From Mycobacterium kubicae (lineage in GTDB: Bacteria > Actinomycetota > Actinomycetes > Mycobacteriales > Mycobacteriaceae): DNA of 64,000 nt. Each line of letters opens with the position of its first letter. Position 1 is the first letter of the stretch. The stretch lies in contig NZ_CP065047.1 of the NCBI RefSeq assembly GCF_015689175.1, positions 5,580,001-5,644,000 of the forward strand, given 5' to 3'. Made by a program: the position numbers and the translations under genes. Below the pieces are notes generated by a model. It was not told the DNA's origin. It did no database searches and saw only the letters and a program-made list of their open reading frames with translations. Of this stretch, positions 1 through 64,000 are shown one piece after another.

Positions 1-367
1 GGGCCTCGTCGACCTGATCGGCGGCCGCCAACATATGCAGCCTGGCCAAGGCCTGCAACGGCGCATGCTGCCACACCCGGATCAACGTGCCGGTTCCGCC
101 TTCGAGTTCTTGAGCCACCCGCAACGCTCCGCCGAACACCGGATCGCTGACCTCACCGGCATCGGCAAGGTCATCCAGCCGCACCGGCCCACCATCGAGC
201 ACCGACGAGGCCCGCGCCGCACGCAACGACGCCTCGGCGGCGGTCACCGGCCAGCCACGCAGGTTCGCCCGGTGCCGATGGGCCCTGCTCAACGCCTCGC
301 GGGCGCGGTCGCTGGCTTCAGCGACGCCGGGCAGCTCCATCAACGGGGCCAACGGATCACGCTTCAC
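1..367 (-). CDS. Conserved hypothetical protein (N-terminal part, cut by window edge)
   Basis: About 122 codons are visible, starting from a GTG at 367 that lies 11 nt after the dppD stop codon on the same strand; the rest runs off the left edge. The visible protein is alpha-helical, rich in Ala and Arg, and has no signal peptide or membrane segment. A stretch around residues 27-45 (RAHRHRANLRGWPVTAAEAS) is its most distinctive part. In M. tuberculosis the gene after dppD is Rv3662c, and position and direction fit that gene. I do not recognise a catalytic motif and assign no function. It may be co-transcribed with the dpp genes. Confidence 0.6.
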   Translation of the reverse strand, partial: MKRDPLAPLMELPGVAEASDRAREALSRAHRHRANLRGWPVTAAEASLRAARASSVLDGGPVRLDDLADAGEVSDPVFGGALRVAQELEGGTGTLIRVWQHAPLQALARLHMLAAADQVDEA

Positions 368-378
368 AGCTTGCCAAC

Positions 379-2031
379 CTAGCCCGATGCCGCCGGCGCA
401 CGAGGAATGGCCTCCAGCAATTGTCGGGTGTACTCGTGGCGGGGCCGGCTGAACACGTCCTCAGTCGGTGCATGTTCCACCACCCGACCCGCACGCATCA
501 CCAGAACGTCGTCGGCGATCTGCCGGATCACCGCCAGGTCGTGACTGATGAACAGGTAGGTCAAGCCCAGATCGGCCTGTAACTCGGCCAGCAATTCCAG
601 GATCTGAGCCTGCACCAAGACGTCAAGCGCCGACACCGCCTCATCACACACCAGCACCTCCGGGCGCAGCGCCAACGCCCGCGCGATGGCGACCCGCTGC
701 CGCTGTCCACCCGACAGCTCGCGGGGCAGCCGACCCAGCACCGACGAGGGCAACGCCACCTGATCGATCAACTCGCGCACCGCTCGCTGCCGCTGGGCCC
801 GGTTCCCGACCTGGTGAATGCGCAACGGCTCCTCGACGGCGCGATACACCGAGTACATGGGATCGAGGCTGCTGTAGGGGTTTTGGAACACCGGCTGCAT
901 CCGGCGACGCAAGGCCAAAGCCGTGCCACGGTCCAGCTTGCCGCTGACCTGAGCACCGTCGAAGCTCACCGAGCCCGACGACGGCTGCAGCAGTCCCAGC
1001 ACCATGCGCGCCAGCGTGGACTTGCCCGACCCCGACTCCCCCACGATTGCCAGCGTGCTGGCCCGCCGCACCTGGAACGACACCGCGTCGACCGCGCGAA
1101 ACTCCACCCGACGCCACGGCGCACCGCGCGTCTCCCGGTAGATCTTGGTCAGTTCGGTCACCACCAGAAGGTCATCCCGTTCACCGGCGGCAGGCGCCAC
1201 CTCCGCGCGCCGCCGAGCGTTCCTCGTGTTGCGTGCCGCCACCGACGGGGCCGCAGCCACCAGACGCCGGGTGTACTCGTGTTGTGGGTCGGTCAGGATT
1301 TGTTGCGCAGCACCGGATTCGACGATCGATCCGCGGTGCATCACCACCACCGATTCGGCCCGCTCGGCGGCCAGCGCCAAGTCGTGGGTGATCAGCAGCA
1401 GGGCGGTGCCCAGCTCGTCGGTCAGGTGCTGCAGATGATCGAGGACCTGCCGCTGCACCGTCACGTCGAGGGCGGACGTCGGCTCGTCGGCGATCAGCAA
1501 CCGCGGCCTGCCGGCCAGCCCGATGGCGATCAGCGCCCGCTGACACATGCCGCCGGAAAGCTGGTGCGGGTAACGGGCGGCCTGAGTAGCCGGGTCAAGC
1601 ATGCCGGCTTCGGCGAGCAACTCCACCGCCTGTCGCCGCGCCTCCCGGCTCCCCGCGTTGGCACGCAACGCTTCTCGGACCTGAAAGCCGACCTTCCATA
1701 CGGGATTGAGGTTGCTCATCGGGTCTTGCGGTACATAACCGATCTCGCGGCCCCTGATCGACCGCAACACCCGCCGGTCCGCTGCGGTGATGTCGCGACC
1801 GTCGTAGACGACGCGCCCGTCGGTGATGCGTCCGCCGGGTGAGAGCAATCCCAGCACAGCGGCGGCGGTGGTGGATTTCCCCGACCCGGACTCCCCCACC
1901 AGGGCGACCGTTTCGCCTTGTCCGACCGTCAGATTCACTCCGCGGACCGCCGGTTCGTCGGTGCCGAACCGAACCTCCAGCCCCTGCACCGACAGCAGCG
2001 GCGCATCCGGTTGGCCGGGTGGGGAACTCAT
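379..2031 (-). CDS. dppD: Dipeptide ABC transporter, duplicated ATP-binding protein DppD
   Basis: Cytoplasmic ATPase that would power peptide import by the DppABCD transporter. Two complete ABC domains lie in one chain of about 550 residues. Near residues 46-54 and 331-339 there is a Walker A (GESGSGKST in both), followed by signature motifs LSGGMCQR and LSGGQRQR and Walker B motifs LLIADEP and VLVCDEA. Both halves have the C-terminal extension typical of oligopeptide transporter ATPases. The ATG at 2031 overlaps the dppC stop as ATGA, which decides the start; an in-frame ATG three codons upstream (2040) is the alternative. It is the last dpp gene of the operon. The equivalent M. tuberculosis protein is also a double ATPase. 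Confidence 0.93.
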   Translation of the reverse strand: MSSPPGQPDAPLLSVQGLEVRFGTDEPAVRGVNLTVGQGETVALVGESGSGKSTTAAAVLGLLSPGGRITDGRVVYDGRDITAADRRVLRSIRGREIGYVPQDPMSNLNPVWKVGFQVREALRANAGSREARRQAVELLAEAGMLDPATQAARYPHQLSGGMCQRALIAIGLAGRPRLLIADEPTSALDVTVQRQVLDHLQHLTDELGTALLLITHDLALAAERAESVVVMHRGSIVESGAAQQILTDPQHEYTRRLVAAAPSVAARNTRNARRRAEVAPAAGERDDLLVVTELTKIYRETRGAPWRRVEFRAVDAVSFQVRRASTLAIVGESGSGKSTLARMVLGLLQPSSGSVSFDGAQVSGKLDRGTALALRRRMQPVFQNPYSSLDPMYSVYRAVEEPLRIHQVGNRAQRQRAVRELIDQVALPSSVLGRLPRELSGGQRQRVAIARALALRPEVLVCDEAVSALDVLVQAQILELLAELQADLGLTYLFISHDLAVIRQIADDVLVMRAGRVVEHAPTEDVFSRPRHEYTRQLLEAIPRAPAASG

Positions 2032-2891
2032 GCTCGCCATGCCCGTGACGCCGGATCCAGAGCATCGCGCAGGGCGTCGCCCATCATCATGAACGCCAGC
2101 ACGGTGACGGCCAGGGCGCCGGCCGGATAGAACAAGATCGGTGAACCCGCCCGCAGCCGGGTCTGCGCCATGTTGATGTCACCGCCCCACGACACCACCG
2201 TCGTCGGCAACCCGACGCCGAGGTAGGACAGCGTCGCCTCGGTGACGATGAAAATGCCCAACGCTATGGTGGCCGTGGCGATCACCGGCCCCAGCGCGTT
2301 GGGCACGGCGTGACGCACCAAGGTCTGAAACCGGCTCAGCCCCAACGCTTTGGCCGCCAAGACGTAATCACTGCCCCGCACCTCGAGCACCGCCCCTCGG
2401 GCGATTCGGGCCAGTTGCGGCCAGCCGAACAGCGCCAGGATGGCGATGACGGTCCACACCGTGCGGTGGTGCAGCACTTGCATCAACACGATCGCGCCCA
2501 GCAGCAAAGGCAGTCCGAAAAACACGTCGGTAAGCCGCGAGACCACCGCGTCGGCCCACCCGCCATAGAAGCCGGCCAGTGCGCCCAGCACCCCACCGAC
2601 GACGACCGCAGCCAGCGTCGCGCCCAGTCCGACGGTTACCGAGGCTCGGGCACCGTAAACGGTGCGGGCGTAGATGTCATGGCCCTGTAGGTCAGTGCCG
2701 AACCAATGCGCCGCCGAGGGGGAGGACAAGCTCTGACTGGTATCGGCATAATTGGGATCCATTCCGGTGAACAACGCCGGAAACGCCGCGACCAACACTA
2801 TGAACCCGATCATGACGGCGGCGAGGACGAACTGCGGACGTCGACGCAACCGTCGCCAAATATCAAGCCACACACCGGTCTGGTCAGCCAT
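2028..2891 (-). CDS. dppC: Dipeptide ABC transporter permease DppC
   Basis: Inner-membrane permease of the peptide importer. An N-terminal membrane segment (FVLAAVMIGFIVLVAAF) is followed by a periplasmic loop and five further segments. The cytoplasmic EAA loop that docks the ATPase is visible (SDYVLAAKALGLSRFQTLV). The C-terminus DALRDALDP is typical of OppC/DppC proteins. I chose ATG 2891, which overlaps the dppB stop by 8 nt; an upstream ATG at 2918 would overlap dppB by 35 nt and add a non-conserved leader. The 3' end overlaps the dppD start by 4 nt, so translation is probably coupled. Confidence 0.9.
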   Translation of the reverse strand: MADQTGVWLDIWRRLRRRPQFVLAAVMIGFIVLVAAFPALFTGMDPNYADTSQSLSSPSAAHWFGTDLQGHDIYARTVYGARASVTVGLGATLAAVVVGGVLGALAGFYGGWADAVVSRLTDVFFGLPLLLGAIVLMQVLHHRTVWTVIAILALFGWPQLARIARGAVLEVRGSDYVLAAKALGLSRFQTLVRHAVPNALGPVIATATIALGIFIVTEATLSYLGVGLPTTVVSWGGDINMAQTRLRAGSPILFYPAGALAVTVLAFMMMGDALRDALDPASRAWRA

Positions 2892-3810
2892 AGCGGATCC
2901 GCGGGTCCAGCACGGCATACAGCAGATCGACCAAGAGATTGGTGATCAGGTAGATCAGAACCAACACCGTCACGATCGACACCACAGTGGGAGCCTCCTG
3001 GCGGGTGACCGCTTGGTACAGCACGCCGCCGACGCCGTGGATGTTGAAAATCCCCTCTGTCACAATGGCTCCGCCCATCAGCGCGCCCAGATCGGCGCCC
3101 AGGAACGTGACCACCGGAATCAGCGAGTTGCGCAAGATGTGCACCGCGACCACCCGCGACCGCGACAAACCTTTGGCGGTGGCGGTGCGGACGTAGTCCG
3201 CATGTGCGTTGGCCGAAACCGCCGAGCGCGTCAGACGAACCACATAGGCGAAGGACACCGCTCCCAGGACGATGCCCGGAAGCAGCAACCGTCCGAACGT
3301 CGCGCGCTCGCCCACGGTGACCGGCGCGATGCCCAGGCGCACGCCGAACAGGAACTGCGCGAGGAAGCCGAGCACAAAGATCGGGATGGCGATGATGATC
3401 AGCCCGGTGACCAACACCGTCGCGTCGAAGATGCCGCCTTGGCGCAGGCCCGCGATCACCCCGAAGAGGATGCCGAACACCGCCTCCACGACCAACGCGA
3501 TGAGCGCCAATCGGAGGGTGACCGGAAAGGCGTGGGCCAGAACGCTTCGCACCGGCAGTCCGGAATACGCTCGGCCCAGATCACCGTGCACCAGACCGCC
3601 GAGATAACGCAGATACTGCACCAGGAACGGGTCGTCGAGGTGGTAGCGCGCACGTAACTGGGCCGCCACCGCCGGAGTCAGCGGCCGGTCACCGGCCAAC
3701 GCCGCCAACGGGTCACCGGGGAGCAGGAACACCATGCCGTAGATGAGCAACGTGGCGCCCAGAAAGACCGGCACCATCACGGCGATCCGGCGAGCGATGT
3801 ACCAACCCAT
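2884..3810 (-). CDS. dppB: Dipeptide ABC transporter permease DppB
   Basis: First permease subunit of the peptide importer, 308 residues, with six hydrophobic segments starting at residue 9. The EAA loop is visible as ADYVRTATAKGLSRSRVV, and the N-terminal sequence GMVFLLPGDPLAAL is the usual OppB/DppB extracytoplasmic signature. The ATG lies one base after the dppA stop codon (TGA-C-ATG), so the four genes form one transcript. The length matches the M. tuberculosis Rv3665c product. Confidence 0.93.
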   Translation of the reverse strand: MGWYIARRIAVMVPVFLGATLLIYGMVFLLPGDPLAALAGDRPLTPAVAAQLRARYHLDDPFLVQYLRYLGGLVHGDLGRAYSGLPVRSVLAHAFPVTLRLALIALVVEAVFGILFGVIAGLRQGGIFDATVLVTGLIIIAIPIFVLGFLAQFLFGVRLGIAPVTVGERATFGRLLLPGIVLGAVSFAYVVRLTRSAVSANAHADYVRTATAKGLSRSRVVAVHILRNSLIPVVTFLGADLGALMGGAIVTEGIFNIHGVGGVLYQAVTRQEAPTVVSIVTVLVLIYLITNLLVDLLYAVLDPRIRYG

Positions 3811-3811
3811 G

Positions 3812-5434
3812 TCAGGCCTTGACGATGTGTTCGTAGTCGGGCAGCCCGTTCCAGGTGACCGTCACACTGCTGACTTCGGTCGACCATCCGACCACGCTGA
3901 TGTAGTACCACAACGGCACACTGGGCATGTCGTGGAACAGGATTCGCTGGGCTTCGTTGGCGAGCACGCTCGCGGCGGGCAGGCTGGGTGCGGCTTCGGC
4001 TCTGGCCAACGCGGCGTCGAACTCGCGGCTGGAATAGCCGACATCGTTGGAGCCCGCGCCGGTGGCGAACAACGGCGCCAGGAATTCCATCTTCGAGGGA
4101 TAATCGCCCTGCCACCCGGCGCGGAAAGCGCTGTCGATGGTGCGATTGGTGATCTGGGTGCGCAGTGCGGCGAAGGTGGGCTGTGGCGCGCCGGCGGCGT
4201 CGATACCCAGAACGTTCTTGATGCTGTTGGCCACCGCGTCCACCCAGTCCTGGTGCCCGCTGTCGGCGTTGTACGCGATCGGGTAACGGCCCGTCCACGG
4301 CGAGATCGCGTTGGCCTGCGCCCAAAGTTGCCTTGCTCGTTCGGGATTGAAATCCAGTGCGTCGTTGCCCGGTATGTTCGGGTCGAACCCGGGCAGCGAC
4401 TCGGCGGTGAAGTCGCGCGCCGGGGCACGGGTGTCGGCGAAGATCTGCTTGCAGATCTGTGGGCGGTTGATAGCGGCCGACAGCGCCAGTCGTCGCAACC
4501 GGCCCTCTTCACCGCCGAAGTGCGGCAGGCGCAACGGGGTGTCCACGAACTGATTGACGGCGGCGGGCCCACCGGCGGCGTTGCCACCGAGGTCGCGCCG
4601 GTAGATCGTCAAGGCACTCGACGGAATCGTGTCCAGCACATCGAGATTGCCCGATAGCAAGTCGGAGTAGGCGGTGTCCAGGTTGGCGTAGAACTCGAAG
4701 CGCAGACCTTTGTTGCGGGGCGTCCGGTTGCCGTGATAGCCGGGGTTGGGCACCAGGTCCATCTTGACGTTGTGCTCCCAGGCGGGCCCGTCGCCGCCGC
4801 TGGCCAGCTGGTAGGGGCCGTTGCCGACCGGATTGCGGCCGAACCCGGCCATGTCCCGAAAGGCCGCGTCGGGCAACGGGTAGAACGAGCTGTGCCCGAG
4901 TCGCAACGTGAAGTCGATCGTCGGCGCCTTGAGCCGCACGGTGAATTCGAGGTCGTTGACCACCCGCAGCCCCGACATGGTTGTGCGGGTAGTACCGGTG
5001 GCCGGGCCGGCGACTTCGTCGAAGCCATCGATGGGGCTGAAGAAGCTCTGCTGCAGTTGGCCGTTGGCGCTCAACGCCCCGTAATTCCACGCGTCGACGA
5101 ACGAATGGGACGTCACGGGTGAACCGTCGGTGAACTTCCAACCCGGCTTGAGGACGATCCGGTAGTTCACGTTGTCGGTCGTCTCGATCGATTGGGCGAC
5201 CTCCGGCGACGGTCTGCCGTTGGCGTCGTAGGACATCAGTCCGGCGAAGAGCCGATCGAGAATGCGGCCGCCGTTGCTGTCGTTGGTGCTGGTAGGGATC
5301 AACGGGTTGGGCGGTTCGCCGCCGTTGACCAGCACCACGTCGGGAGTCAGTGCGCCGCCGCCACAGGCGGCCACCGGCGCGACCGCCAGCACAGCCGCAG
5401 CCACGGCGGCCATCGCGGTCCGCATCCGACGCAT
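3812..5434 (-). CDS. dppA: Dipeptide-binding lipoprotein DppA (SBP family 5)
   Basis: Extracytoplasmic solute-binding protein that delivers peptides to DppBC. It begins with a lipoprotein signal peptide: charged MRRMR, a hydrophobic core, and lipobox VAAC with Cys24 as the predicted lipidated residue. The 540-residue mature fold is that of family 5 binding proteins. The segment PNPLIPTSTNDSNGG and the later PLFATGAGSNDVGYSS match the family's ligand-lobe regions. M. tuberculosis DppA has been linked to peptide and haem uptake; transfer of that role here is inference. It is the first gene of dppABCD and is divergent from acs across a 68-bp gap. Confidence 0.92.
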   Translation of the reverse strand: MRRMRTAMAAVAAAVLAVAPVAACGGGALTPDVVLVNGGEPPNPLIPTSTNDSNGGRILDRLFAGLMSYDANGRPSPEVAQSIETTDNVNYRIVLKPGWKFTDGSPVTSHSFVDAWNYGALSANGQLQQSFFSPIDGFDEVAGPATGTTRTTMSGLRVVNDLEFTVRLKAPTIDFTLRLGHSSFYPLPDAAFRDMAGFGRNPVGNGPYQLASGGDGPAWEHNVKMDLVPNPGYHGNRTPRNKGLRFEFYANLDTAYSDLLSGNLDVLDTIPSSALTIYRRDLGGNAAGGPAAVNQFVDTPLRLPHFGGEEGRLRRLALSAAINRPQICKQIFADTRAPARDFTAESLPGFDPNIPGNDALDFNPERARQLWAQANAISPWTGRYPIAYNADSGHQDWVDAVANSIKNVLGIDAAGAPQPTFAALRTQITNRTIDSAFRAGWQGDYPSKMEFLAPLFATGAGSNDVGYSSREFDAALARAEAAPSLPAASVLANEAQRILFHDMPSVPLWYYISVVGWSTEVSSVTVTWNGLPDYEHIVKA

Positions 5435-5467
5435 GACTCGACCCTAAGGGACCCCCGGGCCTGGGCC

Positions 5468-5496
5468 GTGACGGCCGCATCAACACGCTTTAGGCT
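5468..5496 (+). promoter_or_regulatory. Probable acs promoter giving a leaderless mRNA
   Basis: GTGACG (5468-5473), a 17-nt spacer and TAGGCT (5491-5496) resemble a mycobacterial housekeeping promoter. The GTG start of acs is only 6 nt after the -10 box and has no Shine-Dalgarno sequence, which is the geometry of leaderless transcripts. Confidence 0.4.
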
Positions 5497-5502
5497 CACA
5501 GG

Positions 5503-7455
5503 GTGACTGACGCCACGTCCGAAGTTCCGTCGTCCTACCCGCCCCCGGAGCGGTTCGCCGAACAGGCAAATGCCCGCGCAGAGCTGTACCAGGAGGCCGA
5601 AGAAGACCGCTTGGCGTTCTGGGCCAAGCAAGCCAACCGCCTGTCGTGGGACACGCCGTTCGACGAGGTGCTGGACTGGTCGAATCCGCCTTTCGCCAAG
5701 TGGTTCGTGGGCGGCAAGCTCAACGTCGCCTACAACTGCGTGGATCGCCACGTCGAGGCAGGGCACGGGGATCGGGTGGCCATCTACTGGGAAGGGGAGC
5801 CCGCCGACGACCGCCGCACCCTGACCTATGCCGACCTCCTCACGCAGGTGAGTAAAGCGGCCAACGCGATGACCGACCTCGGCTTGGTCGCCGGTGACCG
5901 CGTCGCCATCTATCTGCCGCTGATTCCCGAGGCCGTCATCGCGATGCTGGCCTGCGCGCGGCTGGGGTTGATGCACAGCGTGGTCTTCGGCGGTTTCACC
6001 GCGAAGGCGCTGAAAGCGCGTATCGCCGATGCCCAAGCCAAGCTGCTCATCACCGCCGACGGACAATTCCGGCGCGGCAAACCCGCCCCGCTCAAGGCCG
6101 CCGCCGACGAGGCCGTCGACGACCCGGACAGCCCGATCGAGCATGTTCTGGTGGTGCGCCGCACCGGAATTGACGTGTCATGGCATGACGACCGGGACCT
6201 GTGGTGGCATGAGGTCATCGATTCGGCTGCGGCCGAACACACCGCCGAAGCGTTCGATTCCGAGCATCCGCTCTTCCTGCTGTACACCTCCGGCACCACC
6301 GGCAAGCCCAAAGGCATCGTGCACACCAGCGGCGGCTATCTGACCCAAACCGCGTACACGGTGCACACCATCTTCGACGTCAAACCGGACAGCGACGTGT
6401 TCTGGTGCACCGCCGACATCGGCTGGGTCACCGGACACACCTATGGGGTCTACGGTCCGCTCGCCAACGGCATCACCGAAGTGCTCTACGAGGGCACACC
6501 CAATACTCCAGACGAACACCGCCACTTCCAGATCATCGAAAGATACGGCGTGACAATCTATTACGCCGCGCCCACGTTGATCCGCACGTTCATGAAGTGG
6601 GGTCGCGAAATCCCCGACGCGCACGATCTGTCCAGCCTCCGACTCCTGGGTTCGGTCGGTGAACCGATCAACCACGAGGCCTGGCGTTGGTACCGCGAAG
6701 TCATTGGCGCAGACAAGGTCCCGGTGGTCGACACCTGGTGGCAAACCGAAACCGGCTCGGCGATGATCTCACCGCTGCCCGGCGTCGCCGCCGCCAAACC
6801 GGGATCGGCCATGAGCCCCCTGCCGGGCATCTCAGCGAAAATCGTTGACGATCACGGCGATCCGCTGGAGGCCGGCCCCGACGAAGGTGAGCACGTCAGC
6901 GGTTACCTCGTCCTGGACCAGCCCTGGCCCTCGATGCTGCGCGGCATCTGGGGTGACCCGGACCGCTACCGGGAGACGTATTGGTCGAAGTTCGCCGACA
7001 AGGGCTACTACTTCGCCGGCGACGGCGCGCGTTTCGACTCCGACGGCGCCATCTGGGTGTTGGGCCGCATCGACGACGTGATGAACATATCCGGGCATCG
7101 GATCTCGACCGCGGAGGTCGAGTCGGCGCTCGTCGGGCATTCCGGGGTGGCCGAAGCCGCGGTGGTCGGTGTGACCGACGAGACCACCGGTCAGGCGATC
7201 AGCGCGTTCGTGGTGTTACGGGCCGACACCGAACCCTATGACGGCATCGTCGACGAATTACGCGCCCAAGTCGCCAAGGAGATCTCCCCGATCGCCCGGC
7301 CCCGCGAAATCCACGTGGTGCCCGAACTCCCCAAGACCCGCAGCGGCAAGATCATGCGCCGGCTGTTGCGCGACATCGGCGAGAACCGGGAGCTGGGCGA
7401 CACGTCAACGTTGTTGGATCCCAACGTTTTCGACGCCATCCGCGCCGCGAAGTAA
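5503..7455 (+). CDS. acs: Acetyl-CoA synthetase (AMP-forming)
   Basis: Converts acetate, ATP and CoA to acetyl-CoA through acetyl-AMP in the cytoplasm. The protein has 650 residues, the usual length. The adenylate-forming P-loop YTSGTTGKPKG is near residues 262-272, the motif WWQTETGS follows, and the hinge and C-terminal lid are seen as GRIDDVMNISGHR. Lys616 in PKTRSGKIMRRLLRD is the lysine that protein acetyltransferases modify in this family; in mycobacteria that control is cAMP-dependent. The GTG start follows a leaderless-type promoter. It converges on the protease gene with a 4-bp gap. Confidence 0.96.
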   Translation: MTDATSEVPSSYPPPERFAEQANARAELYQEAEEDRLAFWAKQANRLSWDTPFDEVLDWSNPPFAKWFVGGKLNVAYNCVDRHVEAGHGDRVAIYWEGEPADDRRTLTYADLLTQVSKAANAMTDLGLVAGDRVAIYLPLIPEAVIAMLACARLGLMHSVVFGGFTAKALKARIADAQAKLLITADGQFRRGKPAPLKAAADEAVDDPDSPIEHVLVVRRTGIDVSWHDDRDLWWHEVIDSAAAEHTAEAFDSEHPLFLLYTSGTTGKPKGIVHTSGGYLTQTAYTVHTIFDVKPDSDVFWCTADIGWVTGHTYGVYGPLANGITEVLYEGTPNTPDEHRHFQIIERYGVTIYYAAPTLIRTFMKWGREIPDAHDLSSLRLLGSVGEPINHEAWRWYREVIGADKVPVVDTWWQTETGSAMISPLPGVAAAKPGSAMSPLPGISAKIVDDHGDPLEAGPDEGEHVSGYLVLDQPWPSMLRGIWGDPDRYRETYWSKFADKGYYFAGDGARFDSDGAIWVLGRIDDVMNISGHRISTAEVESALVGHSGVAEAAVVGVTDETTGQAISAFVVLRADTEPYDGIVDELRAQVAKEISPIARPREIHVVPELPKTRSGKIMRRLLRDIGENRELGDTSTLLDPNVFDAIRAAK

Positions 7456-7459
7456 CGCC

Positions 7460-8158
7460 CTAACCGGGGATCGGTACGAAGTCGGAGCCGGGCCGGTTCT
7501 TGGCGTTGATGTCGGCCAGGTCGGCGTTGATGGACATCACCACCGCCGGTGTGTGCAGCGGAATGTATTTCGTGACGCAGCTCGGCAAGCTGTCGCTGAA
7601 GGCGCCGTGAATCATCCCGACCAGCAGGTTGTCGACGGTGACGGGCGCCCCGGAGTCACCGGGCCCGCCGCAGACCTGCATCACGATGGTCCCCGGATCC
7701 TGCCCCGGGCCCCAGGTGACACCGCACGAATTGCCGGTGGTGCGGCCCTGCTTGCAGGCGACTTGCCCGACCGTTGGGTCCGGGCCGATCCCGTTGATCG
7801 CGAACCCGTTGACGTTGTTGACCGGTGTCACCTTGGCCGGGTCGAACCTGATCACCGCGTAGTCCAGGTTGTCGTTGCCGGCGACCATGATGCCCACCTG
7901 TCCCCGGTTCTCCGCGCCCTCGGCGGCGACGGGCGCGCCGGGGCCACCGCAGTGCGCGGAGGTGAAGCCGATCAGATCACCGTTTCTGTCGTGCCCTATG
8001 GCGGTCAGCGTGCACAGCGTGCCGGTGTTCACCACAATGCCCGCACCCCCGCCCAACGGCACCTTGTCGTCCGCGACCGCGGTAGCGGCGGGCATGAATA
8101 GCGGACTCAGGAGCACCGCCCCGATCGCCGCGGCAAAGCCGCGATGCGCCGTCTGCAC
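7460..8158 (-). CDS. Secreted chymotrypsin-like (S1) serine protease, Rv3668c-like
   Basis: Exported protease-fold protein of 232 residues. The first 29 residues form a Sec signal peptide (MQTAHRG followed by a hydrophobic core and TAVA). The catalytic triad can be read as His69 in SAHCGGPG, Asp99 in NLDYAVI and Ser169 in GGPGDSGAP. Paired cysteines at 49/70 and 135/145 fit the disulfides of this family. It resembles the M. tuberculosis Rv3668c product strongly over its whole length. The substrate is unknown. It stands alone, converging with acs, and 222 bp separate its start from the divergent holin-like gene. Confidence 0.88.
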   Translation of the reverse strand: MQTAHRGFAAAIGAVLLSPLFMPAATAVADDKVPLGGGAGIVVNTGTLCTLTAIGHDRNGDLIGFTSAHCGGPGAPVAAEGAENRGQVGIMVAGNDNLDYAVIRFDPAKVTPVNNVNGFAINGIGPDPTVGQVACKQGRTTGNSCGVTWGPGQDPGTIVMQVCGGPGDSGAPVTVDNLLVGMIHGAFSDSLPSCVTKYIPLHTPAVVMSINADLADINAKNRPGSDFVPIPG

Positions 8159-8380
8159 AGCGATACTCCCGTCAGGTTGTGGGAATCAGAAAACCAGAGG
8201 GCAGTCTAGATGATTCCTACCCGAGCACAGCGGCGTGCGAAATGACCGCGATCGTCAATTTGCCGCATCCGTTCGAGGGGACCCCGCCCTGTTCGGCTGG
8301 CCGCGTACCGCACCAGAGGTCATGGCAACATAAACCGCGACGACTGCGCACCGCGGGCAGTCACACCGAGAGGACCGTCT

Positions 8381-8908
8381 GTGAGCAAACCTGATCGCAA
8401 GAACGGTGTGCCCAGCACGCTGACCACCATTCCGTTGGCCGATCCGCATGCCAGGGCCGGGGAGCCGTCGATCGGTGACCTCATCAAAGACGCGACAACC
8501 CAGGTATCGACCCTGGTACGGGCCGAAGTGGAACTGGCCCGCGCCGAGATCACCCGCGACGTCAAGAAGGGATTGACCGGCAGCGTCTACTTCATCGCCG
8601 CGCTGGTCGTGCTGTTCTACTCCACCTTCTTTTTCTTCTTCTTCCTCGCCGAACTGCTCGACAACTGGATCTGGCGCTGGGCGGCGTTCCTCATCGTCTT
8701 CGGGATCATGGTCGTGGTCACCGCGGTGCTGGCGCTGTTGGGTTTCTTGAAGGTCCGACGCATCCGGGGTCCGCGCCAAACCATCGCCTCGGTCAAAGAG
8801 ACGCGCGACGCGCTCACTCCGGGCCATGAGAAGAACGTGGCCGCAGCCGCCAAGGCCAAGGCCCTCACGGCCGACGACAAGACGCCGGCCGACCCCTCGG
8901 GCTGGTAA
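8381..8908 (+). CDS. Phage-holin-family / DUF1469-like membrane protein, Rv3669-like
   Basis: A 175-residue membrane protein. A soluble N-terminus with an amphipathic stretch (IGDLIKDATTQVSTLVRAE) precedes two hydrophobic segments near residues 68-90 and 100-125, and the C-terminus is charged and Ala/Lys-rich. This layout is typical of the actinobacterial holin-like superfamily; despite the name no lysis role is known. It starts with GTG, and its stop codon abuts the ATG of ephE (TAAATG), so the two genes are probably co-transcribed, as Rv3669-Rv3670 are. Confidence 0.8.
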   Translation: MSKPDRKNGVPSTLTTIPLADPHARAGEPSIGDLIKDATTQVSTLVRAEVELARAEITRDVKKGLTGSVYFIAALVVLFYSTFFFFFFLAELLDNWIWRWAAFLIVFGIMVVVTAVLALLGFLKVRRIRGPRQTIASVKETRDALTPGHEKNVAAAAKAKALTADDKTPADPSGW

Positions 8909-9877
8909 ATGCCGGCACCCGATCCGTCGATCACCCGCATCGACGGGCCATGGCGACATCTCGACGTGCACGCCAACGGCATCCGCTTCCACGTCGTCGA
9001 AGCATTGCCGGCGGGACGGGCTGCGCCCACCGAACCGGTGACGGCGCGCCCGCTGGTCATGCTGCTGCACGGTTTCGGTTCGTTCTGGTGGTCATGGCGG
9101 CATCAACTGCGTGGGCTGACCGGCGCTCGAGTGGTTGCCGTCGACTTGCGCGGTTACGGGGGCAGCGACAAGCCTCCCCGCGGCTACGACGGCTGGACAC
9201 TGGCCGGTGATACGGCCGGGCTCATCAGGGCACTGGGTCATTCGTCGGCCACGCTGATCGGTCACGCCGACGGTGGATTGGCATGCTGGACCACCGCGCT
9301 GCTGCATTCGCGACTGGTCCGGGCCATTGCCCTGATCAGTTCACCGCACCCGGCCGCGCTGCGGCGCACCACACTGATGCGCCGCGATCAGGGTCGCGCA
9401 CTACTGCCCACGTTGTTGCGCTACCAGGTGCCGATCTGGCCGGAGCGGCTACTCACCCGGAACGACGGGGCGGAGATCGAGCGGCTGATGCGCAGCCGCG
9501 CCTGCGCGAAATGGCCTGCTTCCGAGGACTTCTCACAGTCCATCGGATACCTGCGACAAGCGATCATGATTCCCGCGGCCGCGCACAGCGCGCTGGAGTA
9601 TCAACGCTGGGCGGTACGCAGTCAGCTGCGCGCCGAGGGCCGTCGCTTCATGAAATCGATGACGCAGCAACTGAGTATGCCGCTGCTGCACCTGCGCGGC
9701 GACGCCGATCCGTACGTGCTGGCCGCGCCGGTCGAGCGCACCCAACGTTACGCCCCGCACGGACGCTACCTATCCATCGCCGGCGCAGGGCATTTCAGCC
9801 ATGAAGAGGTGCCCGACGAAATCAACCGCCACCTGACACGATTCCTCGACCAGGTGCACGGCCGCCGGATCAGCTGA
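8909..9877 (+). CDS. ephE: Alpha/beta hydrolase, epoxide hydrolase EphE-like
   Basis: A soluble alpha/beta hydrolase of 322 residues. The oxyanion-hole motif HGFGSFWWSW lies near 54-63, the nucleophile elbow GHADGG carries Asp121, as expected for epoxide hydrolases rather than esterases, and the acid and base can be placed in GDADPYV and GAGHFSHEE near the C-terminus. Family members open epoxides with water through an aspartyl ester; the natural substrate is unknown. The start ATG follows the previous stop codon directly. The gene overlaps the 3' end of marP, on the opposite strand, by 8 nt. Confidence 0.85.
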   Translation: MPAPDPSITRIDGPWRHLDVHANGIRFHVVEALPAGRAAPTEPVTARPLVMLLHGFGSFWWSWRHQLRGLTGARVVAVDLRGYGGSDKPPRGYDGWTLAGDTAGLIRALGHSSATLIGHADGGLACWTTALLHSRLVRAIALISSPHPAALRRTTLMRRDQGRALLPTLLRYQVPIWPERLLTRNDGAEIERLMRSRACAKWPASEDFSQSIGYLRQAIMIPAAAHSALEYQRWAVRSQLRAEGRRFMKSMTQQLSMPLLHLRGDADPYVLAAPVERTQRYAPHGRYLSIAGAGHFSHEEVPDEINRHLTRFLDQVHGRRIS

Positions 9878-11081
9878 CGCAGGCCCCGGTACCCACCGGT
9901 TGGGTGGCGCCGACCCGGGCCAGCTGACCGGACACCTCTTCGGCCGTCAGCACAAACCCCGTGTCGGGATCATCGACCGCGGCGCCGAACACCACACCGA
10001 GCACTCGGCCGTTGAGGTCGATCAGCGGACCACCCGAATTGCCTTGCTCCACATCGGCTCTGATGGTGTACACGTCGCGGGTCACCGGCTGCGGGTCTCG
10101 GTAGATGTCCGGGCCGCTGAGCCGGATGGCCTCACGGATCCTCGCCGGAGTGGCCGTGAAGTTGCCGCCGCCGGGATAACCCAGCACCACCACATCGGTG
10201 CCGGTTTTCGCCGGACCGTCGTTGAAGACCAGCGGCGCCGGCGGCAGGTTGGGGACGGCCAGAATCGCGATATCGACCGAGGGGTCGTAGGAGACCACCG
10301 TCGCGTCATACGGCTTGTTGGTCGCATACACCGACACGCTGTTGGACCCGGCGACCACGTGCGCGTTGGTCATCACCCGGTCGGGCGAGATCACGAATCC
10401 GGTGCCTTCCAACACTTTCTGGCAGCTGGGCGCCAGGCTGCGAACCTTGACGACGCTGGGTGCGGTGGCCGCCACCACCGGGTTGTTGGCCAGCGCCGGG
10501 TCCGGTGAGGCGACCGGGATGACCGGGGTGCGGCTGAACGGTTCGAGCACCGCGGGCAGACCCGAAGTGTTCAGCAACGCCGAGAGCCGCTTCGGTACGT
10601 TTTTCAGCCAGCTGGGCGCGACGTCGTTGACCTGGGCCAGGACCCGGGAACCGCGAACCGCGGCGGCCAGTTCGGGCTGGTCTTTGGACTGGGTCAGCGG
10701 CGTCGCCAACAGCCAGGCTGCGGTCAGCACCACCAGCAGTTGCACGCCCACACCGATGACGGAGTCGGTGAGCCGGACGGGCCGGTTGCGGATGGCGCCG
10801 CGCACCGCCCGGCCTAGCACCACTCCGGCCACCTCGCCGACCACGACCAGCGCCAAGATGAGGAAAAGCGCGGCGAACAACTTAGCGCGCGGAGCCGCGA
10901 TGTGGCTGACGATGTGCGGCGCCAACAGCACCCCCGCGATCGCCCCCAGCAACACACCGGCGAAGGACAACAGGGAGCCGAGGGCGCCCGAGCGCCAGCC
11001 GGAGATCGCCGCGATGAACGCCACCGCCAGCACGGCGATGTCCAGCCCTGCGACGGAGTCATTGAGTTCATCGCGGCTCAC
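9870..11081 (-). CDS. marP: Membrane-anchored periplasmic serine protease MarP
   Basis: Acid-resistance protease with four N-terminal membrane segments (about residues 13-125) and a periplasmic trypsin-like domain. The triad is His241 (TNAHVVAGS), Asp270 (PSVDIAIL) and Ser349 (VEQGNSGGP). Cys220 and Cys401 match the disulfide known in the M. tuberculosis enzyme. In M. tuberculosis MarP is needed for pH homeostasis and cleaves RipA. The GTG at 11081 gives the only frame that reaches the conserved N-terminus; it overlaps the Nudix gene by 14 nt. The ATG that forms an ATGA overlap (11071) is in the wrong frame by one base, see findings. Confidence 0.92.
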   Translation of the reverse strand: MSRDELNDSVAGLDIAVLAVAFIAAISGWRSGALGSLLSFAGVLLGAIAGVLLAPHIVSHIAAPRAKLFAALFLILALVVVGEVAGVVLGRAVRGAIRNRPVRLTDSVIGVGVQLLVVLTAAWLLATPLTQSKDQPELAAAVRGSRVLAQVNDVAPSWLKNVPKRLSALLNTSGLPAVLEPFSRTPVIPVASPDPALANNPVVAATAPSVVKVRSLAPSCQKVLEGTGFVISPDRVMTNAHVVAGSNSVSVYATNKPYDATVVSYDPSVDIAILAVPNLPPAPLVFNDGPAKTGTDVVVLGYPGGGNFTATPARIREAIRLSGPDIYRDPQPVTRDVYTIRADVEQGNSGGPLIDLNGRVLGVVFGAAVDDPDTGFVLTAEEVSGQLARVGATQPVGTGACVS

Positions 11082-11841
11082 CCTGGTCGCCGACCAGCCG
11101 CATCGCCTCGTCCAGTTCGCGGATGTCGGTGGTGTCCCAGGGCTGGGCCCAACCCGCGACGTCGAGCACAGCAGAAATCACCTGGCCAGTGAAGCCCCAC
11201 ACCAGCATTTGGTTCAGCAGAAACGCCGGACCGGCCAGCCGGCGGGTCAGCGCATCGCGATACACCATCAGGCGATTGGCCGGGTTGATGAAAGCGCGTA
11301 CCGGAACCCGGGCGACGATCGCCGTCTCCGCCTGGTTGACCACGGTCACCGGGCCGGGATCCGGCGAGTAAGCCAGCACCGGTACGACGTGAAACCCGGA
11401 CGGCGGGATGAACGTGCGGTCCATGGTGGCCAGCGGATAGAGCCGGTCGACGTCGATCCCGGTCTCTTCACGCGCCTCCCGCAGGGCCGTGGCCACCGGT
11501 CCCCGGTCACCCGGATCGGCAGCGCCGCCGGGGAAGGCGGCCTGCCCGGCATGGTGGCGCAGGCTCGACGCGCGCACGGTCAATAGGAGGTCAGCGTCAT
11601 CGGGCGGACCACCGTCGGCCGGTCCGGCGTCCGGGCCGGAGAACAGCACCAGCACGGCGGCCTCCCGACCGGCGCCGCGGCGCGCCGCCGCAGAAGACGT
11701 CACCTTGGCCGCCGTCACCATCGCCAGCATCTCGGCCGACAGGCGACGACGGTAGGAGTTCGGGATCTCGTCGATGTTGTCGACCAGCGGCCGCAGCCAC
11801 GGCGGAGCGAGTTCAGGAGTCAAGGCCACCGCAGCACTCAT
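11068..11841 (-). CDS. Nudix hydrolase, CoA pyrophosphatase-like (Rv3672c-like)
   Basis: A soluble enzyme of 257 residues. The Nudix box can be read as GGAADPGDRGP followed by ALREAREETGID, and the preceding GQAAFPGG matches the CoA-pyrophosphatase (NudL) subfamily. Such enzymes cleave CoA or its derivatives to phosphopantetheine and 3',5'-ADP. The ATG at 11841 has a strong Shine-Dalgarno sequence (GAGGAGG, 5 nt before the ATG), which decides the start over the ATG at 11862. It lies between a thioredoxin-like gene and marP on the same strand, as in M. tuberculosis. Confidence 0.85.
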   Translation of the reverse strand: MSAAVALTPELAPPWLRPLVDNIDEIPNSYRRRLSAEMLAMVTAAKVTSSAAARRGAGREAAVLVLFSGPDAGPADGGPPDDADLLLTVRASSLRHHAGQAAFPGGAADPGDRGPVATALREAREETGIDVDRLYPLATMDRTFIPPSGFHVVPVLAYSPDPGPVTVVNQAETAIVARVPVRAFINPANRLMVYRDALTRRLAGPAFLLNQMLVWGFTGQVISAVLDVAGWAQPWDTTDIRELDEAMRLVGDQGEPR

Positions 11842-11871
11842 CGGCGCCTCCTCGGGTCCCATTGCCCACGC

Positions 11872-12510
11872 TTACCCCGTGTCGTTTCCGACCGCAGCCG
11901 CAATCTCGTCGGCGCTGCCAAAGGGCCGCGGCAGGGTCTGCGCAACGCTACCGTCCGGCCGCAGCACCACCGTCGCGGGCATGACGTTTGCAACCCGCAG
12001 CGCCGCCGCCACCTTACGGCGACCATCTTGCAGGGTGGGCAGCCGAACACCGAGATCGGCCAGTCGCAGCAACCCGGCCGTCTCGTTCTCGTCCTGATGC
12101 ACCGTCACCACCAATACGTCGTTTCCCACCCGTCGTTGATATTCAGCCATTGCGGGCAGTTCGGCCACACAAGGCGCGCACCAATAGGCCCACAAATTGA
12201 GCACCACGCGGTGTCCGGCTAGTGCCCGCGCCACGTCCACGGGCGCGCCGTCGGCCGCGCACTCCACCACGACATCGCGCAACGCCGTCGAACCGGGACC
12301 GTCACCCGGCCCGGGACAGGGCGCCAAGGCTGCCCGCTGCCGCGGGCCGGCCAGCGCCGCGGGTGTGTCGGCATCGCGGTGTTCCCGCGCCGCCGGTGGT
12401 TGGGGGGTCGAGGTGGGTGCGTTGTCGTCGCGCAACTGGGCTACCAGGGCCACGATCAGCGCGGCGACCACCACCAGGACCGCAATGGTCCAGCGGGTTC
12501 TGCTGGTCAA
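11872..12510 (-). CDS. Membrane-tethered TlpA/ResA-like thioredoxin-fold protein
   Basis: An exported redox protein of 212 residues. Residues 8-26 form an uncleaved signal anchor (WTIAVLVVVAALIVALVA), followed by a Pro/Ala-rich linker and a thioredoxin domain with active site WCAPC near residue 113 and the cis-Pro region VMPATVVLRPDG. Family members reduce or isomerise disulfides in exported proteins or serve cytochrome maturation. The only in-frame start before the anchor is a TTG at 12510, 28 nt after the nth stop. The M. tuberculosis counterpart is Rv3673c. Confidence 0.82.
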   Translation of the reverse strand: MTSRTRWTIAVLVVVAALIVALVAQLRDDNAPTSTPQPPAAREHRDADTPAALAGPRQRAALAPCPGPGDGPGSTALRDVVVECAADGAPVDVARALAGHRVVLNLWAYWCAPCVAELPAMAEYQRRVGNDVLVVTVHQDENETAGLLRLADLGVRLPTLQDGRRKVAAALRVANVMPATVVLRPDGSVAQTLPRPFGSADEIAAAVGNDTG

Positions 12511-12538
12511 CGCGTCATCCCGGCGTCCGGCGGCTGGC

Positions 12539-13336
<798 letters not shown>

Positions 13337-13392
13337 CTACGACAGAGTACTGATTTCGTGATCTTCCCGAGACCCGGTGTTGATGCAAGGCC

Positions 13393-13788
13393 ATGTTTAC
13401 TCTCTCTGTGTCATGGTTGCTGGTGGCCTGCATCCCGGGGCTGCTGATGGTTGCTGCACTCGGCCTCGGGCGGCTGGAGAAGGTGCTTGCCCATGGCACG
13501 GTGAGCGCGACCGACGTCGCCGACTTCCTCGACCAGGCCGAGCCTGTCGATGTGCGCACGCTGGCCCGGGAGGGAATGCCGGAGGCGCTGGAATACCTAC
13601 ATCGACGTCAGGCCCAGCAACTCGCCGCGGTTCCGGCGCCCCGAGCGCTCACCGGCCGCCACCACGCCGAGGCCTTCTTTGCCACCGATGGTGCCGTTCG
13701 GGCCGAGGTGGGGCGGCCGTCGCGCCTGCACGGTCGGCACCGGCCCAATACGCCGGTTACGGCTTCTCGACATGTCAATCGTGTGTAG
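13393..13788 (+). CDS. Small membrane protein, Rv3675-like
   Basis: A 131-residue protein with one N-terminal membrane segment (LSVSWLLVACIPGLLMVAAL, residues 4-23) and a soluble, Arg/Ala/His-rich C-terminal part. No catalytic motif is visible. Its position between nth and crp and its size match M. tuberculosis Rv3675, an uncharacterised membrane protein. It starts at ATG 13393, 57 bp from the divergent nth start. Confidence 0.72.
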   Translation: MFTLSVSWLLVACIPGLLMVAALGLGRLEKVLAHGTVSATDVADFLDQAEPVDVRTLAREGMPEALEYLHRRQAQQLAAVPAPRALTGRHHAEAFFATDGAVRAEVGRPSRLHGRHRPNTPVTASRHVNRV

Positions 13789-13886
13789 CGTTGGCAGGTC
13801 GCACCTATTGGCCTACCTTTAGACTCGTGTCAGTCGTAATTAATTGGCCTGCCCGTATCACTTCGTTGGAAGGCTGAAGAGGCATC

Positions 13887-14561
13887 GTGGATGAGATCCT
13901 GGCAAGGGCAGGAATCTTCCAAGGGGTTGAGCCCAGCGCAGTCGCCGCACTGACCAAACAACTGCAGCCGGTCGACTTCCCCCGAGGACACACGGTTTTT
14001 GCCGAGGGCGAGCCGGGCGATCGGCTCTACATCATCGTCGCCGGAAAGGTGAAGATCGGTCGTCGGTCACCGGACGGCCGGGAGAACCTGCTGACCATCA
14101 TGGGGCCGTCGGACATGTTCGGCGAGTTGTCGATCTTCGACCCTGGGCCGCGGACGTCCAGCGCGACGACGATCACCGAGGTGCGCGCGGTGTCGATGGA
14201 CCGTGATGCGCTGCGGGCCTGGATCGCCGACCGTCCCGAGATTGCCGAGCAACTGTTGCGGGTGCTTGCGCGACGGCTGCGCCGCACCAACAACAACCTG
14301 GCGGACCTGATCTTTACCGACGTGCCGGGCCGGGTGGCCAAGCAGTTGCTGCAGCTCGCCCAGCGGTTCGGCACTCAGGAGGGCGGCGCCATGCGAGTCA
14401 CCCACGACCTGACGCAGGAAGAGATCGCCCAGCTGGTCGGCGCTTCGCGGGAGACGGTGAACAAGGCGCTGGCCGACTTCGCCCACCGGGGGTGGATCCG
14501 GCTGGAGGGCAAGAGCGTGCTGATCTCCGACTCCGAGCGTCTGGCGCGCCGAGCGAGGTAA
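13887..14561 (+). CDS. crp: cAMP receptor protein (CRP/FNR family regulator)
   Basis: Global transcription regulator of 224 residues. The N-terminal cyclic-nucleotide domain (about 10-115) contains the pocket sequence [18 protein letters not shown] dimerisation helix and a winged helix-turn-helix follow, with recognition region [20 protein letters not shown]. It is nearly identical in layout to Rv3676, which binds TGTGA-N6-TCACA sites. The start is GTG 13887 with GAAGAGG 5 nt upstream; a candidate -10 TAGACT at 13820-13825 would give a leader of about 55 nt. Confidence 0.96.
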
Positions 14562-14580
14562 GCCCGCGCGCAGCGCGGGC
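14562..14580 (+). terminator. GC-rich hairpin after crp
   Basis: GCCCGCGC (14562-14569), loop GCA, GCGCGGGC (14573-14580): a perfect 8-bp stem directly after the crp stop codon. It has no U-tract, as is common in mycobacteria. Confidence 0.6.
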
Positions 14581-14599
14581 GCAGCCCGTCGGCCTTCTC

Positions 14600-14812
14600 C
14601 GTCGAGTGTGCACGTAGGGCGTCGAGTGTGCGTCCAGGGCGGGAATCTCGCGGTTTACCCGCCGTAGCTTCACACTCGACGCCCTAGCTGCACACTCGAC
14701 GCCCCAGCCGCCCACACTTCACACCCGATCGCCCTACGTGCACACTCGACGCCTCCGCCGCACGCTCGACGCCCCAGCCGCACACTCGACGCCCGAACTT
14801 CACTCCCGACGC
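14600..14812. repeat. Intergenic array of a short motif with 20-bp periodicity, in two orientations
   Basis: The core CACACTCGAC recurs at 14671, 14691, 14741 and 14781, with degenerate copies near 14719, at 14761 (CACGCTCGAC) and at 14801 (CACTCCCGAC). Nearly all start on the same 20-bp grid. Two inverted copies (GTCGAGTGTG) lie at 14601 and 14621, also 20 bp apart. The array fills the gap between the convergent crp and metallo-beta-lactamase genes, and its last copy contains the stop codon of the latter gene. See findings. Confidence 0.8.
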
Positions 14813-15576
14813 AGATAGTTCAGCTGCGCCTGAACCGACCACTCGGCCGCATCCCACAGCTTCTCGTCGACGTCGACATACACGTGTTCGACCACCTGTC
14901 GCGCCGTGGCGTCATCCCCCAGCGACCGCAGCGCCGAGCGCACCTGATTCAACCGCTCCCGCCGGTGCACCAGGTATTCGGCTGTGACGGCGTCCAAGTC
15001 GGGCAGCTCGGGGCCGTGCCCGGGCAGCACCGTCCGGCGACCCAGCCCGCGCAGCCGGTGCAGCGAATCCAAGTAGTCGGCCAGGTTGCCGTCATCCTTG
15101 TCGAGCACCGCGGTGCCCCGGCCCAGCACACTGTCGGCTGTCAGCACCGCGTCGTCGAGAACAAACGACACCGAGTCGGCGGTATGGCCGGGCGTGGTCA
15201 GCACCGTGACCGTTACGCCGGCGGCGTCGATGATCTCCCGATCACTCAGCGCCACCCCGTCACCCCGCAGGAACTGCGGATCCGCCGCGCGCACCGGCGC
15301 CCCGGTCAGCTCGACCAACTTGTCGATGCCAGCGGTGTGATCGACATGCCGGTGACTGATCAACACCAAGGCGATGCGGCCCAGCGCGGCAAGCCGCTCG
15401 ATGTGCTCGTCCTCGGGCCCGGGGTCGACAACCAGCACCTCGTCACTTCGCGACCCCCGCAGCACCCAGGTATTGGTGCCCTCCAACGTCAACAGGCCCG
15501 GGTTGTCGGCCAGCAGCACCGACGCGGTGTCGGTGACCGGCCGCAACTGCCCGTATGCCGGATGGGTCAGGGTCAT
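14800..15576 (-). CDS. Metallo-beta-lactamase-fold hydrolase (LACTB2-like), Rv3677c-like
   Basis: A soluble binuclear-zinc hydrolase of 258 residues. The metal motif HRHVDH is followed by TAG, and further ligands are expected in TPGHTADSV and in LPGHGPE. Human LACTB2 of this subfamily is an RNase; no substrate is known for the mycobacterial protein. The ATG at 15576 overlaps the ridA-like stop (ATGA). An open frame continues about 87 codons upstream, but it only copies the reverse frame of the next gene and is not used. The stop codon lies inside the repeat array. Confidence 0.85.
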   Translation of the reverse strand: MTLTHPAYGQLRPVTDTASVLLADNPGLLTLEGTNTWVLRGSRSDEVLVVDPGPEDEHIERLAALGRIALVLISHRHVDHTAGIDKLVELTGAPVRAADPQFLRGDGVALSDREIIDAAGVTVTVLTTPGHTADSVSFVLDDAVLTADSVLGRGTAVLDKDDGNLADYLDSLHRLRGLGRRTVLPGHGPELPDLDAVTAEYLVHRRERLNQVRSALRSLGDDATARQVVEHVYVDVDEKLWDAAEWSVQAQLNYLRRE

Positions 15577-16052
15577 CGCAACGTCAGGCCAACCTCCACG
15601 ATCAGCTCGACTTCGACCGGGGCATTCAACGGCAACTCCGCCACACCGACGGCCGATCGCGCGTGCGCCCCTTTGTCGGCGAACACCTCGGCGAGCAGGT
15701 CGGAAGCCCCGTTGACGACGCTGGGCTGACCGTGGAAACCCGATGCCGACGCGACGAACCCGACCACCTTGACCACCTGGGTCACCGTGTCGAGCCCGAC
15801 CAGGGAGTCGATGGCCGCCAGCGCGTTGAGCGCACACAGCCGGGCCAACCGTTTGCCTTCTTCGGGGCTGATGTCCGCGCCGACCTTGCCGGTGGCCACC
15901 AACTTCCCGGCCTCGAAGGGCAGTTGACCGGCGGTGTAGACGAGATTGCCGGTGCGGACGGCGGGAACGTAGGCGGCCAGTGGCGCCACGGTCTGCGGAA
16001 GCGCGACACCGAGTTGGCCCAATCGCGCCGTCCAGGAGGAGCCAGCGTTCAT
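15573..16052 (-). CDS. RidA/YjgF-family deaminase-like protein, Rv3678c-like
   Basis: A 159-residue member of the Rid family, which hydrolyses reactive enamine/imine intermediates; some subfamilies lack that activity. The family signature is seen as AYVPAVRTGNLVYTAGQLPF near the N-terminus and LCALNALAAI in the middle. The subgroup's catalytic arginine is not evident (the C-terminal end reads AELPLNAPVEVELIVE), so enzymatic activity is uncertain. ATG 16052 starts 10 nt after the stop of the small DUF4177 gene. The overlap with the next gene suggests a three-gene transcript. Confidence 0.85.
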   Translation of the reverse strand: MNAGSSWTARLGQLGVALPQTVAPLAAYVPAVRTGNLVYTAGQLPFEAGKLVATGKVGADISPEEGKRLARLCALNALAAIDSLVGLDTVTQVVKVVGFVASASGFHGQPSVVNGASDLLAEVFADKGAHARSAVGVAELPLNAPVEVELIVEVGLTLR

Positions 16053-16062
16053 CGCCCGTGCG

Positions 16063-16224
16063 CTATTTCGGGCGCTTGAGGTAGGCGACGTGCTGCTCGC
16101 CGGTGGGCCCGGGCAGCACCGCTACCAGCTCCCAGCCATCGGCGCCCCACTGATCGAGGATCTGTTTGGTGGCGTGCGTGAGCAGCGGAACCGTCGCGTA
16201 CTCCCATGCGGTGGGTTGGGTCAT
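16063..16224 (-). CDS. Small DUF4177-type protein, Rv3678A-like
   Basis: A 53-residue protein. It reads MTQPTAWEYATVPLLTHATK at its N-terminus, then LDQWGADGWELV, a run typical of DUF4177 (WEY...V near the start, LN/DxxGxxGWELV in the middle), and ends in YLKRPK. No function is known for the family. It begins with ATG 16224 and heads the small minus-strand operon with the RidA-like and metallo-beta-lactamase-fold genes. M. tuberculosis has the same small gene (Rv3678A) at this place. Confidence 0.8.
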   Translation of the reverse strand: MTQPTAWEYATVPLLTHATKQILDQWGADGWELVAVLPGPTGEQHVAYLKRPK

Positions 16225-16291
16225 CTCGCGAGCTTATCCGCCGGCGGTGACCAGCACCGGCCAGGCCGGTGGCGGGGCTAGGCGGTCGGGC

Positions 16292-16297
16292 TAGCAT
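16292..16297 (+). promoter_or_regulatory. Candidate -10 box of the Get3-like operon
   Basis: TAGCAT lies 6 nt before the GTG at 16304, with no Shine-Dalgarno sequence between them, suggesting a leaderless transcript. No clear -35 box is visible. Confidence 0.35.
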
Positions 16298-16303
16298 GCG
16301 AAG

Positions 16304-17323
16304 GTGGCAAACACTTCTACCGGCGGTAGTTCCGTCGGCTGGCCGTCGCGTTTGTCGAAGGCCCGCCTGCACTTTGTGACCGGCAAAGGCGGTACCGGCA
16401 AGTCGACCATCGCCGCAGCCTTGGCCCTGACGCTGGCAGCCGGCGGTCGCAAAGTCCTGCTGGTGGAAGTCGAAGGGCGACAAGGGATTGCGCAACTTTT
16501 CGACGTGCCCCCGCTGCCCTACCAGGAACTGAAGATCGCGACCGCCGAGCGCGGCGGCCAGGTCAACGCCCTGGCCATCGACATCGAGGCCGCCTTTCTG
16601 GAATACCTCGACATGTTCTACAACCTGGGCATCGCCGGCCGTGCCATGCGCCGCATCGGCGCCATCGAGTTCGCGACCACGATCGCGCCCGGCCTACGTG
16701 ACGTGCTGCTGACCGGCAAGATCAAAGAAACGGTCATCCGCCTGGACAAGAACCGGTTACCGGTATACGACGCGATCGTCGTCGACGCGCCTCCGACCGG
16801 TCGGATCGCGCGCTTTCTCGACGTCACCAAGGCCGTGTCGGATCTGGCCCGCGGCGGGCCGGTGCATTCGCAGGCCGAGGGCGTGGTGCAGCTGTTGCAC
16901 AGTGAGCAGACCGCCATCCATCTGGTGACGCTGCTCGAGGCGCTGCCGGTGCAGGAAACTCTGGAGGCCATCGAAGAGCTGGCGGAGATGGAACTGCCCA
17001 TCGGCAGCGTCATCGTCAACCGCAACATTCCGGCGTATCTGGACACCGACGACCTGGCCAAGGCGGCCGAGGGTGACGTGGACGCGGACGCGGTGCGCGC
17101 GGGGCTGGCCACCGCCGGTATCGAACTCTCCGAGGACGACTTCGCCGGCCTGCTGACCGAAACCATCGAGCACGCCACGCGGATCGCCGCCCGATCGGAA
17201 ACCGCCCAGCAGCTGGATTCCCTGCAGGTGCCGCGCCTGGAACTGCCGGCGATCTCCGACGGCGTGGACTTGGGCAGCCTGTATGAGTTGTCGGAATCGC
17301 TTGCGCAGCAGGGAGTTCGATGA
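16304..17323 (+). CDS. ArsA/Get3-like P-loop ATPase, subunit A (Rv3679-like)
   Basis: Cytoplasmic deviant-Walker ATPase of 339 residues. The P-loop GKGGTGKST (residues 26-34) has the signature lysine of the SIMIBI class, and switch II is seen as [16 protein letters not shown]. tuberculosis Rv3679 and Rv3680 form a Get3-like complex that has been connected to coping with glycerol metabolism; no Get1/Get2 membrane receptors are known there. Its stop overlaps the start of the next gene by 4 nt (ATGA), in keeping with a stoichiometric complex. Confidence 0.9.
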
Positions 17324-18480
17324 GTACCACACCCAAGACCCTTGATATGGCGGCCATTCTGGCCGACACCAGCAACCGGGTCGTCGTGTGCTGCGGCGCG
17401 GGCGGCGTCGGAAAGACCACGACCGCGGCCGCAATCGCCTTGCGCGCCGCCGAATACGGCCGCACGGTGGTCGTGTTGACCATCGACCCCGCGAAACGGT
17501 TGGCGCAAGCGTTGGGCGTCAACGATCTTGGAAACACCCCGCAGCGGGTGCCGCTAGCCCCGGAGGTGACCGGCGAGCTGCACGCGATGATGCTCGACAT
17601 GCGCCGCACGTTCGACGAGATGGTGGTCCAATACTCCGGACCCGAACGGGCCCAGTCGATTCTGGATAACCAGTTCTATCAGACCGTCGCCACCTCGCTG
17701 GCCGGGACGCAAGAGTACATGGCCATGGAAAAGTTGGGGCAGCTGCTCAGCGAGGACCGGTGGGACCTGGTGGTGGTCGACACTCCTCCCTCCCGCAATG
17801 CACTCGATTTCCTCGACGCCCCCCAACGCCTGGGCAGCTTCATGGACAGCCGGCTGTGGCGGCTGCTGCTTGCTCCGGGCCGCGGCATCGGGCGACTGGT
17901 CACCGGCGCCATGGGCTTGGCCATGAAGGCATTGTCGACCGTGCTCGGTTCGCAGATGCTGGGTGACGCGGCGGCGTTCGTGCAGTCCCTGGACGCCACC
18001 TTCGGCGGCTTCCGCGAGAAGGCCGACCGCACCTACGCCCTCCTGAAGCGGCGCGGCACCCAATTCGTGGTGGTGTCGGCCGCCGAACCCGACGCACTGC
18101 GGGAAGCATCCTTTTTCGTCGACCGGCTATCGCAAGAAGGGATGCCGCTCGCGGGGCTGGTGTTGAACCGGACGCACCCGACGTTGTGCGCCCTGCCGGT
18201 CGAGCGTGCCATCGACGCGGCCGAAAAGCTCGACGCCGAGTCCAGCGACTCAGCCACACTGGCCGCGGCCGTACTGCATATCCACGCCGACCGCGGACAG
18301 ACCGCCAAACGGGAGGTGCGGCTGCTGTCCCGGTTCACCGGCGCTAACCCCGACGTCCCGATCGTCGGCGTGCCGTCGCTGCCGTTCGACGTGTCCGACC
18401 TGGATGCGCTGCGCGCCCTGGCCGACCAGATCACGCCGGCCCGCACCGGTGACGACGTGAGCCGCTCAACCGCCCGCTGA
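17320..18480 (+). CDS. ArsA/Get3-like P-loop ATPase, subunit B (Rv3680-like)
   Basis: Partner of the preceding ATPase, 386 residues, the same length as Rv3680. The P-loop is GAGGVGKTT (about residues 25-33), and the switch region [15 protein letters not shown] lies near residue 150. A hydrophobic stretch around residues 190-215 ([18 protein letters not shown]) could be the helical subdomain that binds hydrophobic clients in Get3 proteins. ATG 17320 is coupled to the upstream stop codon. Confidence 0.9.
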
Positions 18481-18604
18481 TCAACCGGTCAAACCGGTTC
18501 CGCAGCCCTCGAAAAGTCTTATTGACGCCGACCGGCGCCGCCTGTAGCGCTTTGACCTGGACAAATACCGGCTAAGAGCCGCGCCGCGGGGTTGCCCTCA
18601 CCTC

Positions 18605-18739
18605 CTTATTTGACGCCGATTCAACGACGGGCCGAACCTGACAGCTGTCTATTTCGCCGAATAATGCCTGTGACCTGCGAAAACAGCGTTGTTAAAGTGA
18701 CAAGCCCACCTAACGTGTAATACTTTCGTAATGAGGAAG
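18605..18739 (+). repeat. 135-bp duplicated intergenic segment, copy 1 (candidate promoter/sRNA)
   Basis: Shares three exact, collinear blocks with the copy at 19003: CTTATTTGACGCCGATTCAA, GTGACCTGC and GTAATGAGGAAG, all offset by exactly 398 bp. Close to its right end, TAACGT (18711-18716) could be a -10 box with TTGTTA 16 nt upstream. It runs directly into the hairpin GCCCGTC-AA-GACGGGC (18739-18754). Confidence 0.6.
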
Positions 18740-19002
18740 CCCGTCAAGACGGGCACTCGACAGCCGTCGGTTAAACCGCCTCAAATCCCGCCGAAATTGC
18801 TAACTAAAGCGTCAGATACAAACCGCTCATCATGCGAATTTCGCGCGAACGTGCTTTTTGATTGCAAATCCACGGCGCTGCCGTATGGGATAGCCGATCC
18901 CGGAAGGCTCTGGCCCCGACCGCCCCAGAGGTGCCCGCGGCCGGCAACCCCGTTATCGCGTCTACCTGCGACGATGAACGAGGCGCCGGACGCAGACCGG
19001 CG

Positions 19003-19137
19003 CTTATTTGACGCCGATTCAATGGCCGTCATCAACCGCTGGCGCCGAAAATAGGCAAAAAACGCCCGTGACCTGCAGAGATACCGACGGATCGATACTG
19101 CGGCCAGCTAAGCTGTAACAGAAAAGTAATGAGGAAG
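19003..19137 (+). repeat. 135-bp duplicated intergenic segment, copy 2 (candidate promoter/sRNA)
   Basis: Second copy of the segment at 18605, with no net insertion or deletion between the anchors. The putative -10 is TAAGCT, in register with TAACGT of copy 1. The sequence after the shared GTAATGAGGAAG is different but again forms a hairpin (AGGCCG at 19136-19141 with CGGCCT at 19157-19162). Confidence 0.6.
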
Positions 19138-19174
19138 GCCGCTGGGTCCGCCCCCTCGGCCTACCGCAGAACGA

Positions 19175-19525
19175 CTAGCTGACGCCGCGGCGCTTGCGCT
19201 TGTCGAAGTAGTCCGACCAGGAGACGACCTCAGGGTGCTGCTTGAGCAGTGCCCTGCGCTGGCGTTCGGTCATGCCACCCCACACACCGAACTCCACCTT
19301 GTTGTCCAGCGCATCTGCACCGCACTCCTGCATCACCGGGCAGTGCCGGCAGATGACAGCGGCCTTGCGCTGAGCTGCGCCCCGGACGAAAAGCTCGTCG
19401 GGATCGGTCGTTCGGCACAAAGCCTTCGAGACCCAGGCAATACGGTCTTCCGCCTCCACAGGGCGAAGGACATTTTGTGCGGCCGTAAGATTTGTCCGCC
19501 GGGCCGCCGGACGCTGACCTGACAC
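19175..19525 (-). CDS. whiB4: WhiB4 iron-sulfur redox regulator
   Basis: A Wbl-family protein of 116 residues that binds an oxygen- and NO-sensitive [4Fe-4S] cluster. The four ligands are Cys37, Cys59, Cys62 and Cys68, followed by the G[VI]WGG turn at 80-84 and a basic C-terminus (KRKRR) that contacts DNA. In M. tuberculosis WhiB4 acts in the oxidative stress response. I chose GTG 19525, preceded by GGAAGGAAGGG, because it gives the M. tuberculosis N-terminus. A GTG at 19600 in the same frame would add 25 residues. Confidence 0.93.
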   Translation of the reverse strand: MSGQRPAARRTNLTAAQNVLRPVEAEDRIAWVSKALCRTTDPDELFVRGAAQRKAAVICRHCPVMQECGADALDNKVEFGVWGGMTERQRRALLKQHPEVVSWSDYFDKRKRRGVS

Positions 19526-19883
19526 GAGCTGATCCCTTCCTTCCGGCCGCTGTTCGCGACCGCCCTCCTCGGGTACAGCCGATGGTGCGTAGTTAGCCAC
19601 ACTGTGCTCATCGGTGTTACCTGAATCTCACTGCGTATCTAAGTTAGGTGGTCAGGTGCCAATTGCGCAACAGTCCTATAACGGTTTTTTTGGGACGGCC
19701 GTGCAGTCTTATCCCGACCGGCCGGGGGAAACGGGTCGCGCCTGTCCCATTTTTGGCCTCTGACCTGTGACTCAGTTGCAAATAGCGCCGCTACGACGGG
19801 TCCGCGGGCGCCCTACCTGCTGAAAGAAAATTTTCCGCCTGCGCGGCGCGGTGGGGTGACAGAAGGTCGCTACTGTAGTACGC
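19526..19883. other. Divergent whiB4-ponA2 regulatory region
   Basis: 358 bp with no supported gene; it must hold the promoters of both flanking genes. A run of seven T follows CGG at 19682-19690. On the plus strand TACTGT (19871-19876) stands 7 nt before the ponA2 ATG. A TGTGA half-site at about 19765 is not part of a full CRP palindrome. Confidence 0.5.
19871..19876 (+). promoter_or_regulatory. Candidate -10 box of ponA2 (leaderless)
   Basis: TACTGT followed by 7 nt and the ATG at 19884, without a Shine-Dalgarno sequence. This spacing puts the transcription start at or next to the start codon. Confidence 0.4.
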
Positions 19884-22307
19884 ATGTCCGAGCGCCCCCC
19901 GGCCGTGATCACGGTCCTGAAGCTTGCTGGGTGCTGTCTGCTGGCCAGTATCGTCGCCACCGCCCTGATGTTCCCCTTCGCAGGCGGAGTCGGTCTCATG
20001 TCGAACCGCGCCTCGGAAGTGGTGGCGAACGGTTCCGCTCAGCTTTTGGAGGGTCAAGTGCCCGCGGTGTCGACGATGGTCGACGCCAAGGGCAACGTCA
20101 TCGCCTGGCTGTACTCCCAGCGCCGGTTCGAAGTGCCGTCCGACAAGATCGCCAACACGATGAAGCTGGCGATCGTCTCGATCGAGGACAAGCGGTTCGC
20201 CGACCACAACGGGGTGGACTGGAAAGGCACCCTGACCGGTCTGGCCGGGTACGCCTCCGGCGATGTGGACACCCGCGGCGGCTCGACCATCGAGCAGCAG
20301 TACGTCAAGAACTACCAACTGCTGGTGACCGCCCAGACCGATGCCGAGAAGCGCGCGGCCGTCGAAACCACCCCGGCGCGCAAGCTGCGTGAGATCCGGA
20401 TGGCGCTCACGCTGGACAAGACCTTCACCAAACCCGAGATCCTCACCCGCTACCTGAACCTGGTGTCGTTCGGCAACAACTCTTTCGGGGTTCAGGACGC
20501 GGCGCAGACCTACTTCGGCATCAATGCCGTCGATCTGAACTGGCAGCAGGCTGCGCTGCTGGCGGGCATGGTGCAGTCGACCAGCACGCTGAACCCCTAC
20601 ACCAACCCCGAAGGGGCGTTGGCCCGGCGCAACCTGGTGCTGGACACCATGATCGCCAACATCCCGCAGGAAGCCGACGCCTTGCGGGCGGCCAAGGCCG
20701 AGCCGCTGGGAATCCTGCCGCAGCCCAACGAATTGCCGCGCGGCTGCATCGCCGCGGGAGATCGCGCCTTCTTCTGCGACTACGTCCAGGAATATCTGTC
20801 TCGCGCCGGCATCAACAAGGAGCAGGTGGCCCGCGGCGGCTACCTCATCCGGACCACGCTGGACCCAGACGTGCAGGTCCCGGTCAAGGCGGCCATCGAC
20901 AAGTTCGCCCCGCCGACCCTGGCCGGTATCTCCAGCGTGATGAGCGTGATCCGGCCGGGCAAGGATTCGCACAAAGTGATCGCGATGGCCAGCAACCGTA
21001 AGTACGGGCTGAACACCGAAGCCGGCGAGACCATGCGTCCGCAGCCGTTCTCCCTCGTCGGCGATGGCGCGGGCTCGATCTTCAAGCTGTTCACCACCGC
21101 GGCCGCCCTGGACATGGGCATGGGCATCAACGCCCAACTCGACGTGCCACCCCGCTTCCAGGCCAAGGGGCTGGGCAGCGGTGGGGCCAAGGGATGCCCC
21201 AAGGACACCTGGTGTGTGGTCAATGCCGGCAATTACCGCGGATCGATGAATGTCACCGAAGCGCTTGCCACCTCACCCAACACCGCCTTCGCCAAGCTGA
21301 TCTCACAGATCGGAGTCGGGCGCGCGGTCGACATGGCGATCAAACTCGGGCTGCGCTCCTACGCCAACCCGGGCACCGCCCGCGACTACAACCCCGACAG
21401 CAACGAAAGCCTGGCTGACTTCGTCAAGCGGCAGAACATCGGCTCGTTCACCCTCGGGCCCATCGAGGTCAACGCCTTGGAGCTGTCCAACGTCGCCGCC
21501 ACGCTGGCCTCCGGTGGAATGTGGTGCCCGCCCAACCCGATCGACAAGCTGATCGACCGCAACGGCAACGAGGTCGCCGTCACCACCGAGACCTGCGATC
21601 AGGTCGTGCCCGAAGGGCTGGCCAACACGCTGGCCAACGCGATGAGCAAGGACGCCTCGGGCGGCGGCACCGCGTCGGGATCGGCCGGGGCCGCGGGCTG
21701 GGACCTGCCGATGTCGGGTAAGACCGGCACCACCGAAGCGCACCGCTCTTCGGGTTTCGTGGGCTTCACCAACCGCTACGCCGCGGCGAACTACATCTAC
21801 GACGACTCCACCAATCCGACCGACCTGTGTTCGGCGCCGCTGCGCCACTGCGGTGAGGGCGACCTGTACGGCGGTAACGAGCCGGCGCGCACCTGGTTCA
21901 CGGCCATGAAGCCGATCGCCTTGAACTTCGGTGAAGTGCACCTGCCGCCGACCGACCCGCGTTATGTCGACGGCTCCCCCGGCTCGCGGGTGCCCAGTGT
22001 CGTGGGTCTGGACGTGAACCAGGCCCGCCAGCGCCTCAAAGACGCCGGATTCCAGGTCGCCGACCAAACCAATTCGGTCAACAGCAGCGCCAAACTCGGT
22101 GAGGTGGTCGGAACCGCGCCCACCGGGCAGACGATCCCCGGCTCGATCATCACGATCCAGGTCAGCAACGGCATCCCGCCGCCACCGCCGCCACCGCCGG
22201 AGGGTGCGCCGGTGCCGGTCGGTTCGCAGGTGGTCGAGATTCCGGGCCTGCCGCCGATCACCATTCCATTGCTCGCGCCGCCGCCGGCCGAGCCGCCTCC
22301 TCCGTAG
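19884..22307 (+). CDS. ponA2: Bifunctional class A penicillin-binding protein PonA2
   Basis: Peptidoglycan synthase of 807 residues. A signal anchor spans residues 13-32. The GT51 transglycosylase domain follows (EDKRFADHNGVDWKG with the catalytic Glu, then RGGSTIEQQYVKN). The transpeptidase domain has the active Ser398 in GSIFK, SPNTAF as the SxN motif and KTGTTEA as the KTG motif. A single PASTA domain starts at VPSVVGLDVNQARQRL, and the tail is Pro-rich. M. tuberculosis PonA2 is needed for survival in stress and non-replicating states. Translation probably starts on a leaderless mRNA. Confidence 0.96.
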   Translation: MSERPPAVITVLKLAGCCLLASIVATALMFPFAGGVGLMSNRASEVVANGSAQLLEGQVPAVSTMVDAKGNVIAWLYSQRRFEVPSDKIANTMKLAIVSIEDKRFADHNGVDWKGTLTGLAGYASGDVDTRGGSTIEQQYVKNYQLLVTAQTDAEKRAAVETTPARKLREIRMALTLDKTFTKPEILTRYLNLVSFGNNSFGVQDAAQTYFGINAVDLNWQQAALLAGMVQSTSTLNPYTNPEGALARRNLVLDTMIANIPQEADALRAAKAEPLGILPQPNELPRGCIAAGDRAFFCDYVQEYLSRAGINKEQVARGGYLIRTTLDPDVQVPVKAAIDKFAPPTLAGISSVMSVIRPGKDSHKVIAMASNRKYGLNTEAGETMRPQPFSLVGDGAGSIFKLFTTAAALDMGMGINAQLDVPPRFQAKGLGSGGAKGCPKDTWCVVNAGNYRGSMNVTEALATSPNTAFAKLISQIGVGRAVDMAIKLGLRSYANPGTARDYNPDSNESLADFVKRQNIGSFTLGPIEVNALELSNVAATLASGGMWCPPNPIDKLIDRNGNEVAVTTETCDQVVPEGLANTLANAMSKDASGGGTASGSAGAAGWDLPMSGKTGTTEAHRSSGFVGFTNRYAAANYIYDDSTNPTDLCSAPLRHCGEGDLYGGNEPARTWFTAMKPIALNFGEVHLPPTDPRYVDGSPGSRVPSVVGLDVNQARQRLKDAGFQVADQTNSVNSSAKLGEVVGTAPTGQTIPGSIITIQVSNGIPPPPPPPPEGAPVPVGSQVVEIPGLPPITIPLLAPPPAEPPPP

Positions 22308-22364
22308 GCCTTGATCACGGCGGAGACGCGCCCCCAGTCGGCGACCGGCAGTAGCATGCCTGGC

Positions 22365-23384
22365 ATGGCTGATGCCCAGAAATCGATAGCTCGGTCTCTC
22401 CCCGGGCCGCCGCGCGGCTCGCATCGTGGCCGGGTGCTCCCCGCCTTGTTACGCACCGGTGCTGCCACGCTCGGCTCGGCGGTCGCCGGGGTAGGTTACG
22501 CCGCGCTGGTCGAGCGCAACGCATTCGTGTTGCGCGAGGTGACCATGCCGGTGTTGAGCCCGGGGTCCACGCCGTTGCGGGTGTTGCATATCAGCGATCT
22601 GCACATGTTGCCCAACCAGCGGCGCAAACAGGCGTGGCTGCGCGAGCTGGCCAGCTGGGAACCCGACCTCGTCGTCAACACCGGTGACAATCTGGCTCAC
22701 CCCAAGGCCGTTCCCGCGGTGGTTCAGACTCTTGGTGACCTATTGGGCCGCCCGGGCGTCTTCGTGTTCGGCAGCAACGACTACTTCGGGCCGCGGTTGA
22801 AGAACCCGATGAACTACCTGACCAACCCGGGACATCGCACCCGCGGCGAACCGCTGCCGTGGCAGGACCTGCGCGCGGCGTTCACCGAGCGCGGCTGGCT
22901 GGATCTCACCCATACTCGCCGCGAGTTCGAGGTGGCCGGCCTGCACATCGCCGCCGCCGGCGTCGACGACCCGCATATCGACCGGGACCGCTATGACACC
23001 ATCGCCGGCCCGGCCAGCCCCGCGGCGAATTTGCGGCTGGGGTTGACGCATTCGCCGGAACCGCGGGTGCTGGACCGCTTCGCCGCGGACGGCTACCAGT
23101 TGGTGATGGCCGGACACACCCACGGCGGACAGCTTTGCCTGCCGTTCTACGGCGCCTTGGTGACCAACTGCGGCCTGGACCGCTCTCGGGCCAAGGGCGC
23201 ATCGCAGTGGGGCGAGCACATGCGCCTGCACGTCTCGGCCGGAATCGGCACCTCACCGTATGCACCCGTGCGCTTCTGCTGCCGACCCGAAGCCACCTTG
23301 CTCACGCTGATCGCCACCCCGATGGGCGGCCGCGATTCAACCAGCAACCTGGGCCGGTCGCAGCCAAAAGTCTCGGTGCGTTGA
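22365..23384 (+). CDS. Membrane-associated metallophosphoesterase, Rv3683-like
   Basis: A calcineurin-like phosphoesterase of about 339 residues. The metal motifs appear in order: ISDLHM (DxH), NTGDNL (GD), GSNDYF (GNxx) and AGHTHGGQ (GHxH). A hydrophobic segment ([19 protein letters not shown]) near the N-terminus fits the YkuE/YaeI-type enzymes. Several starts are possible; I prefer ATG 22365 because TAGCAT at 22352-22357 is 7 nt upstream, the leaderless geometry seen elsewhere in this window. The ATG at 22356 and the GTG at 22433 are alternatives. The stop overlaps the next gene by 3 nt. Confidence 0.8.
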
Positions 23385-24487
23385 CCGACCGGACCGACAT
23401 CGCGGTCCGCAGCCAGTCCCGCAACTGGGCGGACAACGCGGTCCGGTTGATCGAGGCCGACGCCCGCCGCAGCGCTGACACCCACCTGCTGCGCTACCCA
23501 CTGCCCACGGCATGGTCCGCCGAGGCCGACGTCGCGCTGTACCTCAAAGACGAGACCACCCACATCACCGGCAGCCTCAAGCACCGGTTGGCGAGGTCGT
23601 TGTTCCTCTACGCGTTGTGCAACGGCTGGATCCACGAGGGCACCACGGTGGTCGAAGCGTCGTCGGGGTCCACGGCGGTATCCGAGGCGTATTTCGCCGC
23701 CCTGCTCGGGCTGCCGTTCATCGCCGTGATGCCGGCCGCGACCAGCCCTACCAAGATCGCCCTGATCGAAGCACAAGGCGGCCGTTGCCATTTCGTCGAC
23801 AGCTCCCGCCAGGTCTACGCCGAAGCCGAGCGATTGGCGCACGAGACCGGCGGCCACTACGTCGACCAATTCACCAACGCCGAGCGCGCGACCGACTGGC
23901 GCGGCAACAACAACATCGCCGAGTCGATCTTCACGCAGATGCGCGACGAGACCTATCCCGTCCCCGAGTGGATCGTGGTGGGCGCGGGCACCGGCGGAAC
24001 CAGCGCCACCATCGGCCGCTACCTGCGCTACCGCCGACACGCGACCCGCTTGTGTGTGGTGGATCCGGAGAATTCGGCGTTCTTCCCCGCTTACGCCCAA
24101 GCACGCGACGACATCGTCATGCCGTCCTCGTCGCGGATCGAGGGTATCGGCCGGCCGCGCGTCGAGCCCTCGTTTCTGCCCACGGTGGTCGACCGCATGG
24201 TGTCGGTTCCCGACGCCGCCTCGATCGCCGCTGCCCGCCACGTCAGTGCGGTGCTGGGTCGCCGCGTCGGACCGTCCACCGGGACCAACCTGTGGGGCGC
24301 GTTCGGCCTGCTCGCCGAGATGGTCGCCGACGGCCGCAGCGGTTCGGTGGTGACGCTGCTCGCCGACAGCGGGGACCGGTACGCCGACACCTACTTCAGC
24401 GACGACTGGGTGAGCGCCCAGGGGCTCGATCCGTCGGGACCGGCTCGGCTACTGATCGAGTTCGAACAAACCTGCCGGTGGCCGTGA
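23381..24487 (+). CDS. PLP-dependent cysteine synthase-family enzyme, Rv3684-like
   Basis: A fold-type II PLP enzyme of 368 residues. The Schiff-base lysine is in [12 protein letters not shown], the Asn/Gly/Ser substrate loop in [14 protein letters not shown] and the phosphate-binding glycine loop in [12 protein letters not shown]. The segment [21 protein letters not shown] is typical of this actinobacterial subgroup. Family members make or break cysteine; the exact reaction is unknown. I chose TTG 23381, which overlaps the previous stop (TTGA); a TTG at 23447 is the alternative and would give the M. tuberculosis length. Confidence 0.82.
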
Positions 24488-24548
24488 CCGCTTGGCCTGC
24501 GGTTTGGTGCGGCGATGGGCCGGTGCGATAGGCTGTCGTGGCTTCAAT

Positions 24549-24622
<74 letters not shown>

Positions 24623-24637
24623 CTCGTATGGACTTAC

Positions 24638-24678
24638 GTAGAAAGGCCCTGCCTAGTTGTTAGGCAGGGCCTTTCTAC
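24638..24678. terminator. Strong bidirectional intrinsic terminator
   Basis: A perfect 18-bp stem (24638-24655 with 24661-24678, ends GTAGAAAGG...CCTTTCTAC) and a 5-nt loop. It lies between tRNA-Pro on the plus strand and the small DUF6131 gene on the minus strand and can serve both. Confidence 0.9.
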
Positions 24679-24693
24679 GGTGCCGTGACGGTC

Positions 24694-24849
24694 CTAGAAC
24701 CAGACTCTGCGCCCGCCCACCGGACGCCCGACCGCTCCCAGGATCCACAAGATCACGCCGACGAGCACCAGGATGCCGCCGATCGTGTACAGAATGCTCA
24801 GGCCGGTGAAATACCCGACCACCAAGAGGATGATGCCCAAGATGATCAT
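24694..24849 (-). CDS. Small DUF6131-type membrane protein
   Basis: A 51-residue protein made of two hydrophobic segments (MIILGIILLVVGYF and ILYTIGGILVLVGVILWILG) followed by a short polar tail GRPVGGRRVWF. This short double-pass layout is typical of actinobacterial DUF6131 proteins, which have no known function. AGGGG lies 9 nt before the ATG at 24849. A SigF-like promoter is about 50 nt upstream, and a strong terminator follows. Confidence 0.75.
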   Translation of the reverse strand: MIILGIILLVVGYFTGLSILYTIGGILVLVGVILWILGAVGRPVGGRRVWF

Positions 24850-24897
24850 GTCCGCAGCCCCTTTTTGAACGGTGTCTAATTAGCTGACCTCTCTGGG

Positions 24898-24923
24898 GTA
24901 CCCGGCCGGAAGCGCTTCCAATC
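24898..24923 (-). promoter_or_regulatory. SigF-like promoter (GATT-N16-GGGTAC) of the DUF6131 gene
   Basis: On the minus strand GATT (24923-24920), a 16-nt spacer and GGGTAC (24903-24898) fit the mycobacterial SigF consensus with one -35 mismatch. The predicted leader is about 40 nt. Confidence 0.4.
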
Positions 24924-24940
24924 GAAATGACTTACTGCCG

Positions 24941-25186
24941 CTAGATGACATGCGCGTGCGCCAACGAAACGACCGTCACGATCCACGCGACCGAAATGCC
25001 GAGCCCGGCCAGCGCCTCGCCGCGACCCTCTTCCCAACCCTGGATCTGGCTCAACGCGGCGATCGCGCAGATGACGCTCAGCACCACCGCGCCCACCAGC
25101 CCGAAGGCGAGCGCCGCGGATGCATAGGCATTACCGGGGCGCACCGGCGCGGTCTGGACAACGGTCGGTTCGAATGTCGCGTTCAT
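24941..25186 (-). CDS. Small membrane protein (DUF4190-like)
   Basis: An 81-residue protein with a Pro/Thr-rich N-terminus and two hydrophobic segments, AYASAALAFGLVGAVVLSVI and LAGLGISVAWIVTVVSLA, joined by a short loop containing GWEEGRGEALAG. The arrangement resembles DUF4190 proteins, but I cannot name a function. ATG 25186 is preceded by AAGGGGAA and chosen over an ATG at 25219 whose leader looks non-coding. It follows the P450 gene on the same strand at a distance of 66 bp. Confidence 0.65.
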   Translation of the reverse strand: MNATFEPTVVQTAPVRPGNAYASAALAFGLVGAVVLSVICAIAALSQIQGWEEGRGEALAGLGISVAWIVTVVSLAHAHVI

Positions 25187-25252
25187 ATCGCGGGTTCCCC
25201 TTCGCTCGCTGCGGTCCAAGACAAGACGATCGCGGTCAGCGCTTGACGGGTT

Positions 25253-26596
25253 CTAAACGGATTCTTGGAACGCTGGAAGATAGGTGACCCGGGTGCCGTG
25301 ACGGGGGGCCAGCATGATGGAGCGCCGCACGATCCGCTCGGGCTTGTCGTCGACGGCAGCAAAGTCGCCTTCGCGCAGTAAGACGTGCAGCACGGTGACC
25401 AGCTCGCGCATCGAAAAGGCCGCGCCCAGGCACCGTTTGATGCCGCCACCGAACGGGACCCACGCATAGGTCTGCGGCCGGGTCCCCAGGAATCGCTCCG
25501 GACGGAATTCGTGCGGGTTGTCGTAGATGTTCGGGTTGCGGTTGATTGCGATGATGTGGACCACGATGCGAGTGCCCGCCTCGATGCGGTATCCACCTAT
25601 CGAAAGGGGTTGCGCTGCAACGCGTGCGGTAAACGGTGCGGGCGGCCGTACCCGTAAGGTCTCGTTGATCACCGCGGTGGTGAATTCCTCCACACCGCTG
25701 ACGGCTTCCTCGCGCACCCGCTGCAGCGCCTGCGGGTGGTGCAACAGCAGATCGAGCACCCACGCCAGCGTGGTCGCGGTGGTCTCGTGCCCGGCCAGCA
25801 TCAGCGTAATCAGATCGTCGCGGATCTCGTTGTCCGACAACCCTTCACCGTCTTCGCCGCGAGCACACATGAGCAAGGCCAAGATGTCGTGCTGCGCACT
25901 GAGCTTGGGATCGTGTCTGCGTCGGGCGATCAGCGGCATGACCACTTCGTCGATCTCTCGAAAAGCGTGGGCACGCGCAGGCCACACGCGTAAGGTACCG
26001 AGCCGACGCAACGCATACCGGACCGTCAATTGCTCCGAAACTCCCAGTGTCAGAAGCCGTTCGAACGGCCGCCCCAAGCGGCGCACCTCGGCGGGGTCCT
26101 CGACGCCGAAGATGACCTTGACGATCACGTCGAGCATCAGCGACCGAGCCGCTTCCAGCATCTCGAACGGACGATCGACCGGCCAGCTGTGTATCGCTGC
26201 GCGCGTGGAGTTTTCGATGATCGGCACATAGCTGTGCAGGGCCGTGCCGTGCAGCGGCGGGGTCAGCAGTTTACGGCGTCGCAGGTGCTCGGGCTCCTCT
26301 TGCACGAACATCGATCCCGAACCGTAGATAGCCGCGGCGGGACCCACGCCTTCGCCACCGAGCAGGACGTCTGGCGGCGCGGTGAACACTTCCTTGACCA
26401 GTACCGGATCAGAGACGATGGCGACGTCACCCAGGCTCAGGATCGGCATCGTCATGATCGGACCGTAGCGACGGATCAGCCGCAGCATCCGCCGCTCACC
26501 GCCGACCAGATAGGCCAGCGCGTACGCCGCGGCGAACACGCCGCGGAACCTGCGAGGAGCGGGCAGACCCGGCGGACGACTCAGCGGGATCGCCAT
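25253..26596 (-). CDS. Cytochrome P450, CYP137-like
   Basis: A soluble haem monooxygenase of 447 residues. The I-helix oxygen-activation motif LAGHETTATT, the K-helix ExxR motif (NETLRVRPP) and the haem loop FGGGIKRCLG with ligand Cys389 are all present. Its position matches Rv3685c (cyp137) of M. tuberculosis, whose substrate is not known. No ferredoxin or reductase gene is adjacent. A 12-bp palindrome stands 11 bp before the start codon. Confidence 0.88.
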   Translation of the reverse strand: MAIPLSRPPGLPAPRRFRGVFAAAYALAYLVGGERRMLRLIRRYGPIMTMPILSLGDVAIVSDPVLVKEVFTAPPDVLLGGEGVGPAAAIYGSGSMFVQEEPEHLRRRKLLTPPLHGTALHSYVPIIENSTRAAIHSWPVDRPFEMLEAARSLMLDVIVKVIFGVEDPAEVRRLGRPFERLLTLGVSEQLTVRYALRRLGTLRVWPARAHAFREIDEVVMPLIARRRHDPKLSAQHDILALLMCARGEDGEGLSDNEIRDDLITLMLAGHETTATTLAWVLDLLLHHPQALQRVREEAVSGVEEFTTAVINETLRVRPPAPFTARVAAQPLSIGGYRIEAGTRIVVHIIAINRNPNIYDNPHEFRPERFLGTRPQTYAWVPFGGGIKRCLGAAFSMRELVTVLHVLLREGDFAAVDDKPERIVRRSIMLAPRHGTRVTYLPAFQESV

Positions 26597-26606
26597 GAAG
26601 GCGACG

Positions 26607-26618
26607 CTAGTGCACTAG
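26607..26618. promoter_or_regulatory. Palindrome upstream of the P450 gene, possible operator
   Basis: CTAGTGCACTAG is a perfect 12-bp palindrome, overlapping a second one (CACTAGTG). Its position 11-22 bp before the start codon would suit a repressor site, but no regulator gene is adjacent. Confidence 0.35.
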
Positions 26619-26666
26619 TGCCCGACCAGAGCGTCGACAAGCCGTTATGCCGCCGGCCACGGCACC

Positions 26667-26969
26667 TCAGCTGCAGTCGGCGCAGACAAAGCGCCCGTTC
26701 GCCGAGCTGCGCAGGCGGCTGCGGTGCTGCACCAAAAAGCAGCACGAGCAAGTGAATTCATCGGCGCGCTTGGGAACAACCGCAACGGACAATTCTTCGC
26801 CGGTCAGGTCGCCATCGGGTAGCTCGAAGAACGGGACGTCGTTGGGATCTTCATCCACGACCGCCGTGGACATGCCAGGTAAAGAGGAACCCAAGTCGCG
26901 TAGGGCGGCCCCGTCGCCGGCGTCCGGGTCTGACACGCGGCGTGCGTCGTAATCGCTAGCAGTAGTCAT
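26667..26969 (-). CDS. DUF4193-family protein, Rv2699c-like paralogue
   Basis: A 100-residue acidic protein. The C-terminal half contains PDGDLTGEELSVAVVPKRAD, then the cysteine cluster TCSCCFLVQHRSRL and CADC. This is the pattern of DUF4193 proteins, which are ubiquitous in actinobacteria (Rv2699c in M. tuberculosis) and probably bind zinc; the function is unknown. The ATG at 26969 has a strong Shine-Dalgarno (GGGAGG). Weak SigF-like elements (GTGT-N16-GGGTAC) end at 27034. Confidence 0.85.
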   Translation of the reverse strand: MTTASDYDARRVSDPDAGDGAALRDLGSSLPGMSTAVVDEDPNDVPFFELPDGDLTGEELSVAVVPKRADEFTCSCCFLVQHRSRLRSSANGRFVCADCS

Positions 26970-27104
26970 AGGGGTTCCTCCCTGCTGTGTGCCCGGGTCA
27001 CACACCCCACTGTGGTCACCCGTGGCTCAGGCAGTACCCCATTCAGAAACGATCCACACCCGCCAGCATCAGAAAATTGACAGCGAAACCGGCGCGTAGG
27101 GCCG

Positions 27105-27431
27105 TTAATTCGTGGTGAAGCGCAGGCTTGGCCACCCGCCGGCGAAAGAGGTGGCATCGGCCGACGAACCCTCGACCGGTTGCCTGGTTGGGAACGAAGC
27201 CCCGTGGTCCCGATGGCCGATCAAGGCCAGCCCCAGCCACGGCGCCATGACCGCGGCGACCAACGCCACTGCGGCGACGGCGGTATGTCCCGTCACCAAG
27301 GCCACGATGCCGGCCACCAAGCCGAGTGCCCACGCACCGGCGGTGATCAGGCCGGGGATGCTCACACCGCTGGTAGCCGCTTCGTCAGCCGCGTGGGCAC
27401 AACGAGCTGCGCCGTGTCCGGTGTAAACCAT
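27105..27431 (-). CDS. Unrecognised small membrane protein
   Basis: A 108-residue protein. The N-terminal 20 residues are rich in His, Cys and Ala (YTGHGAARCAHAADEAA). Two or three hydrophobic segments follow (LITAGAWALGLVAGIVALVT and AAVALVAAVMAPWLGLALIG), and the C-terminal tail is polar. ATG 27431 has GGGAG 7 nt upstream; an open frame continues upstream without a better start. I do not recognise the family. It is transcribed away from the isochorismatase gene; the 297 bp between them are AT-richer than the surroundings and hold no gene. Confidence 0.55.
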   Translation of the reverse strand: MVYTGHGAARCAHAADEAATSGVSIPGLITAGAWALGLVAGIVALVTGHTAVAAVALVAAVMAPWLGLALIGHRDHGASFPTRQPVEGSSADATSFAGGWPSLRFTTN

Positions 27432-27728
27432 GACTACTCCCAGCAAATACCACTGCAAACCGGCGGGGCCGGCTCGAAAACCGTTACGAACTCTGGGCAG
27501 TCCCGATTGCTGCCGCACAACGACTATATCCTGTGGATACAGTTGTTCAGTTCGCTATTTTTGCTACATCGCCGCGGGCTTGCGTGTAGGCCGTGCTCGA
27601 CCACCACTCACCAGCGGTAACGTACTTCGCGGGCATACCCGATGACCTTGCTGTTCAAACATGGGCGTTCTAATGTCGGGACGCCTTGGCGGCGCGCAGC
27701 CAATTCCGGACGGGTGGAGGGCGCAAAG

Positions 27729-28286
27729 GTGGGTATTCCTCGGGCCGTGAGTGATACTGCATTGCTGGTAATCGACATGTTCAACGACTACCGCCACCCC
27801 GACGCCGACCAGTTGGCCACCAACGTCGGCAACATCATCGACCCACTGGTCAGCCTCATCGACGATGCCAATGAGCACGACGGCGTCGACCTGATCTACG
27901 TCAACGACAACCACGGCGACTTCACCGCCGAGCCGCACGACATCATCTCGAGCGCGGTCGACGGTGAACATCCCGACCTGGTCCGGCCACTGGTGCCGCC
28001 CGCGGGCACGCGGCTCATCACCAAGGTGCGCCACAGCGTCTTCTATTCCACCCCGCTGGATTACTTACTGGATCGGCTGAAAACCAAGCGCATCGTGCTC
28101 ACCGGTCAGGTCACCGAGCAGTGCATTCTCTACAGCGCGCTCGACGGTTACCTGCGCCACTTCGACGTCGTGGTACCGCCCGACGCCGTCGCGCACATCG
28201 ACAAAGATCTCGGGGCCGCCGCGCTGAAGATGATGGAGCGCAACATGAATGCTGAAATCGTTTCTGCTGCAGAGTGTTTGCCTTGA
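27729..28286 (+). CDS. Isochorismatase-like cysteine hydrolase
   Basis: A soluble hydrolase of 185 residues. The catalytic triad of the family is visible as Asp in LLVIDMFNDY, Lys in LITKVRHSVF and Cys in VTEQCILYSALD. A cis-peptide normally precedes the cysteine (VTE here). Members hydrolyse isochorismate, nicotinamide or other amides; the substrate cannot be read from the sequence. GTG 27729 is preceded by GGAGGG; a GTG at 27747 is possible. Confidence 0.82.
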   Translation: MGIPRAVSDTALLVIDMFNDYRHPDADQLATNVGNIIDPLVSLIDDANEHDGVDLIYVNDNHGDFTAEPHDIISSAVDGEHPDLVRPLVPPAGTRLITKVRHSVFYSTPLDYLLDRLKTKRIVLTGQVTEQCILYSALDGYLRHFDVVVPPDAVAHIDKDLGAAALKMMERNMNAEIVSAAECLP

Positions 28287-28292
28287 CCCGGC

Positions 28293-28318
28293 GTTTGCGA
28301 CCGGTGCATTGCGGGAAT
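28293..28318 (+). promoter_or_regulatory. SigF-like promoter (GTTT-N16-GGGAAT)
   Basis: GTTT at 28293-28296 and GGGAAT at 28313-28318, 16 nt apart. It lies about 50 nt before the small gene at 28371. The -10 has one mismatch to GGGTAT. Confidence 0.3.
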
Positions 28319-28370
28319 GTCGGAGCACTGGCCATCCCGGCCACCACAACGCCCCAACGAGAGGCTGCAC

Positions 28371-28541
28371 ATGAGCAAGGGTAAGTCCGATCAGACCGAG
28401 TCCGACGTCGAGGCAGAGCATCATCAGTCTCGGTCACGCGCCAGCCGCGACGAGGACGGCGCGTACGTCGGACGCAAATCCGGCGACGACGAGTTCGACG
28501 CCGGCATGACCGGTGCGGAGGCGCGCAGCCAGGACGGCTGA
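28371..28541 (+). CDS. Small hydrophilic protein of unknown function
   Basis: A 56-residue, strongly charged protein (MSKGKSDQTESDVEAEHHQ at the N-terminus, many Asp/Glu/Arg, no Cys or Trp), predicted to be disordered. GAGAGG stands 6 nt before the ATG. It resembles the small stress-type proteins of this region in composition and converges with the EEP-family gene. I do not recognise a family. Confidence 0.55.
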   Translation: MSKGKSDQTESDVEAEHHQSRSRASRDEDGAYVGRKSGDDEFDAGMTGAEARSQDG

Positions 28542-28548
28542 GCCCGCG

Positions 28549-29310
28549 TTACCGGTGCAGATCGACCACCAGCGGACGGTGGTCGGAAATCGGCATCAAC
28601 TCCGCCTCCGTCCCGGCGGCGCGCAGGCCACGATCGTCGGTCAAGATGTGGTCGAGCTGGCGCTGCGGCTCAGGCGCCGGAAAGGTCACCGCCGACGCCA
28701 GCGGCCGCATGCCCGACCAGCGGTGCACCGCGGCCGGCGTGAGATTGAGGTCGCCGAGCAGCAGCCGCGGGCCGGGCAAACCGCGCAGGTCGCGGACCAG
28801 TCGGCGCAGCTGTCGCCGATTCCAACCCGGCACGAACGACAAGTGGGTGTTGGCCACCGTCAACGGCCCCAACGGAGTATCCAATCGAGCGATGACCGCC
28901 GCCCGCGGTTCTTCGTCGACGATCATGACCTTGTTCGGTCCGGGCAGGTACATCGGGAACCGCATCGGAATGCGCGGCAATCGCACCACCTGCCAACTGA
29001 CCGCCGGGAACCGGGACAGCAGCGCGATCCCATAGGCGGCGGTGCCGGGCTGTTCCCGGCCGGTGGCGGCCATCCATGTCGCCCCGGGAGTGCCCGAGAT
29101 GGCGGCGACGAAGCGGTGCTCCACCGCACCCATGGCTTCGGCCGCTGCCGCGGTCAGGTCCGCGCGTCCCGACCGGGGTTGATCGCAGTCGACCTCTTGC
29201 AGGGCAAGGACGTCGGGATCAAGGCGACGCACGCAATCGCGCAGCCGTTGCGGATCGACTCCGTCACCAACGGTGCGGCCGTGCAGGATGTTGAAGGTCG
29301 CCACGCGCAC
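28549..29310 (-). CDS. Endonuclease/exonuclease/phosphatase (EEP) family hydrolase
   Basis: A 253-residue metal-dependent phosphodiesterase fold. The family motifs are present in order: RVATFNILHG (Asn), LALQEVD (Glu metal ligand), TVANTHLSF (His), LLGDLNLTP (Asp/Asn) and ISDHRPLV (Asp-His). No signal peptide is evident, so a nucleic acid, nucleotide or lipid phosphodiester are all possible substrates. GTG 29310 starts directly before the conserved strand; an ATG at 29379 would overlap the upstream gene by 35 nt. It follows the acyl-CoA dehydrogenase-like gene on the same strand. Confidence 0.8.
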   Translation of the reverse strand: MRVATFNILHGRTVGDGVDPQRLRDCVRRLDPDVLALQEVDCDQPRSGRADLTAAAAEAMGAVEHRFVAAISGTPGATWMAATGREQPGTAAYGIALLSRFPAVSWQVVRLPRIPMRFPMYLPGPNKVMIVDEEPRAAVIARLDTPLGPLTVANTHLSFVPGWNRRQLRRLVRDLRGLPGPRLLLGDLNLTPAAVHRWSGMRPLASAVTFPAPEPQRQLDHILTDDRGLRAAGTEAELMPISDHRPLVVDLHR

Positions 29311-29344
29311 GGCTACGCCCGGGGTTCCGACTCCGGCACCATCC

Positions 29345-30292
29345 CTACGTCCGCCCGGCCAGACGGCCCAGCTCGGCAAGGTCCCGCTCGGCGTGGCTCT
29401 GCCGTATATATATGGACAGGTCGGCGACGCGTTGCGCGTGCCGGCCGTCTTGAGTCAGGGGGCCCGGTCCCAGAGCACGGCCGGTGCGGGTGATCGCCTC
29501 GTCGACAGCGTGTTCCACGACAGCGCGGGTGCGCCGGGCCAGCAGTTGGGCGGTACGGGCCCGGTCGAACGGGTCCGCATCGACCTGGGCTGCCGCCACC
29601 GACAACATCGCATCGCCGGCGGCAAGGGCAGCGTCCACCGCACCCAGGTGCGCCAGCGCGTACGCGTCGGCCGATTTGCTGCCGGCGCATTTGTACAGCG
29701 GGTCGGCCACGCGTCGGGCGCCGCCCAGCCAACACGCCGCAACGCCGATGGCGCCGTGCCAGAACCCGGGCCGGTTCAGATAGCCACCGGGATCGCCGAC
29801 CGCAACCGCGTGCGCGTTGGTGAATTGCACTGGCCGGGTGTCACTGCCGGCCATACCGGAGTTCCACCACGTGCTCGGCAGCGGTTTGATGCCCGGGTCG
29901 GTGACGGTGACGGCGAACAGGCCGAGTTCGCCATGCGGATCGTCGATATGAGCGGTGACCAGTGCGTGGGTGCAAAAGCCGGCACCCGAGCACCACACCT
30001 TGGTGCCGCTGAGCGTGAACGCGTCACCACAGACGTTGCTCGCAATCAGTACGGCATCGGGGGATTCGGTCGCCCACACGCCCCACAGCTGATCGGAGCT
30101 GGGCGGCTTGCCACCCAGCTCGTTGAGGATCGCGATCGCTTCCACATGCGTTTCGGCGATGCGGGCCGCCGCGATGTCCTCATGGGCCAGCTCCGTGAGC
30201 CGCTGCCAGCGTTCGGCGGTACGCCCCGATGCGGGAAGTGGTAACTCTAATCGCCCCGATTCCAGCCAGTGCTGCACCAAGCCGGCCGTCAT
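29345..30292 (-). CDS. Acyl-CoA dehydrogenase-like protein, shortened N-terminus
   Basis: A 315-residue flavoprotein-like sequence; normal acyl-CoA dehydrogenases have about 380. The middle part has the family's substrate/FAD strand as FTLSGTKVWCSGAGF, and the C-terminal helical domain contains RRTRAVVEHAVDEAITRTGRALGPGPL. It lacks an obvious catalytic Glu at the usual place, which fits the atypical members found with glycan or lipid clusters. ATG 30292 overlaps (ATGA) the end of a 53-codon frame that may be its lost N-terminus, see the next entry. Confidence 0.7.
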   Translation of the reverse strand: MTAGLVQHWLESGRLELPLPASGRTAERWQRLTELAHEDIAAARIAETHVEAIAILNELGGKPPSSDQLWGVWATESPDAVLIASNVCGDAFTLSGTKVWCSGAGFCTHALVTAHIDDPHGELGLFAVTVTDPGIKPLPSTWWNSGMAGSDTRPVQFTNAHAVAVGDPGGYLNRPGFWHGAIGVAACWLGGARRVADPLYKCAGSKSADAYALAHLGAVDAALAAGDAMLSVAAAQVDADPFDRARTAQLLARRTRAVVEHAVDEAITRTGRALGPGPLTQDGRHAQRVADLSIYIRQSHAERDLAELGRLAGRT

Positions 30293-30450
30293 ACCCAAAC
30301 CTCTTCTGCCGCCCCCACCAGTCGCAGCGGGTGACTGGCACAGAAGACCGGCGCCACCCGCGCAACCAGGACCGCAGCTAGACCCTCGCCGGAGGCCAGT
30401 GCGCGAAACCCGCGCAGGCTGCACCAAGCTCGCGACGCTGCGACTGCCAT
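30289..30450 (-). other. Short open frame, possibly the displaced N-terminus of the acyl-CoA dehydrogenase-like protein
   Basis: From ATG 30450 a 53-codon frame reads ...LASGEGLAAVLVAR... and ends in a TGA that overlaps the next ATG. The phrase GEGLAAVL recalls the N-terminal region of full-length relatives, from memory. It could be a separate small protein coupled to the next gene or the 5' part of a gene split by a frameshift. Confidence 0.35.
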
Positions 30451-30513
30451 GGCATGCTGATTTTCCCGAAACTCAGCCCACTAAACGATTGCCCGATACC
30501 CCCAGACTAGTCA

Positions 30514-30540
30514 GGTTGTCTTTCCGCGAACGCGGGGTAT
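30514..30540 (+). promoter_or_regulatory. SigF-like promoter (GGTTG-N16-GGGTAT), near-leaderless
   Basis: GGTTG (30514-30518) and GGGTAT (30535-30540) with a 16-nt spacer. The ATG of the nucleotidyltransferase gene follows 12 nt after the -10 box. Confidence 0.5.
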
Positions 30541-30552
30541 GCCCTACCAACC

Positions 30553-31137
30553 ATGACTGCCAGCCTCGAAGCGGACTCCGGCGCTGACCGCGACGCTCGC
30601 TGCGCCGATCTGCGCGAGACGTTGCGAGCAGCAGCATCGGCCCTCAAGGAGCATGGTCCACGGTTTGCTCTCGCCGGAAGTTACGCCTTGTGGGCCTATG
30701 GGGCGCCGGAGCCCACTCACGACGTCGACATGGTGGTTGCGGAGTCCGACGTCCCAGCGGCCGTCACGACTCTGGAGAAGGCTGGCTTCCGCATCACGCG
30801 CCCGCCGGAGGACTGGCTGTTCAAGGCTCAGATCGGTGAAACCGTGGTCGACGTGCTGCACCGGGTCAACAGCGAAATCGTCGAGCCTGAGTTGCTCGAC
30901 TGCGCCCAGCCGCGTGTGGTGCAAGCGATCCTCATGCCAGTACTGCCGCCGACCACGGTGTTCATTCAGAAGTTGCGGGCCCTCACCGAGCATTACTGCG
31001 ACTTCACCAAGCTGCTGCCGGCCGCGCGGGCGATCCGCGAACAGCTGGACTGGGACACGATCGAAGAGAAGACCGCCGACAACGACTTCGCGGTCGCATT
31101 CCTGGTGCTCGCCGGCCGGCTGGGGCTGCGGGAATGA
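30553..31137 (+). CDS. Nucleotidyltransferase-fold protein
   Basis: A 194-residue protein with the minimal nucleotidyltransferase signature: GSYALWAYGAPEPTHDVDMVV (Gly-Ser, then a DxD pair about 12 residues later) and a third acidic strand in TVVDVLH. This fits the AbiEii/DUF6036-type group, whose members include toxin and antitoxin components and tRNA-modifying enzymes. No cognate antitoxin or HEPN partner lies next to it. It starts 12 nt after a SigF-like -10 box. Confidence 0.65.
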   Translation: MTASLEADSGADRDARCADLRETLRAAASALKEHGPRFALAGSYALWAYGAPEPTHDVDMVVAESDVPAAVTTLEKAGFRITRPPEDWLFKAQIGETVVDVLHRVNSEIVEPELLDCAQPRVVQAILMPVLPPTTVFIQKLRALTEHYCDFTKLLPAARAIREQLDWDTIEEKTADNDFAVAFLVLAGRLGLRE

Positions 31138-31164
31138 CCGCGCGTGATCTCCAGCTCCGGCACA

Positions 31165-31189
31165 GTTAGAACCCGGTGCAACTGGGTAC
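31165..31189 (+). promoter_or_regulatory. SigF-like promoter (GTTA-N15-GGGTAC), near-leaderless
   Basis: GTTA (31165-31168) and GGGTAC (31184-31189), spacer 15 nt; the ATG at 31201 follows after 11 nt. Confidence 0.45.
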
Positions 31190-31200
31190 CGTACTGCACT

Positions 31201-31368
31201 ATGGAATCCCATCCGAGCCGTGACGAAGAGCTCGAGGATGTCGTCGACTCACTTGAGAGCGGCGTGACCGAAGAACGGCGCGACCAGGGTGTACCGGGAA
31301 ACGTGAGCGAGCGGGAACAAGCTCCGAGACTCGGTTCCGAGGCGGCCGAGAAGGAACCTCCGGATTAG
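31201..31368 (+). CDS. Small acidic hydrophilic protein
   Basis: A 55-residue protein rich in Glu, Arg and Ser (MESHPSRDEELEDVVDSLES at the N-terminus), with no hydrophobic segment and probably disordered. It has no Shine-Dalgarno sequence; instead a SigF-like -10 box is 11 nt upstream, so it may be translated from a near-leaderless mRNA. A clear terminator hairpin follows. Family unknown. Confidence 0.5.
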   Translation: MESHPSRDEELEDVVDSLESGVTEERRDQGVPGNVSEREQAPRLGSEAAEKEPPD

Positions 31369-31405
31369 CGACTGCGGCGCCAGGCGCGACCGGCAACCGA
31401 TGGAG

Positions 31406-31438
31406 AAGCCCCGCAGTACCGAAGTACTGCGGGGGCTT
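31406..31438. terminator. Bidirectional terminator between convergent genes
   Basis: CCCCGCAGTAC (31409-31419), loop CGAA, GTACTGCGGGG (31424-31434), extended by AAG/CTT across one bulged G. It separates the small acidic protein gene (plus) from the WGxxGxxG gene (minus). Confidence 0.8.
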
Positions 31439-31452
31439 GCACCCAAAGGTCG

Positions 31453-31728
31453 TTAGACGGCACCACCGCGCGGGTTGGTCGTCGTCGTTCCCGCCGTGGG
31501 ACGAACGTCGTTACGCCGCTTCAGCCCGGCGAGTCCCAACAGACCGAGCAGACCGGTGAGGCCCCACAGGCCCGTCTTGTCGCTGTGGTTGTTGTTGTTG
31601 GCGTCGTTGTCCGCCACGATTGTCGTCGTCGAGGCCGGCACCGAGACTTCAGTGGTGGCGTTGGCAAGCCCCGCCCCACCGAACAAAAGCGAACCGGTGG
31701 CACACATGACTGCAAGGGTCTTACGCAT
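31453..31728 (-). CDS. Exported WGxxGxxG-motif small protein
   Basis: A 91-residue exported protein. A signal peptide (MRKTLAVMCATGSLLFGGAG, cleavage near LANA) leads into a Thr/Val segment and an Asn-rich linker (DNDANNNN). Then comes the glycine zipper WGLTGLLGLLGLAGL followed by KRR, and a Thr/Pro tail. The WGxxGxxG motif is known from a bacterial small-protein family thought to be membrane-anchored and surface-exposed. GGAGGA lies 5 nt before the ATG. A SigF-like promoter lies about 115 nt upstream. Confidence 0.72.
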   Translation of the reverse strand: MRKTLAVMCATGSLLFGGAGLANATTEVSVPASTTTIVADNDANNNNHSDKTGLWGLTGLLGLLGLAGLKRRNDVRPTAGTTTTNPRGGAV

Positions 31729-31843
31729 TGTTCCTCCATTTATTTGCGGTCGCGACAGATAACCGAGTGAAAGAACATGCTGCTTAGTCCTTTCACCCGC
31801 GACGATCGTGAAGGCACCGGCCCGCACCATCGCGTGCCTACGC

Positions 31844-31868
31844 TTACCCCGCTGTAATGCGCGGAAAC
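31844..31868 (-). promoter_or_regulatory. SigF-like promoter (GTTT-N15-GGGTAA)
   Basis: Minus strand: GTTT (31868-31865), 15 nt, GGGTAA (31849-31844). It could drive the WGxxGxxG gene with a leader of roughly 110 nt. Confidence 0.35.
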
Positions 31869-31951
31869 ATTTTCGACGTACTTTCTTGCGCGACGGCAAT
31901 GACCGATCGCCCGTGCGGCTCGGACCCGCGGCTCGGACGCAGGTCAGCGGC

Positions 31952-32209
31952 TCAGTGATTACGCAACTTGCTGATCAACTTGTCTTTAGTCAAGCTCGAA
32001 TAGCCGGTCATACCGAGCTCTTTGGCTTTCTTTCGCAGCTGCGGGACGGTCCATTCGTCGTAAGACTGCGATTTTCCACCCTTGCGGCCGACCTTGGATT
32101 TGCCCTGGCCGGCGACGGCATTGGAAATCCGCGCCGCCTTTTCCTTCGAGTCACCTTTTTTGCGCAGGTCCTGGTAGAGCTTCTCGTTCTTGATCGACGA
32201 ATTGGGCAT
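31952..32209 (-). CDS. DUF7218/Rho-N-domain-like small basic protein
   Basis: An 85-residue basic protein. The N-terminal half contains LYQDLRKKGDSKEKAARISN, a stretch typical of small stress proteins of the DUF7218 type. The C-terminal half, WTVPQLRKKAKELGMTGYSS and then KDKLISKLRNH, is a SAP/Rho N-terminus-like helix-extended loop-helix that could bind nucleic acid. AGGAGGTG before the ATG is a near-perfect Shine-Dalgarno. GGGTAT occurs 25 nt upstream, but without a proper -35. Confidence 0.75.
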   Translation of the reverse strand: MPNSSIKNEKLYQDLRKKGDSKEKAARISNAVAGQGKSKVGRKGGKSQSYDEWTVPQLRKKAKELGMTGYSSLTKDKLISKLRNH

Positions 32210-32354
32210 GAACGGCACCTCCTGGAATTCGCATACCCCTAACGGCATTGCCTGCGCCTGGTGCTGCCAAACCAGACCAAAGCCAACTCGGCCGTCATCA
32301 CCACTACTTAGCGTCGTCTCCGGAGCGCGTGCGGTGCGGTGAACTCCGGTTGCT

Positions 32355-32379
32355 GTTTCGTGCGGTGGTGATCGGGAAT
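32355..32379 (+). promoter_or_regulatory. SigF-like promoter (GTTT-N15-GGGAAT) of the CsbD gene
   Basis: GTTT (32355-32358) and GGGAAT (32374-32379), spacer 15 nt, about 65 nt before the ATG at 32447. One mismatch in the -10. Confidence 0.35.
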
Positions 32380-32446
32380 CCCGATCGGGGTGTGCCGCGC
32401 GGCAGGCGCGGCTCGCGAACCAAGTAAGAACAACGATGGGAATGTC

Positions 32447-32677
32447 ATGAGCGACAGTGGTCCGGCAGAGGGCGCCAAGGGCGTCGGCGAAGGCATCAAG
32501 GGCAAGGCCAAGGAGGCCATCGGCAGCGTCACCGGCAGCGACGACCTGAAGAACGAAGGCGCCGCCCAGCAAGAGAAGGCCGACGCCCAGCGCGACGTCG
32601 CCAAGAAAGAAGCGGAAGCCGAATCGGCGCGCGGCGGCGCAGAGGCCGCCGAGGAGCGGCAGAAGTCCAACCAATAA
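32447..32677 (+). CDS. CsbD-family general stress protein
   Basis: A 76-residue hydrophilic protein. The CsbD core GEGIKGKAKEAIGSVTGSDDL is followed by NEGAAQQEKADAQRD and an Ala/Glu-rich helical tail. CsbD of Bacillus subtilis is controlled by SigB, the counterpart of SigF; its function is not known. ATG 32447 is chosen since the frame upstream is not conserved. The gene converges with ugd, sharing a terminator. Confidence 0.82.
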   Translation: MSDSGPAEGAKGVGEGIKGKAKEAIGSVTGSDDLKNEGAAQQEKADAQRDVAKKEAEAESARGGAEAAEERQKSNQ

Positions 32678-32684
32678 TCACACA

Positions 32685-32720
32685 GATGACGGCCCCGGCC
32701 CGGCGGCCGGGGCCGTCATC
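32685..32720. terminator. Bidirectional terminator at the end of the heptose operon
   Basis: GATGACGGCCCCGGCC (32685-32700), loop CGGC, GGCCGGGGCCGTCATC (32705-32720): a perfect 16-bp stem between the stop codons of csbD (plus) and ugd (minus). Confidence 0.88.
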
Positions 32721-32723
32721 GTG

Positions 32724-34028
32724 TCAAAACCCTAGTGGCACACCGTTTCCCAAGTAGGCCAAGCCCGCGTCCCGCACCCGCACCGGGTCCAGCAGGTTCC
32801 TGGTGTCCACGACGACCGCCGCCGGCGCCTCCCGGGCGATGGCGCGCCAGTCCAGTTCCCGGAATGCGGGCCACTCGGTCAGCACGACGATTGCTTCTGC
32901 AGCTTTGGCGGCCCGGTACGGTTCGTCCACCGCGGTGACTCGGGACTGCTGCAATACGACAGGATCGATGCCGCGCAGTTGCGGGTCATAGCCCATGACG
33001 TGGGCGCCGGCCTGCGCCAACTCTCGGCAGGCCGCCAGTGCGGGGGAATCCCGGGTATCGCTGGTGTCGGCTTTGAATGTCAAGCCCAGCGCGGTGATTC
33101 GGCATCCCGAGAGCTCTCGACCCAGGGCATGGCGCAGCGCGGCGGCGATGCGGTCGGCTTGGGCGGCGTTGGTCGTGCGAGCCGCCTCCACTTCGGCGAA
33201 CGTGACCCCGTGGCGGCGCGCGGTGTGCACCAACGCCGCGGTGTCCTTGGGCAGGCAGGATCCGCCCCAGCCGGGACCGGGTCGCAGAAATTCCGACCCT
33301 ATCCGGCGGTCGGCGCCCATGCAGCGGGTCACGTCGTGGATGTCGGCGCCTACTCGGGAGCACAGTGTCGCCAGCGAATTGGTGTAGGAAAGCTTGACGG
33401 CCAAGAAGGCGTTGCTGGCGTATTTGGCCACCTCCGCGCTTTCCGGAGTCATCTGGAAGACGGGTTCGGTGCCCGACCCGCAGGTGCGGCTGATGACGTC
33501 GGCGACCGTTTCGTCGAGGGTGCCGACGACGAGACGATCGGGGTGCCTGAAATCGTGCACGGCCCGCCCCTCGCGTAAGAACTCAGGAGTTGACACCGCC
33601 CGAATCCCTCTGTCTCGCAGCCGCTCTGCGACCACCGACGTGGTGCCGACCGGAATCGTCGACTTCATCGCCACGATGGCGCCGCTGCAAAGCACCTCGC
33701 CGAGGCGGTCGACGGCCGAGTGCACCGCGCTGAGGTCTGGGCGGCCATCATCGGCGCTGGGCGTCGGCACGCAGACGAAGACGATGTCGCGGTCGGCCAG
33801 GGTTGCATAGTCGCCACTGAAGCGGAGCAGTCCGGCAGCGAGCCCGTCGCGCAACAGTTCTGGCAGCTCCGGCTCGTCGATCACCGGAATGCCAGATCGC
33901 AGCTGATCGACCCGCTGCGGGTCGACGTCCACAGCGACGGTGTCCAAACCTCGCTCGGCGATGCAGACCGCGGTGGTCAGTCCGACGTAGCCGACACCCA
34001 CCACACCTACCCGGACAGCGGTACTCAT
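32724..34028 (-). CDS. ugd: UDP-glucose 6-dehydrogenase
   Basis: Oxidises UDP-glucose to UDP-glucuronate with two NAD+. The 434-residue protein has the Rossmann motif GVGYVG (11-16), the Lys202 region ESAEVAKYASNAFLA, and the catalytic Cys258 in GGSCLPKD. It could be a GDP-mannose dehydrogenase, but the UDP-xylose synthase-like gene at the head of the same operon favours UDP-glucuronate. ATG 34028 overlaps the GT9 stop (ATGA). It is the last gene of the nine-gene operon. Confidence 0.88.
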   Translation of the reverse strand: MSTAVRVGVVGVGYVGLTTAVCIAERGLDTVAVDVDPQRVDQLRSGIPVIDEPELPELLRDGLAAGLLRFSGDYATLADRDIVFVCVPTPSADDGRPDLSAVHSAVDRLGEVLCSGAIVAMKSTIPVGTTSVVAERLRDRGIRAVSTPEFLREGRAVHDFRHPDRLVVGTLDETVADVISRTCGSGTEPVFQMTPESAEVAKYASNAFLAVKLSYTNSLATLCSRVGADIHDVTRCMGADRRIGSEFLRPGPGWGGSCLPKDTAALVHTARRHGVTFAEVEAARTTNAAQADRIAAALRHALGRELSGCRITALGLTFKADTSDTRDSPALAACRELAQAGAHVMGYDPQLRGIDPVVLQQSRVTAVDEPYRAAKAAEAIVVLTEWPAFRELDWRAIAREAPAAVVVDTRNLLDPVRVRDAGLAYLGNGVPLGF

Positions 34029-34981
34029 GCCGCCTCGCTCAACAGGTGATGGCTGGCTTCCAGCACACTGGCGACGCTGATCTTCTCGAGACCGGGATGC
34101 GGGGTGCCGGCGTTGGGGTCGCCGGTTTCGCCGGCCCACAGTGCGACGTGCGGTGCGGGCCCGCGAGGTCCCCAGCGACGCGGTGGTGTGGGCCCGAACA
34201 GCACCACCGAGGCCGTCGACGTGGCGGCGGCCAGGTGACCCAGGCCCGTATCCCCACAGATGACCAGCCGGCTGTCTCTGACCAAAGCGGTCAATGCCGG
34301 CAGGTCGAGTAACCCCGCCACCACCGTGGTACGTGGCAACCCTGCGGCGCGGGCGACATCGTGGGCGAGATCGAACTCGCCGGTGGACCCGGTGATCACG
34401 ATCTCGTACCCCTCATCACGCAGGGCCGCGGCCACCGCGGCGAATCTTCTGGTCGGCCACTGGCGTGCGGGTGCCGAGGCGCCCGGATGGATCACCACGG
34501 CACCGGCCTGGTCGAAGTGCACCGAAGGGCGTCTCAGCGTTACATCCGTTGCCTCGCAATGGATTCCAGCCCACTCGAGCAGGCTGCACCAACGCGTCAC
34601 TTCGTGTACTTCGGAATCCCACGGCGGACCGGCCAGGGCGGGGTGGCGGTGATGCGCATGGGTGATCACCGACTTCGGCTGCCAGGAAAGCAGGTGATCG
34701 ATGCTTTCCGGTCCGCTGCCATGCAGATTCACCGCCAGTGCCGGCGGACGCGGCTTGGAGTGCAGGTCGCCCAGGCGTTCGGTGGGCAGCAAGGCATCGA
34801 TCGCCCCGGTGAGCATCGCCAGATCCCGGTAGCGTTCGGGTGCGGCCAGCAGGATCCGGGCATCGGGATAGTGGCGGCGCAAGCCGCGCAGGGCGGGCAC
34901 CGCCGTCAGCAGGTCACCGAGACCCAGCGCCCGCAGCACCACAATGGTGTCGGGCGGGTCAGGCGGCGCCGTTACGGCCAC
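34025..34981 (-). CDS. GT9 heptosyltransferase-like protein (first of two)
   Basis: A cytoplasmic GT-B glycosyltransferase of 318 residues, family GT9 (WaaF/WaaC type). The N-terminal strand VVLRALGLGDLLTAVPALRG is the acceptor-side signature. HPGASAPARQWP and GDTGLGHLAAATSTASVVLFGPT are the conserved donor-side motifs that bind ADP-heptose in characterised members. The GTG at 34981 has GGAG 5 nt upstream and overlaps the SDR gene by 10 nt. The donor is inferred from the pathway genes beside it. Confidence 0.85.
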   Translation of the reverse strand: MAVTAPPDPPDTIVVLRALGLGDLLTAVPALRGLRRHYPDARILLAAPERYRDLAMLTGAIDALLPTERLGDLHSKPRPPALAVNLHGSGPESIDHLLSWQPKSVITHAHHRHPALAGPPWDSEVHEVTRWCSLLEWAGIHCEATDVTLRRPSVHFDQAGAVVIHPGASAPARQWPTRRFAAVAAALRDEGYEIVITGSTGEFDLAHDVARAAGLPRTTVVAGLLDLPALTALVRDSRLVICGDTGLGHLAAATSTASVVLFGPTPPRRWGPRGPAPHVALWAGETGDPNAGTPHPGLEKISVASVLEASHHLLSEAA

Positions 34982-35688
34982 GACGACTCCGTGGGGGCGC
35001 ATACCACGATTTCGCGCACCTCACACCCTATCGGTTGAGACAGCGCGAAAAGCACTGTCTCGGCGACGTTTTCGGGCTGATTCAGTTTGGCGTCCGGTGG
35101 CGGCTTGTATTGCTCGGTGCGGCCGTCGAAGAACGGGGTGTGCATGCCACCGGGAATCAGCAAAGTGACGCCCACTTCACCGGCGAGTTCGGCCGCCAGC
35201 GCCCGGGTGAAGCCGACGACGCCGAACTTCGAGGCGCAGTAGGCCGTCGCATCGCTGACCGCTTTGATGCCCAGGGTCGAGGCGCAGGTGACGATGCGTC
35301 CGTGTGTGGTCTTCAGATAGGGCAGGGCGGCGCGAATGACGGCGGCGGTGCCGACCAGGTTGACGGCGATGACCTGTTCCCATTCCTTGGCCGGTACCTG
35401 TTCGAGGGTTCCGCAGGAGTCGATGCCCGCGGCGGTGAAGACACCCGTGATCTGCCCCTGGACCCGTTCGGCGAGTGACTCGACGGCCGCCGTCACCGCG
35501 CTGGTGTCGGCCAGATCGCAGGGCGCCCATGGCACGTCGGCTGCGGGTGGCTTCTTGTCGATCACCAACGGCACCCCACCGCGGCGGGCGACCGCCGCCA
35601 CCGTGCTGGCGCCCAACCCCGAAGAGCCACCGCTGATCAGGACCGCCCCCAGTGGGTTGGTGTCGGACGTCGTGGAAAGTTCAGTCAT
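34972..35688 (-). CDS. Short-chain dehydrogenase/reductase
   Basis: A classical SDR of 238 residues. The cofactor loop is SGGSSGLG (19-26), NAG is replaced by TAAGID, the catalytic Ser is in CASTLGIK and Tyr-x-x-x-Lys is seen as YCASK. It is not HldD, which is an extended SDR of about 310 residues, so it should not be the usual heptose 6-epimerase. Inside this operon it probably oxidises or reduces a sugar or a sugar nucleotide. ATG 35688 lies one base after the hldE stop codon. Confidence 0.82.
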   Translation of the reverse strand: MTELSTTSDTNPLGAVLISGGSSGLGASTVAAVARRGGVPLVIDKKPPAADVPWAPCDLADTSAVTAAVESLAERVQGQITGVFTAAGIDSCGTLEQVPAKEWEQVIAVNLVGTAAVIRAALPYLKTTHGRIVTCASTLGIKAVSDATAYCASKFGVVGFTRALAAELAGEVGVTLLIPGGMHTPFFDGRTEQYKPPPDAKLNQPENVAETVLFALSQPIGCEVREIVVCAPTESSWP

Positions 35689-35689
35689 G

Positions 35690-37096
35690 TCAGTGCCTTT
35701 CGTCGTTGGCGCGGCCGGAGTTCGCCGCCGCGATCAAGCGGGAGGAGGAATAACCGGCAACGGTGGGCAAGATGACGACCTCGCCGCCATGACGGCGCAC
35801 GACGTCGGCTTCCGGCAGATCATCGGCGGTGTAGTCGCCGCCCTTGACCCAGACGTCGGGTCGCAGATCTTCGAGCACGCCTTCGGGGGTGGCCGCATCG
35901 AAAATTGCGACGGCGTCGACGCAGGCCAGCGCGGCCAGGACCCGGGCGCGGTCCACGTCCTGCATCACCGGCCGCCCCGGACCTTTCAGTGCGCGCACCG
36001 AGCGATCGGAATTGACCAGCACGACCAGGGCGTCACCGAGGTCACGGGCTTGGCGCAGCAGGCGGATGTGACCGCTGTGCAGCAGGTCGAAGCAGCCGCC
36101 GGTCGCGACGACGGTTCGCCCGTTGCGCCGCAGCCGCTCCGCCAAGGCGATCGCGTCAGCGCCGGTTGAGTCCTCGGCGTGCGCCGACATCGGCACGATG
36201 TCGGCACCCCTACCGGTCACCGGAGTCGAGACGGCGCTGGCCCCACCGGTGACCACGAATCGGGCGGCGTCGGCCACGGCGGCTTCAACCGCCGCGATCG
36301 CGTCGGCACCCGAACCCAGGGCCGCCGCCGCGGCGACGGAGAACCGGTCTCCGGCGCCACAGACATCGGCCGCACCCGCCACCGGCAAATCCGGCACGCC
36401 GATATGGCGGACACCGCCCTGGGCGGCGTACACCCGCGCACCGCGGGCGCCGCGGGTAATGCACACCGCGCCGGCAAGCCATTTCTGGCGCAGCACTTCA
36501 CCGGCGTCCCCCTCGTCACCACCGAAGTGGCGCGCCTCTTCCTGATTGGGCGTGACCAACGCGCAGTCCGGTACTGGTGTCGCACCGCGCGGATGCGGAT
36601 CCCACACCACCGGGATCCGGGCGGTCAGCTGGGTCAAGGCGGCCCGCACCGCCGGCAGACTCGTCACCCCGGCGCCGTAATCGGCAACGCAGATCGCCCT
36701 GGCCGCACTCAGTGCGTCGGTCACCTCCGCCGCCAGTTCACGATCCGCCGGTCGGCCGTCGCCGCGGTCCAGCCGCAGCATCGACTGGCCCCGCGCCCGA
36801 ATCCTGGTCTTGGTCACGGTGGTTCCGGTCATCGGCAGCGGCAGAACGCGCACGCCCGCGTCGGTGAGCAGACCGTGCAACCGACGCCCGGGCTCGTCAT
36901 CGGCGATGCCGGTGACCAACACGACTTCGGTTTCGGTGCGGGCGGCGAGCACCGCGGCCAACCCTGCCCCGCCCGGCCGCTGCACCGTCCGCTCGGCGTC
37001 GACCACCGGTACCGGCGCCTCGGGGCTCAGCCGCGTCGCGGTGCCTTCGACATCGACGTCGAGTATCGAATCCCCGATGATCACAAGGGGTTTCAT
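35690..37096 (-). CDS. hldE: HldE-like bifunctional heptose-7-phosphate kinase/heptose-1-phosphate adenylyltransferase
   Basis: A 468-residue fusion in the HldE order. Residues 1-300 form a PfkB kinase: GDSILDVDVEGTATRLSPEA matches the HldE start, and GAGD at 247-250 holds the catalytic Asp. Residues 325-468 form a nucleotidyltransferase with GGCFDLLHSGH (the HxGH motif at 340-343) and a later YSSSRLI. In Gram-negatives the enzyme makes heptose 1,7-bisphosphate and then ADP-heptose from heptose 1-phosphate. Both active sites look intact. ATG 37096 overlaps the gmhA stop by 4 nt. Confidence 0.88.
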   Translation of the reverse strand: MKPLVIIGDSILDVDVEGTATRLSPEAPVPVVDAERTVQRPGGAGLAAVLAARTETEVVLVTGIADDEPGRRLHGLLTDAGVRVLPLPMTGTTVTKTRIRARGQSMLRLDRGDGRPADRELAAEVTDALSAARAICVADYGAGVTSLPAVRAALTQLTARIPVVWDPHPRGATPVPDCALVTPNQEEARHFGGDEGDAGEVLRQKWLAGAVCITRGARGARVYAAQGGVRHIGVPDLPVAGAADVCGAGDRFSVAAAAALGSGADAIAAVEAAVADAARFVVTGGASAVSTPVTGRGADIVPMSAHAEDSTGADAIALAERLRRNGRTVVATGGCFDLLHSGHIRLLRQARDLGDALVVLVNSDRSVRALKGPGRPVMQDVDRARVLAALACVDAVAIFDAATPEGVLEDLRPDVWVKGGDYTADDLPEADVVRRHGGEVVILPTVAGYSSSRLIAAANSGRANDERH

Positions 37097-37662
37097 GAGG
37101 TCTCCGGGCGCAGCAGCGCATCGTCGAGCGCCATGCACAGCCCGTGCACCAACAGCAGATGGATTTCCTGCACGGTCGCTGTCGACGCCGCGTCCACACT
37201 GATCGCCTGGTCGCACATGGAGGCGAGCATGTTGGGCGCGGGCCCGGTCAGTCCCCACGTCTGCATTCCGATCTCCTGGCCGGCCTTGACCGCGGCCACC
37301 ACGTTGCGGCTGGTGCCGCTGGTGGACAGCGCCACCAGAACGTCGCCGGGACGCCCGTGTGCCCGCACTCCGCGGGCGAAGATCTCCTCTTCGCCGTAAT
37401 CGTTGGCGATCGCGGTCAACGCGGAAGTCTCCGCATGTAGGGCTATGGCAGACAACGGAATTCGTTCTTCACGGAAGCGGCCGACGAGTTCGCCGGTGAG
37501 GTGCTGGGCTTCGGCCGCGCTGCCGCCGTTTCCGCATGCCAACAACCGGCCTCCGCCGGACAGGACCTGCGCAAGGTGACGCCCCCACTCCCGCAGCCGC
37601 GGCACCTCCCCGCTGGTGCGTTCCACCGCATCGCGTAACGCGTCGAAATGCGTCTCGATCAT
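37093..37662 (-). CDS. gmhA: Sedoheptulose-7-phosphate isomerase GmhA
   Basis: Converts sedoheptulose 7-phosphate to D-glycero-D-manno-heptose 7-phosphate. The protein is a 189-residue single SIS domain. GNGGSAAEAQHLTGELVGRF (44-63) matches the GmhA phosphate loop and the zinc-binding His/Glu helix, and STSGTSRNV is the second phosphate-binding loop. Near residue 165 QEIHLLLVH supplies further active-site residues. The Shine-Dalgarno GAGGAGGAG before ATG 37662 is strong, although the gene also overlaps its upstream neighbour by 4 nt. Confidence 0.9.
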   Translation of the reverse strand: MIETHFDALRDAVERTSGEVPRLREWGRHLAQVLSGGGRLLACGNGGSAAEAQHLTGELVGRFREERIPLSAIALHAETSALTAIANDYGEEEIFARGVRAHGRPGDVLVALSTSGTSRNVVAAVKAGQEIGMQTWGLTGPAPNMLASMCDQAISVDAASTATVQEIHLLLVHGLCMALDDALLRPETS

Positions 37663-38687
37663 GGCTCTCCTCCTCTGAACCGCACCGCGGCCAGCAACTC
37701 CGCGTCGCTGATTCCGTCTAGACAGGGATGGCCCGGCACCGGGCAGACCCGGGCGCGGGTGGCGCGGCACGCCGCCTGCTGGTCGCCGAGCACGGTGACC
37801 CGCCGGGTGTACGGGCTCCACTGCGCGGCCGGCACGACGGGGGCGAACAACGACACCACCGGAGTCCCGACGGCGGCGGCCAAATGTGCCGGGCCGGTGT
37901 TGGGGACCACGACCACTCGCGCGACCGCGAACACCGCCGCCAGTTCGGCGAAGCTGGTCCGGCCGCCCAGATCCAGCGCCACGTCACCGGCCACCGCGGC
38001 GGTGAGGCCGGCCTCGTCCGGACCGCCGGTCACCACCACGCGGTACCCGGCCCCGGCCAGCGCCGCGACCATGGCCGCGCTGCGCTGTTGGCCGGGCTGC
38101 CGTGCGGGCACCGCGGCACCGGGGTGGAAGACGACAAACGGGTCAGTCCCCAGCTGTGCGGCCAGGTGCTGTGGCAGCGGGCCGACATCACGAATGCGCA
38201 GTGCACCGTCGTCCCCATCGGGCAGGGCGCATCCGGCGGTGGCCACCAGCGACAGCGCACGCTCCGGTTCCGGTATGCCGCTGGGCACCTGATGCCGCAA
38301 ATCCAGCAAGGTGCCGGGGTAGTCGACGCAGATCGCCCCTATCCAGGGCACCGACGCCATCCGCGCCAACAGCGCCAGCGGCAACGGGGACTGGTGAAAC
38401 GACGTCAGGATGTACATCCGAGCGGGCCCGATGTCGCGAAGCTGTTTGATCAACGCCTCGGCGTGCGAAGCGGTGAGTTCTGGGGAGTCGAAGTCCACCC
38501 ACGGCGCCTGCCACTCCAGGATTTCGTCAACCCCCGGCAGCAGTTCGGCAGCATCCCGACCGCGCGGTCCGACCAGCATCACCACCCGGTCGTGGCAGGC
38601 GGCAACGGCCCGCACCGCGGGGCCGGTGATCAACACATCGCCCGCACTGTCCAGGCGAGCGACGACCGCGGTACGCGCGGCCGTCAC
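37659..38687 (-). CDS. GT9 heptosyltransferase-like protein (second of two)
   Basis: A 342-residue GT9 protein. VVARLDSAGDVLITGPAVRA is the N-terminal signature, and FHPGAAVPARQP and VPNTGPAHLAAAVGTPVVSLFAP the donor-binding motifs. Near the C-terminus a cysteine-rich stretch (AACRATRARVCPVPGHPC) resembles the loop of WaaF-like enzymes. GTG 38687 overlaps the upstream stop as GTGA and its own stop overlaps gmhA. Two GT9 enzymes in one operon suggest at least two heptose residues or two acceptors. Confidence 0.85.
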   Translation of the reverse strand: MTAARTAVVARLDSAGDVLITGPAVRAVAACHDRVVMLVGPRGRDAAELLPGVDEILEWQAPWVDFDSPELTASHAEALIKQLRDIGPARMYILTSFHQSPLPLALLARMASVPWIGAICVDYPGTLLDLRHQVPSGIPEPERALSLVATAGCALPDGDDGALRIRDVGPLPQHLAAQLGTDPFVVFHPGAAVPARQPGQQRSAAMVAALAGAGYRVVVTGGPDEAGLTAAVAGDVALDLGGRTSFAELAAVFAVARVVVVPNTGPAHLAAAVGTPVVSLFAPVVPAAQWSPYTRRVTVLGDQQAACRATRARVCPVPGHPCLDGISDAELLAAVRFRGGEP

Positions 38688-40177
38688 AGCCACTCCCGCA
38701 ACACCAGCGAGACCGCGTCCTCGAGCGTGGCGGCGACGCGCGCGTGCGCGCGGGCCCGATCGACCTCCTCGGGCAGCGTGCGCGCGGTCGGCACCAGCAC
38801 CGCGCCGGCCTGGGCGGCCAACGCCGCGTCCACGTCGCCGCCGGTGTCGCCGATCATCACGCAGCGGTCCGGCGGTACCGCCAGCGCCTCGGCGGCCGCC
38901 AGCACCATCCCCGGTTGCGGCTTGCGACAACCGCACCCGTCGCTCTCCCCGTGTACGCATACCTGCCAGGAGTCGAACGGCCCGAGCACCTCGTCGACGC
39001 GGGCGTTGACCGCGGTGAGTTGGTCCGGGCTGATCAGCCCGCGCGCCACCCCGGACTGATTGGTGACGACGGCGAGCAGCACTCCGCGCTGCCGCAGCCG
39101 CGCCAGCGCCCGAGTGGCGCCGAGGGTGGGCAGCACGCCGTCGGGATCGTTGAGGTAGTGCCGGTCGACGATGATGGTGTCGTCGCGGTCCAGCAGCACG
39201 GCCAGCGGCGGATCACGCCGGGCCCGGCGAAACGTCCACTCCCCAACCAGGCGGTGCCACACGGCAACTGGTGGAATGACCGCGCTGGTAACCGTCAACC
39301 GCAGCGCTTCGGCGACGCTGCGAGGACCGCTGCGCCAGCGCCGGATGGTGAATTCCACGATACAGCCCAGCCACAGCAGCGCGCCGAGGCGGGCCGCCGA
39401 ACCGCGTCGGGCAATCCCGGCGATCAGGGTCAGTGCGGCGGCCAGGGTGGTGGCGGTGTGCGCGGGCATGCGACCGGGGCCCTCGCCGATCATGGTTCGC
39501 CAGGTTCGGCCGTACTTGCGCCGCAGCAGGGCGTTGTCGCGGTTGCCGATCTGGGCCCGCACACTGGCCCACCAGTTGGTCGCAGCGACGGGATGCGTGC
39601 ACCGCCGGCGGCCGCGCACAATCTCTCCGCCGGCCGCCACCATGCGTACCGCCAGATCGGAGTCCTCCCGGTAGGCGCGGGGAAAGCGCTCGTCGAAACC
39701 GCCTATGGCGACAAGCATGTCGCGCCGGTACGCCATGTCGGCGGTGATCCAGCGCGCCTGCGCCAGGCGCAGGGTGCGCCGTTCATCGTCGGTCGGTTGA
39801 CGCGTCGGTGTCGTGGGCACTTCAATCGTGGCCTGGGAGCCGACGGCTCCCGTCTTCTCGGCGGCTTGCAGGTCTGCGATCACGTCCGACTTCCACGTCG
39901 GATGCGGCAGCACGTCGTCGTCGAGGAAGCAGATCCAGCGTGTGGAGGCGGCGCGCCAGCCCACGTTGCGTGCGGCGGCCGGCCCGCGACCGCCGCTGCG
40001 AAGTACCCGCAGGTTCAAACCGCCGGGAAGAGGAAGGTCGTCGTCGGCCCTAGGCCGGTCATCGACAACGACCACCTCGTCCGGCTCGGGTCCCGACCCC
40101 TGCTCCAGCGCAACGAGCAAGCGGCGCAGAGACTCTCGGCCGATGGTCGGTATCACGATCGAGTAACCGTCGGTCAC
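38684..40177 (-). CDS. Fusion of a GT2 glycosyltransferase with a GmhB-type heptose bisphosphate phosphatase
   Basis: A 497-residue protein with two enzymes. Residues 1-235 are a GT2 domain (VIPTIGRESLRRL, DDD at 86-88, and the acceptor helix EDSDLAVRM). Residues 240-310 are hydrophobic and may touch the membrane. Residues 325-495 are a HAD phosphatase of the GmhB type: Asp330 and Asp332 in LLDRDDT, TNQSGVARG, the zinc ligands Cys407, His409, Cys415, Cys417 followed by RKPQPGM, and GDTGGDV. GmhB removes the 7-phosphate of heptose 1,7-bisphosphate. GTG 40177 overlaps the carbamoyltransferase stop. Confidence 0.87.
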   Translation of the reverse strand: MTDGYSIVIPTIGRESLRRLLVALEQGSGPEPDEVVVVDDRPRADDDLPLPGGLNLRVLRSGGRGPAAARNVGWRAASTRWICFLDDDVLPHPTWKSDVIADLQAAEKTGAVGSQATIEVPTTPTRQPTDDERRTLRLAQARWITADMAYRRDMLVAIGGFDERFPRAYREDSDLAVRMVAAGGEIVRGRRRCTHPVAATNWWASVRAQIGNRDNALLRRKYGRTWRTMIGEGPGRMPAHTATTLAAALTLIAGIARRGSAARLGALLWLGCIVEFTIRRWRSGPRSVAEALRLTVTSAVIPPVAVWHRLVGEWTFRRARRDPPLAVLLDRDDTIIVDRHYLNDPDGVLPTLGATRALARLRQRGVLLAVVTNQSGVARGLISPDQLTAVNARVDEVLGPFDSWQVCVHGESDGCGCRKPQPGMVLAAAEALAVPPDRCVMIGDTGGDVDAALAAQAGAVLVPTARTLPEEVDRARAHARVAATLEDAVSLVLREWL

Positions 40178-41814
40178 GGGCGCCGCCTGACCAGATAGGA
40201 ACCGATCGCCAGCATATCGATCGGTGAGCTGCCGAACACCTCGAGCGCGTCGCGCGGACTGTCCACCATGGGCCGGCCCGCTGTGTTGAAGCTGGTGTTG
40301 ACCACCACTGGAACGCCGGTGCGTTCGGCGAATCGGCTGATCGTCGCGTGCAGGCGCGGGTTGGCGGCCTGCTCGACGGTCTGGATCCGCGCGGTGCCGT
40401 CGACGTGGGTGACCGCGGGGATGCGGTTCCGCCATGCCTGCGCAACGTCGTGCACGAACAGCATGTACGGGCTGGGCAGCGGCCCGCGGGAGAAGATCTC
40501 GGCGGCGCGTTCGGCCAAAACCATTGGCGCAACGGGACGGAACTGTTCGCGCCCCTTGACCGCGTTCAGGCGTTCCAAGTTGGCCGCGGCGCGCGGGTCG
40601 GCCAGCAACGAGCGACCACCGAGTGCCCGCGGCCCGAATTCGGCACGCCCCTGAAACCAGCCGATCAACTGGTTGTCGGCCAGCGCGTCACCGACCGCAC
40701 CGGCGAAGTCCTCGGGCTGTTCATAGCGCACGGCGGCCTCGTCGAGGGTCGCCTTGATCTGCTCGTCGGACCAGCCGCGGCCCAACTGCGCCGTCGGCAT
40801 CGGCGCGATCGGCTCACCGAACCCCGCGGCCAGGCTCAGTGCGGCTCCCAGTGCGGTGCCGGAGTCACCGGCGGCGGGCTGGACCCAGATCCGGTCGAAT
40901 CCGCTTTCGGCGTGAATGCGGGTGTTGGCAACGCAGTTGAGTGCCACGCCACCGGCCAGGCACAGCGCGTCTCCGTCGGTGCGCTCGCGCAGCCAGCCCA
41001 CCAGCTCCAGCAACACGTCCTCGACCACCCGCTGCACACTGCAGGCCAGGTCGGCATGGACGGGGTCGAGCTCTGTCGTGCCGGGCGGACGTTGCGGCGC
41101 CAGCGCGTCCCAGTCGATCGGTTCGGTGCGGAATCCGCCGTCCCCGCAGGCGTAGACCTTCTCCTTGAGCTGGTCGACGAATCTGGGTCGGCCGTAGGAA
41201 GCCATCGCCATCACCTTGTACTCGTCGCTCGACCGCGCAAATCCCAGGTGTTCGGTGAGGCTTTCGTAGAACAGTCCCAGCGAATGCGGCAACGGCTGGG
41301 ACGCCAGCACGTCCAGTTTGTGATCGCGGTATACGCCGGCCAGCATCGAGGTCCGCTCCCCGCGCCCGTCGACGACCAACACGGCGGTGTCGGGGTGCGG
41401 TGAAGCCAGTGCGGTGGATGCCGCGTGCGCGACGTGGTGGCGTACGTGCTGGAAGACGGCGGGGTTCAGACCGGGTACGGCAGCAGCCAGGAACCGTGGT
41501 GCGCGTTGGGCGTACAGCGTCCGTAGGTATTCCCAGTCTCGGTCCAGTCCGGCCGGGTCGACCGGTTCTTCGTACATCAGCGCCGGGTCGTAGGAATAGC
41601 CGACGGCGTCGATGTCGGCGGCATCGACTCCGCCTTGCTCCAGGCACCACCGGATTGCGGCCACCGGCACTTCCCACGTCGAGAACGGAACGGCTTGTTT
41701 CCCGTGCTTGCGCCGCGAGAACCGTTCCTCCTCGGCGGCCGCCACCACCTGTCCATCAACGACCAGGGCCGCAGCCGGGTCATGAAAGACCGCGTTGACA
41801 CCGAGAATTCGCAC
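40174..41814 (-). CDS. Sugar O-carbamoyltransferase (NodU/CmcH family)
   Basis: A 546-residue enzyme that transfers a carbamoyl group from carbamoyl phosphate via carbamoyl-adenylate. The N-terminal Kae1-like domain has GVNAVFHDPAAALV and the iron-binding histidines in HHVAHAAST, then VVDGRGERTS. The C-terminal domain has LAGGVALNCVANTRI and FQGRAEFGPRALGGRSLLAD, both hallmark motifs. Carbamoylated heptose is known from Pseudomonas LPS, which makes heptose a reasonable acceptor here; that is inference. GTG 41814 is preceded by TAGGAGG. Confidence 0.9.
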   Translation of the reverse strand: MRILGVNAVFHDPAAALVVDGQVVAAAEEERFSRRKHGKQAVPFSTWEVPVAAIRWCLEQGGVDAADIDAVGYSYDPALMYEEPVDPAGLDRDWEYLRTLYAQRAPRFLAAAVPGLNPAVFQHVRHHVAHAASTALASPHPDTAVLVVDGRGERTSMLAGVYRDHKLDVLASQPLPHSLGLFYESLTEHLGFARSSDEYKVMAMASYGRPRFVDQLKEKVYACGDGGFRTEPIDWDALAPQRPPGTTELDPVHADLACSVQRVVEDVLLELVGWLRERTDGDALCLAGGVALNCVANTRIHAESGFDRIWVQPAAGDSGTALGAALSLAAGFGEPIAPMPTAQLGRGWSDEQIKATLDEAAVRYEQPEDFAGAVGDALADNQLIGWFQGRAEFGPRALGGRSLLADPRAAANLERLNAVKGREQFRPVAPMVLAERAAEIFSRGPLPSPYMLFVHDVAQAWRNRIPAVTHVDGTARIQTVEQAANPRLHATISRFAERTGVPVVVNTSFNTAGRPMVDSPRDALEVFGSSPIDMLAIGSYLVRRRP

Positions 41815-41823
41815 TACTGCCTC

Positions 41824-42819
41824 CTACCGTGCCATCTGCTCAGGCACCGAGACGAAGTCCCGGTTGACGTCGCTGGTGTCGCGGAACCACTGCAGCGTGG
41901 TTGCCAGCCCGGTCCGGTAATCGACTTGTGGTTCCCACCCCAGACGCTCGCGGGCCACGGTGATGTCGGGGCAGCGGCGCTGTGGGTCGTCTTCGGCGGC
42001 TGGGGTGAATTCGATCGGGCTGTCACTACCGGCCAGATCTCGGATGATCTCCGCAGCCGCCAGCACCGTCAACTCGATCGGGTTGCCGACATTGACCGGA
42101 CCACTGAAGTCGCTGCGCGCCAGCGCAATCAGACCGGCGACCGTGTCGTCGACATAACACAACGAACGGGTCTGGGCACCACTGCCGGACACGGTCAGCG
42201 GTTCACCGGCGAGTGCCTGGCGGCAGAATGTCGGCACCATCCGGCCGTCGTCGGCACGCATGCCGGGCCCGTAGGTGTTGAAGATGCGCGCCACGCCGGC
42301 ATCGACGCGGCCGAGTCGGCGATAGGCGAACACCAACGCCTCGGCGTATCGCTTGGCTTCGTCGTATACGCTACGCGGGCCCACCGGATTGACGTTGCCC
42401 CAGTAAGTTTCGCGCTGCGGATGCTGTTCGGGATCGCCGTATACCTCACTGGTCGACGCCAACACCAGCCGGCCACCACCACGCTCGGCGATCGCACACG
42501 CCGTCTCGGTGCCTGCCGACCCCACACGCAACGTCTCGATGGGTAACCGCTGGTAGTCAATCGGTGAAGCGGGTGAAGCCAGATGGAAGACGGTGTCGAA
42601 ATCGGTGCCTATCGTGTCAATCACCGCCGGATCGCAAATGTTCTGCCGGACAAGGCGATAGCCCGACCGGTCGGTCATTCTGTCCGCCGCGCCGGGCAGG
42701 CTGGTGGACAAGTCGTCAACCACTACGACTTCGACATCCGAGTCGAGCAGACGACTGCACAAGTGACCGCCCAAGAACCCGGCGCCACCCGTGATAAGGA
42801 CGCGCGATAACTGACGCAC
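41824..42819 (-). CDS. UDP-glucuronate decarboxylase (UDP-xylose synthase)-like extended SDR
   Basis: A 331-residue extended SDR. GGAGFLG (11-17) binds NAD; the catalytic part reads STSEVYGDPEQHPQ, then YWGNVNPVGPRSVYDEAKR with Tyr152 and Lys156. This run is diagnostic of UDP-xylose synthases among the sugar epimerases. With Ugd at the far end of the operon it would give UDP-xylose from UDP-glucose. I start at GTG 42819: a SigF-like -10 box ends only 9 nt before it, which places a GTG at 42825 outside the transcript. First gene of the operon. Confidence 0.87.
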   Translation of the reverse strand: MRQLSRVLITGGAGFLGGHLCSRLLDSDVEVVVVDDLSTSLPGAADRMTDRSGYRLVRQNICDPAVIDTIGTDFDTVFHLASPASPIDYQRLPIETLRVGSAGTETACAIAERGGGRLVLASTSEVYGDPEQHPQRETYWGNVNPVGPRSVYDEAKRYAEALVFAYRRLGRVDAGVARIFNTYGPGMRADDGRMVPTFCRQALAGEPLTVSGSGAQTRSLCYVDDTVAGLIALARSDFSGPVNVGNPIELTVLAAAEIIRDLAGSDSPIEFTPAAEDDPQRRCPDITVARERLGWEPQVDYRTGLATTLQWFRDTSDVNRDFVSVPEQMAR

Positions 42820-42828
42820 CGGCACTTC

Positions 42829-42854
42829 ATACCCCGCAATTCGATACTGAAACC
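42829..42854 (-). promoter_or_regulatory. Consensus SigF-type promoter of the heptose operon (GGTTT-N15-GGGTAT)
   Basis: Minus strand: GGTTT (42854-42850), 15 nt, GGGTAT (42834-42829), an exact match to the mycobacterial SigF consensus. The GTG of the first operon gene follows after 9 nt, so the mRNA would be leaderless or nearly so. Confidence 0.65.
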
Positions 42855-42856
42855 GA

Positions 42857-42881
42857 GTTTGGCGTAGGGAATCCCGGGTAG
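42857..42881 (+). promoter_or_regulatory. Divergent SigF-like promoter (GTTT-N15-GGGTAG)
   Basis: GTTT (42857-42860), 15 nt, GGGTAG (42876-42881). The GTG of the GT2 gene follows after 11 nt. It stands back to back with the heptose operon promoter. Confidence 0.4.
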
Positions 42882-42892
42882 CCGATGCAATT

Positions 42893-43783
42893 GTGGCCAC
42901 CTCCTCCGGCAACCAATCTCGAACCTCTTTCGTGATCGCGACGCGCGACCGCGCCGCGGAGTTGTCCTCCGTCTTGATACGGCTGTTGGACACCACCAAG
43001 TGTCCGATTGTGGTGGTGGACAACGACTCACATGACGATTCGGTAGCGGCCGCCACCGACATCGCCGAGCGGTCCGCGGGTCGGGTGACGGTGGTGCCGC
43101 TGGCCCGTAACGAAGGTGCGGTCGCTCGTAACATCGGTGTGGCCCACTGTGATACGCCGTATGTCGCCTTCTGCGACGACGACTCCTGGTGGTCACCGGA
43201 CGCGATCGAGCTTGCCGAATCCGTCTTCGACCGATATCCGACGGTGGCGGTGCTGGCCGCCCGAACCGTGATGTGGCCCCAACAAAAGGACGATCCGTTC
43301 GTCGCTCTGCTCGCCGATAGCCCCCTCGGGCATGACCCGCAGTTGCCTGGCCCGTCGATCCTGGGCTTCCAAGCATGCTCAGCAATGGTGCGCAGGAAGG
43401 CGTTCGAAGAGGTCGGCGGGTTCAGCCCGATCCTGCACTTCCGCGGCGAAGAGGCCTTGCTGTCCTGGGATCTGGCCGCGCACGGCTGGGATCTCTGCTT
43501 CTGCGGATCGCTGGTCGCATACCACCAGCCGTCACCGACACGGCACCCGAGCAAGGTGGAGCAGGCCCGCGTTCGGCGCAATACCGCGCTCACCGCCGGC
43601 TTGCGCCGACCTGCGAGCCGATGGCTGCGGGCAAGCGCCGAGTTGGCCTGGGCGGCGGTGCGTGACCGCGCGCATGCGGCGGCTCTGCTCGAGGCACTGG
43701 CCGCAGTGCCCGCCGTCCTGCGGGAGCGACACCCACTGCCCGAGCCGGTCGAACGCTCGGTGCGACTGCTGGAAAGCCACTGA
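42893..43783 (+). CDS. GT2 family glycosyltransferase
   Basis: A cytoplasmic GT-A enzyme of 296 residues. FVIATRDRAAEL is the nucleotide-binding strand, VVVDNDSHDDS the first acidic motif, AFCDDDSWW the DxD motif binding metal and sugar nucleotide, and FRGEEALLSWDLAAHGW the catalytic helix with the general base. The C-terminal 60 residues are Ala/Arg-rich helices. It is divergent from the heptose operon and converges with a GT4 gene (9-bp gap). Donor and acceptor are unknown. Confidence 0.85.
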   Translation: MATSSGNQSRTSFVIATRDRAAELSSVLIRLLDTTKCPIVVVDNDSHDDSVAAATDIAERSAGRVTVVPLARNEGAVARNIGVAHCDTPYVAFCDDDSWWSPDAIELAESVFDRYPTVAVLAARTVMWPQQKDDPFVALLADSPLGHDPQLPGPSILGFQACSAMVRRKAFEEVGGFSPILHFRGEEALLSWDLAAHGWDLCFCGSLVAYHQPSPTRHPSKVEQARVRRNTALTAGLRRPASRWLRASAELAWAAVRDRAHAAALLEALAAVPAVLRERHPLPEPVERSVRLLESH

Positions 43784-43792
43784 GCCACAACA

Positions 43793-45013
43793 TTACCCAG
43801 ACCGGCTGCCGGCTGCCGTCATTTCTCGCCGCGCCGGCACCACCTTTTCGTAGACGCGCTCGGTATCGGCGGCGACCCGATCCCAGGTGTAGCGGGCCTT
43901 GGCCCGCTCCCGTCCCCCGTCCCCCAGCGCCTTGCACGATTTGCGGTCTCGAAGCAGTGCGCTGATGGCCTGCGCCAGCGCATGCGGATCCTTGGGCGGC
44001 ACCAGGCGGCCGGTTACACCGTCGACGACGGTGTCGCGGATGCCGCCGACCGCGGAGGCCACCACCGGCACGCCACACGCCATGGCCTCCAGCGGCACGA
44101 TGCCGAACGGCTCATACCACGGTGTGCAGGCGACCACATCGGCCGAGCGCAACACCGACGGCATCTGGGCCCGACTGATGGCACCGACGAAATCGACCCG
44201 GTCCGCGACCCCGAGTCGACCGGCCAACCGCTGTAACTGCTGCGCATACGGATCGTCGGCCAACGCCGCCCGCTGCGGCCCGCCAACGATGACCAACTCG
44301 GCGTCGGGAATGTCGGGTAGGGCATGGAGGAGGGTTTCGAATCCTTTGCGCGGCACCAGCCTTCCGACCGAAACGATGCGTCCGCGATCACTGCGCGCGG
44401 CGGCCGGGCCTTCGGTACTGAACGCGTCGATGTCCACTCCACACGGCACGACTGACGTGCGGGACCGAGCGCGGCCCATGCGCACAAGTTCGAATACCTC
44501 GTCGGTGCTGGTGGCAGCAACCCAATCCACACCGCGGGCGAGCGTCGTCTCGAGGTCGACGCGGCAGTCCGGGCTGGTGTCGTCGACACCCTGGTGCAAA
44601 CGCTTGACCGAACCCAGCGCATGGAAGGTCTGCACCGTAGGAATGTGATGCGGTTGGGCGGCGCGCAGCGTCGCGAGGCCGGACATCCAGAAGTGGGCGT
44701 GCGCCACGTCCGGCGTTTCCGTTGCCCAGTGGTTTTCCAAGTAGTATCCGAACGCGTACATATACTGCAGGAGTTGATCTTTGGCCAATACCCGCGCCGG
44801 GCCGGCCGGCACATGAATCACGGCGTAGCCGTGCTCGGTCTCCACCCGCTCGGGCAGGTCAGGATCATCGCGGCGAGTGTAGACCACTACGTCGTGTCCG
44901 CGTCGTGCTAGAGCCGCCGAAAGCTCTGCGACATGGACGTTTTGGCCGCCGGCATCTACGCCACCCAGATGCGCCAGCGGACTGGCGTGTTCGGAGATCA
45001 TCGCGATTCTCAT
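43793..45013 (-). CDS. GT4 glycosyltransferase (MshA-like)
   Basis: A GT-B retaining glycosyltransferase of 406 residues. Near the N-terminus [16 protein letters not shown] is the loop found in MshA and sucrose-phosphate synthase relatives; the donor side has [15 protein letters not shown] and the E-x7-E motif [14 protein letters not shown]. The M. tuberculosis mshA gene lies elsewhere, so this is a paralogue with another acceptor. ATG 45013 has AAGGAAG upstream and lies 17 nt after the preceding GT gene, so the two form an operon. Confidence 0.85.
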
Positions 45014-45030
45014 GCGGGCTTCCTTCGGCG

Positions 45031-46023
45031 TCAACTCCGCTGCTCCTCGATTACTTGGTCGATCACTTCGTCCCATTGGGTCAGAAAGCGCTTGAGACCG
45101 AAACGCGTAGTGGCGAATTCGCGAGCGGCCTTGCCGGCGGCCACAGCGGCCGCATGATCGTTGAGGAACTCACGCACTCCGCTGCCGAGCGCGCACACGT
45201 CGGCACTCACCACACCTGCCTCGGTCGGCACGACGAAGGGAGCCATCGTGGTACCCACCGCTACCACCGGCATGCCCAAGAACATCGCCTCGACCAGCGA
45301 CAGCCCCAGCGAAGTCCAGCGGGCCGTGTGCAAATACACCCGGCGGCGGGCGACCTGCGTCCACAGCTGCGGGGCGGCCACATCACCACGGCCGATGACC
45401 GCGCCGTTATCTGCGCTCAGCGCTTCGGTGCCCATACCCCAGACGTCAATCTGGCCATAGGCCGACAACGGCTGCAACAAATCAGTGCCGACCGTACGGG
45501 CGCGGCGCACCGGCTCGTTGATCATGGCGGCGACCCGCGGGATGTCGCCCGTGTACAGCTGGCCCGGGTCGGCCATCCCGTGATCTATCACCTGAGTCGG
45601 CGCCGACCCGTTGTCCCACATCAGCCGGTTGAAGTCGGTGACGTGGATGAGCGGGATATCGCTTTGGTCGGCAAGTGGATGGCGACTGCGCTCGGCATGC
45701 GGGCGGGGTGCATTGTGCTCGACGTAGACAGCCGGCAAATCGACACCAGCGCGTCGACCAGCCCACTGCGCCAACAGCTCTACCTCTTCCGGGCGCTGCA
45801 GCACCACAAGATCGATGTCGCATTGCCTCAACTCTTCGAGCGCTACCTCGCGCGCGTTGGGCCACGACCGGCCGGCCAAGCCGATGCCGCCGCTGCCCCG
45901 ATCGGCAGCAACCGGAATCAGATAGCGGTGCGCCCCCGCGACGAAAGCCTGTGTCCAGGAGCCATGCACATGCCACACCAGGACATTTCTGGGCGCTTTT
46001 TGGGCAGCACCAGGCTCCAACAT
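45031..46023 (-). CDS. GT4-like glycosyltransferase
   Basis: A 330-residue GT-B-like protein. [17 protein letters not shown] opens the acceptor domain; [12 protein letters not shown] and YVEHNAPRP mark the middle; the donor side ends in [21 protein letters not shown], where the second Glu of the E-x7-E motif is kept but the first is Thr or Trp. It is clearly of the clan but distant from well-known members. A consensus SigF-like -10 box is 10 nt upstream of ATG 46023. Confidence 0.75.
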
Positions 46024-46033
46024 GGCGCTCCGA

Positions 46034-46058
46034 ATACCCTTTACGTTATTCGCTAAAC
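46034..46058 (-). promoter_or_regulatory. SigF-type promoter (GTTT-N15-GGGTAT)
   Basis: Minus strand: GTTT (46058-46055), 15 nt, GGGTAT (46039-46034); ATG 46023 follows after 10 nt. All ten conserved bases match. Confidence 0.6.
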
Positions 46059-46261
46059 GTCAACTTCAAGCGAGATCGATCCCCGGGCCTATATCGGTGC
46101 GAGGCATGGTTCCCTAGGCTGGAAAACGGTAGGGCGCTCCACCGAGCGTGGGGTGGGCGGCGCGCTGCTGCTCATGGAGGTGCTCGACTAACACCCGTGC
46201 CGGGCATTACGACAGTCGCTATGCGAAGTCTGTCCAATATACGAAGCTTAGGCGTCAGAGC

Positions 46262-46288
46262 GTTTCTCGCCCGCTGAGCATCGGGTAT
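46262..46288 (+). promoter_or_regulatory. SigF-like promoter (GTTT-N17-GGGTAT)
   Basis: GTTT (46262-46265) and GGGTAT (46283-46288) with the longest accepted spacer, 17 nt. The predicted leader to the GTG at 46336 is about 40 nt and includes a Shine-Dalgarno sequence. Confidence 0.45.
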
Positions 46289-46335
46289 TCCCGCAGTTCG
46301 AGGCGCCCATGGTGGGTGCCTAGGAGGGAAACTCG

Positions 46336-47499
46336 GTGCGGATTGCGATCGTCCATGGAGATGACCTGATCGGTGATGGCTGCGAGCAGCTCGCCGCTGC
46401 GCTGGCAGGTCACGGTCACCAGGTCACCTCTTATCCGCGACGGCCCAATCACGCCTCCGCTGAAGCAGGTGCCCACCGCGACTTCGCTGTCGTCCCGATA
46501 TGCGCTGGGCCGGCCACTCCGCAGTCCGCGGCGCAAGTGCTGCCGTTCGTTGGCGACTGGGCGAGCGAGTTGGCCAGTGTGTGGTCGTCGAATCCGCCCG
46601 ACGTCGTGCACGGGCACGGCTGGTTGGGCGGCTTGGCCGCGCAGCTCGCGGCCCGGCGCCACGGCGCGCCGACCGTTCAGACTTTTCGTGGGCTGACCGC
46701 GATGTGGCGTCCGAGTCACGTCGATGCCTCACAAACCGAAAGAGCCCGCCTGGAGCCGCTACTGGTCCGGAATGCGACCTGGGTAACCGGGGGCAGCAGC
46801 GATGAGTTGATGACGCTGGCGCGATTGCGGCGTAACCGGGCAAAGCTATCCGTGCTATCGACCGGTGTCGACGTCTCACGGTTCAGCCCGGTTGGCCCAG
46901 CACTAGACCGAACGCACCATTATCGCATCCTGTGTTTTGGCCCAGATCTCTCTGGCGCCAACGGGTTTGACCGTACTATCCGCGCGCTACCCAAGCTTCC
47001 CGGCGCTGAGCTGGTTATCGTGGAGACGGCGCCAAGCGCCGACGGTGATACCGACCGAGCCGCATTGGCCGGCCTTGCCGCCCAACTGGGAGTACGCGAC
47101 CGCGTGCACTTCTTGGGCACCGTCGCCGCTGATCAGCTGCCCATGCTGTTGCGATCGGCCGATGTCGTCGCGTGCGCGCCTCGGCAAGGGGGTGACGCGA
47201 CCTCCGCCCTGCGAGCAATGGCCAGTGGGGTCGCCGTGGTCGCGGTAGCCATCGGGGCCCTGACCGACACCATCATTCACTCCGTCACCGGGCTGCTGGT
47301 TTCGCCGAACGTTCCTAGGGAGTTCGCGGACGCGTTGAAAACCCTTCAGTGTCAACCCTTTAGACGAGAAGGCATGGGCGCAGCGGGGCGGTTGCGAGCC
47401 GAGTCACGGTTCAACTGGGAACGAATCGCGCTGGACGCGCTGAATATCTACCGTCAGGCGGATTCCGTCCAGCCCCGGCAGGTGGCCAACACTGGGTAG
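46336..47499 (+). CDS. GT4-like glycosyltransferase with altered E-x7-E motif
   Basis: A 387-residue GT-B-fold protein, similar in layout to the MshA-like protein nearby: VVHGHGWLGGLAAQLAA, then TVQTFRGL, VLSTGVDVSRFSP and [12 protein letters not shown]. The segment that should read E-x7-E is RQGGDATSALRAMASG, so both glutamates are replaced. It may be inactive, regulatory, or use another mechanism. GTG 46336 has AGGAGGG upstream. It is the only plus-strand gene in this stretch and has its own SigF-like promoter. Confidence 0.78.
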   Translation: MRIAIVHGDDLIGDGCEQLAAALAGHGHQVTSYPRRPNHASAEAGAHRDFAVVPICAGPATPQSAAQVLPFVGDWASELASVWSSNPPDVVHGHGWLGGLAAQLAARRHGAPTVQTFRGLTAMWRPSHVDASQTERARLEPLLVRNATWVTGGSSDELMTLARLRRNRAKLSVLSTGVDVSRFSPVGPALDRTHHYRILCFGPDLSGANGFDRTIRALPKLPGAELVIVETAPSADGDTDRAALAGLAAQLGVRDRVHFLGTVAADQLPMLLRSADVVACAPRQGGDATSALRAMASGVAVVAVAIGALTDTIIHSVTGLLVSPNVPREFADALKTLQCQPFRREGMGAAGRLRAESRFNWERIALDALNIYRQADSVQPRQVANTG

Positions 47500-47520
47500 T
47501 GCCCTGAACTTCTGCGGGGG

Positions 47521-47987
47521 CTACCGCCTGCTGTACACGGACAGTGGTCGACCACCGGGGTGCACGGCGTCGGTGAGCAGCGTCTGCCGTGCCATCGCAT
47601 CGTCGACGATTTCTTCGGCCCAAAAACCGGAGCTTGATGTTCGAGCTTTGCGACAACTCGTCAGCAATCCGAAGGCGGCTTGGGGATCCACCCCGTAGCG
47701 CATCATCACAATGCCCATGGCTTGATTGATCCCTGCCCGCCGCGCACTGACGGCCCAGCACCGTCTGAGGAACCCGCTCTTGCACGTCGGCCTCGAACTT
47801 CTCGGTGAGGTCGGAACCTCGCCTTGGTATCGATGAGCCGGTGCCGGCAACCGAAGGCGGTTTGGAACCGGCGCACTCGATCGATCAACTCGCTCAGAAC
47901 CCTTTGTCGTCGATGGGCGTGTGAGAGGAGCAAATCGGCGGTCGGCGTGAAGCTGCCCGGTTGGTAGCCGTGCATCAGCGCGCTCAT
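47521..47987 (-). pseudogene. Decayed ANTAR-domain regulator
   Basis: Pieces of one protein lie in different frames. The N-terminus MSALMHGYQPGSFTPTADLL is in one frame. The ANTAR core INQAMGIVMMRYGVDPQAAF (around 47670-47730) is in a second. The following ELSQSSNIKLRFLG is in a third, and AEEIVDDAMAR is back in the second. A one-base loss after AFGLL and a one-base gain after FLG explain the last two switches. Intact ANTAR proteins bind paired hairpins in nascent RNA and prevent termination. The gene is most likely dead. Confidence 0.7.
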
Positions 47988-48080
47988 CCGACCATTCTCA
48001 GCGGTCGTCGCGGGAAACCCTGTGGTCGCGATGCCCGCACAACTACTTCATAATGCGGACAGTTAAGAAAGCAGACGAAC

Positions 48081-49136
48081 TCAGGCGGTCTTCGCCAGCG
48101 CAGGCGAGGCGGCTGATCCTTCGCCTTTGGCGACCCGGCGGATCAGCATCCGGGTCGCCTTCTCCACGATCTCCTGCGCGACATCGGGTCGACGCTCACG
48201 CTCCGCGCGGCGCACCGCACCGGCGATCGTCATGCCCCGCTCGTAACCGGTGACCACGCGGGGATCCACATACGAACCTCGAGCGACCGCCGGCGTATTG
48301 CCCAGTCCTTCGGACACCTCTTTCATCACGGCGGACTCGACCCGCTTGATCACCCGCTGGTTCACTGGTGGGTCGGCATCGGCGAACGCCGCGGCGGCCA
48401 ATACCGTGCCATGCCAGGTTCGTAGATCTTTGACGCTGTAGTTTTCCCCAACCAGTTCTTTGAATCGTGCGTTGAGGTCGTCGGCTTTGACGTCCGCCCA
48501 TCCGGATGCGGTGTGGCACACCAGCAGTCGCTCGGTACGGTCGGGGCGACGCAACAGCGCACGCACCGCACGGACCACTTCGGGGTCCTCGATCTCCAAG
48601 GTGCGCCGCACTCCGCTCTTGGCGGGATAGTCGAAGCCCACCGCCTTGCGGCGGATGGTGACGTGCTCACAGAGCAGCGTGGCTATTCCGTAGGACTCGT
48701 TTTCCTCGGCGTACTGCTCGCCCCCGGCGCGGAAATAGCCACGGTCCAGCAGGTGCAGCGCCAGCGCGAGCACCCGGTCACGGCTAAGACCGCGGCCGGC
48801 AAGGTCTTTGGCCACTCGGGAACGCCACGCCGGCAATTCCTTGGACATCTCGAGCACCCGGTCGAACTTCTCCTCGGCGCGCTCCTGCTGCCACGCCAGG
48901 TGATAGAGGTATTGGCGACGGCCGGCCGCGTCCGTACCGACGGCCTGGATGTGCCCGTTGGGGTAGGGGGCGATCCACACCTTCTTCCACGCCGGCGGGA
49001 TGACGAGTTCTTTGATGCGTTGCAAAGTGCCCGGGTCGGTGATCAATTCACCGTCGGGACCGTAGTAGGCAAAGCCTTTGCCCCGGCGCTTGCGAGTAAG
49101 GCCGGGCTTGCTGAGCACGCTGCGACGCAGCCGCAT
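48081..49136 (-). CDS. DNA topoisomerase IB
   Basis: A 351-residue type IB topoisomerase of the bacterial/poxviral kind, relaxing supercoils through a 3'-phosphotyrosine. The nucleophile is Tyr289 in ARGSYVDPRVV. Other catalytic residues lie in YFRAGGEQYAEENESYG (Arg), KSGVRRTLEI (Lys) and KDLRTWHGT (Arg-x-x-His). ATG 49136 has GAGGAG 4 nt upstream and is preferred over an ATG at 49196. M. tuberculosis lacks such an enzyme, several environmental mycobacteria have it. Weak SigF-like elements (GTGT-N16-GGGTAA) end at 49189. Confidence 0.92.
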   Translation of the reverse strand: MRLRRSVLSKPGLTRKRRGKGFAYYGPDGELITDPGTLQRIKELVIPPAWKKVWIAPYPNGHIQAVGTDAAGRRQYLYHLAWQQERAEEKFDRVLEMSKELPAWRSRVAKDLAGRGLSRDRVLALALHLLDRGYFRAGGEQYAEENESYGIATLLCEHVTIRRKAVGFDYPAKSGVRRTLEIEDPEVVRAVRALLRRPDRTERLLVCHTASGWADVKADDLNARFKELVGENYSVKDLRTWHGTVLAAAAFADADPPVNQRVIKRVESAVMKEVSEGLGNTPAVARGSYVDPRVVTGYERGMTIAGAVRRAERERRPDVAQEIVEKATRMLIRRVAKGEGSAASPALAKTA

Positions 49137-49232
49137 GTCGCTCCTCGGGTCGAGCCGTCTGGGCTTCTGTCGAAGCTTGAAACGGGAGTTACCCACGCAG
49201 CCAATGCTTCACACCTGTGCACCGGCTTCGGC

Positions 49233-49748
49233 TCACAGACCGGGCAGCTCCACATCCTTGGTGCGCAGCAGTAACGGGACGACAAGCCAGAAGACGGCAA
49301 ACATGGTCAGCGCGCAGACGCCGGCGATGACCCCCGCGACCGAGCCGGCCACTCCGTCGAAAATGATGACCGTGACCCCGGCCAACGCGAGCCCGAGCAG
49401 TACCAGGCCGGCGTAGGCGCACCGGTGCGCCGCCGACACCAGTACGGCCAGGCGGTGCCGCCGGAACAGCAGCCGGTGCATGCCGACTGGGGCGATGAGG
49501 AGCAGGGTCGCGGCCACCGAGCACCCCACGGTCACCAGGTACACCACCCGCATATCGTCACCGAGAATGTCGAACCGCTGCTGGAAGGGCAGCGTGAGCA
49601 GAAACCCGGTCAACAGCTGCACGCCGGTCTGCACCACGCGCAGTTCCTGCAACAGGCTGGTCCAGTTGCGGTCGAGCCGTTGCAGTTCGGTTTCGCCGCG
49701 CTCACGGTGGTCCCATTGCTGGTCGTTCTCCGGATGGTCGACATCCAT
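49233..49748 (-). CDS. DUF6328-type four-pass membrane protein
   Basis: A 171-residue membrane protein. A charged N-terminus with RLDRNWTSLLQELRVVQTG leads into four hydrophobic segments: TGFLLTLPFQQRF, VVYLVTVGCSVAATLLLIAP, AYAGLVLLGLALAGVTVII and VAGVIAGVCALTMFAVFWLV. ELRVxQTGxQxLxGFLLxLPF is the recognisable DUF6328 core, function unknown. Start codon choice is uncertain: ATG 49748 or ATG 49760, neither with a strong Shine-Dalgarno. Confidence 0.75.
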   Translation of the reverse strand: MDVDHPENDQQWDHRERGETELQRLDRNWTSLLQELRVVQTGVQLLTGFLLTLPFQQRFDILGDDMRVVYLVTVGCSVAATLLLIAPVGMHRLLFRRHRLAVLVSAAHRCAYAGLVLLGLALAGVTVIIFDGVAGSVAGVIAGVCALTMFAVFWLVVPLLLRTKDVELPGL

Positions 49749-49825
49749 GGCGGAGATCATTGCACGCCCACGGCCGCGGTTGGGGCCCCTGCCGGATGCC
49801 CGTCGCGAACCGCCGAAAAGCCAAA

Positions 49826-49856
49826 CGACCCGCCACGGGAAAGTTGTGGCGGGTCG
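49826..49856. terminator. Terminator after the haemophore-like gene
   Basis: CGACCCGCCAC (49826-49836), 9-nt loop, GTGGCGGGTCG (49846-49856): an 11-bp perfect stem just beyond the stop codon at 49885. Confidence 0.7.
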
Positions 49857-49884
49857 TGGCGGGTAGGCACCCAGTTGTGCTGGA

Positions 49885-50283
49885 TCAGCCGGCCATGAAC
49901 TCGTGGTAGGCCGATTCCAGGTTCGGCGGCAAGGCCGATACGTTGCACTGACGCTCGGTGTCACCGATGGGCGCCAAGATGCCGCGCAGGTCGTAGTACT
50001 CGTTTGGATGCGAGGTGAAGTAGCCGCGAAGGTTAGCCGCCGCCTCCCCGCGTGGCTGACCGTAGGCTGCCATCACCACGTCGTTGGCTCCCGGGTGCGA
50101 GGCGAGGTACTGCTGCGCCGCTCCGGTTGCCGACGAGACGGTGGCATTCACGCTTTGCTGACTGCAGTCGGGTGCCGCCGCGGCCGACGGCGCGCCGACG
50201 ATTCCCAAAGCGATTCCCCCGAGCAGACATCCGGCGCTGACGCCGGCAACTCGCCGACGCGCGACGATACTGCTGAAATTCAT
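49885..50283 (-). CDS. Secreted haemophore-like haem-binding protein
   Basis: A 132-residue exported protein. A signal peptide of about 36 residues ends in PSAAAA. The mature part is helical, with YLASHPGANDVV, LRGYFTSHPNEYYDL and a pair of cysteines (DCSQQ and RQCNV), which is the layout of the mycobacterial haemophore family (Rv0203 type). Rv0203 carries haem to MmpL3/MmpL11. No MmpL gene is nearby. ATG 50283 has GGAGGA 10 nt upstream, and a terminator follows the gene. Confidence 0.8.
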   Translation of the reverse strand: MNFSSIVARRRVAGVSAGCLLGGIALGIVGAPSAAAAPDCSQQSVNATVSSATGAAQQYLASHPGANDVVMAAYGQPRGEAAANLRGYFTSHPNEYYDLRGILAPIGDTERQCNVSALPPNLESAYHEFMAG

Positions 50284-50593
50284 GGTGTCTTGTTCCTCCG
50301 AATGAGCGAACTGAGCTCGATCTGATGAAAGGACTCCCGAACGTCCCGAAATCCAAAGTAGCGGAAGCGAAAACACATTCCCGGAGATGTTCGCCGATAA
50401 CGAACACGGGTTTGCGCAGTTACTCGCCCCGGCGCGTGACGAATGCAACTTATGTGGCAAAACTTGTTAAATAACAGCCAAATTCGGAAGGGAAAGCTGA
50501 GAATTCTTAGGAAGGACGGCGAGTTCTTAAGAGATCGTAATCTTCGATCGTGACGGAACCGTTACCTACTTATGGCACCAACTGGCGGTATAG
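50284..50593. other. AT-rich intergenic region upstream of the haemophore-like gene
   Basis: 310 bp without a supported gene. It is clearly AT-richer than its surroundings, with GTTAAATAACAG near 50468. A short inverted repeat GATCG...CGATC lies around 50535-50551 near the rsfB stop. The haemophore promoter should be here; I see no Fur or IdeR box that I would defend. Confidence 0.45.
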
Positions 50594-50962
50594 CTAGCGG
50601 TTGAGCTTGCCGTCGCGCACACCGGTCAGCGCGTCGTCCAGCGTCGGATAAAGCGGGAAAGTCTGATCCAGACCGGTCAGATGTATCGGGCGTCGCGTTG
50701 CCGGGCCGCGCGCCACCACGCCGAACTCGGCCGCATCACTGACCTTCTCGTACGTCGCCGCCAGGATCTTCAGGCCTACCGAGCCCAGGAATTCCACACC
50801 GGAAAGGTCGATGATGAGCGCTGCCGGATTGCCTGCCACCACGCCACCAATTGCCTCTTCGAGGGCCGGAGCGGTGACCAAGTCGATTTCGCCGCCGATA
50901 CTGAGCACGGCAACTCCGTCATGGTCCGCAACGGTGGCAGTGATCGAATCAGGAGCTGACAA
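50594..50962 (-). CDS. rsfB: Anti-anti-sigma factor RsfB
   Basis: A 122-residue STAS-domain protein, the same length as Rv3687c. The phosphorylation site region reads IDLSGVEFLGSVGLKIL, with the conserved Ser after the Gly. In M. tuberculosis RsfB, when unphosphorylated, binds the anti-sigma factor UsfX (RsbW) and thereby frees SigF. The start is TTG 50962 with AAGGA 6 nt upstream; the M. tuberculosis protein begins at the same residue. It is divergent from the rsbR-like gene over 177 bp. Confidence 0.93.
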   Translation of the reverse strand: MSAPDSITATVADHDGVAVLSIGGEIDLVTAPALEEAIGGVVAGNPAALIIDLSGVEFLGSVGLKILAATYEKVSDAAEFGVVARGPATRRPIHLTGLDQTFPLYPTLDDALTGVRDGKLNR

Positions 50963-51139
50963 TGGCGATCCTTCAGTCCGGGCCTCACAAAGCGGCGAGC
51001 GTGCTGCAAGCCTAACCTGCGGTGCATATCGCGAGAAGAAGACCTCAACACGTCCCACGTCGAGAATCAGGCTACTCTCCCCCATAGGAGTTGCGCCCTG
51101 CGAGCGCGTCGTGGCACTTGGGAGGCCTTGGGAGGCCAA

Positions 51140-52021
51140 ATGTCAGATTCGACGGACTTCAACAGCATGAACGCCACGGCGACCGTTTCCAGCGAAGGTC
51201 TGCTGCCTCAGCTCGTCCAACACCTGCGCCAGAACCGCACCGCATTGCGTGAAGAGTGGGCTCGAAGAATCACCGAAGCCGAGTTGCTGACGGCGATGAC
51301 GCCCGAGGAAATCTTCTCCGAGGCGACCGCTGTCTACGACAACTATGTGGAGGTGCTCGAGACCGGCAGCGTGGAAGCGCTGCAGGACTATGCGCGCGAC
51401 CTGTCGGAACGGATCATTCCCCGCGGGGTGGAAACCGACGAGGTCCTGGGCATCGTCCTGCTGCTCCGCGACGTGCTGGCGCGCTCCTTGTTCGAGAAGT
51501 ATCAGGCCGAGTTCGACATGCTCAACCGGGTTCTGGACGCGTACGAGCCGGCGGCCAACCGCATCGCCAACACCGTGGGCGTCAGCTTCGTCCAGGAACG
51601 TGAACGCATCATCCGCCAGCAGCAGGAGGCGATCCGCGAACTGTCCACGCCGGTGCTGCAGGTGCGCGAGCAGCTGCTGATTCTGCCGATCATCGGCGTG
51701 CTGGACAGTCAGCGTGCCCGGCAGGTCACCGAGCAACTGCTGCGCGCGATCCGCGCCAACCGCGCGAAAGTGGTGGTCATCGACATCACCGGTGTGCCGA
51801 CCATCGACTCGACGGTGGCCAACCACCTGGTGCAAACGGTGGATGCCTCGGGGTTGATGGGCGCCAGCGTCATCATCACCGGCTTGTCGTCGGAGATCGC
51901 GCTGACACTGGTGACGATCGGATTGGACTTGTCGAAGATGAACGCCGTCGGTGACCTGCAGGGTGGCATCGAGGAGGCCGAGCGCCTGCTGGGCTACGAA
52001 GTCACCCGTACCGGCGACTAG
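51140..52021 (+). CDS. rsbR: RsbR-like stressosome sensor/scaffold protein
   Basis: A 293-residue protein. Residues 20-160 form a helical sensor domain of the RsbRD/non-haem-globin type (HLRQNRTALREEWARRI, then DYARDLSERIIPRGVETDEVL). Residues 170-290 form a STAS domain: VVVIDITGVPTIDSTVANHL and GLSSEIALTLVTIGLDL. The two phosphosites of Bacillus RsbR correspond to Ser224 (Thr in Bacillus) and Thr256. In Bacillus, RsbR and RsbS build the stressosome and hold RsbT. ATG 51140 has GGAGG 4 nt upstream. First gene of a five-gene operon. Confidence 0.88.
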   Translation: MSDSTDFNSMNATATVSSEGLLPQLVQHLRQNRTALREEWARRITEAELLTAMTPEEIFSEATAVYDNYVEVLETGSVEALQDYARDLSERIIPRGVETDEVLGIVLLLRDVLARSLFEKYQAEFDMLNRVLDAYEPAANRIANTVGVSFVQERERIIRQQQEAIRELSTPVLQVREQLLILPIIGVLDSQRARQVTEQLLRAIRANRAKVVVIDITGVPTIDSTVANHLVQTVDASGLMGASVIITGLSSEIALTLVTIGLDLSKMNAVGDLQGGIEEAERLLGYEVTRTGD

Positions 52022-52052
52022 CACCGGCGACCGAGACTGACCGGAGCTGCCC

Positions 52053-52442
52053 ATGCCCGTACCGATCTTGAAACAGGGCGCGATCTTGATCGCCACTGTG
52101 CAGGCCGCACTCACCGACTCCGACACCGAGCGGCTGCGCTATGACCTGATGGAGCGGGTCAGCCGGTTTCGGGCCCAGGGCATCGTGGTCGACGTCACCG
52201 CCATCGACGTGATGGATTCGTTCGCGGCCAGGTCCTTGCGCACCATCGCGCACATGACGCGGCTGCGCGGGGCCGACACGGTGATCGTCGGCCTGCAGCC
52301 GGAGGTGGCGTTCGCGATGGTCCAGTTGGGGCTGGCCTTCGACGATATGAGTACGGCGCTCGACCTCGAGGAGGGCATCGCCCTACTGCACAAGAGGTTG
52401 GGGTTGGGCAAAACGACGATCGGGCGCGACGGTGCCGGGTGA
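52053..52442 (+). CDS. rsbS: RsbS-like stressosome STAS protein
   Basis: A 129-residue single STAS domain. PVPILKQGAILIATVQAALT is the typical RsbS start. Ser56 in IDVMDSFAARSL corresponds to the RsbS serine phosphorylated by RsbT. GLQPEVAFAMVQLGL matches the RsbS C-terminal helix. It lies 31 bp after the rsbR-like gene and overlaps the rsbT-like gene by 11 nt. Confidence 0.9.
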   Translation: MPVPILKQGAILIATVQAALTDSDTERLRYDLMERVSRFRAQGIVVDVTAIDVMDSFAARSLRTIAHMTRLRGADTVIVGLQPEVAFAMVQLGLAFDDMSTALDLEEGIALLHKRLGLGKTTIGRDGAG

Positions 52443-52842
52443 CATATTGGTCGAAATCAACAACCCCGACGACATCGTCGCCGCCCGCAGAGCCGGCCAC
52501 GAACTTGCCCTCGAGCTTGGCTTCTCACTGACCGACGTCACCATGATCGCCACCGCGATCTCGGAGATCGCGCGCAACATCACCAGTTACGCCGGCCGGG
52601 GCGCGGTCCGCGTTGGCGTGGCTGACCGGGAAGGCCGCAAAGCGCTGGTCGTGCGCGCCGAGGACGAGGGCCCGGGGATCGCCGACATCGACCGTGCGAT
52701 GGAGGACGGTTACACCACCGGGCGGGGCCTGGGCATGGGCCTGCCCGGTGCGCGCCGGTTGATGGATCGGTTGATCGTGGAATCCGCGCTCGGCCAGGGA
52801 ACGGTCATCGAGATGTGGAAGTGGGTCCCGTCCCGTGCCTGA
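52432..52842 (+). CDS. rsbT: RsbT-like serine kinase (switch protein)
   Basis: A 136-residue GHKL ATPase/kinase. The N-box is ATAISEIARNITSYA, the G1 box DEGPGIADIDRAM and the G2 region GRGLGMGLPGARRLMD. In Bacillus, RsbT phosphorylates RsbR and RsbS, leaves the stressosome and activates the phosphatase RsbU. GTG 52432 lies inside the end of rsbS; its stop overlaps the next gene by 8 nt. Confidence 0.9.
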   Translation: MPGDILVEINNPDDIVAARRAGHELALELGFSLTDVTMIATAISEIARNITSYAGRGAVRVGVADREGRKALVVRAEDEGPGIADIDRAMEDGYTTGRGLGMGLPGARRLMDRLIVESALGQGTVIEMWKWVPSRA

Positions 52843-53485
52843 CACCCTGCGCGACAGTGGGCGGATCGGCCCCATCGAGTGGGCGAGCGCGGGCCGGCCC
52901 CGCCCCGGCGAGCAGTCCTGCGGCGACCAGCAGGTAGCCGTCGACATCGACGGTGACGGCAGCCCGGTGGGCGCTTTGTTCGGCGTGCTCGACGGCCTCG
53001 GTCATGGCGCCGCGGCCGCGAGCGCCGCGGCAATGGCGGTGCAGACCCTGACCCGTTCGCGCGCAGAACGACTCGAGGTCCTGCTGCAGCTGTGCCATCG
53101 CGTGTTGGGCGGCACCCGAGGTGTCGCGATGACGGTAGCGCGGGTGGACTTCCAGACCAACAAGTTGAGCTGGACCGGGATCGGCAATGTCAGCGCCCAC
53201 CTGGTGGCCAAATCGGCGGCCGGAACCCAGATCCGCAGCTCGGCCCGGCTGGCCGGGGGGATCGTCGGCTTCCGGATCCCCGAGATTCGGCCCGCCCAAG
53301 TGGTTCCCATCCGCCTCGGCGACCTGCTCGTGATCACCAGCGACGGCATCGGCGATGACCACCTGGACCATATTGACTTCGCGGCCTCGGCGGTCGATAT
53401 CGCCGATCAGATACTCGGCAAGCACGCCAAGGAAACCGACGACGCGATGGTGCTCGCCGCGCGTCATCGCGGTATCTCGACATGA
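52835..53485 (+). CDS. rsbX: RsbX-like PP2C phosphatase
   Basis: A 216-residue SpoIIE/PP2C-type phosphatase. The acidic metal sites are GDQQVAVDIDG, GVLDGLGHG and ITSDGIGDD, with a further Asp in KETDDAMVL. In Bacillus, RsbX dephosphorylates RsbR and RsbS and resets the stressosome. GTG 52835 is translationally coupled to rsbT, and the stop overlaps the next start as ATGA. Confidence 0.85.
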   Translation: MPDTLRDSGRIGPIEWASAGRPRPGEQSCGDQQVAVDIDGDGSPVGALFGVLDGLGHGAAAASAAAMAVQTLTRSRAERLEVLLQLCHRVLGGTRGVAMTVARVDFQTNKLSWTGIGNVSAHLVAKSAAGTQIRSSARLAGGIVGFRIPEIRPAQVVPIRLGDLLVITSDGIGDDHLDHIDFAASAVDIADQILGKHAKETDDAMVLAARHRGIST

Positions 53486-55695
53486 CCTCCGCCGACGACT
53501 TTCACCAAAGCTACGTCGCCGCGCTGCACCGGTATCTGGCGACGCGCGACGAGGACAGCCTTGCCGTCGGCCATGAGCTTGGCCGCCGGGCGCTGCAAGA
53601 CCAAATCAGCATCCTCGACATCATCGAAAACCACTTCCGCCTGATCGACGAGCGATCCAAGACCGTTGCCGGCGACGCTGACACCGCGCTCGAGTTTCTG
53701 TTGCAGACGTTGGCGACCCTTGACATCGCGACTCGCGGATTCCTCGACGGGACAAAGCGATACGCCGAAGAGCGGGCCCGCGCCGAGGGCCTGGCCGATC
53801 GCGACCGATTCCGTACCGCCGTGGTGAACTCGCTGCAGGAAGGCTTCTTCGTAGCCGACCACGACGGTACGGTCACCGAGATCAACAACGCGTTCACCGA
53901 CATCCTCGGATATTCCGCGCAGGGTTTGCCGTACCGGTGGCCGCATCCCTGGTTGATGGACAAGAAGACCGCTGCCCAGCAGATGGCGGTGGTGCGCCAG
54001 ATCGGCAGCGCGCAGTACGAGACGCCCATTCGCCACCATGACGGTCATCTGGCCTGGGTCGCAGTGAGCATCAACGCGGTCCGGGGCGGCGGTGCCGGTC
54101 GAGACGTGTACGTGGGCACCATCCGCGATATCACCGCCGAGCGCGCCTTCGCCGCCCGGGAAAGCGCGGTACTGCGACTGGCCACCGCTGTCGGGGTGGC
54201 CAAGAGCATGGGCGAATTATTGGAGATCACCCTCGAAGAATGCCGCGCCGCCGTGGACGTACAACGGGTGATCGCGGTTACCTGGCCCCCCGGCGACGGC
54301 GAACCGATCGTCCAAGTGGCCGGTGAACCCCACGAAACAAGCTGGCGGGCAATGGATCCGGTGTTACGCCAAGTGTTTCTCGACTCACGCCGCCAACTGC
54401 CGCTGACGGCCAGAACCGTCGAGTGGCCGGATACTCCGGGCAAGGCACGAGGCATGGTGGCAGTGCTCTCCGGCGCCGCCGACGTTGCGCTGTGGCTCGA
54501 ACTGCGGGTGCCGCGCTGGGTGATCGCCGAAGATCGGCTGTTGGTGACGGTGCTGATCGGCCACTTGAGCCTGGCAGTGGGGCATGTCCGCCAATTCGAG
54601 AGCGCACGCGAAACCTCGCTGACCCTGCAGCGTGCCATGCTGCCGCCGGTGACGCCCCCGCCCGGCTTCGCCGTGCGCTACGAACCGGCGGTGCCGCCGT
54701 TGGAGATCGGCGGTGACTGGTACGACGTGCTGCCGATCGACAACCACCGGATCGGCATCGTGGTGGGTGACTGCGTGGGCCGCGGTCTGCCTGCGGCGGC
54801 GATCATGGGTCAGCTGCGCAGTTCGGCGCGCGCGTTGCTGCTCACCGGCGCCAGGCCGGCGACGCTGCTCGAACAGCTGGATGCGGCGGCGTCGTTCACG
54901 CCGGACGCCTATTGCACCACAGTGTTTTTGGCGATTCTTGACATCAGCACCGGGATGCTCGAATACAGCAACGCCGGCCATATGCCTGCCATACTCGCCG
55001 CACCCGCGGCCGACCCGACATTTCTGGACCACGCCACGTCGGTACCGCTTGCCGTGCGCCGCAACCACTCTCGGCCAGAGGGGTCGCATGCGTTGCTTCC
55101 CGATTCGACGCTCATCTTGTTCACCGACGGTTTGGTGGAACGCAAGCATGAAGACCTGAACGAGGGCCTGGCCCGGGTCGCCGAGGTGCTCGGCGACACG
55201 ATGCGACTACCGGTTGACGCGGTGGCCGATGCGATGCTGGACCGGTTGGCGCCGGCGGCCGGTTTCGACGACGATGTAGCAATGGTGGTGTACCGACACG
55301 AATTAGCGCCGCTTCGCCTTGAAACCGCCGCCACGCCAGATCAATTGGTGGTGGTCCGCCGTCAGCTGACCCCCTGGCTGCGGGCCGCCGCCGTACCGCA
55401 GGAGCAAGCCTGTGACATTGTCCTGGTCATCAGCGAGGCCTGCACCAACTGCGTCGAGCACGCTTACCGCGGCAACGACACCGGAAAGATGCTGGTCGAA
55501 GTGACCGCCGCCGACGGTGAAATCCGCGCCCGCGTAGCCGATTGGGGAACCTGGAAGACACCGCCGGCCGACCCCGGCAACTCCGGGCGCGGCCTGCCGT
55601 TGATCAGGGCGATCAGTGACGCGGTCGACGTCGCCAACACGGCCGACGGGACCCGCATTGACATGGCCTTTTCCGTTTCCACGCCGCTGGACTGA
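53482..55695 (+). CDS. RsbU-like multidomain phosphatase with PAS, GAF and RsbW-like kinase domains
   Basis: A 737-residue signalling protein. Residues 1-85 are helical and resemble the RsbT-binding N-terminus of RsbU (LGRRALQDQISILDIIENH). PAS is about 105-215 (EGFFVADHDGTVTEINNAF). GAF is about 225-375. PP2C/SpoIIE is about 390-605 (GGDWYDVLPI, GDCVGRGLPAA, FTDGLVERK, DDDVAMVVY). A GHKL domain is about 610-737 (ISEACTNCVEHAYRG, GRGLPLI). It thus joins an RsbU phosphatase with an anti-sigma-type kinase. The likeliest substrate is RsfB; that is inference. Confidence 0.88.
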   Translation: MTSADDFHQSYVAALHRYLATRDEDSLAVGHELGRRALQDQISILDIIENHFRLIDERSKTVAGDADTALEFLLQTLATLDIATRGFLDGTKRYAEERARAEGLADRDRFRTAVVNSLQEGFFVADHDGTVTEINNAFTDILGYSAQGLPYRWPHPWLMDKKTAAQQMAVVRQIGSAQYETPIRHHDGHLAWVAVSINAVRGGGAGRDVYVGTIRDITAERAFAARESAVLRLATAVGVAKSMGELLEITLEECRAAVDVQRVIAVTWPPGDGEPIVQVAGEPHETSWRAMDPVLRQVFLDSRRQLPLTARTVEWPDTPGKARGMVAVLSGAADVALWLELRVPRWVIAEDRLLVTVLIGHLSLAVGHVRQFESARETSLTLQRAMLPPVTPPPGFAVRYEPAVPPLEIGGDWYDVLPIDNHRIGIVVGDCVGRGLPAAAIMGQLRSSARALLLTGARPATLLEQLDAAASFTPDAYCTTVFLAILDISTGMLEYSNAGHMPAILAAPAADPTFLDHATSVPLAVRRNHSRPEGSHALLPDSTLILFTDGLVERKHEDLNEGLARVAEVLGDTMRLPVDAVADAMLDRLAPAAGFDDDVAMVVYRHELAPLRLETAATPDQLVVVRRQLTPWLRAAAVPQEQACDIVLVISEACTNCVEHAYRGNDTGKMLVEVTAADGEIRARVADWGTWKTPPADPGNSGRGLPLIRAISDAVDVANTADGTRIDMAFSVSTPLD

Positions 55696-55707
55696 CCCGA
55701 TGATCCC

Positions 55708-55732
55708 GTTTGCCGACCCGCTATCCGGGTAC
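55708..55732 (+). promoter_or_regulatory. SigF-type promoter (GTTT-N15-GGGTAC), near-leaderless
   Basis: GTTT (55708-55711), 15 nt, GGGTAC (55727-55732). The GTG at 55741 is 8 nt after the -10 box. It separates this gene from the rsb operon. Confidence 0.55.
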
Positions 55733-55740
55733 AAAGAACT

Positions 55741-56760
55741 GTGACTCGCGCATCGATTGCCGTCGACCCCGTCCTGCCTGCGGCCCACGGGCCGTTGTCG
55801 ATGGCGGTACGCCGGATGCTGACCGGGACCCCGTCACAGGAGCAGTCCAGCCACGTCACCGCATCCGTGCGTGACTCCGACCCCTACGGGTTGGACCTAC
55901 AACTGGCCCTGTACATGTGCTACGAGCTGCACTACCGGGGATTCGCCTCGGTCGATCCGGGCTGGGAGTGGAACCCGACCCTGTTGGCGCTGCGCGCCGA
56001 ACTGGAACGGGTCTTTCTGGCCGGTGTACTTCGCGACGTGGGCCCCATCGATCCGGAGCACACCGCGGCCGCCGAAATGGAAGCGCTGACAATCGAACCC
56101 GCCGATGGCACCGGTCCGTCCTACCATCTGCGCGACACCGGAACCTGGGAGCAGATGCGCGAATACTTCGTGCACAGGTCGCTGTACCACCTCAAGGAAG
56201 CCGACCCGCACGCGTTCGCCATTCCACGGCTGACGGGTCGGGCCAAGGCGGCGTTCGTGGCGATCGAGTTCGACGAATACGGGGCCGGCCGCGGGCCGCA
56301 GATGCACCAACAGCTCTTCGCCGACCTGCTGGACGCCGCCGATCTGGATTCGACATATCTGGCGTACCTGGACGCGGTGCCCGCCGAGGCGTTGGCGGCG
56401 GTCAATCTGATGTCGCTGTTCGGCTTGCACCGTCGGTGGCGTGGTGCGGCGGTGGGGCACTTCGCGTCAACCGAGATCACGTCCCCGCCCGGATCGCGCC
56501 GCATGGTGCAGGCATTGCAGCGGATGCAAGCGCCGCCGGCCTGTATCGAGTTCTACCGCGAGCACGTCGAGGCGGACGCGGTCCACGAACACGTGGTGCG
56601 CATCGACGTGGTCGGTGATCTGGTGGCCCGCGAACCCCACCTGGAATCCGACGTCGTCTTCGGAATCCGTGCGCACGCCGCAGTGGAGAATCGCTTGGCC
56701 GATGTCCTCATGGCCGCCTGGCAGCGCGGTGAGAGCTCGTTGCGCAGACCAATTGGTTAG
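55741..56760 (+). CDS. Iron-containing redox enzyme family protein (haem-oxygenase-like fold)
   Basis: A 339-residue helical protein of the haem-oxygenase-like diiron group. Candidate ligands are in MCYELHYRGF, MREYFVHRSLYHLKEADPH, IEFDEYGAGRGP and FYREHVEADAVHEHV, in the Glu/His pattern of that fold. Characterised relatives oxidise amines, fatty acids or amino acids, using O2; the substrate here is unknown. GTG 55741 is close behind a SigF-like promoter. It converges with the CDGSH gene, overlapping it by 4 nt. Confidence 0.78.
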   Translation: MTRASIAVDPVLPAAHGPLSMAVRRMLTGTPSQEQSSHVTASVRDSDPYGLDLQLALYMCYELHYRGFASVDPGWEWNPTLLALRAELERVFLAGVLRDVGPIDPEHTAAAEMEALTIEPADGTGPSYHLRDTGTWEQMREYFVHRSLYHLKEADPHAFAIPRLTGRAKAAFVAIEFDEYGAGRGPQMHQQLFADLLDAADLDSTYLAYLDAVPAEALAAVNLMSLFGLHRRWRGAAVGHFASTEITSPPGSRRMVQALQRMQAPPACIEFYREHVEADAVHEHVVRIDVVGDLVAREPHLESDVVFGIRAHAAVENRLADVLMAAWQRGESSLRRPIG

Positions 56761-56960
56761 GCGGACTGCTGCGCCTTGACCCGGCGGCATCTGCGATGGC
56801 TGGTGTCGCACAGCGGATACTCCTGACTGCGCCGACAGGTACAGATCGCCACCATGAAGCGGTCCGATTCCACCACGGCACCGTCGGGCATCTCGATCCG
56901 CGCGGGACCGGAGACGAGCACCGGCCCGTTGGGCACCACTTGTACTCGAGTGGTGCTCAC
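56757..56960 (-). CDS. CDGSH-type iron-sulfur protein
   Basis: A 67-residue protein. The cluster motif reads CTCRRSQEYPLCDTSH, that is C-x-C-x8-C-x3-H with DTSH for DGSH, and would bind a redox-active [2Fe-2S] cluster with one His ligand. The N-terminal half is a beta-rich segment (VQVVPNGPVLVSGPARIEM). GTG 56960 overlaps the methyltransferase stop (GTGA). CDGSH proteins next to a haem-oxygenase-like diiron protein occur repeatedly in actinobacteria, from memory, and suggest an electron donor. Confidence 0.85.
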   Translation of the reverse strand: MSTTRVQVVPNGPVLVSGPARIEMPDGAVVESDRFMVAICTCRRSQEYPLCDTSHRRCRRVKAQQSA

Positions 56961-57649
56961 GGCTTGTCCGCCCGGATCACCACGAGCTCTTCCTCCCGGC
57001 AGCCGGGGGCTATCTGACCGGTCTCCTCGAACCACGCCGCCCGCGCCGTCATCACCGGGCCGAAAGGGATCCATTCGGAGGCAACAACATAGGTGTCCAG
57101 CCCAGTGGACCGCAGAGTATCGAGCGACCGCTGAGGACCGGCCAGCGCGGAGTGCACCAGTAGCAGAGACCCGCCGTCGGACAACAGCTTTGACGCGGTT
57201 GCGCACAGCGGATCCAGCACCATCCGCCCATCCGGGCCGGCATTCCACGCCCAGGACGGGCCTGCCGCCGACGGAATCAGGTCGGTGTCATCGACCGGCG
57301 GGGTGGGCACGTAAGGCGGGTTGGACACGACGACGTCGAACGGCCCGTACTCGATCGCCCCTTCCCAAGATCCTTGCCGCACATCGACCTCGACCCCGGC
57401 GCCCGCAGCGTTGCCGCGCGAGTAGCGCACCGCGTGTGGGCAGACATCGAAGGCGGTGACGCTCGCGCAACCCATTTCGGCGGCGGATATTGCGACGAAC
57501 CCTGTGCCGGTACACAAGTCGAGCACCCTGCGCTGCGGGATAAGTCCCGAACGTCGCATTGCGTCGACGAGTAGGTGTGAGTCAGATTGCGGCTGGTACA
57601 CCCGATCGGCGACCAGAGAATCACCCGGCGCTGGGTAGGTGGTCGTCAC
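56957..57649 (-). CDS. HemK/PrmC-like SAM-dependent methyltransferase
   Basis: A 230-residue class I methyltransferase. The SAM loop is VLDLCTGTGFVAISAAEMG and motif IV is SNPPYVPTPP, the NPPY form used to methylate amide or amine nitrogens. It lacks the N-terminal helical domain of release-factor methylases, so the substrate may be another protein or a small molecule. GTG 57649 has AAAGG 7 nt upstream. It is co-transcribed with the CDGSH gene. Confidence 0.82.
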   Translation of the reverse strand: MTTTYPAPGDSLVADRVYQPQSDSHLLVDAMRRSGLIPQRRVLDLCTGTGFVAISAAEMGCASVTAFDVCPHAVRYSRGNAAGAGVEVDVRQGSWEGAIEYGPFDVVVSNPPYVPTPPVDDTDLIPSAAGPSWAWNAGPDGRMVLDPLCATASKLLSDGGSLLLVHSALAGPQRSLDTLRSTGLDTYVVASEWIPFGPVMTARAAWFEETGQIAPGCREEELVVIRADKP

Positions 57650-57710
57650 ATTGAGCCTTTCTCGGCACTTGCTGGGCTGTAGCCGTGGCGAGCACGGCAT
57701 GGCGTTTCTA

Positions 57711-57736
57711 ATGCCCGCAATTTACATAGTTGAAAC
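57711..57736 (-). promoter_or_regulatory. SigF-like promoter (GTTT-N16-GGGCAT)
   Basis: Minus strand: GTTT (57736-57733), 16 nt, GGGCAT (57716-57711). One -10 mismatch; about 60 nt before the methyltransferase GTG. Confidence 0.3.
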
Positions 57737-57752
57737 CCACGGATTGTGCTGG

Positions 57753-58319
57753 TCACGCCGAGGTCGAACCCGCTGCGGCGTGCGCCAATTGCTTGACGAG
57801 CGTTGAGCAGAAGGCCTCCAGATCCTTCGGTGAGCGGCTGGTGATGAGGTTGCCGTCGACGGCGACCTCTTCGTCCACCACATTGGCACCGGCATTGCGA
57901 AGGTCGGTGCGAATGCTCGGATACGAAGTGACCGTTCGTCCGTTCACCACGCCGGCCTCGACCAACGTCCACGGACCATGGCAGATGGCGGCGACCGGCT
58001 TGCCGGATTCGACGAAATCGCGCACGAACGAGACGGCCGAATCGTCCAGTCGCAGTTTGTCTGGGTTCACGGTGCCGCCGGGCAACACCAATCCGTCATA
58101 TTCGTCGACCGAGGCGTCGGACACTGTGCGGTCCACGCTGATTTGGCCGGCCGGCTCGAGATCATGCTCACGTGCCTGGATTTCGCCTTCCTTCAGCGAC
58201 AGCACCTCGATCTGGGCACCCGCTTCCTGTAACACCGTGCGGGGCTGCTCCAACTCGATCTTCTCCACACCGTCCGCGGCCAGTATGGCGATCTTCTTGC
58301 CGTCCAGTTCATTTGACAT
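57753..58319 (-). CDS. DJ-1/PfpI-family protein
   Basis: A 188-residue protein of the PfpI/YhbO type. The nucleophile elbow is AAICHGPW with the reactive Cys near residue 113, supported by Glu in GVEKIELEQP and by His next to the Cys. Bacterial relatives act in resistance to oxidative and carbonyl stress, reported as glyoxalase or deglycase activity. It is the third gene of the SRPBCC/alcohol dehydrogenase operon, starting 12 bp after the dehydrogenase stop. Confidence 0.88.
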   Translation of the reverse strand: MSNELDGKKIAILAADGVEKIELEQPRTVLQEAGAQIEVLSLKEGEIQAREHDLEPAGQISVDRTVSDASVDEYDGLVLPGGTVNPDKLRLDDSAVSFVRDFVESGKPVAAICHGPWTLVEAGVVNGRTVTSYPSIRTDLRNAGANVVDEEVAVDGNLITSRSPKDLEAFCSTLVKQLAHAAAGSTSA

Positions 58320-58331
58320 TGTCGTACTCCT

Positions 58332-59501
58332 CTACGGATTGAGAACAACCTTGGTGCAGTTGTCTTGCTTGTGCTTGAAGATCTCGTACCCGTGCGGCGC
58401 CTGGTCGAGTTTCAGGTGGTGGCTGATGATCACGGTCGGATCGATGTCGCCGTTGCGGATCCGTTCCAGCAGGGGACGCATGTACCGCTGCACATGGCAT
58501 TGGCCGGTCTTGACGGTCAGTGAGCGATTCATCAACGAGCCGATGGGAAACTTGTCCATCAGTCCACCGTAGACGCCGACGATGGACACGGTGCCGCCGT
58601 TGCGGCAGGCCATGATCGCTTCCCGAATCGCATGTGGCCGTTCGGTTTCCAGCCGCATCGCCTGCTTAACCCGGTCGTAGGCGTCCACCACCGTCACGCC
58701 GTTGCGGGCTTCCATACCGGCGGCGTCGATGCAGTGGTCGGGCCCGCGGCCGGCGGTGATGTCTTGCAGTTCGGCCAGCACCGACGTTTCCTCGAAGTTC
58801 AGCGGTGTCGCGCCGAGCTTGCGGGCAAGGTCCAGTCGGTACGGCACCCGGTCGATGGCAACGACTTTGGCCGCGCCCAACAGGTAGGCGCTCATGATGG
58901 CGAACAACCCGACCGGACCGGCGCCCCACACGGCGACGATGTCGGTGGGCTTGATGTCACACATCTCCGCGCCCATGTAACCGGTGGGCAGGATGTCGGA
59001 CAAGAACAGCGCCTGGTCGTCGGTGAGATCATCGTCGATCTTCAGCGGTCCCACGTCGGCGAAGGGCACCCGCGCGTATTCGGCTTGGCCACCGGCGAAT
59101 CCGCCCAGCATGTGCGAATAGCCGAACAAGCCGGCCGGCGAATGGCCCATGAACTTCTCGGCGATGCCGGCGTTGGGATTGGAGTTCTCGCATAGCGAGT
59201 ACAGGTCGCGCTCGCATGCCGAACAAGCTCCACAGGCAATGGGGAACGGCACCACGACCCGATCGCCGACCGCCAAATTGGTCACCGCCTTGCCGACTTC
59301 CACGACCTCGCCCATGAATTCATGCCCGAGCACATCGCCGTGCTTCACCGTCGGGATGTAGCCGTCGTAGAGGTGTAGGTCCGAACCGCAGATGGCGGTC
59401 GAGGTGACGCGGACAATGGCGTCGCGGTCGTTGAGGATGGTGGGGTCCGGAACCGTTTGTACCTCAACACTATTGCGCCCGGTATAGACGTTGGCCTTCA
59501 T
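58332..59501 (-). CDS. Zinc-dependent alcohol dehydrogenase (formaldehyde dehydrogenase-like)
   Basis: A 389-residue medium-chain dehydrogenase. Catalytic zinc ligands are in [10 protein letters not shown] and LGHEFMGEV; structural zinc cysteines are in [15 protein letters not shown]. The NAD loop is [11 protein letters not shown]. The 20-residue insert around [17 protein letters not shown] places it with the FdhA-like glutathione-independent group. The substrate is unknown. ATG 59501 overlaps the SRPBCC stop as ATGA. Confidence 0.9.
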
Positions 59502-60445
59502 TTCTGCGCTCCTTCGCCTGCCGGTTGCGCCTTCTGCTGATGCATCTGCCGGAATGCGACGGTCCCGTCCGGTGAACCGTCGGAACGCAGTACTTGGCCA
59601 GTTTCCATGATCTGCTTGAAGCGGCGCAGGTCGTCGTTGACCTGCTGGTCGGGCGACTCACCCAGTAGCGTTGCCGCGGCTTTGCCCAGCGCGCCGCCCG
59701 GCAGGTGATAGCCGATCATCACCCGGACCTCGGTACCTTCCCCCGAGGCGTCGGGCCGGAACTCGACGCTGCCGCCATTCTCAATTCCCGAGCCCGGCAA
59801 TGACTGCCACGCGATGCGTTGGTTCGGTTCGTCCTCGGTGATCTGCGCATCCCAGTGCACGGGCTGCCCGACCGGCGATTTGGCCACCCAGTGCGAACGG
59901 CCGTCCGGGCCGGCCGAGACCGACTCCAGGTGGTACATGAAGCTGGGCAGGTTTTCCAGATTGCGCCAGAAACCGTAGACGTCCTGCGGTGAGCGCCGTA
60001 CGGTGACAGCGGCGCGCAAGGTGTGGTGACGGGTGGCTCCCGCGTGGCGGCCTCCCCCCGCCGCGCCACCAGAGCCTGTGGTGCGCAGCGCGGCGTACAG
60101 ATCGGCGGCGCCGATGGCGGTCAGGGCGACCGCGGTGATGGTGCCCCGCCTGCGCCGGCCCCGCCCGCGCCGGACCACACCGGCCGCAAGCATCGCGACG
60201 TCGAGCACGTCGCCGGCCACGCGGGTCCACACCAACTTTTCCGACCCGAGCAACAGCGCTGTGCCGTGGCCGCATTCGCGCACTCCCAGCACGCGCGTCA
60301 CCAGACGAGACCGCTGCGTGTCGTCCACGCCGGCCAGCGCGGTGACTTTTCCGGGCGCCAGCACCTCGGTGAGGCCGAGGCCCAGACTGGCCACGCCAAG
60401 CCCTTTCACCAGCTTCGTCGTCGTGCTCGCCCCAGTGTCATTCAT
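59498..60445 (-). CDS. Membrane-associated SRPBCC/cyclase-like protein
   Basis: A 315-residue two-part protein. Residues 10-125 are hydrophobic and glycine-rich with a DUF4267-like pattern ([18 protein letters not shown], then [15 protein letters not shown]). An Arg/Gly linker follows. Residues 140-290 are a START-like SRPBCC domain ([36 protein letters not shown]), as in coenzyme Q-binding or cyclase proteins. First gene of a three-gene operon under a SigF-like promoter. Confidence 0.8.
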
Positions 60446-60549
60446 TTATAAGCTCCTTGCGCTGCCGGACACTCGCCGACGACAACTCCGGCGGTCTCAC
60501 TCGATCCGGGTCGTGGTCCAGGCCCAGCCGTCCTTCGTATTTCGGACCC

Positions 60550-60574
60550 ATACCCCTGCGGCAATTGACCAAAC
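60550..60574 (-). promoter_or_regulatory. SigF-type promoter (GTTT-N15-GGGTAT) of the SRPBCC operon
   Basis: Minus strand: GTTT (60574-60571), 15 nt, GGGTAT (60555-60550). All ten conserved bases match. The predicted leader to ATG 60445 is about 100 nt. Confidence 0.6.
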
Positions 60575-60575
60575 G

Positions 60576-61562
60576 TCAACTCGACGCCGCGCGCAGTTTC
60601 TCCAGCAGCGGTTCGGCGGCCTCTTTCAAGAATTGGTCCTGATTCGGTCCGCCGATCTGGATGAGGGCGATATCGGAGAAGCCGGCCTCCCAGTACGGCC
60701 GCACGCCCTCCACGATCGCGTCCAGGTCCGGTCCACAGGGAATGCTCTCGGCGACGTCTTCGGGCCGCACGAACTGCGTCGCACCGGCGAATCCCGCGGG
60801 CGTCGGCAGGTCGGCATTGACCGCCCATCCACCGGCGAACCAGCGGAATTGGTCGTGCGCCCGCTGGACGGCGGCGTCACGGTCGGGGTCCCAGCACACC
60901 GGAATCTGGCCGATGACCCGTCCGGCGCCGGGCCAGCCACCGCTTTGTCTCGCGATGTGCCAGGCGTCGACCAGTTCTTTGTCGGGTTGCACGGCGACGA
61001 GGTGGTCGGCGAGTTTGCCGAATTTGTCCACGCCCCGCTGCCCGGCCATCGCCACCGCGATCGCGGGAGGGATGTCGGGCACGTCCCACAACCGGGCGGA
61101 GTCGACCTGGAAGTACTCGCCGCGCCAGTCGACCAGGTCGCCGCCGAACAGTTCACGGATGATCTTGATCGCTTCGCGCAGCATGTCTTGCCTGCGCTCG
61201 ACGGTCGGCCAGCCTTTGCCGACGACGTGTTCGTTGAGGTTTTCGCCGCTACCCAACCCGAGGGTGAATCGTCCGTCGGAAAGGATCTGCACGGTGGCCG
61301 CCTGCTGCGCCACGATCGCCGGGTGATACCGCATCGTCGGGCAGGTGACGTAGGTGTACAGGTCCACCCGTTCGGTCGCGTGCGCCACCGCGCCCAGCAC
61401 CGCCCAGGCATTGGGAGCATGGCCCTGCGATGTCAGCCACGGCGAGAAGTGGTCGCTGCACACTTCGAAGTCGAAGCCCCGCTCCTCGGCCGAAACCGCG
61501 TCGCGCACAAGCTCTTTGGGGCCGGTCTGTTCTGTCATGAGGGTATAGCCGAAACGCGCCAT
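60576..61562 (-). CDS. F420-dependent LLM-class oxidoreductase (FGD-like)
   Basis: A 328-residue luciferase-like TIM-barrel enzyme. The catalytic residues of F420-dependent glucose-6-phosphate dehydrogenase have equivalents: His and Trp in SDHFSPW, and Glu in GLGSGENLNEH. The family member TIGR03557-type enzymes use F420 to oxidise sugars or alcohols; the substrate here is unknown. ATG 61562 follows a SigF-like -10 box by 10 nt. It ends where the promoter of the SRPBCC operon begins. Confidence 0.85.
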   Translation of the reverse strand: MARFGYTLMTEQTGPKELVRDAVSAEERGFDFEVCSDHFSPWLTSQGHAPNAWAVLGAVAHATERVDLYTYVTCPTMRYHPAIVAQQAATVQILSDGRFTLGLGSGENLNEHVVGKGWPTVERRQDMLREAIKIIRELFGGDLVDWRGEYFQVDSARLWDVPDIPPAIAVAMAGQRGVDKFGKLADHLVAVQPDKELVDAWHIARQSGGWPGAGRVIGQIPVCWDPDRDAAVQRAHDQFRWFAGGWAVNADLPTPAGFAGATQFVRPEDVAESIPCGPDLDAIVEGVRPYWEAGFSDIALIQIGGPNQDQFLKEAAEPLLEKLRAASS

Positions 61563-61572
61563 AACCCCCCGA

Positions 61573-61597
61573 GTACCCCGTGGCGGCGAGGCTAAAG
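61573..61597 (-). promoter_or_regulatory. SigF-like promoter (CTTT-N15-GGGTAC)
   Basis: Minus strand: CTTT (61597-61594), 15 nt, GGGTAC (61578-61573); ATG 61562 follows after 10 nt. One mismatch in the -35. Confidence 0.4.
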
Positions 61598-62056
61598 CCG
61601 GTCTTTTACGGCCGCGGACAGTCGCGCCCCGTCGGCTTTGCCTTCGGCGATCGCCGTGGCCATCTTCATCACCAGACCCATCTCCTTCATGCTGGGCCGC
61701 TGCCCGATCTGTTCGGCAACCTGGGCGATCGCGGTGTCGGCCACGTCGGCCAACTCCGCCTCGGTGAGCGGTGTGGGCAGGTATTGGTCGATGATGCGGG
61801 CCTCGGCGTGCTCATTGGCGGCCAACTCGCCCCGGCCGTTCTGCGTGTAGATCTCGGCCGCCTCGCCGCGCTTGCGAGATTCCCTGGCCAGCACCTTGAG
61901 CACTTCTGCGTCGGAGAGTTCCTTGGCCTGCTTGCCCGAGACTTCCTCGTTCTGGATCGCGGCCAGCACCATGCGCAGGGTCGCGGTGCGCAGCTTGTCC
62001 TGCGTCTTCATCGCCTCGGTCAGATCCGACCGGAGCCGGGATTTGAGTTCCGCCAT
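61592..62056 (-). CDS. GatB/YqeY-family protein, Rv3688c-like
   Basis: A 154-residue helical protein, the exact length of Rv3688c. The YqeY pattern is visible as LRSDLTEAMKTQDKLRTATLRM, then IDQYLPTPLTEAEL and a C-terminal ADGARLSAAVKDRL. The domain occurs as the tRNA-binding tail of GatB; free-standing members have no settled function. ATG 62056 is chosen by homology. It resumes the conserved backbone after block 2. Confidence 0.9.
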   Translation of the reverse strand: MAELKSRLRSDLTEAMKTQDKLRTATLRMVLAAIQNEEVSGKQAKELSDAEVLKVLARESRKRGEAAEIYTQNGRGELAANEHAEARIIDQYLPTPLTEAELADVADTAIAQVAEQIGQRPSMKEMGLVMKMATAIAEGKADGARLSAAVKDRL

Positions 62057-62192
62057 GGCTGAGACGCTACGCGCCGGGACGCCACGCGATCGAGTGCTGA
62101 GCACCGGACTCGCCCGCCGGGCCCACATTGTGAAATGCCCCGGCCGCCGACAGGATGGAGGCCATGACGAACGACGACGGGCGCCGCACCCG

Positions 62193-63458
62193 GTGAGCAC
62201 GCCGCCGCCTGGCTATCCGGTTGGCCAGCCGCCCGTCCCTCCGGCGTACGGCGTCCCGCCGGCCTACGGACCGCCGCCGGCTTATGGCCCGCCCCCGGCG
62301 TACGGGCCGCCGCCCGCGCATGGCGCGCCATACGGTCCCCCCACTTACGGGGCTGTGCCGCCTTACGGGCCGGCTTACGGCGCTGTGCCGCCTTACGGGC
62401 CGGCTTACGGCCCTGTGCCGCCTTCTGGGCCGGCTTACGGCCCTGTGCCCGGTTATGGTGCGCAGTACGGTCCACCGCTCATCCCAGGCGCGGCCAAGCC
62501 GGGCATCATCCCGCTGCGACCGTTGACGCTCAGCGACATCTTCAACGGCGCTGTGGGCTACATCCGGACCAATCCCAAGGCGACGCTCGGCCTGACCGCC
62601 ATGGTGGTCGTGGTCATGCAGGTCATCACGTTGCTGGCCACGCTCGGACCGTTGGCCGCCTACGGCAACTTGAGCGACAGCCGCCCAGACGAATTGACCG
62701 GCGGCGTCGTGGGAACGTGGTTGGCCTCGATCGCCGGGGGCCTGCTGGTGACCTGGCTGGGCGGAATGCTGCTCAGCGGGATGCTCACCGTCATCGTCGG
62801 GCGGGCGGTGTTCGGGTCGCCGATCACAGTGCGGGAGGCATGGGCCAAGGTCCGCGGTCGCCTGCTCGCGTTGCTCGGGCTGGCCCTGATCGAAGCCGCC
62901 GGGCTGGTGGCGCTGGTCGGGCTGGTCATCGTGATCCTGGTCGGTGTGGGAGTGGCCGCCAACGGAGCCGCCGCGGTGCTGCTGGGGTTCCCGCTGCTGC
63001 TGGCGGTGGGGTTGCTGCTGGCCTACCTGTACACCGTGCTGCTGTTCGCCCCGGTACTGATCGTGCTGGAAAGGCTGCCGGTCCTCGACGCCATCAGCCG
63101 GTCGTTCGCGCTGGTGAGGAACGGCTTCTGGCGGGTGCTGGGCATCCGACTGCTGACGGCGCTGGTGGTGGGTGTGGTCGGTGGGGCCGTTTCGGCGCCG
63201 TTCAGCCTCGTCGGCCAGTTGATGACCGCCGCCGGCGGGTCGACCGCCATGCTGCTCGTCGGCACCACGTTGAGCAGCATCGGCGGCGCGATCAGCCAGA
63301 TAATCACCGCGCCGTTCACCGCCGGAGTGGTCGTGCTGCTCTACATGGATCGGCGGATGCGCGCTGAAGCGTTCGACCTGGTTCTGCAGACCGGCGCGGC
63401 CGGCGGCCCGGCCGCGGTGGAGTCCACCGACAACCTATGGCTCACGAGACCGGTTTAG
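62193..63458 (+). CDS. Proline/tyrosine-repeat membrane protein, Rv3689-like
   Basis: A 421-residue protein. Residues 1-105 are low-complexity repeats of PPAYG and GPAYGPVPPYGPAYG type. Residues 120-420 contain about six membrane segments with IPLRPLTLSDIFNGAVGYIR before the first, VTWLGGMLLSGMLTVIVGRAV, and LERLPVLDAISRSFALVRNGF; this resembles the membrane domain of glycerophosphodiesterases and DUF7544-like proteins. GTG 62193 is in frame and matches the M. tuberculosis arrangement. Function unknown. Confidence 0.82.
   Translation: MSTPPPGYPVGQPPVPPAYGVPPAYGPPPAYGPPPAYGPPPAHGAPYGPPTYGAVPPYGPAYGAVPPYGPAYGPVPPSGPAYGPVPGYGAQYGPPLIPGAAKPGIIPLRPLTLSDIFNGAVGYIRTNPKATLGLTAMVVVVMQVITLLATLGPLAAYGNLSDSRPDELTGGVVGTWLASIAGGLLVTWLGGMLLSGMLTVIVGRAVFGSPITVREAWAKVRGRLLALLGLALIEAAGLVALVGLVIVILVGVGVAANGAAAVLLGFPLLLAVGLLLAYLYTVLLFAPVLIVLERLPVLDAISRSFALVRNGFWRVLGIRLLTALVVGVVGGAVSAPFSLVGQLMTAAGGSTAMLLVGTTLSSIGGAISQIITAPFTAGVVVLLYMDRRMRAEAFDLVLQTGAAGGPAAVESTDNLWLTRPV
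62352..62451 (+). repeat. In-frame 30-bp tandem repeat
   Basis: Three near-identical 30-bp units start at 62352, 62382 and 62412 (each beginning GCTGTGCCG or CCTGTGCCG) and a partial fourth at 62442. Each unit encodes VPPYGPAYG with one further residue. The first two are identical, so the array is recent or homogenised. Confidence 0.85.
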
Positions 63459-63471
63459 GGGCCTACGGATA

Positions 63472-64000
63472 GTGCCTTCCATCGACATTGACCGCGATGC
63501 CGCCCATCAGGCCGCGCAGCGTGAGCTCAACAAACCCATCTACCCAAAGGACTCCCCCGCCAAGGCGTTCAGCGACTGGATCAATGAGCTGCTGTACCGG
63601 TTGCTGGAGAAGGGCTCGCAGGTGTCCGGCGGGTGGTTCACCGTCACCGTGCTGCTCATCTTGCTCGTGATCGCCGTCATCGTCGGCGTCCACATCGCGC
63701 GCAACACCATGCGGACCCACCGCGGCGGTGACCATCAACTCTTCGACGCCGGTCAGCTCACCGCAGCGCAGCACCGAGCCACCGCGGAAAGCTATGCCGC
63801 CGAGGGTAACTGGGCCGCGGCGATCCGGCACCGGTTGCGCGCCGTCGCTCGCCAGCTCGAAGAGACCGGGGTGCTCGATCCGACACCTGGGCGCACCGCC
63901 AACGAGTTGGCTTCCGATGCCGGCGCGGCCATACCCCACCTAGCGGGCGAATTGGCCGAAGCGGCAACCGCATTCAACGACGTCACATACGGCGAACGGC
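63472..64000 (+). CDS. DUF4129-type membrane protein, Rv3690-like (partial, cut by window edge)
   Basis: About 176 codons are visible from GTG 63472, 13 bp after the previous stop. A soluble N-terminus (SIDIDRDAAHQAAQRELNKP, then SDWINELLYRLLEK) precedes one membrane segment (FTVTVLLILLVIAVIVGVHI, about residues 57-76). The cytoplasmic part has RATAESYAAEGNWAAAIRHR and TPGRTANELA, the DUF4129 signature. In M. tuberculosis the gene lies upstream of a moxR2 operon, and it probably belongs to the same chaperone-linked membrane system. Confidence 0.82.
   Translation, partial: MPSIDIDRDAAHQAAQRELNKPIYPKDSPAKAFSDWINELLYRLLEKGSQVSGGWFTVTVLLILLVIAVIVGVHIARNTMRTHRGGDHQLFDAGQLTAAQHRATAESYAAEGNWAAAIRHRLRAVARQLEETGVLDPTPGRTANELASDAGAAIPHLAGELAEAATAFNDVTYGER

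Follow-up and report, generated by a model that had tools for sequence, protein, structure and literature searches.

A mycobacterial gene locus with predicted ADP-heptose enzymes resembles the Streptomyces cwg operon and carries SigF-type promoter motifs

Introduction

ADP-heptose, an alarm signal for human cells, is a sugar known chiefly from Gram-negative bacteria. Heptose genes have also been annotated in the cwg (cell wall glycan) operon of Streptomyces coelicolor (SCO6179-6190), a 12-gene target of the envelope-stress sigma factor sigma-E that has a predicted role in wall glycan (PMC6767563). Within this operon, cwgH is annotated as a phosphoheptose isomerase and cwgI as a bifunctional synthase/transferase (PMC5839063). 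No product of the operon has been established in the literature surveyed. Here we analyze a locus in a 64,000-nucleotide stretch of the Mycobacterium kubicae genome (contig NZ_CP065047.1, positions 5,580,001 to 5,644,000), referred to below as the window. We consider it probable that this locus is a mycobacterial cwg variant making a carbamoylated envelope glycan that contains heptose and probably xylose.

Results

A preliminary description of the window had reported nine genes of named families in a single-strand operon. ORF and profile searches located all nine on the minus strand at 32724 to 42819, in the expected families. In the order of transcription, these are uxs (41824 to 42819), of the UDP-glucuronate decarboxylase (UDP-xylose synthase) type; carb (40174 to 41814), a NodU/TobZ-type O-carbamoyltransferase; GT2-GmhB (38684 to 40177); gt9a (37659 to 38687), of the GT9 heptosyltransferase family; a gmhA-like gene (37093 to 37662); an hldE-like gene (35690 to 37096); sdr (34972 to 35688), a classical short-chain dehydrogenase; gt9b (34025 to 34981 with a GTG start, or from an ATG at 35002), also of the GT9 family; and ugd (32724 to 34028), a member of the UDP-glucose/GDP-mannose dehydrogenase family and a predicted UDP-glucose 6-dehydrogenase. 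With the starts chosen, five of the eight junctions are 4-nt overlaps, in keeping with the tight coupling described earlier; the others are one 10-nt overlap and gaps of 1 nt and 9 nt. The GmhB phosphatase domain is present as described, but its fusion to a GT2 glycosyltransferase had gone unnoticed. Likewise, the nine-gene operon is real, but the conserved locus had been cut short: the conserved unit has twelve genes and reaches 46023. The three additional genes, at 42893 to 46023 upstream of the operon, are gt2p (42893 to 43783, plus strand), a divergent GT2 glycosyltransferase gene; gt4 (43793 to 45076, minus strand), encoding a GT4 glycosyltransferase; and gtx (45031 to 46023, minus strand), encoding a GT4-like glycosyltransferase. 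The stem said to terminate the operon is a perfect 16-bp hairpin 3' of ugd (32720-32685, minus strand) with a 4-nt loop and a folding energy of -45.6 kcal/mol (z = -6.8 versus shuffles), but it lacks a U-tract and was not among the results of a terminator scan. Scans for terminators and for sigma-70 promoters gave results no better than chance.

The operon holds predicted enzymes for each step to ADP-D-glycero-D-manno-heptose, namely, GmhA-like, HldE-like, and GmhB-like proteins. The HldE-like protein is a single chain with a PfkB kinase (heptose 7-phosphate kinase) followed by an HldC-type nucleotidyltransferase (heptose 1-phosphate adenylyltransferase), co-linear with Escherichia coli HldE and 35% identical to it over 471 alignment columns. 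Its best profiles are heptose models rather than ribokinase or other cytidylyltransferase models, which supports the identity first proposed. The adenylyltransferase domain passes the TIGR02199 cut-off marginally (181.6 bits in one search and 184.3 in another versus 181.5). We call the protein HldE-like because the kinase domain (137.7 bits; TIGR02198 cut-off, 345) and the full-length chain (276.6 bits; NF008454 cut-off, 521) fall under theirs. The HldE and GmhA proteins of two comparison loci (L137 and L163) also fall under the cut-offs, with the exception of the L137 adenylyltransferase domain. The motifs HxGH and GAGD, which we take to be catalytic, are present in 112/112 and 111/112 HldE homologues, respectively.

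Inspection of the nucleotidyltransferase motif (F/L)XXGRSTT bears on the nucleotide that is transferred. Nucleotidyltransferases with the Arg of this motif are promiscuous, as are some without it (PMC11573728, PMC11461863), and the Arg is found in 49 of 74 nonmycobacterial actinobacterial HldE sequences, which would allow CDP- or UDP-heptose as the product. We regard this as unlikely for mycobacteria, in which all 38 HldE sequences have Tyr in place of the Arg and the STT itself is altered (GYSSS in 35 and GYSTS in 3). Synthesis of ADP-heptose is our preferred reading.

Alignment of the GmhA-like protein revealed that all of the zinc ligands (His, Glu, Gln, and His, as in PMC5387315) are conserved. 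This protein is termed GmhA-like, as it does not reach the cut-offs of TIGR00441 (167.1 versus 209.45 bits) or NF010546 (181.9 versus 276 bits). In the GmhB domain, the HAD motifs DxD and GDxxxD, presumably catalytic, and a Cys/His/Cys/Cys set, presumably zinc binding, are invariant in nine of nine aligned sequences. It is called GmhB-like on the same grounds, scoring 122.3 bits versus a cut-off of 178 for NF006506 and 78.3 versus 149.6 for TIGR00213. It is closer to the beta model (122 bits) than to the alpha model (52 bits). The top PDB fold matches of a predicted GT2-GmhB model are D,D-heptose 1,7-bisphosphate phosphatases; the model is of moderate quality (pLDDT 76.7, pTM 0.53, from a 9-row alignment), so that the domains are usable and their arrangement is not. 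A family search found no HddA- or HddC-type gene and no GHMP kinase in the nine-gene operon, and assignment of the operon to the HldE (beta/ADP) type is supported by these sequence comparisons. The pathway had been described as complete; the predicted enzymes extend to the D,D form, but nothing in the genome exceeds the HldD cut-off (best match, 96 bits versus 274.6), and the sugar donor is therefore likely the D,D form of ADP-heptose.

Among the remaining enzymes of the locus, Ugd scores 395.9 bits against TIGR03026, over the cut-off, and 333.7 bits against the TuaD-type model, under the cut-off. The top four PDB matches of Uxs are UDP-glucuronate decarboxylases (324 to 326 bits; next match, 118 bits). 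Both GT9 proteins exceed the PF01075 gathering score and keep the Asp aligned with Asp13 of E. coli WaaC, although neither attains the cut-offs of the NCBIfam heptosyltransferase models; the best PDB match of GT9b is ADP-heptose LPS heptosyltransferase II. The predicted Gtx model (pLDDT 85.7, pTM 0.83, from a 9-row alignment) matches GT4 enzymes with a TM score of about 0.7. Since E. coli uses ADP-heptose for protein glycosylation (PMC11461863), the GT9 proteins could in principle heptosylate surface proteins, as an autotransporter heptosyltransferase does. We think this very improbable, given that GT9b is nearest to LPS heptosyltransferases and that six glycosyltransferases, a supply of UDP-xylose, and a carbamoyltransferase indicate an oligosaccharide.

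In family searches, none of the locus genes was recognized as an initiating transferase, a flippase, a polymerase, or a ligase. A crude hydropathy scan found no segment above 1.6 in Uxs, Carb, GT2-GmhB, GmhA, Sdr, or Gt2p; short segments of 1.6 to 1.85 in GT9a, HldE, GT9b, Ugd, Gt4, and Gtx are read as Rossmann cores, not as membrane spans. An all-against-all comparison of 2,712 unassigned ORFs from 108 loci likewise gave no sign that the loci share an overlooked gene for export, polymerization, or ligation, with no family in more than 25 of them; ten representative ORFs comprised an aldehyde dehydrogenase, a sigma factor, a pyruvyltransferase-like protein, an amine oxidase, two GT2 proteins, PhoU, a TPP enzyme, a luciferase-like protein, and one without a match. 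The lack of a clear membrane protein and of a recognized polymerase or ligase would suit a narrower form of our explanation, in which the product is a glycolipid made in the cytosol, or a known envelope lipid or lipoglycan decorated there (for example, one anchored on a phosphoinositide), rather than a wall-linked polymer. The GT9 proteins of LPS synthesis use a lipid acceptor, which fits this form, as does the best NCBIfam model of Gt4, the inositol-phosphate glycosyltransferase MshA (253 bits, under the cut-off). The MshA score says little, however, because a neighboring GT4 protein outside the conserved set (n46) also has MshA as its best model. Moreover, the locus has no acyltransferase or lipid gene, and the role predicted for the Streptomyces operon lies in a wall glycan. 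We hold the glycolipid form to be a serious possibility, if not the one we would expect.

The heptose pathway was at first presented as special to one species. This did not hold, as HldE has matches in 94 of 396 Mycobacterium genomes (the other 302 had none, and 3 of the 94 are distant paralogues), in 69 of 296 Actinomycetes, and in many other actinobacterial families. Among 30 mycobacterial loci, 21 have the complete twelve-gene set, and hldE, sdr, and gt9b are each present in all 30. GT9 accompanies HldE closely (47/47 HldE-positive versus 1/151 HldE-negative genomes at an E value of ≤1e-15). The 30 mycobacterial HldE rows form a single clade (SH-aLRT 100) in a tree made by a quick method with SH-aLRT support only and a single, long-branched E. 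coli outgroup. A locus of this kind occurs in M. persicum (L067). Genome G630 has one as well, and its HldE shares 99% identity with a cluster of 147 proteins, most likely of M. avium. Elsewhere in the genome of the window, a 20-kb piece from one small contig is nearly identical to M. intracellulare plasmids over 92%, whereas the other small contig has no close match; plasmids being mobile, this says little about the species. An apparent gene replacement at one locus (L064) coincided with a run of Ns, and internal stops in the HldE of some genomes mostly disappeared with another query; these are read as alignments overrunning the natural end.

The patchy presence of HldE in Mycobacterium could reflect a secreted natural product fed by ADP-heptose, as reported for septacidin and hygromycin B in Streptomyces, and actinobacteria are known to make ADP-heptose-dependent antibiotics (PMC10221265, PMC10948575). 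This is improbable here: family searches found no PKS, NRPS, or nucleoside-assembly family among the locus genes, the glycosyltransferases number six, a similar gene set is found across many families, and in Streptomyces the corresponding operon responds to envelope stress as a sigma-E target. An envelope glycan is the better fit.

Further inspection of the intergenic regions revealed SigF-type motifs at three unit starts, and these are what is new here. In the window they lie before the nine-gene operon (42829 to 42853, minus strand; GTTT-N15-GGGTAT), before gt2p (42857 to 42880, plus strand; GTTT-N15-GGGTA), and before gtx-gt4 (46034 to 46058, minus strand; 10 nt from the ATG, leaderless-like). 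The motif, which was first spotted in these same loci and counted afterwards, is present in its loose form at 22/28 gtx, 25/25 gt2p, and 16/29 uxs starts, versus 4/30 before carb and none before eight other genes; it is missing at 6/28 gtx and 13/29 uxs starts. In the strict form (GTTT-N15-17-GGGTAY), the counts are 16/29 for uxs, 19/28 for gtx, and 5/25 for gt2p, and the window has it at uxs and gtx. The published SigF consensus is GGWWT-N16-17-GGGTAY; the spacer at the loci is 15 nt almost throughout, and the first G is sometimes absent. Genome-wide, 40 SigF-type sites were found (control, 15); the two before uxs and gtx are among them, as is a site about 210 bp upstream of an anti-sigma-like gene that belongs to the sigF operon. 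Sigma-E-like (GGAAC-type) promoters were not above chance in mycobacteria (5/28 and 2/29 versus shuffled means of 2.1 and 1.4). The motifs at the three unit starts suggest that the locus is likely induced by general stress under predicted SigF control.

Discussion

In the mechanism that we propose, GmhA would convert sedoheptulose 7-phosphate to heptose 7-phosphate, the kinase domain of HldE would form the 1,7-bisphosphate, the GT2-fused GmhB domain would take off the 7-phosphate, and the second domain of HldE would form ADP-heptose. Ugd and Uxs would supply UDP-glucuronate and UDP-xylose. The two GT9 proteins would each add one heptose to a cytosol-facing acceptor encoded outside the locus, the GT2 and GT4 enzymes would add the remaining sugars, and the carbamoyltransferase would cap the glycan.

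A wider proposal, which we offer tentatively and would not yet bet on, is that about one quarter of mycobacterial species, including the M. avium group, make ADP-heptose for an envelope glycan that is carbamoylated, contains heptose and xylose, and is switched by SigF, a cwg product shared across actinobacteria, and that LPS-less mycobacteria thus carry an ALPK1 ligand that is raised under stress. If this is true, one can ask by experiment whether ALPK1 senses mycobacteria, and current envelope models miss a glycan that many environmental and opportunistic mycobacteria possess. The locus connects three subjects kept apart in the literature surveyed (the cwg stress operon, the ADP-heptose pathway, and mycobacterial envelopes), and cwg gains a concrete predicted sugar donor.

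The GDP-heptose route (GmhA, HddA, GmhB, and HddC) shares the GmhA and GmhB families with the mycobacterial operon, which differs in having no GHMP kinase or HddC-type gene and a beta-like GmhB domain. Septacidin, hygromycin B, and tridomain NDP-heptose synthetases are reported actinobacterial precedents for ADP-heptose outside Gram-negative bacteria; by comparison, the present locus has a didomain HldE, a separate GmhA, and an operon of glycosyltransferases. The Gram-negative pathway (GmhA, HldE, GmhB, and HldD, with WaaC/WaaF) has the same four activities as predicted here, a co-linear didomain HldE, and the conserved GT9 Asp, whereas the mycobacterial locus has no HldD over the cut-off, no LPS genes, and a GmhB fused to GT2.

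The closest system is cwg, and the idea that the locus is a new kind of system is not supported. The comparison was made with Streptomyces coeruleorubidus L137 as a stand-in for S. coelicolor. The 12 genes of L137 stand in an order compatible with cwg, and for each of them the window holds a matching protein or domain with 42 to 65% identity; L137 also has a divergent gene of the polysaccharide deacetylase family. The published sigma-E promoter is matched there with 6/29 mismatches (10 to 12 in six shuffles); when ≤3 mismatches were allowed, L137 showed no match to the cwg promoter of S. coelicolor. By this stand-in, 11 of the 12 cwg genes have a mycobacterial counterpart, the GT2-GmhB fusion being counted twice; the shared families are uxs, carbamoyltransferase, GT2, HAD, GT9, gtx, GT4, gmhA, hldE, GT9, and GT2. 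Control by a stress sigma factor is also shared (predicted on the mycobacterial side), with SigF-type motifs in mycobacteria and sigma-E-type control in cwg. The cwg order, uxs-carb-GT2-HAD-GT9-gtx-GT4-gmhA-hldE-GT9-GT2-GT2, is kept in part and otherwise rearranged: GT2 and GmhB are fused, gtx-gt4 is shifted upstream as a separate unit, and a single, now divergent GT2 replaces the terminal two. With counterparts for eleven genes, a rearranged order, and the addition of SDR and Ugd, the mycobacterial locus is best described as a variant of cwg.

Organization of the predicted heptose locus

Nine close-set genes run along the minus strand between 42819 and 32724, in the order uxs, a carbamoyltransferase gene (carb), a GT2-GmhB fusion (gt2had), a GT9 gene (gt9a), gmhA, hldE, an SDR gene (sdr), a second GT9 gene (gt9b) and ugd. 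At five of the eight junctions, neighboring genes overlap by 4 nt, and both gene families and positions bear out the closely coupled, one-strand operon of the preliminary description. Its extent of nine genes was too small, since a divergent GT2 gene (gt2p), a GT4 gene (gt4) and a GT4-like gene (gtx) at 42893-46023 are conserved together with the operon. The proposed terminator stem was recovered as a 16-bp hairpin at the operon end (-45.6 kcal/mol; z = -6.8), but the U-run is absent. A 96-nt tRNA-Trp call at 43711-43806 (minus strand) lies over the ends of two coding genes and is probably spurious.

The G+C content of the locus is 65-72% (2-kb bins). Its middle (36-40 kb) has the highest G+C of the window, so the locus is not a low-G+C island. 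Among the locus genes, none was recognized as an initiating transferase, a flippase, a polymerase or a ligase, and a crude hydropathy scan of them revealed no clear membrane protein; short stretches scoring 1.6-1.85 in gt9a, hldE, gt9b, ugd, gt4 and gtx resemble Rossmann cores. The 30.6-kb contig 2 of the same genome (L147) was compared over 20 kb, and 92% of that length is near-identical to plasmids on record for Mycobacterium intracellulare.

Predicted enzymes and heptose donor

A complete ADP-heptose pathway had been proposed from this DNA. GmhA-like, HldE-like and GmhB-like proteins are all present, but within the HldE-like protein only the adenylyltransferase domain exceeds its curated cut-off, and barely (181.6 versus 181.5); the kinase domain and the full-length protein fall under theirs. 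As to whether these domains belong instead with other carbohydrate kinases and cytidylyltransferases, the best-scoring profiles are the heptose ones, and co-linearity with E. coli HldE extends across 471 columns (35% identity). The top two PDB matches of the protein are a cytidylyltransferase and a D-beta-D-heptose 7-phosphate kinase. In both GT9 proteins, the Asp aligned with Asp13 of E. coli WaaC, which we take to be catalytic, is kept. Alignment of the GmhA-like protein showed that the four zinc ligands, as given in PMC5387315, are conserved.

The HAD domain of the fusion matches E. coli GmhB, scores 122 bits against the beta-type GmhB model versus 52 against the alpha type, and has DxD, zinc and GDxxxD residues that are invariant in 9/9 aligned homologues. 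In the predicted structure, this half finds its best fold matches (target TM 0.78-0.82) among D,D-heptose 1,7-bisphosphate phosphatases, and the other half among GT-A glycosyltransferases; three long helices between the domains (residues 237-317) could, on this model, contact the membrane. The uxs product is clearly a UDP-glucuronate decarboxylase-type enzyme, the carbamoyltransferase belongs to the TobZ/NodU type, and gtx is modeled as a GT4-type GT-B enzyme.

The whole genome encodes one GmhA and two GT9 proteins, all inside the locus. A search of the genome for HldD returned 14 weaker or related SDR matches, none near the cut-off (best, 96 versus 274.6 bits). On this basis, ADP-D-glycero-D-manno-heptose is the predicted donor, with no evident 6-epimerase. 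The motif (F/L)XXGRSTT has been described as a marker of NTP promiscuity in heptose nucleotidyltransferases (PMC11573728, PMC11461863), although the latter, a commentary, states that it is not strictly needed. Among 112 aligned HldE sequences, the motif Arg is found in 49 of the 74 nonmycobacterial proteins, whereas all 38 mycobacterial proteins, including that of the window, have Tyr with SSS or STS in place of RSTT, which makes ADP-heptose the likelier product. ADP-heptose is an established ALPK1 ligand from other bacteria (PMC11573728, PMC11461863), and we infer only that it might also be one from mycobacteria.

Distribution and descent

The heptose locus had been presented as a feature of one species. 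HldE was matched in 94 of 396 Mycobacterium genomes (E<=1e-60) and in 69 of 296 genomes class-wide, and public databases already label the protein HldE in several mycobacteria. Of those 94 genomes, three (G116, G559 and G600) matched a partial gene alone, and three (G050, G547 and G614) reached merely 35-38% identity; the loci of the latter (L056, L166 and L165) carry a distant second HldE-like protein, on a separate branch and in a different neighborhood. When 30 cluster loci from mycobacteria were examined by tblastn (50% identity, E<=1e-20), 21 had all twelve genes; of the remaining nine, L045 is cut by a contig end, L064 contains a stretch of Ns, and seven are without one to three genes. 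Mycobacterium persicum (L067) has all twelve, as does genome G630 (L163), the HldE of which shares 99% identity with a 147-member protein cluster named 'Mycobacterium av...'. This cluster was among the best 120 of 7824 matches, where M. malmoense and M. gordonae were also named, for HldE alone.

Across at least 80 named loci, with short loci scored as misses, gmhA was matched in 80 of the 80 listed, GT4 in 72, GT9a, GT9b and GT2/HAD in 71 each, SDR in 68 (a few at just 27-34% identity), gtx in 64, and uxs and the carbamoyltransferase in 44 each. At eight loci of Arthrobacter, Microbacterium, Curtobacterium and kin (L089, L106, L108, L110, L119, L120, L129 and L138), an additional HldE match, sharing 35-39% identity with the HldE of the window, lies a few kilobases from the first; the seven of sufficient length for the HldE tree group with a Parafrankia row on one branch.

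GT9 was matched (E<=1e-8) in 56 of 198 Mycobacterium genomes, comprising all 47 HldE-positive genomes and 9 HldE-negative ones, of which a single one (G095) kept it at E<=1e-15. Strong GT9 matches in Mycobacterium are thus tied to the heptose pathway, a co-occurrence partly expected from linkage. In a quick maximum-likelihood tree of HldE (120 rows), the 30 mycobacterial cluster rows, including that of the window, form one clade (SH-aLRT, 100) adjoining Pseudonocardiaceae and Nocardia rows, and the three distant mycobacterial paralogues and the second HldE of some other actinobacteria stand apart. This topology would fit either old presence with many losses or a single gain; the 120 rows give no sign of repeated recent import.

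Stress-type promoter motifs

When mycobacterial loci were aligned over the region preceding gtx, a conserved GTTT...GGGTAT block stood out about 10 bases from the ATG. Counted in the same loci in which it was first noticed, GTTT-N14-17-(C/G)GGTA occurs within 150 bp upstream of gtx (22/28), gt2p (25/25), uxs (16/29) and carb (4/30), and not before gt4, gt2had, gt9a, gmhA, hldE, sdr, gt9b or ugd (shuffled means, 0.1 or less). The stricter GTTT-N15-17-GGGTAY was found 19, 5 and 16 times before gtx, gt2p and uxs, respectively. The motif at these three genes resembles the published SigF type (GGWWT-N16-17-GGGTAY and GTTT-N17-GGGTAA; PMC7693655), but most of the spacers here are 15 nt long.

Across the 6.0-Mb genome there are 40 GTTTN15-17GGGTAY sites, compared with 15 for the reversed control, and two of the 40 fall where uxs and gtx begin. 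A further site precedes, by about 210 bp, a HATPase-domain ORF overlapping the SigBFG-family sigma gene, in keeping with the known rsbW-sigF pair. The 64-kb window holds six SigF-type sites versus 0.16 expected, and the neighborhood may be rich in SigF-controlled genes. Three further sites are at 27635-27660 (minus), 55708-55732 (plus) and 60550-60574 (minus). One at 46262-46288 lies upstream of an extra GT4 glycosyltransferase gene adjoining the locus (46336-47499, plus), left out of the twelve as rarely matched at other loci.

In other actinobacteria, loose sites precede carb at 19 of 38 loci (four with CGGTA only; shuffled mean, 0.17) and uxs at 7 of 39 (shuffled mean, 0.07). The carb sites, of SigF/SigB type, are at L074, L076-L082, L084, L086, L087, L091, L098, L101, L112, L117, L121, L132 and L134, which suggests that the locus has long been under general-stress control. 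A sigma-E-like motif was not above chance in mycobacterial loci. Given these results, stress control of the locus seems to be general, with the sigma factor changed.

Relation to the Streptomyces cwg operon

The cwg operon of Streptomyces coelicolor (12 genes, SCO6179-6190) is described as predicted to produce a cell wall glycan, as induced by vancomycin and as dependent in part on sigma-E; the same source lists SCO6178 as a putative deacetylase (PMC6767563), and another describes that gene as divergent from cwg (PMC13011467). cwgH is annotated as a phosphoheptose isomerase, cwgI as a bifunctional synthase/transferase, cwgD as a dehydratase (PMC5839063) and cwgE as a putative heptosyl transferase (PMC5882110). 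The 12-gene locus of Streptomyces coeruleorubidus (L137), our stand-in for S. coelicolor, reads uxs, carb, GT2, HAD, GT9, gtx, GT4, gmhA, hldE, GT9, GT2, GT2, an order that fits these annotations. Upstream are a divergent polysaccharide deacetylase-family gene and a site with 6 mismatches in 29 positions to the published cwg promoter (10-12 in six shuffles). From this gene set and order, the deacetylase-family gene and the promoter match, we conclude that the locus in the window and a cwg-type operon are homologous.

Among the papers listed in the literature searched (titles and abstract starts, few subscription papers), there was no description of this locus in mycobacteria or of an ADP-heptose product of cwg. 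The locus is real, conserved and cwg homologous, and it yields a concrete prediction for the pathway and a new one for its regulation. It departs from cwg in that GT2 and GmhB are fused, genes for an SDR and Ugd are added, and the gene order is altered.
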